Assembly: GCA_028692415.1 (NCBI GenBank)
Contig: JAQUXM010000019.1
Span: forward strand, 1 to 33,930
Reading direction: 5' to 3'
Length of the DNA: 33,930 nt
Source: Syntrophomonadaceae bacterium
GTDB taxonomy: Bacteria > Bacillota > Syntrophomonadia > Syntrophomonadales > Syntrophomonadaceae
Below are positions 1 to 33,930 of this stretch, one piece after another. The notes below the pieces were generated by a model, which saw nothing but the letters and a program-made list of their open reading frames with translations, was not told where the DNA came from and searched no databases. Every line of letters starts with the position of its first letter. The stretch's first letter is position 1. The translations under genes were made by a program, and so were the position numbers.

Positions 1-240
1 CAGCAGCGCGTGGCGATTGCCCGTTCTTTAATAAACCGACCCCGGATGATTCTGGCCGATGAGCCCACCGGTAACCTGGATTCAAGCAACACGCAGTCCG
101 TTTTCTCACTGCTGCGGGATATCAACAGCGACTACCGTACCACCTTCATCATGGTTACCCATGATCTTAATCTGGCCGGCAACGCGGATCGCCTGATTGA
201 ATTAAAGGACGGCTTGATTGTCAAGGATACGGTTTATTAA
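1..240 (+). CDS. ABC transporter ATP-binding protein, C-terminal part (LolD/MacB type)
   Basis: The gene enters from the left edge already in frame, so only its last 79 residues are visible. They begin inside the ABC signature ([10 protein letters not shown]). Next come a Walker B motif with the LolD/MacB-type extension ([12 protein letters not shown]) and the H-loop (MVTHD). The GNLD D-loop is typical of ATPases that work with MacB/FtsX-type permeases in lipoprotein, peptide or antibiotic export, or in envelope stress. The partner permease is not in the window. The reading frame stops at TAA and a bidirectional terminator follows about 160 bases later. The family call is firm; the substrate is unknown. 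Confidence 0.9.
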
Positions 241-358
241 GCAAATAATTAACACCCTTATCGCTTTTGAGCAGCACATAAAACCCATAATCATTTCAAA
301 TTGAAAGCGTGGGTACACTCTATTTGCATTTATCGTATAGATGGTCGGTGCTTTATTC

Positions 359-388
359 TAACTCTACTCAAGTACGTATTTCCTCGCT
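359..388. repeat. Degenerate copy of the element upstream of the SLH-chelatase gene
   Basis: This stretch (TAACTCTaCTCAAg..CGTATTTCcTCGCT) matches 6014-6044 (TAACTCTgCTCAA..CGTATTTCtTCGCT) with a few mismatches and a one-base length difference. The 6014-6044 copy lies just upstream of the SLH-chelatase promoter; this copy lies beyond the 3' end of the same gene. The two copies therefore bracket it. A shorter related string (CGCTTTTGAGCAG) occurs in the opposite orientation near 264-276. No gene starts downstream of this copy on the minus strand, so it looks like an orphan or relic promoter element. Confidence 0.5.
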
Positions 389-398
389 ATAAACAGTA

Positions 399-439
399 AA
401 AAACAGGTGCCAACCGCCTGATGCGGAGCACCTGTTTTT
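399..439. terminator. Bidirectional intrinsic terminator between convergent genes
   Basis: A perfect 12-bp inverted repeat (AAAAACAGGTGC ... GCACCTGTTTTT) with a 17-base loop has an A-run on one side and a T-run on the other. It can end transcription of the plus-strand ABC gene and of the minus-strand SLH gene. The rest of the 241-498 gap shows nothing else except the repeat copy at 359-388. Confidence 0.85.
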
Positions 440-498
440 ATATTTACTTTATAATAGGAATTGTTTTCTCTATTGTTCCTGCATCATAAGCACCCTGC

Positions 499-3400
499 TC
501 AGGCCGCCTGGTCTTCTTCTTGCCCAGTTTCCGCAAGTCCTATTTGTTCAAGAACGCCGCCATCCCACGTCATGGTGCTGGTGCAATTATCCACGGTGGA
601 ATTATAGGCATAGCCCGCAATGCTGCCTATGCTTCCTTCGTTTCCGCCGCCGGTAATGCTGCCCGAGGCGCTGCAATCTATAATTCTATACAAAGTTGGT
701 TCCGGATTATCCTCTGAATACAACTCTTGATAGAAGCTTCCACCAACCAGCCCACCAACGCGGTTTGTGCTGTTCGACACGGTTATGTTAATGTCAGACG
801 AGCATCTCGTTATCTGTGTAAGGGTATCTATATCATACGTTCCCGTATAGCCTATAAGACCTCCGATCATGGTATTGTTTGCACCTGAAGCCGTAATGGA
901 AACGGTGGCACGGCAGTCTGCAACACTTTCTCCCTCCGGGCAGGCTTGGCCGGCCAGGCCGCCCAGGCCAAAGCAATCATCACCTGTCGCCGTCACCGTT
1001 CCTTCTACAGTACAAGAGTCAATCAGCGATTCTCCTTCCTGACCGCCAATTAAAACGCCTGCACAGCAGCCGCCATTGCCCAATACCTCAATATTAGCCA
1101 CAGCGTCACAGTTGATCAAATCTCCAAATCCGCCGCCGGTAATGCCGCCTATCGCCTGCCAACCTCGCACTGTATTACTGCCGATTAAGCTTACGTTCTC
1201 CAGGGTGCATTCCGAAGCTTGATACCCGACCACGCCGCCGCTCAGGAAACACCCAGTTACTTCTAGATTCTCTACCGTCAAATCATATATGTCTCCGATT
1301 ACGCATCCGAACAAACCTGTCGCCATACCCTCAGGCTTATTAATTGTCACATTGGAGATGGTGTGCCCGTTGCCGTTAAAAGTTCCGGTAAAAGCCACTG
1401 CCGGGTTGGGCGTCTCCGCATCTTCCGGCGCGCTGGAGGCCGGCTGGAAGGTACCAATCGGTTCCCAATTCTCATATCCGGAAAGATCGATATCCGCCGT
1501 CAGGATAAAGTGCTTGTTCAGGCAGTAGCGTACCCCGTCAAGCTGTTCTGCTGTTGCGATCTGATAAGGATCGGACTCCGTGCCGCTGCCGCCCGTGAAG
1601 GCGGTGCTTGCCTCTATGGTAAACAAATTATCAGCATCTTCCCAGCGTACTTTTTCAACTACTTGAGCCCGGAGATCTTGAAATGCCTTTTTTTCTTCAG
1701 AGCTTGCAGTATTGTTTTTTACCTTGGTTTTTATGGCGAAAAAGTTATCCGGAAATACCTTGGAAAGTGCCTTAACGGTTAATATCGTGCCACTCTCGCA
1801 ATCAGTGATCTGATAACTATAATAATCTTCATTATGAGGCCGTTCTTCCAGCTGGTATCTGCCGTCACCCAGTATGGCTTGCAGTGCCACCTCAGTGCCT
1901 TCCGAGTTTGGTCCGACTACAGTAAATCGGCTGCGATCAGCAACTGCGCCCGGGCTTAAGACCTCAAGCGCTTCCTGCATAGCCCGATAAGCAAAGGAAC
2001 CGCAGACACAGACCTTGCCCCCTTCCTCCAAAGCCACATCCGAGTACTGGACCACATAGGTCTGCCCTGCTTCCTGCACTTCAATGTCTCCCATGATCGC
2101 ATCATTGGCACGAGATGCAATATATAGGGCTATGTTGGCATGTGGCAATAGCGCTCTTTGTCCGGCTTCGGGGTACAGATAAGTTATACCATCCAGGGCG
2201 TTAGGTATTTTAGTGCTGGTATAAACGCCTTCACTCAACATAACCGGCATTACTATAACTGTGCAGTCAGGATTATTATTTATTACCTCTTCGACCACGG
2301 TTCTTATGCCGGGTGTTCCTGCCCCTACAAATCCGTAGCATACCTGCTTGAATCCGTGTATTTGCTGCAATTTATCCCCTAATGATGCCATCTTTTCTTT
2401 CCAGACAGCCAGATTGTCTGGATCAGATGTGCCATGAGCAACCAGAACCACTATTTCTTCCGCAGCATTCTGGCTAAGGCTTTCCACTCTTTCATCGAGA
2501 ATTTCAGCAATCAGTAAATGATCATCTAAAGCGGAAGTCAATTCCACCGCAGCAGTCATTTGGATTCTTGCCAAACCATCTTCTAGTGCGGCTGCATCGT
2601 CTATTGAACCGGGTAAACCGAGCATGTATTTTATTTCTTCCATGTGGCTGGAAGCAGAACAAATGAAAATCGGAACCGCCACAATGCGTTTTACTCCCTT
2701 TTCTTCCAGTGCCTGCACGGCCATGGGAATGCTTTCTGTTTCCACATCCAAAAACCCTAATTCCACTGGATAAGGCACTTCAACCTCGGCTACTGATTCG
2801 CGTACACTCTGGTTCCATTCTTCACCTGACCCGTGGGCTACAACTAATATTCCGATATCAGCCTGTTCTTCATTAGCATTATCGATACCAAACAGGCATT
2901 CGAACATAGCTACCTTATCAGCCGTACTGAATTCATCGCTCATCTGAAACATGGTCGGCATCCAACTGCCGAGCGTTACGCTGTCCGGTTTGTAAGTGCC
3001 CAGCGCATCCTTGCTTGCGGCATAGTAGAAATGGACGTGAGCAGGCATGGTGGCCTCATCCATACCCTCGTCAAAGTGGGGTTTGAGCATCGCAATATAG
3101 TTCAGCACACCCGCATCGTCATCCGCCTTGAATACATAGGTTGTCTCCCCGGCCAACATTCCCAGGTTGTTGTTGCTCTCTACAAAGGTGTAAGGGTGAG
3201 ACTCAATGACATTCCCGTCATTGTCACAAAAACTGATGGTCTTGTAATCATTAGCGTATTTCATCTGGTAGATCTGCGTACCGTTATTGGCCGGAGTCGA
3301 TGCCATATTTGCAAACATGGCCTTCAGAGATTCTCCGTCCGTGACCTGCACGCCAAACATTCCCGCCATCATTTGCGCCATCTCAGAGGAGGCTGCGGCA

Positions 3401-5940
3401 TTCCACAGGTCGCTTAGAGCATCGTCGTTTACATAATTGACCAGCGATTCAAAGCTGCCGCTACCGCGATTTGCCCAAGCGGAAAGATTCTCAAAGCCTT
3501 CCGGCTGATCAGCACTTTCGTACATTCTCTCGGTCGTTCCGATCTCGGCTGTACCCTGTACGCCGTCGATCAGGACGTCGGATGTGCAGTCTGCGATGGT
3601 GCAGTTCATCGCGCGTCCGGCAATCGTACCCGGAGTGACCGCTCCGATTATTTGACCCTCGGCGTTGCAATTGTTGATGGCAAAGACTGTTTCCATTCCC
3701 ATGAAGTAAAGTCCCGTGCCTACCAGCCCGCCGATATGCGTGGCGTTGGCCGTGTTCATCACCAATGCGGCCGAACAATTTTCTATTACTGCCGGATTTT
3801 CCGGGTCCCCGGTACCCGCATACCCGCATAAGCCGCCGACCGCGTGAGCCGAGTTAGGCGCGGTTACGGTCACGTCCGCCGTACAGCCCGTGATACTTTC
3901 GAGATATATGAGACAACCGCCTATACCGCCAAGACCAACAGGCTCGTTGCCCGCGGCGATTATCTCGCCCTTGGCGGAGCAATTCTCAATGCTGCCGCTA
4001 AAACCACCACCACCTATGATCAGACCGCCGCATTCGGCCACATCGCACTGGATGATAGGACCGCTGGAAAAGTCATTGTCACCCAGCACGTTAATCGTTA
4101 CATCTTCAACCGTGCAGTTCTTAACGTCTCCATATCCGCTCCCGCCGAGAATGCCGCCGGTGCAATTGACGCCGGAGATCGTATTTTTACCTTTAAGCGT
4201 CAGATTTTCCACCGATCCGAAGTTATAGCCGATGATACCTGCCGTTGCCATGTAGCCGATAACCGAGGCATTTTCCACAGTCAGGTTTTTAATCACAGCA
4301 CCGGAGGATGCCACACCGAACAAACCAACACCGACAAGGTCCTGGTGGCTTGCGGTCAGGTTGGAGACGCTGTGGCCGTTGCCGTCAAATGTGCCAGAAA
4401 AGGCTAGATCGCTAAGACCACCATTTTCGAGAGCCTCATCAAAGGTTCCGATGGGCGTCCAGTTGGTGCAGCCAGAAATATCTATGTCCGCCGTCAGGAT
4501 AAAGTGCTTGTCCAGATAGTTGCGCACCCGGTCGAGCTGTGCCGCCGTAGCGATTTGGTACGGGGAGGACACAGTACCGTTGCCTCCCGCAAAGGTTGAA
4601 CTGGAGGATCCTCCTCCTCCTCCGCCGGAACTCGTTCCACTGCTGGCCGAAGGAGTGGTGGCAGCAGGTTTATCGATGATCGTAGCCGCCACATTCGTCG
4701 TAGCCGGCGCGTTGCCGTTTATCGAAACACCGTTGGCATTGATCTGCGCCTTGGTAATTGTTCCCTGGTTACTTACGCTAATCTTCGCATTGGCGGTCAG
4801 CGTCTCCACTCTGCCGGACACCGTGATTTTTGTGTCCGCCGCGGCCTCCGCCACATTAAGCGTGCTGACAACGCTGTCCTTATCCACATTTAGGACCGCA
4901 TTTCTGGCGGTTACATCCACCTGTCCGACCTGAGCGTCAACGGCTTTGATTCCTACATCAGCGGTAACGGTGATGCTTGCAAAGGATCCAGTCAGAATAA
5001 TATCGTCCGTGCCTTTATCCACCAAGACCGCTTCCACGACGGCGCCTTCCGAGCTAACAATGCGAATCGACCCGCCATCCGTCTTTTCCATAATAAGATG
5101 CGATATTTGACCGCCCTTAATGTGAATGGAATCGGAACCTCCGCCGCGAACCAGGGTGTTACCTGAAACCGTGACGTTGTTCATGGTTATATCGCCATTT
5201 CCGACACCCTCGGCAATGATCAGATCCCCTGAAATTTTCGTGTCTTTAAGCACCGCGCCCGGTGTATTGACAATCGCTGTACCAGATATATTTCCTGTGT
5301 ATTCCTTGTTTTCATTATATAATTGCTTGACGGAATTATTGAGAATGGTGACAACCTCGGCCCGGGTAATGCCGGCTTTCGGTTTGAATTGGCCATTTGA
5401 GCCCTGCACATAGCCGGCACCGGCCATAGCGTTTATATAGCCGGAAGCCCATGGAGAAATCTTCGCGGCATCGAAAAACGCTGTACTGCCTGCCGCTTTT
5501 TCCCTTAGTCCCAGTGCCCGCCCCAGCATAACGACGGCTTCCTCGCGGGTAATATTGTCAGCCGGGCGCACCGCATTGCCGTCACCACTGATGACCCCGG
5601 CGGCGTTGGCTTTCAAGATGGCATCCGTATAAAAGGCCTGGCCCAAATCGGAAAAGCCATTCTTCGCTTTCGTTTGATAATGCATGACCTTGTCAATGAT
5701 GACCGCTATTTCTCCCCTGGTAATGGGCTCGTCCGGGCGGAATGCGCCGTCCGCTCCGCATACGATTCCCTGGCCGCTCCATTTTTCGATGGCCGTTTGC
5801 CCCCAGTGCCCCTGCACATCGGAAAAGGTTGCATACGCAGCGCCCGGGAACAATGAAACAAGCATGGCCACTGCCAGCAGCAGGCTGAAGAATTTCCTTA
5901 ATGTCAGCTGCTTGGGATTGCTTAAGTTTTTCTTTAGCAC
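499..5940 (-). CDS. Giant SLH surface protein with GLUG, ZinT-like, twin CbiX/CbiK-like chelatase and FmdE-like domains
   Basis: Secreted, probably S-layer-anchored protein of 1813 residues. It has a signal peptide ending near AAYA, three SLH repeats (about 38-205), a beta-rich region (210-430) and a Gly/Ser linker (about 445). GLUG repeats follow (450-800). A ZinT/YodA-like domain (about 805-1020) has His residues in LKPHFDEG and PAHVHFYYA. Two sirohydrochlorin-chelatase-like domains begin at ILVVAHGSG (about 1028) and VVLVAHGTSD (about 1160). The first keeps a second His (SASSHMEEI); in the second this place reads EGVYTSTK. An FmdE-like domain follows (about 1287-1440, KVCVCGSFAYRAMQ), then a second GLUG block to the C-terminus. 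The start chosen is GTG at 5940, because AGGAGG sits 8 bases before it; a TTG six bases earlier would be only 2 bases from that site. SLH, GLUG and chelatase calls are firm; ZinT and FmdE are family-pattern calls. Metal capture or insertion at the cell surface is inference. Confidence 0.88.
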   Translation of the reverse strand: MLKKNLSNPKQLTLRKFFSLLLAVAMLVSLFPGAAYATFSDVQGHWGQTAIEKWSGQGIVCGADGAFRPDEPITRGEIAVIIDKVMHYQTKAKNGFSDLGQAFYTDAILKANAAGVISGDGNAVRPADNITREEAVVMLGRALGLREKAAGSTAFFDAAKISPWASGYINAMAGAGYVQGSNGQFKPKAGITRAEVVTILNNSVKQLYNENKEYTGNISGTAIVNTPGAVLKDTKISGDLIIAEGVGNGDITMNNVTVSGNTLVRGGGSDSIHIKGGQISHLIMEKTDGGSIRIVSSEGAVVEAVLVDKGTDDIILTGSFASITVTADVGIKAVDAQVGQVDVTARNAVLNVDKDSVVSTLNVAEAAADTKITVSGRVETLTANAKISVSNQGTITKAQINANGVSINGNAPATTNVAATIIDKPAATTPSASSGTSSGGGGGGSSSSTFAGGNGTVSSPYQIATAAQLDRVRNYLDKHFILTADIDISGCTNWTPIGTFDEALENGGLSDLAFSGTFDGNGHSVSNLTASHQDLVGVGLFGVASSGAVIKNLTVENASVIGYMATAGIIGYNFGSVENLTLKGKNTISGVNCTGGILGGSGYGDVKNCTVEDVTINVLGDNDFSSGPIIQCDVAECGGLIIGGGGFSGSIENCSAKGEIIAAGNEPVGLGGIGGCLIYLESITGCTADVTVTAPNSAHAVGGLCGYAGTGDPENPAVIENCSAALVMNTANATHIGGLVGTGLYFMGMETVFAINNCNAEGQIIGAVTPGTIAGRAMNCTIADCTSDVLIDGVQGTAEIGTTERMYESADQPEGFENLSAWANRGSGSFESLVNYVNDDALSDLWNAAASSEMAQMMAGMFGVQVTDGESLKAMFANMASTPANNGTQIYQMKYANDYKTISFCDNDGNVIESHPYTFVESNNNLGMLAGETTYVFKADDDAGVLNYIAMLKPHFDEGMDEATMPAHVHFYYAASKDALGTYKPDSVTLGSWMPTMFQMSDEFSTADKVAMFECLFGIDNANEEQADIGILVVAHGSGEEWNQSVRESVAEVEVPYPVELGFLDVETESIPMAVQALEEKGVKRIVAVPIFICSASSHMEEIKYMLGLPGSIDDAAALEDGLARIQMTAAVELTSALDDHLLIAEILDERVESLSQNAAEEIVVLVAHGTSDPDNLAVWKEKMASLGDKLQQIHGFKQVCYGFVGAGTPGIRTVVEEVINNNPDCTVIVMPVMLSEGVYTSTKIPNALDGITYLYPEAGQRALLPHANIALYIASRANDAIMGDIEVQEAGQTYVVQYSDVALEEGGKVCVCGSFAYRAMQEALEVLSPGAVADRSRFTVVGPNSEGTEVALQAILGDGRYQLEERPHNEDYYSYQITDCESGTILTVKALSKVFPDNFFAIKTKVKNNTASSEEKKAFQDLRAQVVEKVRWEDADNLFTIEASTAFTGGSGTESDPYQIATAEQLDGVRYCLNKHFILTADIDLSGYENWEPIGTFQPASSAPEDAETPNPAVAFTGTFNGNGHTISNVTINKPEGMATGLFGCVIGDIYDLTVENLEVTGCFLSGGVVGYQASECTLENVSLIGSNTVRGWQAIGGITGGGFGDLINCDAVANIEVLGNGGCCAGVLIGGQEGESLIDSCTVEGTVTATGDDCFGLGGLAGQACPEGESVADCRATVSITASGANNTMIGGLIGYTGTYDIDTLTQITRCSSDINITVSNSTNRVGGLVGGSFYQELYSEDNPEPTLYRIIDCSASGSITGGGNEGSIGSIAGYAYNSTVDNCTSTMTWDGGVLEQIGLAETGQEEDQAA

Positions 5941-5992
5941 CTTCAATTCCTCCTCGTTTTTAAAGTGGGATACGCATATTTTCCCCTTATTA

Positions 5993-6017
5993 ATTATAGA
6001 AGTTAGTATTGACTAAC
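5993..6017 (-). promoter_or_regulatory. Promoter of the SLH-chelatase gene with GTTAGT palindrome
   Basis: On the minus strand a consensus TATAAT (5998-5993) lies three bases after a perfect 6-4-6 palindrome, GTTAGT-N4-ACTAAC (6002-6017). No TTGACA-like box is found 16-18 bases upstream, so the promoter probably needs an activator, or the palindrome is an operator. The same palindrome next to TATAAT recurs at 12880-12901 before the ABC transporter pair. Confidence 0.6.
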
Positions 6018-6020
6018 TCT

Positions 6021-6070
6021 GCTCAAAAAGCGTATTTCTTCGCTCAAAAACCGTTGGTTTTGCTCATTTA
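6021..6070. promoter_or_regulatory. Three direct repeats about 21 bp apart (GCTCAAAAA-type), possible AraC-type sites
   Basis: GCTCAAAAA occurs at 6021-6029 and again at 6042-6050, and GCTCATTTA at 6062-6070. The spacing is 21 and 20 bases, about two DNA turns, directly upstream of the promoter at 5993-6017. Same-face direct repeats are the usual binding arrangement for AraC-family activators, and such a regulator is encoded just upstream. The assignment is inference. Confidence 0.45.
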
Positions 6071-6075
6071 AATAT

Positions 6076-6108
6076 ATAAAAATGCTGCCCGACATTCCGG
6101 CAGCATTA
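6076..6108 (-). terminator. Intrinsic terminator after the AraC-family gene
   Basis: Read on the minus strand, AATGCTGCC pairs with GGCAGCATT across a short loop and is followed by a run of T and A bases. It lies about 20 bases after the stop of the AraC-family gene and separates it from the SLH-chelatase promoter. Confidence 0.8.
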
Positions 6109-6126
6109 TAAAAAGGATATTCCATT

Positions 6127-7188
6127 TTACTGATTACTAAAGCTTTTTCTCTTTACAAGTTCTCCGGGATTCATGCCATACTTTTTTTTGAAAGCCGCGG
6201 CAAAATGGCTGATGTTCCCATAGCCAACCATACCTGCCACCTTACTTACACTTGATTCTCCCTTTTCCAGAAGCAGCAAAGTGGTCTCTAATCTTTTATC
6301 AATAATATAAGCATGTACCGGCATTCCGAAAAGAGCTTTAAACCCTTTGGTAAGCTTTGATTCACTCAAATAGACCATCCGGGACAGGTCGACACAGGAG
6401 GGAGGGTTTGTCATGTTTTGGTCCAATATCTCACGGGCTCTGAAAATGCAGTCCTTGTCTGTCCGCGAAAGTTTTATGCCTGCGTCCTTTATTATCCCTG
6501 TTTGCAGGAGTGCTTCACTTAAATACACAGCCAAAAGTTCCAACAACTTGCCTTCGGTATACATATTCAGCAGGGCATCTTTATAGGGGCAACTCAGCAT
6601 CTGCTGCAAAATAACCTGTACTGAAGGGGTAATAGAATATTTTTTAAAGCAGTCACAGCACGATCCTATTACAGAGCAGTTCACTTCTTTCCCGTATTCC
6701 CATACCATTTCATAAAACCTGTATATGGGGATTCTTATTCTTATGAATTCAAATTCACGATCCGAAGGGTAACAGCTACGCTCAATGCCGTTTCTGCTAT
6801 TGGATATAAAACTTTCACCCTTATTGATTTGCAGTTGTTTGCAGGCATTCTGCCATTCCCATTCCCATTCGATTCCTTCTTTCAAGCAAAAGCATATGTC
6901 GATATTTGAAGCATCCGTTTTTCCTATAACATCCGTATCACGCTTGTAGCACATCCGGAATTCGGAAACGATAATGCCTTGGTGGGTGCTGATCTGTCTG
7001 AAGTAACCACGGCCTATTTCTTCGGGAATTAAAAACTCGTATCTTTGGGGGCTGATTTGAGACATCCTGGAATAAGCATTGCAAATAGACTGATTACCCG
7101 ATAATAGACCGCGTTCATTATCATGTTTGGTTTCCATATCAGATTCGTTTATAATTTTTTGTTTAGAAATTACGCTAATATTTGTCAT
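6127..7188 (-). CDS. AraC-family transcriptional regulator, PchR/YbtA-like
   Basis: DNA-binding regulator of 353 residues. The N-terminal two-thirds is a poorly conserved sensor region. The last 100 residues carry the two AraC helix-turn-helix units: CVDLSRMVYLSESKLTKGF, then the hallmark GYGNISHFAAAFKKKYGMNPGEL. Size and layout match PchR/YbtA-type regulators, which in other bacteria activate siderophore genes when the siderophore is present. The start is set at ATG 7188, because GAGGA lies about eight bases before it; an upstream in-frame start at 7257 would overlap the methyltransferase relic. The gene sits 52 bases behind that relic and probably shares its Fur-boxed promoter at 7783-7811. 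Its targets may be the repeated promoter elements in this window. The family is firm; ligand and targets are inference. Confidence 0.88.
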   Translation of the reverse strand: MTNISVISKQKIINESDMETKHDNERGLLSGNQSICNAYSRMSQISPQRYEFLIPEEIGRGYFRQISTHQGIIVSEFRMCYKRDTDVIGKTDASNIDICFCLKEGIEWEWEWQNACKQLQINKGESFISNSRNGIERSCYPSDREFEFIRIRIPIYRFYEMVWEYGKEVNCSVIGSCCDCFKKYSITPSVQVILQQMLSCPYKDALLNMYTEGKLLELLAVYLSEALLQTGIIKDAGIKLSRTDKDCIFRAREILDQNMTNPPSCVDLSRMVYLSESKLTKGFKALFGMPVHAYIIDKRLETTLLLLEKGESSVSKVAGMVGYGNISHFAAAFKKKYGMNPGELVKRKSFSNQ

Positions 7189-7240
7189 AATATATTCCTC
7201 AAAATATATGGTTCCGTCAGACATGTAAAATCTCTTATTC

Positions 7241-7762
7241 TCACATCTTTCTTGCAATATCTACGTCCATTAGTCCCTTAAACATATTTACGGTTTGTTT
7301 GTATACGCTGGTAAAAACTGCTCTTAAAGCGGCCTCACTGACTTCACCCTGCTTCAGTCCATAATCGCATCCCTTTAATTGATTTGGCAACCACGATACG
7401 ATTATTTCCTTTGGGCCGGTATTTTCATGGGTTATCCCATCTGATATGCACATAAATACGCCTCCCGGGTTTAATGCAGCAAATATTTTCTTGATAATAA
7501 TATCCATCTTCTCTTTGGCAAAATTAAGTGATCCAATCGACATAATGAAGTCATATCCCTCACCTATGTAATCGTTAATATAGTCGCCGCTAATTATCTC
7601 AATCCTATCCTCCAGACCATATTCCTGAATACAGTTTTCAATTGTCTTAGGCATTTGCGGTAAATCAAAAATATTCCCCTTCATTTCAGGATGCTCTTTA
7701 AACAACTGCTATACCCAACAGCAGCCCCACCTCCTAAATCAAGCATTTTTATAAAGGCACCG
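7241..7762 (-). pseudogene. Broken SAM-dependent O-methyltransferase (Methyltransf_2 type), N-terminally deleted and frameshifted
   Basis: The readable part (from about 7705 down) matches the catalytic half of plant/fungal-type O-methyltransferases: HPEMKGNIFDLPQM, ISGDYIND, GYDFIMSIGSLNF, LNPGGVFMC. The SAM-binding motif MLDLGGGAAVGY lies just upstream in another frame (about 7715-7750). In-frame TAG and TGA codons lie between the two pieces, so a one-base shift near 7709 breaks the gene. The usual dimerisation domain of about 150 residues is missing; a Fur-type promoter is found there instead, which suggests a deletion. The gene was probably the first in a unit with the AraC regulator. In siderophore and metallophore clusters such enzymes tailor the product. 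A sequencing error could explain the frameshift but not the missing N-terminus. Confidence 0.75.
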
Positions 7763-7782
7763 ATAAAGGTGCTTTTATTGAT

Positions 7783-7817
7783 ATTATATTGATATTGATA
7801 ATTATTATCAATATCAA
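7783..7817 (-). promoter_or_regulatory. Fur-type promoter within a perfect 29-bp palindrome
   Basis: On the minus strand TTGATA (7811-7806), 17 bases and TATAAT (7788-7783) form a near-consensus sigma-A promoter. It is overlapped by a perfect 29-base palindrome (7789-7817) whose core, TGATAAT-T-ATTATCA (7796-7810), is an exact 7-1-7 Fur box. The promoter points at the methyltransferase relic and the AraC gene. Repression by Fur with iron (or a Fur-family paralogue with another metal) is the expected control. Between 7706 and 8039 nothing else is seen but this promoter, the relic 5' part and a His-rich reading frame. Confidence 0.75.
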
Positions 7818-7839
7818 TTGTAATGACACCACTTTTCAA

Positions 7840-8043
7840 TTGTCAATTAATATTTATTTAAAAGATAGATATCTGAACCACGATCTGGGCCCCGGTAATA
7901 AAAATGCCGAAAATGAATTCCATTTTCATGGACATTTTCACCATCAGGCGCAGGGCATTGAAATGTCTTTCGACGGATCGATGCTTTCGATACCTGCAAT
8001 CAATTTCAAAGACTTAAAATGTCAGTTCCCTGTTAACAGTTAG
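7840..8043 (+). CDS. Short His-rich reading frame, possibly the tail of a lost gene
   Basis: A 67-residue frame (from a TTG) carries a striking histidine cluster, NEFHFHGHFHHQ, then GIEMSFDGSMLSIPAINFKDLKCQFPVNS. The spread of third-codon bases looks coding-like in the last 45 residues, but no ATG with a ribosome site precedes them. The stop overlaps the stop of the convergent Phd-Uma2 gene. I do not recognise the family. It could be the 3' end of a metal-binding protein whose 5' part was lost with that of the neighbouring methyltransferase, or a chance frame. The His cluster beside a Fur box is the only reason to list it. Confidence 0.25.
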   Translation: MSINIYLKDRYLNHDLGPGNKNAENEFHFHGHFHHQAQGIEMSFDGSMLSIPAINFKDLKCQFPVNS

Positions 8044-8774
8044 ATTTCAGCAAATATGTCTGCGAGCGAGATTTCCAGCCCCGCAAAAGCACTTGATTCT
8101 ATGGTCTCTCCCTCCCCCAAGCTTGTTAAACCTTCGATATCTCTTTCCGGGGAAAAGGAGTACTGTAAAATACTCTTGTTTTCGAGATTTACCACCCAGT
8201 ATTCCTTAATGCCGCTTTTCATGTAGAGACTTAATTTAATAGCCATATCCTTGCCTCTATTAGATGGTGACAATACTTCAACCACAAGTGTTGGTATGCC
8301 CTCATATTTATTGGCATCGTTGACCTTATCCAGATCACAGACAACAACAACATCCGGCTGGACGACATTGGGATCTTCTTCAAACTTGGTCGCAAATCCA
8401 AAAAGCCTCACATCCAAAGGCCCGGTTAATGAGCGGCAAGGCTTTCCTTTAAAATAGTTATAAAAATGACCCGCTATTTCGTTAACTACAATTTGATGTT
8501 TAAAACTTGGTGAAGCCAGGAGATAAATCTCTCCATCGATAAGCTCATATCTCTGGTCAGATGAATCGACCAGCTCCATGTATTCTTCATAGCTGATTTT
8601 TTTAGTAGTTTTATAACCTCTGGCTTCTTCGTGAATCAGAAAATGATCAGGTTCATTGTAGCGAATCAGTTTGGCCACGTTTTTTCCGTTTTTAGTAATA
8701 ATGATATCTTCCTTCTCAACCAGGGAAAGATATTTTCCAAAAGCATTCTGCAAATCCGTGGTATTGACATGCAT
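8040..8774 (-). CDS. Phd/YefM antitoxin-like domain fused to Uma2-family (DUF820) nuclease-like domain
   Basis: Protein of 244 residues. Residues 1-45 (MHVNTTDLQNAFGKYLSLVEKE then DIIITKNGKNVAKLI) match the Phd/YefM antitoxin fold, a DNA-binding, toxin-capping domain. Residues 60-240 match Uma2 (DUF820), a PD-(D/E)XK nuclease-like family: YELIDGEIYLLASPSFKHQ, QPDVVVVCD, PTLVVEVLSPSNRGKDMAIKLSLYMKSGIKEYWVVN. The acidic and Lys residues of the fold appear intact (PD, EVLSPS, K before LYMKSG). AAGGAGG precedes the ATG. It stands alone behind a promoter with repeated TAGCTAA elements, consistent with self-repression through the Phd part. No separate toxin gene is adjacent. Uma2 genes are often numerous in one genome and their role is poorly known, so nuclease activity is inferred. 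Confidence 0.85.
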   Translation of the reverse strand: MHVNTTDLQNAFGKYLSLVEKEDIIITKNGKNVAKLIRYNEPDHFLIHEEARGYKTTKKISYEEYMELVDSSDQRYELIDGEIYLLASPSFKHQIVVNEIAGHFYNYFKGKPCRSLTGPLDVRLFGFATKFEEDPNVVQPDVVVVCDLDKVNDANKYEGIPTLVVEVLSPSNRGKDMAIKLSLYMKSGIKEYWVVNLENKSILQYSFSPERDIEGLTSLGEGETIESSAFAGLEISLADIFAEI

Positions 8775-8796
8775 AAGATCACCCCCCTCCTTGTTT

Positions 8797-8845
8797 TAGC
8801 TAATATTTTATAGCATTTTAGCTATATATTCAATAATATTAGCTA
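8797..8845 (-). promoter_or_regulatory. Promoter and probable operator of the Phd-Uma2 gene
   Basis: On the minus strand TTGAAT (8833-8828), 17 bases and TAAAAT (8810-8805) make a good sigma-A promoter. It lies inside an 11-bp perfect inverted repeat (TAGCTAATATT at 8797-8807, AATATTAGCTA at 8835-8845), with further TAGC/GCTA elements at 8811-8824. Such palindromes over the promoter are the usual target of Phd/YefM autorepression, which would fit the fused domain. Confidence 0.7.
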
Positions 8846-8988
8846 GCCGGGGCAGGTTTTATATTTTCCGGTTAAGGTAAACCGTCAACCGCCACCAATC
8901 TTAAGCTTTCTACTATTTTCTAATCTTCAGTTACCCCTCGAGAACACTATAACTATTTTTATATTATTTCGATTTTAATAATTTACAT

Positions 8989-9225
8989 TTAATTTATACT
9001 AATTGTGTCAACATTTACCGATTCTTCATACTCAAATTCCAAATTCCTAACTCCTTCACCAATGTACAAATGTAGACCTTCGTCGTCACATAATTCTCTT
9101 ATTACCTGAACAAAGTGCTTCTTCGTACCAAATTCTATGCTTTTTATTCCTCGGATACCATTGGGGTGTACATAGTCTTTGGGTGGTCGTACGTCAATGT
9201 TAAATTTACATCCAGCTGTTTTCAC
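8989..9225 (-). CDS. Unrecognised 78-residue reading frame, possibly a gene relic
   Basis: Starts with GTG and ends at TAA. The frame encodes an acidic, hydrophilic peptide (for example GIKSIEFGTKKHFVQVI and GEGVRNLEFEYEES) that reads like protein rather than noise, but I recognise no family. A stop codon sits immediately before the GTG and no ribosome site is visible. In another frame just upstream, AWAVEKGIHEELMHDPFLQ ends at a stop, which hints at a larger decayed gene. The rest of 8775-9316 holds only the Phd-Uma2 promoter and A/T-rich sequence. Confidence 0.3.
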   Translation of the reverse strand: MKTAGCKFNIDVRPPKDYVHPNGIRGIKSIEFGTKKHFVQVIRELCDDEGLHLYIGEGVRNLEFEYEESVNVDTISIN

Positions 9226-9316
9226 CTATAGGTGTCCCTTATTGCAGGAAGGGGTCGTGCATGAGCTCTTCATGAATACCTTTCTCCACAGCCCACGCCT
9301 ACATCCCAAAATCGTA

Positions 9317-11047
9317 CTAATTTTGATATTGGGTCTTTAACATCGATGAAAAAATTCCTGGTTTTTCTTTTAATTCCGAAGGTGTGCCGATTTCGGCGAT
9401 AGCACCGTCTTTAATAACCACAATTTTATCAGCTCCTGAAACTGTTCGCATACGGTGAGCAATAATCAAAACGGTCTTGTTTTGTATAAGCGCGCTGAGT
9501 GCGCTTTGAATTTTAGTCTCATTTTCCGCATCAAGAGATGCGGTAGCCTCGTCAAGCAGGATAATCGGAGCGTCTTTTAGTATTGCTCTGGCAATGGATA
9601 TACGCTGTCTCTCGCCTCCCGATAATCTTTCTCCGTTTTCTCCGATCAAGGTATCGTATCCCAGCGGAAGCTTTTTAACGAACTCATCGCATTGAGCCAG
9701 CTGCGCAGCCTTCATTACTACTTCATCAGATGCGTCTTTCTTGCCCAGACGAATATTTTCCATAACGCTCGAATTAAACAGCGTAACATCCTGAAAAACG
9801 ATTGAAAAATTATTCAGCAGGGTCTCGGGATCAACCCGGGAGATATCCTCTCCGCCCAGGGTAATAACGCCTCTATCTATATCCCAGAAGCGCGCCGACA
9901 GCTTGGCTACCGTGCTTTTTCCTCCGCCTGAAGGGCCAACCAGCGCAGTCACGTCCCCTTGCTTGGCGGTAAAGCTTACATTCTTTAATGTTTGCACACC
10001 CTCTTGATATGAAAAGTCCACGTGATTGAATTCGATATCGTAGTTTTTCGGGCGAAACTCGGTTTTCCCCTCTTGTCTTGGCATTTCATCCATCTCTTTC
10101 ATACGGTCTATCCGTACATTGAGATATATAAGTTCTGCAAAGTTGTTCAAGGTATCAATAATCGGATTATAAATGCGTGCTGTAACTACAAGAAAAACAA
10201 GGTAAGTAAAAATACTTATAGAACCTGTTGACAAAAGATAAGCGCCAAATAATATAACACTTGGCAGTCCCAGATTTAAGATTACATGAGACAGATTGAG
10301 AAACGCGCCTATCAAAAGCTCTCCTTTGATCAAAAACTTTTCGTAATTGTCCAGCTTGGAGTTCAAAGCATCTGAAAAGGCCTCTTCTCTGTTATAGGAT
10401 TTTATTTCATAAGCTGAGTCAAGCTCCTCTTGAATATTGTCTGAAATATCTCTTTTCATATTATAAGTCTTGGCATGCACACTGTTTTGAAACTTTCTCG
10501 ACAGATAAAATACCAGAACTGCGACCGGTACTACCCAAAATACAGCCAGAGACAGCTTCCAGTTGTAAAAAAACATCATTACTCCCATTATCATAAGAGT
10601 CAATACTGATGCATAAATTTGAGGAACTGAATGGGAAAAGAGCAGCTCTATCTGGGTAGTATCTTCCATTATGGTTGAGCTTAAATCAGCAATATCCTTT
10701 TTGCCGAAAAAAGCCAAAGGCAGCTTTCTTAATGTTTCAGCCAGACTGATCCGTCTTCGGGCGCTTTCTTCGTAAATTTTGGTATAGGCCGAGTCGTATT
10801 GAAAATACGCGATAACCAACATCACCAGGAAAAAAGCCGCAGACATAATAACGTAATAGAGAATGCTATTTTCCGGGTTGTTTGAAGGATTTAACAGTAA
10901 ATCCATGTATTCATCTAAAAATTTAAAGCCGAGGACTACCGGAATCATAAAGCTAAGGTCCATTACTACCGTCCAAATAATTGAGCGCAAAAGGTCTTGG
11001 GCGCCTTTTTCAGACATAGCGTATTTATTTTGAAAATATTTAATCAT
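9317..11047 (-). CDS. ABC half-transporter, membrane and ATPase domains fused (YbtQ/IrtB-like)
   Basis: Inner-membrane half-transporter of 576 residues. The first 310 residues hold about six membrane helices. The ATPase domain has Walker A GPSGGGKST, signature LSGGERQRISIARA, Walker B PIILLDEATASLD and the switch IIAHRM. It starts inside the end of the preceding gene (8-base overlap, GGAGG-like site in that gene's last codons), so the two are translationally coupled and very likely form a heterodimer. Pairs of this kind (YbtP-YbtQ, IrtA-IrtB) handle siderophores or related metallophores. Direction of transport cannot be read from sequence. The Fur-type promoter before the pair supports a metal role. 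Confidence 0.9.
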   Translation of the reverse strand: MIKYFQNKYAMSEKGAQDLLRSIIWTVVMDLSFMIPVVLGFKFLDEYMDLLLNPSNNPENSILYYVIMSAAFFLVMLVIAYFQYDSAYTKIYEESARRRISLAETLRKLPLAFFGKKDIADLSSTIMEDTTQIELLFSHSVPQIYASVLTLMIMGVMMFFYNWKLSLAVFWVVPVAVLVFYLSRKFQNSVHAKTYNMKRDISDNIQEELDSAYEIKSYNREEAFSDALNSKLDNYEKFLIKGELLIGAFLNLSHVILNLGLPSVILFGAYLLSTGSISIFTYLVFLVVTARIYNPIIDTLNNFAELIYLNVRIDRMKEMDEMPRQEGKTEFRPKNYDIEFNHVDFSYQEGVQTLKNVSFTAKQGDVTALVGPSGGGKSTVAKLSARFWDIDRGVITLGGEDISRVDPETLLNNFSIVFQDVTLFNSSVMENIRLGKKDASDEVVMKAAQLAQCDEFVKKLPLGYDTLIGENGERLSGGERQRISIARAILKDAPIILLDEATASLDAENETKIQSALSALIQNKTVLIIAHRMRTVSGADKIVVIKDGAIAEIGTPSELKEKPGIFSSMLKTQYQN

Positions 11048-12848
11048 TTTGCCCTCCTTTGTTTACAGTATCTTTAGCGACTATTTTCCAGGCGGCGGAT
11101 TTTTGGTATTCATCCCACATAGCTTTGTATAAGCCGCCTTTATCCAGCAGCTCCGCATGGGTTCCTTCTTCCGCAATTTTCCCATTTTCTATAACCAGGA
11201 TTTTGTCGACATTTTGTACGCTGTTAAGACGGTGCGCAATCATAAGCGTTGTTTTGCCACGACTGAGCTCTTTCAGGGCTTTTTGAATTAAATGCTCATT
11301 TTCAGGATCAGCAAAGGCAGTTGCTTCATCTAAAAGCACGATCGGCGCATTCTTTACAATGGCCCGGGCCAGCGCGATTCTTTGCTGTTCTCCTCCTGAG
11401 AGGTAGGTCCCTTTGGAGCCTATTACCGTATCAATTCCATCCGGAAGGTTGTCTATAATTTCTCTTGACTGCGAAAAATCAATAGCTTTATTTATTTCTT
11501 CTTCTCCGGCGTTTTCTTTGCCAAAGACGATATTCTCTCTTAATGAACCCTTAAACAGCCTGGTATTCTGAAAAACGAAGGAGATATTGTTCATCAGTTC
11601 CTTTTTGGGTATATCCCGGACATTTATTCCTCCGACCAATACTTCGCCTTCATCTGCATCCCAAAAGCGAGCGGCCAGCCGGGCAATTGTCGTTTTTCCC
11701 CCTCCCGAAGCTCCGACCAGGGCGATCGTTTCGCCTTCGTTTAACTTAAAGCTGATTTTATCGATGGCGAGTTTGTCGGTGCCTTCATATGAAAACACTA
11801 CATTCTTAAACTCCAGGCTGTGGTCTTTGATATTCTTTATATTTTCGCTATAGCTCATGCCCGGATAGTCTAAAAGATTATCCAGTCTGTCAATTGCTTG
11901 CTCGGCAATCATAGTATTCTGCTGAAAATACATCGATTTCATTAAAAGCATCGTAAAAATTGGAGATATAAGAAGGTAAAAGATGAAGTCGGCCAGCACC
12001 AGCGGGAGATTTCCTCCTCTGCCGATTAAAAAGATACCCATTGGAATTAAAAAGAAGGCGGCGGCTTGCATAATTGCGCTATAAAATGACATCGGTTTCC
12101 GCCAGAGAACCGTATACGCGTGAACCATCTCTTTATATTTGATTATGCTGTCATAGAATCGTTTAAAAGAAAATATGGATTGACCGAATGTTTTTACAAC
12201 CGGAATGCCGCGGACATACTCCACGGATTCTGAGCTCATTTCCTCCAGAGAATCAAAATACATTTTTTGAAATTTCTGGCCTTCAGTGCTCCTCATGAAA
12301 CTCATGGTTATGAAACCCATAATAATTGGAACCATAGAAGCCAGACCCATTCTCCACTCTATGATAAAAATCAGCGCGATCAGAATAATGGGGGAAACGA
12401 TGCTGCCTGCCATATCCGGAAGCTGGTGGGCTAAAAACGAATGTGTTGTTCCCGCTCCGTCGTTGACAATCTTGCGTATTTTCCCGCTGGCATGCTGATC
12501 AAAAAAACCTAAGGGCATAGATAATATTTTTTTCATACCCACTTTCTGCAAGCCGACCTCGACGCGAAAGGCTGCCAGATGTGAGCTCGTAAGCGCGCCA
12601 AAATATACCACTATTCCTGCTATGGCGCTGGCAAAGGCAAGCCACGCATAGAAACTGACATTTGAAATATCAATCGCTTGCGGAGTTGATAAAATATCAC
12701 GTGTTATATACCATACCAGCACAAAAGGCAAGATGTTAAGAACTGCGGAAATTCCTGACAATACTAATGACAAAGGCAGAAGTACTTTCTTATTGCCCAT
12801 ATAAGGCGTGAATCTTTTTAAAACAAATGTTTTTTTCTCTTTTGGCAT
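11040..12848 (-). CDS. ABC half-transporter, membrane and ATPase domains fused (YbtP/IrtA-like)
   Basis: First gene of the transporter operon, 602 residues, with N-terminal membrane helices (about 20-310) and a C-terminal ATPase. Motifs: Walker A GASGGGKTT, signature LSGGEQQRIALARA, Walker B followed by DEATAFADPENE. The ATAFADPEN D-loop is, from family knowledge, common in the YbtPQ/IrtAB branch rather than in lipid or drug exporters. It lacks the extra N-terminal siderophore-reductase domain of mycobacterial IrtA. GGAGG lies 8 bases before the ATG. Two promoters precede it: a GTTAGT-palindrome promoter (12880-12901) and a Fur-boxed one (13037-13065). The substrate may be a metallophore, or a metal-tetrapyrrole given the chelatase neighbour; this is inference. 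Confidence 0.9.
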   Translation of the reverse strand: MPKEKKTFVLKRFTPYMGNKKVLLPLSLVLSGISAVLNILPFVLVWYITRDILSTPQAIDISNVSFYAWLAFASAIAGIVVYFGALTSSHLAAFRVEVGLQKVGMKKILSMPLGFFDQHASGKIRKIVNDGAGTTHSFLAHQLPDMAGSIVSPIILIALIFIIEWRMGLASMVPIIMGFITMSFMRSTEGQKFQKMYFDSLEEMSSESVEYVRGIPVVKTFGQSIFSFKRFYDSIIKYKEMVHAYTVLWRKPMSFYSAIMQAAAFFLIPMGIFLIGRGGNLPLVLADFIFYLLISPIFTMLLMKSMYFQQNTMIAEQAIDRLDNLLDYPGMSYSENIKNIKDHSLEFKNVVFSYEGTDKLAIDKISFKLNEGETIALVGASGGGKTTIARLAARFWDADEGEVLVGGINVRDIPKKELMNNISFVFQNTRLFKGSLRENIVFGKENAGEEEINKAIDFSQSREIIDNLPDGIDTVIGSKGTYLSGGEQQRIALARAIVKNAPIVLLDEATAFADPENEHLIQKALKELSRGKTTLMIAHRLNSVQNVDKILVIENGKIAEEGTHAELLDKGGLYKAMWDEYQKSAAWKIVAKDTVNKGGQND

Positions 12849-12879
12849 ACTGTTTTTCCTCCAATATCAAATATGTCTA

Positions 12880-12901
12880 ATTATAGTTAGTTTTCACTAA
12901 C
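12880..12901 (-). promoter_or_regulatory. Proximal promoter of the ABC pair with GTTAGT palindrome
   Basis: TATAAT (12885-12880, minus strand) is directly abutted by the perfect palindrome GTTAGT-N4-ACTAAC (12886-12901). Upstream, TTTTTTAGCA resembles TTTTTGAGCA of the SLH-chelatase promoter. No -35 box is seen. The shared design suggests that both genes answer to the same regulator. Confidence 0.6.
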
Positions 12902-13036
12902 TTAGTTGCTAAAAAATACTCGATAAAACTATACTTAACTTATCTACAAATCTATTTAACACTCTTTATTTTCCCTCCCCTCAATATACAGAACAATTAT
13001 GAACAGTATCTCATCCCGATGTCTTACTTATATACT

Positions 13037-13100
13037 ATTATGTTAGTAATGATAATCATTATCAACCCCTTCAAGGCGTTGTAATGCCCCGGCAAGTATT
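13037..13100 (-). promoter_or_regulatory. Distal Fur-type promoter module of the ABC pair
   Basis: On the minus strand TTGATA (13065-13060), 17 bases and CATAAT (13042-13037) form a promoter. A perfect Fur box, TGATAAT-C-ATTATCA (13050-13064), covers the -35 and spacer. Just upstream lie AAGTATT (13094-13100) and AGGCGTT (13074-13080), degenerate versions of the AGGTATT direct repeats seen at 17510-17537. The leader from here to the gene is about 170 bases and passes through the proximal promoter. The gap 12849-13215 holds only these promoters and the hairpin at 13091-13118. Confidence 0.75.
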
Positions 13101-13118
13101 TCTGGTGATATACTTGCC
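13091..13118. repeat. 9-bp inverted repeat
   Basis: GGCAAGTAT (13091-13099) is the exact complement of ATACTTGCC (13110-13118), with a 10-base loop. There is no T-run on either side, so it is not a typical terminator. It overlaps the outer AGGTATT-like half-site of the Fur module and may be part of that control site. It lies about 100 bases beyond the 3' end of the RND gene. Confidence 0.45.
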
Positions 13119-13215
13119 ACTGTACATAGGTTTGTTAGGATTAGCTCTATCATTTATAATTTGTCTCTAGTGCTAATGCTTTGCAGTTTGGCATTTTTTA
13201 ATATCTATTTGATAT

Positions 13216-16200
13216 TTATGTCTTGCTTGTAAAACTAAACTTTCCTCCCAGGTCATCCAACAGGGAATAAAAGACCGGTACAACAAATAAAGTCAACAGA
13301 GTTGAGGAAATCAGACCGCCGATAATAGCATGCGCCATGGGGGCACGGAATCCTCCCCCTATTTCCAGGTTCAGAGCAACGGGCAGCATCCCCATGATCA
13401 TCGCCAATGTAGTCATCATAATAGGACGAAAGCGAACCAGACCGGCCTCCCTTAAGGCCAGATGTTTTTCTATTCCTTGAGCACGTTGCTGTTTGGTGAA
13501 ATCCACCAGTAATATAGCATTCTTGGTAACCAATCCCATCAGCATGATTATACCGATCATGGCCACCACGGAAATATCGCTTCCGGCCACCAAGAGTCCG
13601 GCGATTGCACCAATAACAGCCATAGGCAGGGCAAGTAAGATAGAAAGCGGGTCTATGTAGCTTTCAAACTGGGCGGCCAGTATAAAGAAGATGAATAGTA
13701 TTCCTAAAATAAGAGCTATTAACAAAGAAGCAAAGCTGTTGGCCATGTCTTCCGACTCCCCACCCATGTCTATCCGATATCCATCGGGAAGATTAATCCC
13801 TTTTATTTTTTCGTTGAAAATTTTATTGAATTCCCCGGAAGAAATTCCATCCAGGTTGGCCGAAATAAATACTTCCCGGCTCTTGTCAAAACGCTGAATC
13901 TCGCTGGAACCCGTGACAAAAACTGCTTTACTGACCTGCCCCAGAGCAACCGGAACCGGATTGGAATCCGTTTCCGGATACTGCCCTAAAAGGTAAACCC
14001 GGTCAAGATCTTTAACATCTCTGCGGTCTTTATCACCCAGACGCAGTCGTATATCCACCCGGTCATTTTCATCGTTGAACTGACTGACGACTGTACCGTT
14101 GAAGAGGGTATTCAGCGTTAATCCCGTTTGCGCGGTACTAATCCCCAGATCGGCTGCCGCCTTTTGGTCTATTTCCACATTAAGTTCCGGTTTTCCCGGC
14201 CGGTAAGAAGAACTAAGATCAACAACCCCGGGTATATCTTCCAATACACGCTCGATTTTTCTTCCATAGACCTGCAGTTCCTGCATATTATCACCCAATA
14301 GCCTGAGTCCAACCGGTTTTCCCTGAGAAGTGCCGGTCTCGGCCAACAGCGATGCCTGTATGCCGGGAATTTTTTGCAGCTCCCGGCGCAGGTCCTTAAT
14401 CACACTTTGCTGATCCCGTTCACGTTCCTGATGAGCACGCAGGTTTACCTGTATTTTTATCTGTGAAGTTGTTACCGTGTTGTATATGCTTTCAACATCC
14501 GGATCTCCCTTTATCAGTTTTTCTATATCCCGGTTTATTTTACCGACTGCCTCCAGGTCAAGTCCGGCATCCAGATCTACGGTAAGATTCATCTGGCCCA
14601 GGTCAGCCGTTGGTAAGAGCGAAGAACCAAGCAGCGGAACCAGCATGATACTGGCGACGAATAAGCCAAAAGCAATAATGAGGGTAAAAGCTCTCCTTTG
14701 CAAGGCCTTTCCCAGCATTCGGGAATACCATTCAGCCAGTGCGTCAAACCTTTCATTAAAGCGTTTAATCCACGTTGCGGGCCAACGCCTGGCTACAAAT
14801 TCTTCGTTGCTGAGATAGCGGGAAGATAAAAGGGGCACCAGGGTAAAAGATACCAATAAGGATACCAGCACACAAACTGCCACCGTAATACCGAACTCTT
14901 TCAAGAATTCTCCAATAAACCCCTCGGCCAGTCCCACCGGCAGAAAGGCGGCAACCAGGGTCATAGTAGTAGCCGTAACCGCCAGTCCGATCTCTGCCGT
15001 TCCTTCCCGGGCTGCCTGCACAGGCGTTTTGCCCATTTTGAGATGCCGGTAAATATTTTCAATAACAACTATGGCATCATCAATTAAAAGTCCTACCGAA
15101 ATCGATAAAGCCAACATGCTCATAGTGTTGAGGGTAAATCCCAGGAGGCGCATGGCAAAAAACGAGGATATAATTGAGGTGGGTATGGCCAGGGCTCCTA
15201 TGGCAGTACTCCTCCAGTTTTTCAGGAACAGGAAAATAACCAGAACAGCCAGTATTCCCCCTTCTACCAGGGTTTTTTCCACCCCGTCCAGATTATTCCT
15301 GATACGTACCGAGTTGTCACGTATTACATTTACTTCAACACCTTCCGGCAGTTCCAGTTTTATTCTTTCTACGGTTTTTTTAACCTGGTCGGCAACTACA
15401 ACTGTATTGCACCCCGATTTCTTTATAATCTCCAGGCCAATAGTCGGTTTTTCCTGATATCTGGCTATGTTTTCCTTATCTTTTATCCCGTCAACCACCT
15501 CGGCAATATCTTCTACATACAATTGTACGCCGTCACGGCGGGCAACCGGGATCTTCCTTAACTCTTTCATCCGGTCAACTTCACCGGTTGTTCTCAATAT
15601 TAACTGTTTTCCTTGCATATTGAGTTTTCCAGCCGGGATATCCAGGTTTTCGCTTTGCAGGCTTTCCGTAATTTCAAATACGGTTAGCTGGTGAGCTGCA
15701 ACTTTATCCAGGTCAAGCTGGATCTGAATTTCTCTTTCCTCTGCGCCATATATTTCAACATCGCCCACCCCGTTGATGGTCTGTAAACGGGGTTTTAAGA
15801 GATCTTCGGCCACTTCGGTCATTTCCCGCAAAGACCGGTCCCCGGTAAGCGCCAGGGTTACCGTCGGTATGGCATTGGGATCAAAGATCTCCACCACCGG
15901 TTCTTCAATATCTTCCGGAAACTCGGAACGCATAGCGGCAATTTTGTCGCGCACATTCAGAGCCGCTTCTTCTACCGGTGTTTCCATGGTGAATTCCACC
16001 CACACCAGCGCAACGCCTTCATTGCAAATAGTATAAATGTGTTTGACCCCCGAGATCTGACCCACTGCTTCTTCAATCTTTTCCCCGACATTGCTTGCTA
16101 CCTGTTCCGGCGAAGAACCCGGCTGCGCCACAGTAACAGAAACATAAGGCAGTTCCATTTTCGGCCAGTCATTGATATTCAGTTCCATATAGCCGACAAT

Positions 16201-16275
16201 ACCCAGAACCAGGAGAGCCAGTATTGCCACGGTTACCAAAACCGGCCTTTTTAAACTCAAATTGCTTAGAAACAT
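13216..16275 (-). CDS. RND-family efflux pump inner-membrane subunit (AcrB/SwrC-like)
   Basis: Proton-driven pump of 1019 residues, normal length for the HAE-type RND family. It has an N-terminal helix (SLKRPVLVTVAILALLVLGIVG), a large outer loop, a central helix group, a second outer loop and a final helix group. The proton-relay residues are present: the Asp pair in GLLIDDAIVVIENIYR and the Lys in MGLVTKNAILLVDF. The start is ATG 16275, five bases after GGAGG; an upstream in-frame GTG at 16287 overlaps that ribosome site. The membrane-fusion partner ends 12 bases upstream, so the two form an operon. No outer-membrane TolC-type gene is present, as is usual in single-membrane bacteria (SwrC of Bacillus). 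Substrate unknown; the Fur module on the operon suggests a role in metal stress or siderophore export. Confidence 0.92.
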   Translation of the reverse strand: MFLSNLSLKRPVLVTVAILALLVLGIVGYMELNINDWPKMELPYVSVTVAQPGSSPEQVASNVGEKIEEAVGQISGVKHIYTICNEGVALVWVEFTMETPVEEAALNVRDKIAAMRSEFPEDIEEPVVEIFDPNAIPTVTLALTGDRSLREMTEVAEDLLKPRLQTINGVGDVEIYGAEEREIQIQLDLDKVAAHQLTVFEITESLQSENLDIPAGKLNMQGKQLILRTTGEVDRMKELRKIPVARRDGVQLYVEDIAEVVDGIKDKENIARYQEKPTIGLEIIKKSGCNTVVVADQVKKTVERIKLELPEGVEVNVIRDNSVRIRNNLDGVEKTLVEGGILAVLVIFLFLKNWRSTAIGALAIPTSIISSFFAMRLLGFTLNTMSMLALSISVGLLIDDAIVVIENIYRHLKMGKTPVQAAREGTAEIGLAVTATTMTLVAAFLPVGLAEGFIGEFLKEFGITVAVCVLVSLLVSFTLVPLLSSRYLSNEEFVARRWPATWIKRFNERFDALAEWYSRMLGKALQRRAFTLIIAFGLFVASIMLVPLLGSSLLPTADLGQMNLTVDLDAGLDLEAVGKINRDIEKLIKGDPDVESIYNTVTTSQIKIQVNLRAHQERERDQQSVIKDLRRELQKIPGIQASLLAETGTSQGKPVGLRLLGDNMQELQVYGRKIERVLEDIPGVVDLSSSYRPGKPELNVEIDQKAAADLGISTAQTGLTLNTLFNGTVVSQFNDENDRVDIRLRLGDKDRRDVKDLDRVYLLGQYPETDSNPVPVALGQVSKAVFVTGSSEIQRFDKSREVFISANLDGISSGEFNKIFNEKIKGINLPDGYRIDMGGESEDMANSFASLLIALILGILFIFFILAAQFESYIDPLSILLALPMAVIGAIAGLLVAGSDISVVAMIGIIMLMGLVTKNAILLVDFTKQQRAQGIEKHLALREAGLVRFRPIMMTTLAMIMGMLPVALNLEIGGGFRAPMAHAIIGGLISSTLLTLFVVPVFYSLLDDLGGKFSFTSKT

Positions 16276-16287
16276 ATAGCCCTCCAC

Positions 16288-17379
16288 TTACCTGCAAATT
16301 TCGATTAAGTCCCCGTCTTTCAGGTTATTAACATTGGAAATAATAATCTGCTGATCTTTTTCCAGCCCGGATGTAACTTCCACCATGTTTTCAAGCATTG
16401 AAGCCGTTTTTACTTCTTGCTGCCTGGCCTTTTGTCCTTCCACAATAAAAACATACTGCCGGCCCGACTGTCCGATTACAGAATTAGCCGGAACCGCCAT
16501 TACTTTACTTGTTACTCCGGTTTTGATTTCTGCAGTCGCAAACATCCCCGGCTTCAACAATGCTTCCTCATTCTTTACCTTGATCTTTACGGCGAAAACC
16601 CGAGCAGACGAATTTCCGACCGGATTAACGGCAGCTACTGTCCCCATAAATTCGTGATTATTCAGGCCGGGGACATTTATCATGGCTTCCTGCCCTTTTT
16701 CCACCCGGGCCACGTCCTTTTGTTTAATATTGGTCACTACATAAACAGAAGATATGTCAACTACTCTCATCAGTTCCGATCCTGGATTCACTATTTCACC
16801 TGTATGAATATTACAATTCGCGACCAGCCCTGCAAAGGGAGCAGTAATTGTGGTGTTGTTTAAAACCTCGCGGGCGCTTGATACTGCAGCATGAGCAGCC
16901 TTCACATCAGCCCGGGCAACTCGCAGGGCAATATCGGTATCATCATATGTGCTTTCAGACACTGCCCCCTGTGCATAAAGTTCCCGGCATCTTTCATAAT
17001 CCAATTCAGATTTATGCAATCCTGCCTCGGCCTTTTCCAATGCTGCTTCAGCAACAGCCAGGGCATTCTGATAATCTATCTGTTGAAGCATTACCAGCGC
17101 CTGTCCCTCATTAACAAATGTGCCGTTCTCAACTATTACACTTTCTGCTTTAGCCGCAATTTTGGCACTGACGGAAGCTTCCTGAAAAGATACAATGTCC
17201 CCGTTTAAGATAATGCCTTCTTCCTTTTCCAGCACTTTGCCTTTCTGAACAACCACCGGCTGCAACTGTTCCGACAAAGCCTCTTTTTCTTCCTTATTAA
17301 AATCAGCCTTTTCTAAAGCCATAGCCACCAATAAGATAAGGAAAATCAGGATAAGCCACCATTTCCACTTGTTCTTCAT
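16288..17379 (-). CDS. RND-associated membrane-fusion protein (HlyD/AcrA family)
   Basis: Adaptor of 363 residues for the RND pump that follows. One N-terminal membrane anchor (WKWWLILIFLILLVAMAL) is followed by a lipoyl-like half (SVSAKIAAKAESVIVENGTF), a coiled-coil hairpin rich in Ala, Glu and Lys (NALAVAEAALEKAEAGLHKSEL, roughly residues 105-165), the second lipoyl half (TITAPFAGLVANCNIHTGEIV) and beta-barrel and membrane-proximal domains. The start is uncertain: ATG 17379 is used here, but an in-frame GTG at 17391 is also possible, with the GAGGAGAGG site nearer to it. First gene of the two-gene operon behind the Fur module at 17474-17537. Confidence 0.9.
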   Translation of the reverse strand: MKNKWKWWLILIFLILLVAMALEKADFNKEEKEALSEQLQPVVVQKGKVLEKEEGIILNGDIVSFQEASVSAKIAAKAESVIVENGTFVNEGQALVMLQQIDYQNALAVAEAALEKAEAGLHKSELDYERCRELYAQGAVSESTYDDTDIALRVARADVKAAHAAVSSAREVLNNTTITAPFAGLVANCNIHTGEIVNPGSELMRVVDISSVYVVTNIKQKDVARVEKGQEAMINVPGLNNHEFMGTVAAVNPVGNSSARVFAVKIKVKNEEALLKPGMFATAEIKTGVTSKVMAVPANSVIGQSGRQYVFIVEGQKARQQEVKTASMLENMVEVTSGLEKDQQIIISNVNNLKDGDLIEICR

Positions 17380-17473
17380 ATTGTTATTCACCTCTCCTCA
17401 AGCACCTCTTTCGCTCTTATGTTTTGATCTCAACTGGCATCATGAGAGTTCAAAACTGCGACAAGTATACTTC

Positions 17474-17537
17474 ATTATTACGGTATTGATTATCATTATC
17501 AACTCAGAGAGGTATTATTATTACCCTGCCAGGTATT
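17474..17537 (-). promoter_or_regulatory. Fur-type promoter module of the pump operon
   Basis: TTGATA (17502-17497, minus strand), 17 bases and AATAAT (17479-17474) form the promoter. The Fur-type box TGATTAT-C-ATTATCA (17487-17501, one mismatch in the palindrome) covers it. Immediately upstream are two exact AGGTATT repeats (17510-17516 and 17531-17537) 21 bases apart, reading AATACCT on the coding strand. Position and spacing fit an AraC-type activator pair next to the -35 box. Confidence 0.75.
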
Positions 17538-17554
17538 ACAACCTTTGAGTTTAT

Positions 17555-17635
17555 CTATATATCCTTTTCAAGCTCGTCATGGGTTCCCCTTTCGACGATC
17601 CTGCCACCATCGATCACCGGGATTGGATCTTTCGT
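17555..17635 (-). pseudogene. Relic of an ABC-transporter ATPase C-terminus
   Basis: On the minus strand the frame reads PVIDGGRIVERGTHDELEKDI and stops at TAG (17557-17555). This is the standard C-terminal segment after the H-loop in exporter-type ABC ATPases (normally ILVIDGGRIVERGTHDEL). Upstream the similarity stops at once (FTKDP), and no Walker or signature motifs remain. It shows that a third ABC gene once lay here, beside the Fur module. The rest of 17636-17770 shows nothing I can interpret. Confidence 0.65.
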
Positions 17636-17774
17636 AAAGCAATTCCTTTAAAAACACTTATGAATAGTGAGCCATATATTAAACATGACTTAATCCGCAT
17701 TCAGCCATCTGCAGGATAATAAAGGCAATAACAAAACTTGTTGATAAAACATATCGAAATTGGTAGAGTGCCTA

Positions 17775-17940
17775 CATTCATGGGGGAGTAGTTGGCGTAT
17801 TTTACGTTGCAAGTCAACACGCTGACCGATTAAAGGTCTGGCTTGCATTAAACAACGAGACTCATGTACTGCATGTGCTGTACATGAGTCCGTTACAAAG
17901 ACTTCACGATCAGGTGCCGTATATGGGACCTGATTTTTTG
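17775..17940 (+). promoter_or_regulatory. yybP-ykoY manganese riboswitch leader
   Basis: The leader carries GGGGGAGTAG (from 17782), a motif typical of the yybP-ykoY family, then AAGTCAACACGCTGACC with a GACC/GGTC hairpin inside a GCAAG/CTTGC stem. A very stable hairpin (GACTCATGTAC / GTACATGAGTC, about 17859-17890) and a terminator come next. It ends just before an mntP-type gene, the classic target of this riboswitch, where Mn2+ binding turns expression on. The motif match is by eye. Confidence 0.7.
17908..17940 (+). terminator. Riboswitch expression-platform terminator
   Basis: GATCAGGT pairs with ACCTGAT over a 12-base loop and is followed by TTTTTTG, 13 bases before the mntP start. In this riboswitch class metal binding normally prevents the terminator from forming. 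Confidence 0.75.
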
Positions 17941-17953
17941 TGGGGTGTAAAAC

Positions 17954-18211
17954 ATGAGCTGGTTGGAATGGTTATTGATTGCCGCCGGACTCTCTATGGA
18001 CGCTTTTGCAGTATCTTTAGGAAAAGGTTTGAAGATGAATAAACTGAACCTGAGATACTCGGTTATTATTGCTCTGTTTTTTGGAGGATTTCAGGCGGTG
18101 ATGCCGCTTTTAGGTTGGTTGCTGGGAAAACAATTTGAGATCTACATCAGAAGCATTGATCATTGGATTGCCCTTATATTGTCCTGCGCCAATAATCAAA
18201 ACCGCTATTGA
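17954..18211 (+). pseudogene. mntP: MntP-family manganese efflux pump, truncated
   Basis: Begins with ATG behind GGGGTG and reads like a normal MntP (DUF204) N-terminus: LEWLLIAAGLSMDAFAVSLGKGLKM, with the conserved Asp in SMDAFAVS. The second helix region GYSVIIALFFGGFQAVMPLLGWLLG-type sequence and IDHWIALIL follow. After about residue 75 homology ends abruptly and a tail of about ten unrelated residues leads to a stop, giving 85 residues instead of roughly 180-190. The missing half includes the remaining helices, so a working pump is unlikely. The switch point (about 18180) abuts the orphan Fur module, suggesting a recombination junction. Family call and truncation are seen directly; the cause is inference. 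Confidence 0.8.
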
Positions 18212-18262
18212 TTATCATTTTCAACCCGCAACGGTATCTTTATTACCCCTGGAGGTATTCCA
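18202..18262 (-). promoter_or_regulatory. Orphan third copy of the Fur module
   Basis: TGATTATCATTTTCA (18209-18223) with GGTATC/AGGTATT repeats at 18232-18238 and 18253-18259 (21 bases apart) closely matches the pump-operon module (17486-17537), including the TTACCC between the repeats. A TTGAAA -35 remains, but the -10 position reads TTTTGA. On the minus strand it faces the 3' end of the cut mntP gene, so its own gene is missing. Confidence 0.65.
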
Positions 18263-18305
18263 ATAAGTACCAGAGCAAAGGAAGCAAGAAGAAGGTCCCG
18301 TTGCT

Positions 18306-18923
18306 TCATTTAGGTTTTGCTACCATAAAGACAAGGGGAAAAGAGGCCTTAATTATTTTTATATCAACTATCTCATAAGCGTTTCTTTCCATAAATAGAT
18401 TGTAACTCTGCCAGTTCCATTTATGATAGGCGCGGAAGCCGCTCAGGGACATAAGACGGGAAAATATTGCCGCCTTTATATTTCCGGCATGTATGTAGGT
18501 AGGCGCAATCAGTCTGCCATCCGGCTTTAGAACCCTTTTTATCTCTGCCAGGGCCTTTTCCGGCTCCGGCATGATATGCAGGGTATTGGCAATAATGACC
18601 GCATCAAAGCTGTCCGGATCATATTGAAGATTACAGGCGTCCTGCACCATAAACCGTACCTTGACGCCTGCCCGCTCAGCCTTTTTCTGCGCTATGGCCA
18701 CCATTTCCGGGGCAAAGTCGATACCTTCAATATTCTTAATCCGCTCAGCCAGACCCAGGCTAATAATACCTGTGCCGCAAGCCACCTCCAGTACCCGATC
18801 CTCCGGGTCAAGCAAGCGGGCCGTCCGTTCGATAATCTCACTATAGGCGATCTGGTCTTTTTTTATAAAACGATCATAGATCTTGGAGAAACGGTCCCAA
18901 ACGTCTTCTTCTTTTCTCGCCAC
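18306..18923 (-). CDS. Class I SAM-dependent methyltransferase (UbiE/Methyltransf_11 type)
   Basis: Soluble enzyme of 205 residues. The SAM-binding motif VLEVACGTGIISLGLAERI is at about 43-61, the acidic ribose-binding motif IEGIDFAPEMVAIA follows, then DSFDAVIIANTLHIM and the post-core LKPDGRLIAPTYI. The pattern matches the broad Methyltransf_11 group, from which the substrate (small molecule, quinone, metal or other) cannot be told. It starts with GTG, seven bases after GAGGA. It stands alone between the orphan Fur module and a divergently placed intergenic region of about 220 bases with terminators. No link to the metal genes can be shown. Confidence 0.85.
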   Translation of the reverse strand: MARKEEDVWDRFSKIYDRFIKKDQIAYSEIIERTARLLDPEDRVLEVACGTGIISLGLAERIKNIEGIDFAPEMVAIAQKKAERAGVKVRFMVQDACNLQYDPDSFDAVIIANTLHIMPEPEKALAEIKRVLKPDGRLIAPTYIHAGNIKAAIFSRLMSLSGFRAYHKWNWQSYNLFMERNAYEIVDIKIIKASFPLVFMVAKPK

Positions 18924-19060
18924 AGTGTTTTCCTCTTTTCCATTCCATATACTGGCATGGCCGCAATGATTGCCAATGCCGCCGCTGCATTCCTTCTTTT
19001 TTCTAACTTAAATTCCCCCGCACGTTCTCATGACCGGTTAAAACATGATTATTAGATAAA

Positions 19061-19086
19061 GAAAAACCAGGGCTTTACAGTCCCGG
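19061..19086 (-). terminator. Probable intrinsic terminator after the PPOX-like gene
   Basis: On the minus strand CCGGG pairs with CCCTGG (one bulged base) and is followed by TTTTTCTTT. It lies about 60 bases after the stop of the PPOX-like gene. Confidence 0.5.
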
Positions 19087-19110
19087 CATTTATTAAATTA
19101 TATTAGCCAT

Positions 19111-19136
19111 AATACCAAATTATCTTGGCATTTTTT
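19111..19136 (+). terminator. Hairpin with T-run next to the PPOX-like stop codon
   Basis: AATACCAA and TTGGCATT form an 8-bp stem (one G-U pair) with a six-base loop and a run of T on the plus strand. No plus-strand gene ends here, so its role is unclear. It may simply protect the 3' end of the minus-strand transcript. Confidence 0.4.
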
Positions 19137-19143
19137 CGCAGTA

Positions 19144-19530
19144 CTATTCTACCTTGTCTCCGGCGTTTGGACCCGGAGTAGTCAGGTAAATCGAATCTAC
19201 ATCAATGATTATTGCTCCTTGGGGAGTCATTTTACCTTTAACCATTTCTAGCGCAGTATCAAAATTAGCTCCCGCAGTTTCTATTTTGGCAAGCCCTTTA
19301 AACTGATAACCGGTAGAGTCCTTCCAAGCAGAAACCGTTACTTGAGGATTAACCTCGATATTGGCGACGGTCTTTTTCATAAAGTTGTTCACCAGCATAA
19401 GCTGGCTGTCGTTTAAGACCTTGGCATAGTGAATCGGCACTGCATTAGGAATCCCATTGGCATCTGCCGTTCCCAGCACCCATATTGTACTGCCGAGCAA
19501 AGTCTTCATGTCTTCATTGATTTTTCCCAT
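19144..19530 (-). CDS. Pyridoxamine 5'-phosphate oxidase-like FMN-binding protein
   Basis: Small protein of 128 residues with the split-barrel flavin pattern of the PPOX family: TIWVLGTADANGIPNAVPIHYAKVLNDSQLMLV (about 15-48), MKKTVANIEVNPQVTVSAW (about 51-69) and GYQFKGLAKIETAG. Short anaerobe members like this usually bind FMN (or F420 in actinobacteria) and are mostly uncharacterised; true vitamin B6 oxidases are longer. GGAGG precedes the ATG by about 11 bases, and a TATAAT box lies at 19579-19574 on the minus strand. It is a single-gene unit. Confidence 0.8.
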   Translation of the reverse strand: MGKINEDMKTLLGSTIWVLGTADANGIPNAVPIHYAKVLNDSQLMLVNNFMKKTVANIEVNPQVTVSAWKDSTGYQFKGLAKIETAGANFDTALEMVKGKMTPQGAIIIDVDSIYLTTPGPNAGDKVE

Positions 19531-19635
19531 ATTATATTTTACCTCCCTTAATAAACTTAGTATTTACGGGCTTATTATACATCAAATTATGGGCATAAGT
19601 CCATATGAGGGAAAAGCCGGGAGTCCTTTAAGCCT

Positions 19636-19664
19636 CGGAAGAAAGTACGGAGCAGTTTCTTCCG
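19636..19664. repeat. 9-bp inverted repeat between the ferredoxin and PPOX-like genes
   Basis: CGGAAGAAA (19636-19644) and TTTCTTCCG (19656-19664) are exact complements around an 11-base loop, without a T-run. It lies in the 228-base gap downstream of the ferredoxin gene. It could be a transcript-end structure. Nothing else is recognised in that gap. Confidence 0.4.
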
Positions 19665-19758
19665 CACCGCTGCAACGAGGGCGAGGGATTAGAACCGCCG
19701 CCTGTTTTGTTAATACGAACCCGGCCGTTTAAATAAGCTTGGGCATCTTTTCGCCTCG

Positions 19759-20190
19759 TTATAAGCTTCTGCCTCTACCTTTGCCCTTGCAAGTGCCACT
19801 GCCTTTGCCACCGCCACATCCCCGGCCGCTGTTTTTCCCTGATCCCGAGCCCTTCCCAATGCCTCTGCCCATAGCTCTACTGTTTTCTATTTTTCCATCT
19901 TTTTTAAAAAGCGAATCAATGCTATTCAATATTTTTTGTATCGTGTTCTGGGCAGGTTTTGGGGCAGGGGGAATGGACTCGCGGGGAGAATAATTTTCCT
20001 GTTTCGCGGCCACGGGAGTTGCTGCATTATCCCATTTTATAGCACCCACCGGGCATGCTTCCGAACATATTCCACAAGCTCGGCACAAAGAATCATCTAT
20101 TACCGCTTTCCCATTTTCCAGGGAAATTGCGGTAAAGCTGCATTCGTCGATACACAGTCCACATCCTGTGCAGTTTGAATCAATATACAT
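19759..20190 (-). CDS. 2[4Fe-4S] ferredoxin with Gly/Lys/Arg-rich tail
   Basis: Electron carrier of 143 residues. The first 57 hold two complete cluster motifs: CTGCGLCIDEC followed by the lone Cys of the partner set, and CRACGICSEACP. A linker with KPAQNTIQKILNSIDSLFKK follows, then a tail of about 40 residues made almost only of Gly, Ser, Lys and Arg, with two Cys (GRGCGGGKGSGTCKGKGRGRSL). Such Gly-rich tails occur in anaerobe proteins near NifB/Mrp-type genes, but none is here. The start is ATG 20190 with AGAGG seven bases before it. A longer in-frame start would run through the Fur box at 20214-20228, which argues against it. Likely induced when iron is scarce. Confidence 0.85.
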   Translation of the reverse strand: MYIDSNCTGCGLCIDECSFTAISLENGKAVIDDSLCRACGICSEACPVGAIKWDNAATPVAAKQENYSPRESIPPAPKPAQNTIQKILNSIDSLFKKDGKIENSRAMGRGIGKGSGSGKNSGRGCGGGKGSGTCKGKGRGRSL

Positions 20191-20213
20191 CGGATGGCCT
20201 CTTTCCTTAAGAA

Positions 20214-20263
20214 TGATTATCATTATCTAATAATAGTTAAGTTCTTTTTTGGGCATATGTCAA
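20214..20263 (-). promoter_or_regulatory. Fur box and possible promoter of the ferredoxin gene
   Basis: TGATTATCATTATCT (20214-20228) is a 7-1-7 Fur-type box with two imperfect pairs, 24 bases before the ATG. Upstream on the minus strand TTGACA (20263-20258) is followed after 17 bases by a weak TTAACT (20240-20235). The box would then sit over the transcription start. Confidence 0.6.
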
Positions 20264-20375
20264 TAATAATTTATGCTTTTTATCTTTATACAGGTTAATC
20301 AACGGATTGATATATCGTCAGTTTAGAAAGGGTAACCTCGCTGCCAGCTTTCCATTGCCCTGATTTTACCATCCT

Positions 20376-21170
20376 TTAAATATAGATGTCCCGCTTCTGG
20401 AAGGTGACGTAGACCATGGCGGTACAGGCGAGTATTATGGCTGTCGACAGGAACAGGAAAAAGGTGTTAAAAGAGCCTTGCATAACCTCGACCACCGGGA
20501 AGTATTTAAAGGGTGTGAAGTATTTCAGGAAATCGATTTTATCATAGAGGTCGATGGCCGCTGATAAAAAAAAGGTAATCAAAAAGACGGTGGTAGACAG
20601 GGAGGCTGCCTTTTTGGCGTTTTCCGCAAATCCGGATATGCCCAGGCCAATAGCTGCAAATATGAGCTGCAGGATAAACAGTGAGATCATCAAGTAGGCA
20701 ATTTGATCGTTGATGGATTCGCCCCGGTTGTATTGGGCAACGAAAAACACCGACGCAAAATAGGTTACCAAATTAAATACTGCCAGATTTATGATGACCG
20801 CCGCCAGCTTGGCGGTTATTATCTTGCTGCGGGGAACCGGTTTCACAAACAGAAAATCCGCGGTCTTGTCCCGTTCCTCTTTGGAAATGATGAGCGCGCC
20901 CAGCATAACCGCATGAGTGCCGCCCAGGAGTGCGAAGTAAAGAAAAAAGACTCCGTAATATCCTGATATGGAGGTTAAATCCAGTTCATTCATGCCCAGC
21001 ATGCTTTTAATAACCGCCGGCATCTGATTCAGCAGCTGGTTGGCGCTCTGGCCTACCGCTTCAATGCCGGCATATTTGACCATGCCCACCGCAATCAGAA
21101 AAACCATGGCCAAACACCATATAACCAGGGATTTTAAATTGGCTCGCAGCTCTCTTAATACAATATTCAC
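20376..21170 (-). CDS. ABC-2 type transporter permease (second of two)
   Basis: Integral membrane protein of about 264 residues with six predicted membrane helices. The N-terminal segment NIVLRELRANLKSLVIWCLAMVFLI and the conserved loop ISKEERDKTADFLFVKPVPRSKIITAKL match the ABC-2 permease family. It is clearly paralogous to the upstream gene, where the same loop reads LSEEIRAKTADFLLSKPVSRNVIVTAK. The start is put at GTG 21170 by alignment with that paralogue (MNIV versus MNIY); a TTG at 21176 is the alternative. Last gene of a three-gene operon, with no clear terminator after it. Exported substrate unknown. Confidence 0.85.
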   Translation of the reverse strand: MNIVLRELRANLKSLVIWCLAMVFLIAVGMVKYAGIEAVGQSANQLLNQMPAVIKSMLGMNELDLTSISGYYGVFFLYFALLGGTHAVMLGALIISKEERDKTADFLFVKPVPRSKIITAKLAAVIINLAVFNLVTYFASVFFVAQYNRGESINDQIAYLMISLFILQLIFAAIGLGISGFAENAKKAASLSTTVFLITFFLSAAIDLYDKIDFLKYFTPFKYFPVVEVMQGSFNTFFLFLSTAIILACTAMVYVTFQKRDIYI

Positions 21171-21202
21171 GACCAACCTGCTTTCAATAAATATAAATTA
21201 GA

Positions 21203-22000
21203 CTATACCGACGGAATATCCTTGCGCCGGTAGATGATGTAGGTGAGCAAGGTAAAGGATACGATCAAAACCGCATCACTAATTACATAAGCACTTTCAT
21301 AAGCCCGGGCATTAATAATTCTGGCAATGTCAAAGTAGGCAAAGGGGGTCAGATATGCTAAAACCGGGTCGGCCAGGGATTGATTGAGCATTTGTAAAAT
21401 AGCAAAGCCAAAAACAATGCCCAGGGCAACTGGCAAAACACTCTTGATCTTTTTTATTGATACTGACAGCAACAGCCCCAAACCGGCAAAAAAAAGCCCC
21501 ACCAGAAATATGCTCAGGTTTATCAGCAGAAACACAGTTTTATCATAAGGCTGACCGGTTATTATATCGACAATGATGAACGCACCCAGGCTATAGATGG
21601 CACTTTGCAAGGCCAGGAGTGTTATTACGCTCAGGGCTTTGGCGGTAACTATGACATTGCGAGAAACAGGCTTGGATAATAAAAAATCGGCGGTTTTCGC
21701 CCGGATCTCCTCCGACAATGCGGAAATGCCGATTTTAAGGGCGTAAACCGATGCGACCAGGAGGATGAACATAAATACATAGCCGTAATAACCCAATACG
21801 GTGGAGAGATCCAGGGTACTAAGCCCTAGAGCCCTAACAACCTCGGACGGGAATTGGCTGACTATCAGATTGATCACGGAGGCTTCTTCGGATACGGCGG
21901 CAAACATCATCATGAAGAACAATAATCCCACCAACATCCCGGTAGTCCAATAAAGCATTGACCGCAACGACATCCTCATCTCATGCCGGTAAATATTCAT
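21203..22000 (-). CDS. ABC-2 type transporter permease (first of two)
   Basis: Membrane protein of 265 residues with about six helices, beginning MNIYRHEMRMSLRSMLYWTTGMLVGL. The conserved cytoplasmic loop EEIRAKTADFLLSKPVSRN marks the ABC-2 family, as in bacitracin-type or sodium-type exporters. It starts three bases after the stop of the ATPase gene, so the two are translationally coupled. With the second permease it probably forms a heterodimeric channel. Confidence 0.88.
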   Translation of the reverse strand: MNIYRHEMRMSLRSMLYWTTGMLVGLLFFMMMFAAVSEEASVINLIVSQFPSEVVRALGLSTLDLSTVLGYYGYVFMFILLVASVYALKIGISALSEEIRAKTADFLLSKPVSRNVIVTAKALSVITLLALQSAIYSLGAFIIVDIITGQPYDKTVFLLINLSIFLVGLFFAGLGLLLSVSIKKIKSVLPVALGIVFGFAILQMLNQSLADPVLAYLTPFAYFDIARIINARAYESAYVISDAVLIVSFTLLTYIIYRRKDIPSV

Positions 22001-22003
22001 AGA

Positions 22004-22888
22004 TTACGCTTCCCTTTCGTAATAATGCATGAATATTTCCTCCAGGGACGGTTCTTCAACTATAAGATTGCTGATTTTCTTAGCATATAATTTTTCAATG
22101 ATTTGATTGATATCACCATTGAAAATGAAGCTGGCCGACTTTCCGTTGACGGATAAATCACCGATCCCTGCCAGGTTAAAATAATCCACCGGTTGCGGCT
22201 CCAGCATTTCAACCTTGAATTTCTTGTAATTGGTATGCCCCAGGGTACTCATGTCTTCGACCTTGACCATTTTCCCTTCTTTGATGATACCTACCCGTGT
22301 ACATATTCTTTGCACCTCGCTCAAGATATGCGATGAGAAAAGTACGGTGACTCCATTTTGATTTTCCTCACGAATCAGTTCAAAGAACTTGTGCTGCATC
22401 AGGGGGTCCAGGCCGCCGGTCGGCTCATCCAAAATAATGAGCCTGGGGCGGTGCAAGAGGCCCTGCACAATCCCGACTTTCTTTTTGTTGCCGTAGGAGA
22501 GGTCGTCAATCTTTCGTCCCAGATCCAGCTCCATTATTTCCGCCAGTTCATAAATGCGTTTATTGTCAGTATCTGGATAGAAGCTGGCGGAATACTTCAA
22601 CAACTCAATGACCCTCATGTTGTCATAGTAATAAACTTCGGAAGGTAGATAACCGATTTGCCGTCTGATTTCCGGGCCTTCGCTTATACAGTCCTTGCCG
22701 AATATCTTGGCCGATCCGCCGGTGGGATAAATTAAGGCCAGGAGGGTGCGGATGGTGGTAGATTTGCCGGCCCCATTGGGTCCGATGAAACCAAATATCT
22801 CCCCTTCCCGTACATTGAAGCTGACATCGACAATTCCTCTGGCCTGGCCGTAATATTTGGTCAATTTATTAATCTCGATTACATTCAT
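22004..22888 (-). CDS. ABC-2 exporter ATP-binding subunit (BcrA/CcmA-like)
   Basis: ATPase of 294 residues that powers the two permeases downstream. It has Walker A GPNGAGKST, a signature-region variant DLSYGNKKKVGIVQGL (LSYGN replaces LSGGQ), Walker B LIILDEPTGGLDPLMQ and the H-loop FSSHIL. A C-terminal accessory domain (about 215-294) ends with VEEPSLEEIFMHYYE, typical for this subfamily. GGAGA precedes the ATG by about eight bases. The altered signature motif is common in the family and does not imply loss of function. Substrate could be an antibiotic, peptide or lipid; no regulator of known type adjoins it. Confidence 0.9.
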   Translation of the reverse strand: MNVIEINKLTKYYGQARGIVDVSFNVREGEIFGFIGPNGAGKSTTIRTLLALIYPTGGSAKIFGKDCISEGPEIRRQIGYLPSEVYYYDNMRVIELLKYSASFYPDTDNKRIYELAEIMELDLGRKIDDLSYGNKKKVGIVQGLLHRPRLIILDEPTGGLDPLMQHKFFELIREENQNGVTVLFSSHILSEVQRICTRVGIIKEGKMVKVEDMSTLGHTNYKKFKVEMLEPQPVDYFNLAGIGDLSVNGKSASFIFNGDINQIIEKLYAKKISNLIVEEPSLEEIFMHYYEREA

Positions 22889-22921
22889 GCTGTATTCTCC
22901 GTATCCATTTTAAACCTGCTT

Positions 22922-23152
22922 TTAGCTTAACCGGCTTTTGTAAAAAATATCCCGGAGGCTGATGCCTTCATACTCTGCACAGACTGATATAAGTTCTATC
23001 CGGATCAAATTCAAACCGTGGTTCGGGAGATGGCGATCAAATCCTATCAGAAAGTAATTAATCCAACATAGGCACTGCTGATCCAGAGGTTTTAGGATAT
23101 TCTTGAATAATGCCGGTATTTTTCCAGGTAACAGCTTTCCTTGTATATTCAT
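22922..23152 (-). CDS. Unrecognised 76-residue reading frame ahead of the ABC-2 operon
   Basis: The frame ends 33 bases before the ABC-2 ATPase gene on the same strand. It reads like protein (KILKPLDQQCLCWINYFLIGFD-type sequence, then ELISVCAEYEGISLRDIFYK), with helical, partly hydrophobic segments. I do not recognise a family, and there is no ribosome site before its ATG. It could be a small regulator, where a GntR or TetR gene often sits, or the tail of a lost gene. The stretch 23153-23335 holds the promoter of the cohesin gene. Confidence 0.35.
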   Translation of the reverse strand: MNIQGKLLPGKIPALFKNILKPLDQQCLCWINYFLIGFDRHLPNHGLNLIRIELISVCAEYEGISLRDIFYKSRLS

Positions 23153-23205
23153 CTATATCAATATTATGTAATCTCTACATTCGAATGGTATGCCATTGGT
23201 ACTAC

Positions 23206-23234
23206 TTGAATATGGGTCATATTACCTATATAAT
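23206..23234 (+). promoter_or_regulatory. Sigma-A promoter of the cohesin/dockerin operon
   Basis: TTGAAT (23206-23211), exactly 17 bases, then a perfect TATAAT (23229-23234), about 100 bases before the first gene. The -35 to spacer region contains the palindrome AATATG-GGT-CATATT (23209-23223), a possible operator. Confidence 0.75.
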
Positions 23235-23335
23235 AAACATAAATTTACATAATTAAATCGCAAACATTTTAAACAAGCTCTGTAGATAATACTGAGTTTA
23301 AATAATAAATGAAAATGAGGGGAGATGGAGGTTAT

Positions 23336-24226
23336 ATGAAACGTTTTGTCTTTGGTACCCTATTATCACTTACTTTCGTATTGCTGTTTACCACAGGTGT
23401 AATGGCAGCTGCCCAGATCGAAATCATTCCAACCCAAACTACTGTTGCTCAGGACAAGGATTTTCAAATCGATGTTTATGTGAAAGATGTTGATGATTTG
23501 TACGGATTTTCGTTCAACATGGTCTTTGATCCTGCAGCTGTCAAGGTTGTATCGGGTGACGAAGTATTAGATTCCGGGGATGATGCGGTAATACCGGGTA
23601 ATCTAGGAAGTTCATTTCAGGTGGCACATAATAAATATGATAATACGTCAGGAACGATTAGATTTGCCGAGGTATTGATGGCTAAGGATCAGGGTACGAC
23701 AGTTACGAGCGAAACGTTGGCTGCTTCAGTAAAATTCCGGGCTATTAATAAGGAAGGTTTACATCTAAAGCCTGCTGCTGGTGACGGTAAAATCCACGAA
23801 TTAGGCATAGCTGATCCTCAAAACAACTTTCTGATACAACTATCTAATTCCAATGCGGAAGCCATTCTTTATGAGACTCCGGCTGATCTGAATGTGACGG
23901 TCGAAGATACTCGCTGTTTTATTGCTACGGCTGCTTATGGAAGTTATCTTGACCCTCATGTTATGGGTCTGCGGCAATTTCGTGACAAACACCTGCTGAC
24001 ATCGGCCCTGGGCCGCTCCTTTGTTGAGTTCTATTACCGTAACAGTCCCCCTCTGGCTGCCTACATTACACAGCATCAAGTTTTAAAAACCACGGCCAGA
24101 ATGCTACTAACCCCGATAGTCTTTGCAGTATTGTATCCGACTAAAACCTTGACTGTAATGGCTGCGGCCTGTTTATTCCTGGTTTTAGCATTAAGACAGA
24201 AACGCCAGGCGATGAGGACTGAATAG
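23336..24226 (+). CDS. Cohesin-domain protein with CFI-box C-terminal sorting region
   Basis: Exported protein of 296 residues. A signal peptide ([18 protein letters not shown], ending near VMAAAQ) is followed by a cohesin-like beta-sandwich (about 26-185): [61 protein letters not shown]. From residue 194 comes the CFI-box C-terminal module ([10 protein letters not shown], then helices with [11 protein letters not shown] and a final membrane helix and basic tail RQKRQ), which probably holds the protein in the membrane or marks it for processing. The start is ATG 23336, with GGAGG four bases before it, rather than an upstream in-frame ATG at 23309. The next gene carries a dockerin, its expected partner. 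First gene of the operon. Confidence 0.88.
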
Positions 24227-24246
24227 AGTTTGTGAGGAGGTAGAGA

Positions 24247-27200
24247 ATGGTAATGAGTGCGACTTGTAAAAGGATGGTAACGCTAATAGTTACAGCAGTA
24301 ATGTTTATGTTCTGGGTTATTTTGGCTGCTGTACCAGCTAATGCTGAGGGCTATTCTGATCTTACCGACATCAAAGCAGATTTTAACGACAACGGGACAG
24401 TTGATATTGATGACTTGAACCTGCTGATTGGCAGCTATGGTAATGGCGCATTATCAGAGGATGAAAAGCAATATGATTTGAATCAAGACAACGTAGTAGA
24501 CCTTTATGATATGGCGGTTTTATCCAGACAAGCTAATGCTGGCTTAAGCCACGGTCTGAAGGGGAATATCAGTATTAGTAGTTCTGATACCCTTGCTGGC
24601 AAAATTGCTTCTAAGAATGGCGAGGTAACATTAAGCAATCCAACCAATGCGTCTCAACAAGGCCTTATGAGCAGTATGACGATTAATCCCCCGAATTTTG
24701 AATACGATATCCGCTATGTAGCCCAGGTCATGCCGGTTACAGTCGATAGTGTTACGGTAGACGGACAAGAAACTCCCCAAACCGTAACCGTACAGGCCAA
24801 TGATTTATTAATAGATGAAAACAGGGCTTTTGTATCCTATAACTACCGGGGAGCAACCTTTGCAGGAGCAGTACAGATTATTGATATTTCTGATGCAGAG
24901 AAGCCCCGCGCGCTAAACGAACTTAAGTTTAACAATATGGATATTAATGCTGTTTGTTATGATAAGGAACTAAATCAACTGCTGTTCGGCGGCGGTGCTG
25001 ATCCCTCCGTTTTTGGAACCGGACAGACGAGCTTCATAGCCCGGGTAAATGTTGACAATATTACAGTTGATGATATTATCAACAGCATTACCCCCTTGCC
25101 CAGCAGCTGTGTTACATCCATAAGCAAGCAGGGCAATCAGTATTACGTAGGGGTAGGAGCCCACAATGGAGCTGTTGTCGTTCTGGATGGCAATATGCAG
25201 CAGGTTGGTGTCCGCAACATTAATGATGTGCGGGATATTGAAAGTGATGGTCAGGGATTTGTCGCATTGACCGCTGGATTAAAAGATGAATTGGGTGGCT
25301 GGGTATATCCGGGCAAACTGATTAGCAGTCTGGAGGATAACAGCGGCAGCGATATTATTGTGGATGAGTTTAGTTCTCCGGAATGTAAATCGACCCTGGC
25401 TTTACGGACAGGCGGCGATAAAGTGCTGGAAGATGAGAATGCTCTGGCCTTCCTGGCTTTGGCCCGGGATGGCTTCCAGGTAATGAAAATGGGTGGGGTT
25501 GATCATGGTAATCAGTCAGTCTATAGTCTGGCTAATCCTTCCGAGCCTGTAGATTCTGATACAGTCGGGGTTGCTTATGATGGCGGTTTAGCCTTCCTGG
25601 CTAATGGTGCCTATGGTTTTCAGGTATTGCGGATTAATGGCATGGCTCAAGATCCCGTCAGCGGGGCCAAGTTTATTGATCCCGCTCAGTTTGCAGAGTT
25701 GGTTGGTTATCATCAGTTATCCGGCGGTATTTATGACGGCAATTATTATCATGCTAATAATATTGCTTATAAAAAGCGGGATATTATCAGGAACAATCAA
25801 ACCACGGAACAGAATCTGCTGTTTGTGGCAGTTGGTGATAGTGGGGTAAATATTTATACTCTAACTAATAAGAATAATTATGATGTAACTCCTGTTCCTG
25901 ATGAGACCTGGGATGGGATTCATCAGATACTGGTTGACACACGTCCGGTTCAGGGCTGGAACAGTTCGATAATAACTGCTGATCCTAACCTGAGACTACT
26001 GAAAGATGCCCAGGTAAATGTCGTTTTTGTTGACGAAAATGCATCTTACAAAAATGCAGTAGGTTGTTTTGTTAGTACTTTGTCACCAAGCGAAATAAGC
26101 ACTGCTTCGCAAATCGAAAATTGCAAGCAGATGGTCTTTGAGAATGCATCCAAGGTTGATTCGGGTGGCAGCATGGTCAGAGGGGATTCCAGACTGTTGT
26201 CTCCTAATCCCATTAATGCTGGCAACTATATCGGCTGTTATTTCCGCCAAAATGGTTATGGTAATCCGAATGCATCCCAATATTACTCCATTCCAGCGTT
26301 AAATCCTGACAGCAAGGGTCATTATGCTATATTTGTAGATGATATTAATCAAAAAATTGTGATTGCATTGGAGGACCTGGACAATCTGGGCGACAAAGAT
26401 TTTGATGACGTAATTATTATTTTGGATATCAAACCTTTTAATGCAGTTGATATCAGCCAATTACCGAAAATGAGTGAGCTTTTAAATCAGAATAACCTGA
26501 CAATCAGCAGTGTAGCTGCAATCTTTGCGACAGTTAATGTGGGGGATACCTATATAATGCCCTCCACAGTAACGGCAACAATGAGCAACGGCATCACCAG
26601 TCAGGTTGCGGTAACCTGGGAACCAGCCCAGATTGATACCTCCACAGCCGGGTTAAAGGTAGCTACCGGTGTTGTTGCCGGGTTTAATGGAACGGTCGAA
26701 CTTAAGGTACAGGTCAATCCAGTAGGCAGCAGCGCCAAATCGATTGGATTATTTAGTTTTGAGGGGCTAAATCCGGTTGTTAATGGAGTGATTGATGAAG
26801 AAGCTGGTACCATAGCAGTTAATGTTCCGTATGGCTGCAATCTAACAAATCTGGTGCCAACTATCTCGGTTTCCGATGGTGCATCCGTTTCCCCTGCCTC
26901 TGGTGTAGCCCAAGATTTCACTAATACGGTTACTTACAAGGTTACAGCCAGTGATGGAACCAGCCGGGATTATCTGGTCAATGTTATTGTACCTACTATT
27001 ACCAGTATTGACGAAACTGCTTCAATAGTTAATGCGGGTGAAACATATACTATGCCGGCAACCGTAACGGCCAACCTGAGTGATGACTCCAGTGTGCAAC
27101 TGCCGGTTACATGGGTACCGGCGCAGATAGACACATCTACTCCAGGACTAAAAGAGGCTGCCGGAACGGTGGAAGGTTATTCGGGTACGATTTTGCTGCA

Positions 27201-28740
27201 GGTCAATGTAATAGCTGTAACCAGCAGTGAAAAATCTATTTTATTATTCGATTTTAATGGCCTTAATCCGATAGTTAAAGGCGTAATTGATGAATCAACT
27301 GGCACTATAGAGGTTGACGTACCATATGGTACCGATTTAACTGCGCTGGTTCCTACTTTGGAAATATCTCCGGCTGCTTCGGTTATTCCACTAAGCGATG
27401 TTGCCCAGGATTTCACTAGTCCGGTTGATTACGAGGTAACAGCTGAAAATGGCAGCACACGAACCTATACAGTAAATGTTAGGGTTCCCGAGATTCTCAG
27501 TGTGGATCAGATTTCAGCAGTAGTAGACGAAGGAGCCGACTATACAATGCCCGCTGCCGTTACTGCTAATCTAAGCGATGGCAGCCGCATCCAGTTGCCG
27601 GTGCAATGGACTCCAGATCAGATTGATACTTCTTTGCCCGGACTTTACGAGGCCAGCGGTATGGTGACGGGCTATTCTGGTACGGTATTACTCCAGGTTC
27701 GGGTAACTCCGGTAATGAGCAACGAAAAGGCAATCCGATCTTTCAGCTTTGCAACAATTACTCCAGTTTGCAATGGGATAATTGACGAAGAAGCAGGCAC
27801 AATAAGTGTTAATGTTCCTTTGGGAACTGATATCACCAGTCTGGCCCCAAGTATAGAGGTATCTGCAGGGGCGGCTTGTGAGCCGGCCAGTGAACAGAGC
27901 CAGGATTTTACGAACCCGCTTACCTATGTGGTAACGGCTGAAAACGGAACAACTCGAAATTATGTAGTGACAGTTAGTATCCCTGTCATAACCAGTGTTG
28001 ATCCAATTTCGGCTACGATACAGGCGGGAAAGACGTATACCATGCCAACTACGGTTACAGCTAATCTAAGTGATGGCAGTACCCTGCATCTACCGGTTAC
28101 GTGGGATCCGGAGCAGATTGACACTTCGACTCCAGGGCTTAAGGAGGCGACAGGTACTGTGACCGGCTATTCGGGAACTGTTCTGCTGCAGCTGGAGATA
28201 ATTCAATCTTCTGCTGACGCAGATCTGGATAGAATTGCAGATGTGGTCTATGCCAACTTCTCGTTTGAAGGGATGAACAAACACTGGTATAAGAATTACA
28301 ATCCCAACGGCTGGAATGGTTTGCTTGAATTAGTTATGGAATCAGGAACCACTCAGGCGAATGTTCGTAACCCAGGTAAAAATGTACTTAATTTGGTTAA
28401 TCCCTATTCAAATAAGGAAGGCATTTTCAACTATGCAGATTACCTCAGCCGGCTAAAAGGTTTTCATGAGCCCTACACCGGCCAACTGTATAATGATTTT
28501 ATACCCCCAGCGGTACTCATTACCAAAAAGACAGCTTATGCCTATGACCTTTTTGATTGCCTGGCACCCGGTCATAAAGAAGATGTAAAAGGTACCTTCA
28601 TTATCTACCGCTATGACGAGGGTTGCTGTTTCTCACCTATGGGTGACATAGAGCTTTACTATGTTGATAATGCTGGTAATAAGAGCGGCAAGTACCTAAT
28701 AAATCAGAACCGCAAGGAATATGTAACGTCGGGCCGTTAA
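24247..28740 (+). CDS. Large secreted dockerin protein with propeller-like, DUF4114 and alternating Big_4/DUF5018 domains
   Basis: Exported protein of 1497 residues. A signal peptide (about 1-33) is followed by a type I dockerin-like pair of calcium loops (DFNDNGTVDIDDLNLL and DLNQDNVVDLYDMAVL, about 44-95). A beta-propeller-like region with LVIVD-style repeats follows (about 170-560), then a DUF4114-like domain (about 587-731) ending ALEDLDNLGDKDFDDVI. Four Ig-like Big_4 units alternate with three DUF5018 units (about 755-1320). The last 175 residues are unique. AGGAGG lies six bases before the ATG, 20 bases after the cohesin gene. A dockerin at the N-terminus, directly behind a cohesin gene, suggests a two-protein surface complex. 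Only the last domain is unrecognised. Confidence 0.88.
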   Translation: MVMSATCKRMVTLIVTAVMFMFWVILAAVPANAEGYSDLTDIKADFNDNGTVDIDDLNLLIGSYGNGALSEDEKQYDLNQDNVVDLYDMAVLSRQANAGLSHGLKGNISISSSDTLAGKIASKNGEVTLSNPTNASQQGLMSSMTINPPNFEYDIRYVAQVMPVTVDSVTVDGQETPQTVTVQANDLLIDENRAFVSYNYRGATFAGAVQIIDISDAEKPRALNELKFNNMDINAVCYDKELNQLLFGGGADPSVFGTGQTSFIARVNVDNITVDDIINSITPLPSSCVTSISKQGNQYYVGVGAHNGAVVVLDGNMQQVGVRNINDVRDIESDGQGFVALTAGLKDELGGWVYPGKLISSLEDNSGSDIIVDEFSSPECKSTLALRTGGDKVLEDENALAFLALARDGFQVMKMGGVDHGNQSVYSLANPSEPVDSDTVGVAYDGGLAFLANGAYGFQVLRINGMAQDPVSGAKFIDPAQFAELVGYHQLSGGIYDGNYYHANNIAYKKRDIIRNNQTTEQNLLFVAVGDSGVNIYTLTNKNNYDVTPVPDETWDGIHQILVDTRPVQGWNSSIITADPNLRLLKDAQVNVVFVDENASYKNAVGCFVSTLSPSEISTASQIENCKQMVFENASKVDSGGSMVRGDSRLLSPNPINAGNYIGCYFRQNGYGNPNASQYYSIPALNPDSKGHYAIFVDDINQKIVIALEDLDNLGDKDFDDVIIILDIKPFNAVDISQLPKMSELLNQNNLTISSVAAIFATVNVGDTYIMPSTVTATMSNGITSQVAVTWEPAQIDTSTAGLKVATGVVAGFNGTVELKVQVNPVGSSAKSIGLFSFEGLNPVVNGVIDEEAGTIAVNVPYGCNLTNLVPTISVSDGASVSPASGVAQDFTNTVTYKVTASDGTSRDYLVNVIVPTITSIDETASIVNAGETYTMPATVTANLSDDSSVQLPVTWVPAQIDTSTPGLKEAAGTVEGYSGTILLQVNVIAVTSSEKSILLFDFNGLNPIVKGVIDESTGTIEVDVPYGTDLTALVPTLEISPAASVIPLSDVAQDFTSPVDYEVTAENGSTRTYTVNVRVPEILSVDQISAVVDEGADYTMPAAVTANLSDGSRIQLPVQWTPDQIDTSLPGLYEASGMVTGYSGTVLLQVRVTPVMSNEKAIRSFSFATITPVCNGIIDEEAGTISVNVPLGTDITSLAPSIEVSAGAACEPASEQSQDFTNPLTYVVTAENGTTRNYVVTVSIPVITSVDPISATIQAGKTYTMPTTVTANLSDGSTLHLPVTWDPEQIDTSTPGLKEATGTVTGYSGTVLLQLEIIQSSADADLDRIADVVYANFSFEGMNKHWYKNYNPNGWNGLLELVMESGTTQANVRNPGKNVLNLVNPYSNKEGIFNYADYLSRLKGFHEPYTGQLYNDFIPPAVLITKKTAYAYDLFDCLAPGHKEDVKGTFIIYRYDEGCCFSPMGDIELYYVDNAGNKSGKYLINQNRKEYVTSGR
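26510..28205 (+). repeat. Tandem coding repeat, about 490 bp, 3.5 copies (Big_4 plus DUF5018)
   Basis: The unit encodes an Ig-like half (YTMPATVTANLSDGS ... LPVTWDPEQIDTSTPGLKEATGTV) and a DUF5018 half (KSI..F.FNGLNP...G.IDE..GTI.V.VPYGTDLT.L.P). It recurs from about 26510, 27001, 27497 and 27990, the last as the Ig-like half only. DNA identity is only partial, so the copies are old or under selection to differ. Confidence 0.8.
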
Positions 28741-28801
28741 CTTATTTTTTGCTAACTTATGATTGGCTAGTTCCAATTAAAAATAGCATAAGTACTACTG
28801 T

Positions 28802-28838
28802 AATAACGGGGATTAGAAGCATTCTGATCCCCGTTATT
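28802..28838 (+). terminator. Strong intrinsic terminator after the dockerin gene
   Basis: AATAACGGGGAT pairs with ATCCCCGTTATT over a loop that itself contains AGAA/TTCT, followed by TTGTGTTTTG. It lies about 60 bases after the stop of the dockerin protein. Confidence 0.85.
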
Positions 28839-28956
28839 TGTGTTTTGCAAATTTATAATTAACCTGACTTTCACCCCTGTATTATGATATTTTAGCATTA
28901 GGTGTAGACTGGAAAACCAACCGGCTCATTAAAGACTTGAATGCTAAAAACTAAAC

Positions 28957-29006
28957 GGGGTGCGTTGCGTTAACACACTAGCTAGTCTGTCAACAGCCCG
29001 CACCCC
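28957..29006 (-). terminator. Long hairpin terminator after the SLH protein gene
   Basis: GGGGTGCG and CGCACCCC form the base of a long stem. An inner GTTGAC/GTTAAC pairing and the palindrome ACTAGCTAGT lie at the tip. On the minus strand it is followed by GTTTAGTTTTT. It lies 14 bases after the stop of the minus-strand SLH gene. The gap 28741-29020 holds this, the plus-strand terminator and a 10-bp inverted repeat (28890-28899, 28940-28949). Confidence 0.75.
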
Positions 29007-29020
29007 TTGTCATTTATAAT

Positions 29021-32000
29021 TTACTGATCCTCGGTCTTCTGCAGTAGCCTGCCGATAATGGCCGCGACTTCGGCCCGGCTGATCTTATCCTTCGGCGCCA
29101 GCATACCATTCTTGCCGGTAATGATGCCTGCCTTCACGCAGCCGGCTATTCCATCTCTGGCCCAGGTGTCAGCTTGCTCCGAATCTTCGTAGGCGGCCAG
29201 CAGTACTTCCGTTTCTCCGGTCTTCAGGTCAACCTGCAGTCCCGCTATCATCATAGCTTTGGAAATCGTTGACATGGCCTGTTCCCGGGTAATTATATCC
29301 AGAGGGCCGAATGTCCCTTGCCCGTAGCCGGAGAGGATTCCCTGCGCGCAGGCGGTTTCAACAAATCCCGCGTACCAGGCATCCGGGTTTACGTCCGTGA
29401 AGCGGTTCTGTCCGGGAGTAGTGGTCAGGCCCAGGGCCTTTACCATGACGGTGGCGAATTCGGCCCGCGTCATGTTGCGGTCGGGTTCGAAGCTGGTTTC
29501 CGTTACCCCGCTGATGATCTCCTTCAGGTTGAGCAGCACGATGTCTCGCTTCGCCCAGTGCGAGTTGATATCGGTCAGATTACCTCTGCAGGCAGCGACC
29601 GCATAACCGGACGAATCGGTAACCGCAAGAGCAAATGCCCTGTTCTGCGGATCTATCGCCAGCGGCTTCCATACGCCGGTTCCAGAGGTGAAAACAAATA
29701 CTTCTTCCCCCTTTTGAAGATCGCTCACCGGATATTCCAGGGTCAGGATGACCGGTTGAAGGAATGGAGCGCTGGTGCTTAATTCAACGCGGCTTAAAAC
29801 ATGGTCATGTCTTGCCGGCCATAACGCTTCTCCGGTATACCGGCCAAGCGCCAGTTCCAATCCGGTGCCCTGGGGCAGCGCGGCGGCCGGTATACTCAGT
29901 TTCCCATGCCCGGTAAGCATTTGGACTTCCTGTATATTTCTGGCTATGAGGGCCAGTTGGTCGCTGTCCAGTTCCAGAATCACTTTCTTCTCCAGGTCTT
30001 CCAGGTCGATGGGCAGCTTATCCTCTCCGGCGTCCACATATTTCTGTAGAGTTGTGCTGGCGAAGCCCAGCCGGACATAGGCGTCGGTTTCTTCCCGGAT
30101 CTCCAGTTCACCGTATTTTACGATTTCGCTTGCGGTTTTCGAGCTGCTTTCGCCCCCCCCACCGCCGCCACCGCCGGACGACGAGCTTGTGCCGGTGGTC
30201 GCTTCTGCAGAATCGCTGGCATGGGACATGTTGCCCGCCGCATCTACCGCTGCTACGTAATACTCGTAGGTAGTCTCATAGGCCAAACCGGATTCGGTAT
30301 AGGAGTTAGCCGCAGCGTAACCCACTTTCGCAAACTCGCCGTCGGGCACTGTTCTTCTATAAACCTGGTACCCGGTTACCTGGGTGTCGTCGGTGGAGGC
30401 GGTCCAGCTTAAATCAACTTTGTTTTTGCCGTTTAGAATGCTGAGCAGATCCGCTGGCGCGGAGGGGGATGCGGTATCAACCTGAGTTCCTCCCTCGACT
30501 ACCACGGTTCCCGTTCGGGCAGTGCTTCCGTTTATATAATAATAGGTATAGGTTCCCGGGTAGTCAAACTGGTAGCGATACGAGTAGCCGGGTCTCAGCA
30601 AGCCCGAATCGAAGCCTTTTTGATCGGTTTCCGGGTTCAGCAGGGACTGGATGCGGATGACCGGACTTTCAATTAAAGCCCCCAACTCTTCCGCTGTGGC
30701 ATCTTCTGCCACTCGGGCGATCCACTCCACAACCTGGCCCGATTGGATGGTTATACTGGCAGCATCCGCCTCGTCTGCATCCTCCAATCCGGTCTCATAT
30801 ACGCTGATTGCAACGCTGGCTTCGGCGGAAGGCAGCGGCACATAGGGTATGTTCTGGTGGACGATCTCGTTAATGACGGTCAGATCCGGACTTATCCACT
30901 TCTGGTAGGGCGACGGGTTTTCCACCACCAGCCGGTAGGTGCCGGGCGGGGTGAAGAAGGCAAAGTAGCCGTCCTCTCCCACCGTCTGCGGGTTGACCTG
31001 TTCTTCGTAGAGCTCAGCCGGCCACTGCATCCAGGCCTGATTGGCCTCGTCGTACATCATGCAGGTCACCGTGGCCCCCGGCACGACCTGGCCCCAGCCC
31101 TGGGTAGAGTCGAACACATACCCGTCGGGGTCGATCAGCACTGTGCCTACCGAGGCCGTTTCCTTTGCATTCCCATCCGGGCCGGCAGAGGTTTCCTCCT
31201 CCCCGCACTCAATGTAAATAGCCACATTATGAGCAGACTTGATATTGAAACTGTAATAGTGACCCGAGACCGAAACCGGATTGTACTCCACCCCGTCGGC
31301 TTCCACCCATACCTTATTGGGTTTTTCACAGCCCACCCAGAGTTTCAGCACACTGCTGTACATCCCCAGCGCGCCTGGAATCTCCCAACTGGTAGTGCTG
31401 AGCCGGCCCCCATCCCCTTCCCGGAACTTGAAGGTATAATTCTTGCCCCCCACCTTGGCGCTCCAGGTGGTACGCTGCGGGCACCATTCGTGATAAGGCT
31501 CGGTGAGGTCTACCATTTTGGAGTACTTTTTCGCTGTCTCATCCTGCAGGTAGGACGCGGCATAGAACTGGACACCCATCCTCCCGTCCGTTCTAGCAAT
31601 ATTGCCGGTCCGCACGCTGGCCTCAAAAATGCCGCCGGCATCGGCGGTGACCGGGCTGGAAGCCGTCTGCCCCGACCCATTGAAAATCCGCACCTGGGAA
31701 TTGGGCATGGCCTTGCCTTTGATGGTGATAGTATTGTTGAGCGCGGGATTGACGCCGAACATCTCCCCATTTTCCGGATAAGTGATGAGTGGTGCAAATT
31801 CTTTTATTGCCACCTCATCCTCATAAGAAAAGGTATAGGTGGCAGCGTTTATACCTCCATCGGCATCAAAGAATACCATTTCCGTTTTTACCTTTTTAGT
31901 CGCATCCAGAGTATCGCCGTCACAGAGCGCCGTTGTGACAATCGCGGCGGGCCGGCCGGACAAAATTCCTTCTGTTGAAGTATACCAGGCGCAAGGAGAA

Positions 32001-33930
32001 GGGCTGCCGCTTTCGGAACAGGCTATGACCGGAGCTGATTCACATGATATATTGTCGCTGTCATAGGCGGTAATGTTTTCCAAAGTCTGGGTGATGGTAT
32101 ACATCCCGGTACGAGCTCTCGTCGAGGCGGTGGATTTAAACTGGTAGTTTAAATCCAATTGGAACACGTATTTTCCCAGTCCCGGATCGTAAAAACCGTT
32201 ATAGCTTCTCACCGGGTTGAAGCTGATAAAATTGATGGTCCCCCGGCTTTGGTTGTTGGAACTGTCCAGATCGGCCTTTATCTCATCTTCATAAGGCCAG
32301 GGATAACTGATCTCAGCCTTGATATCAATTCCCCCCAGGATAAGAGCGTCATATGCCGCGGTCTCCATCTGCAAGTCGAAGGCGTAGTAACCGCCTGGTG
32401 GTGTCGTATATGGTTCTCTTGCCGTATATTCATATCCATCATAGATTGTTCCATTAACCCTGTCCGTATAATCCAGCACGCGGTCATCCATGTACTTAGT
32501 TACCGTCACCCCGGTGATCTTGACATTCTCTTTATTATCCCCGCTTAATGTTATATTTAATTTAAAGCCTTTTGCCGTATTGTTACTACTATAGCCGCCT
32601 CTGTTGTAGCCTTCTCCAATGTTTTTGACATACACCCGGCGGGTCACCTGCTTTTTGGCATCACCCTTTTCCAGGTTGATGTTGTAATTGCCCAGGCCAT
32701 CGTTGGAAGTGTCCGAATAAACCTTCAGATCGGGCCGGAGTATCTCATGTTCACAGCTGGCTTTCCAAGTCTCGCCGCTGTCGGCGTCGGCAGCAGTGGC
32801 CGCACATTTCAGCTTGAAGCCGCCGTCTATATTCCAGTCAATGATTATGACCTCGATATACATGAGGACCGATTGTCCTGGCTGCAGGCCGCCGGATTTC
32901 TCCCAGGTGACCGTATCCGTACTCTCGTTATAGGATATAACCCCAAAATTCGGAGCTGTAACATTTCCGGAAGAGTCAGCTTCCCAGGCCTCCAGCGAAC
33001 AACCGTTCCACGTATCATACTCGGCGTTGGATGGGATCGGAATGCTGGCCTTGATATTTCTCGTCTTGCTGTCGTTATTGGTGATAAGAACTCCATAGGC
33101 GAACTCATTCTCTATATAACACTTATTGGATGAAGATATTTGAATTTTAACTACCCCTTCGAAGGTTTTTTCGCTGGTATTGTTGGTTGTATCGGCATCG
33201 GGGGTATCGCTGCTGATCTCCACCTTATCGCTTAACGATGACCCGCTGGCGGCACCGCTTTCCGGTTCGCTGGTGACCTTGTAGTCCGTACTCACGGCTC
33301 CGCTAGCCACACTGGACAGTTCCCAGGTCACGGTATGCTCTTCCGTATCGTACACGTAGCCCTCCGGCTCCGCGCTGACGAACACGGTTTTGGGGTCCAG
33401 GGTATCCACCACTTTAGTATTTGTGGCCGTACCTGTTCCTTTATTGCCCCAGGTGATGGTGTTCTCATATTGGCCTTCGGAAGTTTCCTCAATCGTGTTG
33501 TCTACATAGACGTCGCAGGTTTCCTCCGGTTCCTCCTGCTCCAGTACGGTAATTACCTGGCTGGCGGTGTTGTTGCCGGAGTTGGAATCGGTTCCGCCTA
33601 CAGCCGTCACACTGGAGGTAAAGGTGAGGGACCCGGAGTAGCTGCTCTTGGTGGTGATCCCTATCCCGGTTACCCTGGCGATGTCTACTTCCAGCCCGCC
33701 CAGGTTGATGGTCACCTGGTTGCCACTGACGCTGTAGCTGTCCCCGGCGCCGATTGAACTCACCTCTATTTTATCCACCGCCTCAGCGGGTGTGACGGTA
33801 AGAACCGCGCGAGCGCTGCCGGGGGCATCCGGGCCTTTATTCTTTACGGTCAGCGTGACCGGTATCTTCTGGCCGCCCTGCGGTTCTCTTTCATCGGTCT
33901 CTATGGTCGTTTCATAGTCGAAGGTCTGGT
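29021..33930 (-). CDS. Giant SLH surface protein with DUF11-like, cupredoxin-like and fibronectin III domains (N-terminus outside window)
   Basis: The frame is open to the right edge, so the 5' end and signal peptide are not seen; 1636 residues are visible. From the N-terminal side: CARDB/DUF11-like adhesin repeats (about 33930-33130; GNKGTGTATNTKVVDTLDP), more beta-sandwich domains, a carboxypeptidase-regulatory-like domain (about 31145-30840; DGYFAFFTPPGTYRLVVENP), a cupredoxin-like domain (about 30810-30490; FDYPGTYTYYYING), a fibronectin III domain (about 30460-30195), a poly-Gly linker, and three C-terminal SLH repeats (29580-29030; HWAKRDIV, DAWYAGFVETACAQGI, WARDGIAGCVKAGII). It is bound to the cell wall through the SLH end. 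Typical of S-layer-associated proteins of anaerobic Bacillota; a ligand or enzyme activity cannot be assigned. Confidence 0.88.
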   Translation of the reverse strand, partial: QTFDYETTIETDEREPQGGQKIPVTLTVKNKGPDAPGSARAVLTVTPAEAVDKIEVSSIGAGDSYSVSGNQVTINLGGLEVDIARVTGIGITTKSSYSGSLTFTSSVTAVGGTDSNSGNNTASQVITVLEQEEPEETCDVYVDNTIEETSEGQYENTITWGNKGTGTATNTKVVDTLDPKTVFVSAEPEGYVYDTEEHTVTWELSSVASGAVSTDYKVTSEPESGAASGSSLSDKVEISSDTPDADTTNNTSEKTFEGVVKIQISSSNKCYIENEFAYGVLITNNDSKTRNIKASIPIPSNAEYDTWNGCSLEAWEADSSGNVTAPNFGVISYNESTDTVTWEKSGGLQPGQSVLMYIEVIIIDWNIDGGFKLKCAATAADADSGETWKASCEHEILRPDLKVYSDTSNDGLGNYNINLEKGDAKKQVTRRVYVKNIGEGYNRGGYSSNNTAKGFKLNITLSGDNKENVKITGVTVTKYMDDRVLDYTDRVNGTIYDGYEYTAREPYTTPPGGYYAFDLQMETAAYDALILGGIDIKAEISYPWPYEDEIKADLDSSNNQSRGTINFISFNPVRSYNGFYDPGLGKYVFQLDLNYQFKSTASTRARTGMYTITQTLENITAYDSDNISCESAPVIACSESGSPSPCAWYTSTEGILSGRPAAIVTTALCDGDTLDATKKVKTEMVFFDADGGINAATYTFSYEDEVAIKEFAPLITYPENGEMFGVNPALNNTITIKGKAMPNSQVRIFNGSGQTASSPVTADAGGIFEASVRTGNIARTDGRMGVQFYAASYLQDETAKKYSKMVDLTEPYHEWCPQRTTWSAKVGGKNYTFKFREGDGGRLSTTSWEIPGALGMYSSVLKLWVGCEKPNKVWVEADGVEYNPVSVSGHYYSFNIKSAHNVAIYIECGEEETSAGPDGNAKETASVGTVLIDPDGYVFDSTQGWGQVVPGATVTCMMYDEANQAWMQWPAELYEEQVNPQTVGEDGYFAFFTPPGTYRLVVENPSPYQKWISPDLTVINEIVHQNIPYVPLPSAEASVAISVYETGLEDADEADAASITIQSGQVVEWIARVAEDATAEELGALIESPVIRIQSLLNPETDQKGFDSGLLRPGYSYRYQFDYPGTYTYYYINGSTARTGTVVVEGGTQVDTASPSAPADLLSILNGKNKVDLSWTASTDDTQVTGYQVYRRTVPDGEFAKVGYAAANSYTESGLAYETTYEYYVAAVDAAGNMSHASDSAEATTGTSSSSGGGGGGGGESSSKTASEIVKYGELEIREETDAYVRLGFASTTLQKYVDAGEDKLPIDLEDLEKKVILELDSDQLALIARNIQEVQMLTGHGKLSIPAAALPQGTGLELALGRYTGEALWPARHDHVLSRVELSTSAPFLQPVILTLEYPVSDLQKGEEVFVFTSGTGVWKPLAIDPQNRAFALAVTDSSGYAVAACRGNLTDINSHWAKRDIVLLNLKEIISGVTETSFEPDRNMTRAEFATVMVKALGLTTTPGQNRFTDVNPDAWYAGFVETACAQGILSGYGQGTFGPLDIITREQAMSTISKAMMIAGLQVDLKTGETEVLLAAYEDSEQADTWARDGIAGCVKAGIITGKNGMLAPKDKISRAEVAAIIGRLLQKTEDQ

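Follow-up and report, generated by a model that had tools for sequence, protein, structure and literature searches.

An apparently iron-regulated SLH-domain protein with twin CbiX domains as a candidate surface iron de-chelatase of syntrophic bacteria and Methanosarcina

The occurrence of two sirohydrochlorin chelatase (CbiX) domains in a protein apparently built for the cell surface raises the question of what a chelatase might be doing there. The protein is encoded in a stretch of 33,930 nucleotides (hereafter the window; contig JAQUXM010000019.1) from a member of the Syntrophomonadaceae. A sequence-only reading had placed it correctly at positions 499 to 5,940, the strand, absent from that reading, being the minus strand; it had proposed a secreted, S-layer-anchored product in which a ZinT-like metal binder, twin chelatase domains and an FmdE-like domain lie between GLUG blocks and serve in metal capture, or metal exchange with a tetrapyrrole, at the cell surface. 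The gene starts with a GTG codon at 5940, preceded by the ribosome-binding site GAGGAGGAA, and the plus-strand open reading frames inside it were dismissed as shadows of the long minus-strand frame. From the N to the C terminus, the product comprises a signal peptide (residues 1-37, read by eye), three SLH domains, a beta-rich linker, GLUG block 1, the ZinT-like domain, CbiX domains 1 and 2, the FmdE-like domain and GLUG block 2 (Table 1). The SLH, GLUG (E 7.5e-28) and CbiX matches all lie well above the Pfam cut-offs, and GLUG block 1 has counterparts of 71-80% identity in Methanosarcina and Syntrophomonas loci. Anchoring and secretion, as well as the GLUG flanks of the metal domains, were thus borne out, and a protein predicted to be exported and held on the wall through its SLH domains is supported.

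Table 1. Positions of the features discussed, counted from the first letter of the window.
Feature	Positions	Strand	Basis
Surface protein gene	499..5940	minus	1813 aa; ORF and RBS, Pfam, NCBIfam
Three SLH domains (residues 38-205)	5326..5829	minus	PF00395, E 1.7e-29
GLUG block 1 (residues 449-805)	3526..4596	minus	PF07581
ZinT-like domain (residues 806-1022; HxH at H968/H970)	2875..3525	minus	ZinT kinship via intermediates only
CbiX domain 1 (residues 1028-1150; H1036, H1099)	2491..2859	minus	PF01903; PDB CfbA and SirB by sequence; alignment
CbiX domain 2 (residues 1158-1285; H1169, H1267; Tyr1240)	2086..2469	minus	PF01903; fold match; alignment
FmdE-like domain (residues 1286-1444; CxCG motif)	1609..2085	minus	PF02663, E 2.9e-4; alignment with L073 FmdE
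GLUG block 2 (residues 1449-1800)	541..1596	minus	PF07581
AraC-family regulator	6127..7257	minus	PF12833, E 2.9e-18; immediately upstream of surface gene
Decayed Methyltransf_2 gene, 5'-truncated	7241..7705	minus	PF00891; sequence; relatives
Perfect Fur box TGATAATNATTATCA	7796..7810		Upstream of methyltransferase remnant, AraC and surface gene
ABC half-transporter B, YbtQ/TM288-like	9317..11047	minus	85% identical to M. spelaei
ABC half-transporter A	11040..12848	minus	YbtP/IrtA best half-transporter PDB relatives; 88% identical to M. spelaei
Perfect Fur box	13050..13064		Upstream of ABC pair
Fur-like box, 1 mismatch	17487..17501		Upstream of HlyD/RND pair 13216-17391

Within the twin CbiX unit, PF01903 matches two stretches (E 2.2e-22, 79.8 bits against a cut-off of 22) and each copy passes alone, CbiK is matched at E 4.9e-6, and the matches by sequence in the PDB include CfbA and SirB, so that the twin chelatase domains first seen in the bare sequence are solid. 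The chelatase fold was likewise returned by a Foldseek search with an AlphaFold model of the unit, itself of low to modest confidence (pLDDT 57), which matched SirB at E 8e-7 (Foldseek probability 1.00) and the FetB structure 9b86 at rank 15 (E 4.6e-3). Five histidines (H1036, H1099, H1141, H1169 and H1267) are invariant in 12 aligned twin units, the most divergent of which share about 35% identity, and by alignment the first catalytic His is present in both domains. The second lies one residue off the CfbA position in the ungapped alignment of domain 1, and in domain 2 its canonical position is occupied by Tyr1240 (Phe in some relatives), so that catalysis may be changed or lost. The match to the NCBIfam CfbA nickelochelatase model (E 1.7e-23) falls below the equivalog cut-off, at 82.9 bits against 120. 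The twin unit thus seems conserved as if functional, yet would be no copy of a biosynthetic chelatase. A role in cytoplasmic cobalamin, siroheme or F430 synthesis was rejected, the protein being exported and no tetrapyrrole synthesis genes adjoining it; moreover, as a profile search of the window genome (92% complete) found no other CbiX or CbiK match, an ordinary cytoplasmic role in cofactor synthesis is unlikely.

The altered second histidines also fit a protein that does not catalyse at all, a surface trap for metal or tetrapyrrole whose chelatase fold merely binds metal or heme, in the manner of a hemophore, and passes it on. Tyr1240 is reminiscent of the Tyr ligands of heme, the ZinT and FmdE folds bind rather than catalyse, and the modules are multiplied in the 4229-aa orthologue of Methanosarcina acetivorans, as expected for a high-capacity binder. 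The invariance of the five histidines across distant relatives is, however, like that of an active site, and a trap without catalysis is considered rather unlikely.

The FmdE-like domain covers the full PF02663 profile and shares 29% identity over 143 aa with an FmdE protein from a relative (locus L073) that is itself bona fide (E 2.9e-41). The profile score is just below the cut-off (21.3 against 22.9 bits, E 2.9e-4) and the N-terminal HGHxC metal motif of FmdE is absent, with CxCG in its place in every aligned relative, archaeal ones included. At L073 (9574-13279), the bona fide FmdE gene lies in an operon with a FecCD permease, an ABC ATPase and a Peripla_BP_2 protein and is thereby linked to iron/cobalamin-type uptake.

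The ZinT assignment fared less well. The domain is 77-86% identical across four loci and its HxH motif is kept, H968 and H970 being invariant among close orthologues, but the surface protein has no direct Pfam match to PF09223 (ZinT) even at E 10, a PDB search with close orthologues of the domain gave no match, and an hhalign comparison of ZinT with the close-orthologue profile was negative. The sole PF09223 match in the M. acetivorans genome (E 0.05, 15 bits against a cut-off of 27) sits in a diverged second copy of the domain within the orthologous 4229-aa protein. ZinT is reached through intermediates, one of which (L089) matches solely ZinT/YodA structures in the PDB (E 0.07-0.5), and a profile including intermediates aligns the HxH with that of ZinT (hhalign E 0.0026, probability 11%). 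Fold matches of an AlphaFold model of the domain were set aside as meaningless, the model being too poor (pLDDT 47), and a lipocalin-like fold match was not obtained with it. On these alignments the label ZinT-like, as distinct from ZinT, is plausible. A further SLH protein with a ZinT-like domain was seen in a distant relative (L080:784-2274, genome G224).

The metal concerned is indicated by the promoters. The 15-mer TGATAATNATTATCA, the Bacillus-type Fur box, occurs in the window as two perfect copies and one near-perfect copy, against 0.04 expected, and three were reached in none of 100 shuffles. The whole 3-Mb genome holds eight such sites and the reversed control none; those outside the window precede feoB, fur-feoBA (which supplies the genome with a Fur gene) and an Fbp-like ABC transporter, among others, which validates the motif. 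A perfect Fur box also lies before feoA-feoB-surface gene in Syntrophomonas UBA4911, and one with 1-2 mismatches was found at the related locus of Syntrophomonas wolfei subsp. methylbutyratica. The surface gene appears to be iron-regulated, as a putative member of the Fur regulon. Furthermore, the segment with the 7796 box is 82% identical to the promoter of an Fbp-like operon on contig C211, beside a near-identical Uma2 gene, which makes copying of the promoter from one iron operon to another probable. Window positions 7745-8311 (Fur promoter and Uma2 gene, 99%) and 1-267 (93%) recur on C211 around that operon, possibly as duplicated iron cassette flanks or as strain variants. A MITE-like repeat of about 140 bp (19621-19770) has copies of 77-87% identity near several Fur-box loci of the window genome (L103, L105 and L106).

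The ABC half-transporter pair resembles the YbtPQ/IrtAB siderophore importers, and its import direction is predicted from that likeness. The best half-transporter matches of subunit A in the PDB are YbtP (4e-97) and IrtA (3.5e-87), and subunit B is nearer TM288 (288 bits) than YbtQ (266 bits). A 91-92% identical pair in a genome of the same family (G035) has Fbp-like and FecCD transporters as neighbours and a Fur-like box in front, and a 46-49% identical pair in G511 has an AraC gene and a perfect Fur box; no siderophore synthesis genes were found in the window. The Fur-like box at 17487 apparently places the HlyD/RND efflux pair (13216-17391) in the iron regulon too, possibly for siderophore or metal export. 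The decayed Methyltransf_2 gene has lost its 5' part and carries its SAM motif DLGGGAAVGYSS in another frame; it has intact relatives in the vicinity of the surface gene both in M. acetivorans and at locus L009. Elsewhere in the window (23309-28740), a cohesin-domain protein precedes a 1497-aa dockerin/Big_4/DUF5018 protein, and the two may form a cohesin-dockerin pair outside cellulosomes.

When other genomes were searched, related surface proteins were found in Syntrophomonas and Methanosarcina loci. Three family members share the protein at high identity (the window genome, S. wolfei subsp. methylbutyratica and UBA4911), and the ZinT-like part, searched against 399 genomes of the phylum, matched only the window, S. 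wolfei subsp. methylbutyratica and one distant SLH protein, which makes the distribution patchy. Among Methanosarcina, it occurs in M. spelaei, a Euryarchaeota MAG and a single-contig genome of 5,751,492 bp, presumably that of M. acetivorans C2A, with a shorter copy in G142; presence of the cassette in all three of the former led to contamination of the archaeal records being rejected. This cassette of ABC pair, LCM methyltransferase and surface protein is shared by M. acetivorans and M. spelaei and includes FeoB in M. acetivorans, where the genes run FeoB, ABC A, ABC B, LCM methyltransferase and the 4229-aa surface protein. The last contains several CbiX twins, two ZinT-like domains, one FmdE-like domain and repeated GLUG modules, and no SLH domain was found in it by search. 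Its gene (L062:12880-18999 and L063:1-6560, genome G139) is flanked by the FeoB/ABC/LCM genes, and on its other flank lies a NikA-like Opp transporter accompanied by two Methyltransf_2 genes. Other Methanosarcinaceae have shorter, more distant CbiX2-FmdE surface proteins beside LCM methyltransferases, adjoined at two loci by a ZnuA-type/ABC-3 metal transporter (Pfam-tested in one). A large insertion, apparently beta-propeller-like, splits a ZnuA homologue near a CbiX2-FmdE surface protein (L066:12861-14969 and L067:4559-6640).

Between the window and M. spelaei, the ABC pair is 85% identical in DNA over 3.5 kb (88% and 85% in amino acids), and a tree of subunit A places two Methanosarcina copies in a 100/100 group with three bacteria, other Methanosarcinaceae copies standing apart at 55-57%. 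These comparisons show recent gene sharing between syntrophs and Methanosarcina, putatively for metal uptake. In S. wolfei subsp. methylbutyratica the same surface protein is found, but with an ABC pair of only 40% identity; a surface gene that keeps company with an ABC pair, even one from a different lineage, suggests a functional link.

The comparison of loci bears on two further alternatives. Nickel or cobalt might be acquired instead of iron, CbiX and CfbA being cobalt and nickel enzymes and methanogens needing both metals; CfbA is among the closest solved relatives, and the NikA-like transporter lies downstream of the surface gene in M. acetivorans. The perfect Fur boxes held in common with feoB and fur-feoBA, and the position of FeoB next to the surface gene in three loci (M. 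acetivorans, L009 and UBA4911), argue against this, and it is regarded as improbable. The SLH and GLUG architecture and its presence in syntrophic partners would also suit an adhesin for contact between bacterium and methanogen, its old chelatase domains retained as a structural or recognition scaffold; given the Fur boxes, the conserved linkage to metal transporters and the conservation of the histidines, such a role is thought highly improbable.

The best explanation of the whole, which is given about an even chance, is Fur-controlled iron acquisition at the surface, where a class II chelatase would serve to bind an iron tetrapyrrole and probably to remove its metal. Upon iron starvation the surface protein would be made, exported and held on the wall by its SLH domains, and the GLUG scaffold would display the CbiX-CbiX unit together with the FmdE-like and ZinT-like domains as accessory metal-handling parts. 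Outside the cell, the CbiX unit would bind heme, siroheme or a breakdown product as its iron tetrapyrrole and remove or exchange the metal, the FmdE-like and ZinT-like domains would receive or buffer the metal thus freed, and iron would enter via FeoB, or as a complex through the YbtPQ/IrtAB-like ABC pair. Export and anchoring, chelatase homology, Fur boxes and iron-transporter linkage are supported by the sequence predictions; the substrate, the direction of the reaction and the hand-off to FeoB or the ABC pair are what we infer from them. A function in iron acquisition seems highly probable, action of the predicted chelatase domains on a metal tetrapyrrole is evenly balanced, and net removal of iron, i.e., de-chelation, may take place, with a likelihood somewhat under even. 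Being linked to iron transporters is no proof that the chelatase domains contact iron; the neighbours for other metals (the NikA-like Opp transporter in M. acetivorans, ZnuA in others) count against the explanation, as does the fact that Methanosarcina synthesises tetrapyrroles itself. In its fullest form, a multi-domain surface iron de-chelatase feeding FeoB or a siderophore-type ABC pair, from a cassette moving between fatty-acid-oxidising syntrophs and their methanogen partners, the explanation is put forward tentatively. From the original proposal of surface metal capture or tetrapyrrole exchange, the surface location and a metal/tetrapyrrole role have gained support, with iron indicated by the Fur boxes, FeoB and the siderophore-type ABC pair, whereas ZinT is a weak call and the metal motif of FmdE is altered.

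The means by which anaerobes, methanogens above all, gain iron other than free Fe(II) are still in question, and gaps among the uptake routes have been noted (PMC8351635). The surface protein is an apparently iron-regulated candidate and, since M. acetivorans has a copy and is amenable to genetics, one that is testable at once. It suggests a shared way of taking iron from extracellular metal complexes in syntroph and Methanosarcina, would add SLH-anchored bacteria and archaea to the Gram-negatives in which exported class II chelatases occur and, if true, would represent an iron-mining device common to two domains of life.

A literature search found no paper naming both sirohydrochlorin cobaltochelatase and ZinT. 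The claim of the sequence-only reading that no described system has this set holds in that the CbiX2-FmdE-ZinT-like combination displayed on SLH and GLUG parts, set among Fur boxes, an AraC gene and an ABC pair and shared with methanogens, appears undescribed, but surface chelatases are not unprecedented, the closest example being FetB of Porphyromonas gingivalis, the same protein as IhtB. FetB/IhtB is a CbiK-like surface lipoprotein (PMC10913741, PMC13402209) for which release of iron from heme (PMC10913741, PMC6460266) and exchange of the metals of porphyrins (PMC13402209) have been proposed; the view that chelatases are normally cytoplasmic accordingly holds for CbiX, CfbA and SirB but not for such exported class II members. 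Like the present protein, FetB/IhtB (Iht system) is a class II surface chelatase tied to iron/heme uptake transporters, but it is a single-domain lipoprotein from a Gram-negative that has a TonB receptor, whereas here an SLH-anchored CbiX twin is fused to FmdE-like, ZinT-like and GLUG domains, accompanied by an ABC pair and an AraC regulator, and found in archaea too. The periplasmic CbiK of Desulfovibrio vulgaris is a further exported chelatase of class II with a link to heme/iron uptake; it is likewise single-domain and, unlike the surface protein, without anchoring or fusion. The CbiX, CfbA and SirB sirohydrochlorin chelatases share sequence and fold with the twin unit, the arrangement of which is SirB-like, but are biosynthetic enzymes of the cytoplasm, in contrast to a surface protein with its second His altered and a score below the equivalog cut-off. 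In Bacteroides fragilis, heme iron is freed outside the cytoplasm and used in a FeoAB-dependent manner (PMC6460266), and HmuS is a de-chelatase (PMC12583661). The HmuS/BtuS systems of Bacteroides with FeoAB therefore resemble the present one in combining an extracytoplasmic chelatase-family protein with FeoB for heme iron, but belong to the CobN-like class I, unlike CbiX. Finally, YbtPQ/IrtAB are matched by an ABC half-transporter pair of that sequence type, preceded by a Fur box and with an AraC regulator nearby, as YbtA, an AraC regulator, accompanies YbtPQ; in place of siderophore synthesis genes, however, the window has a chelatase surface protein.
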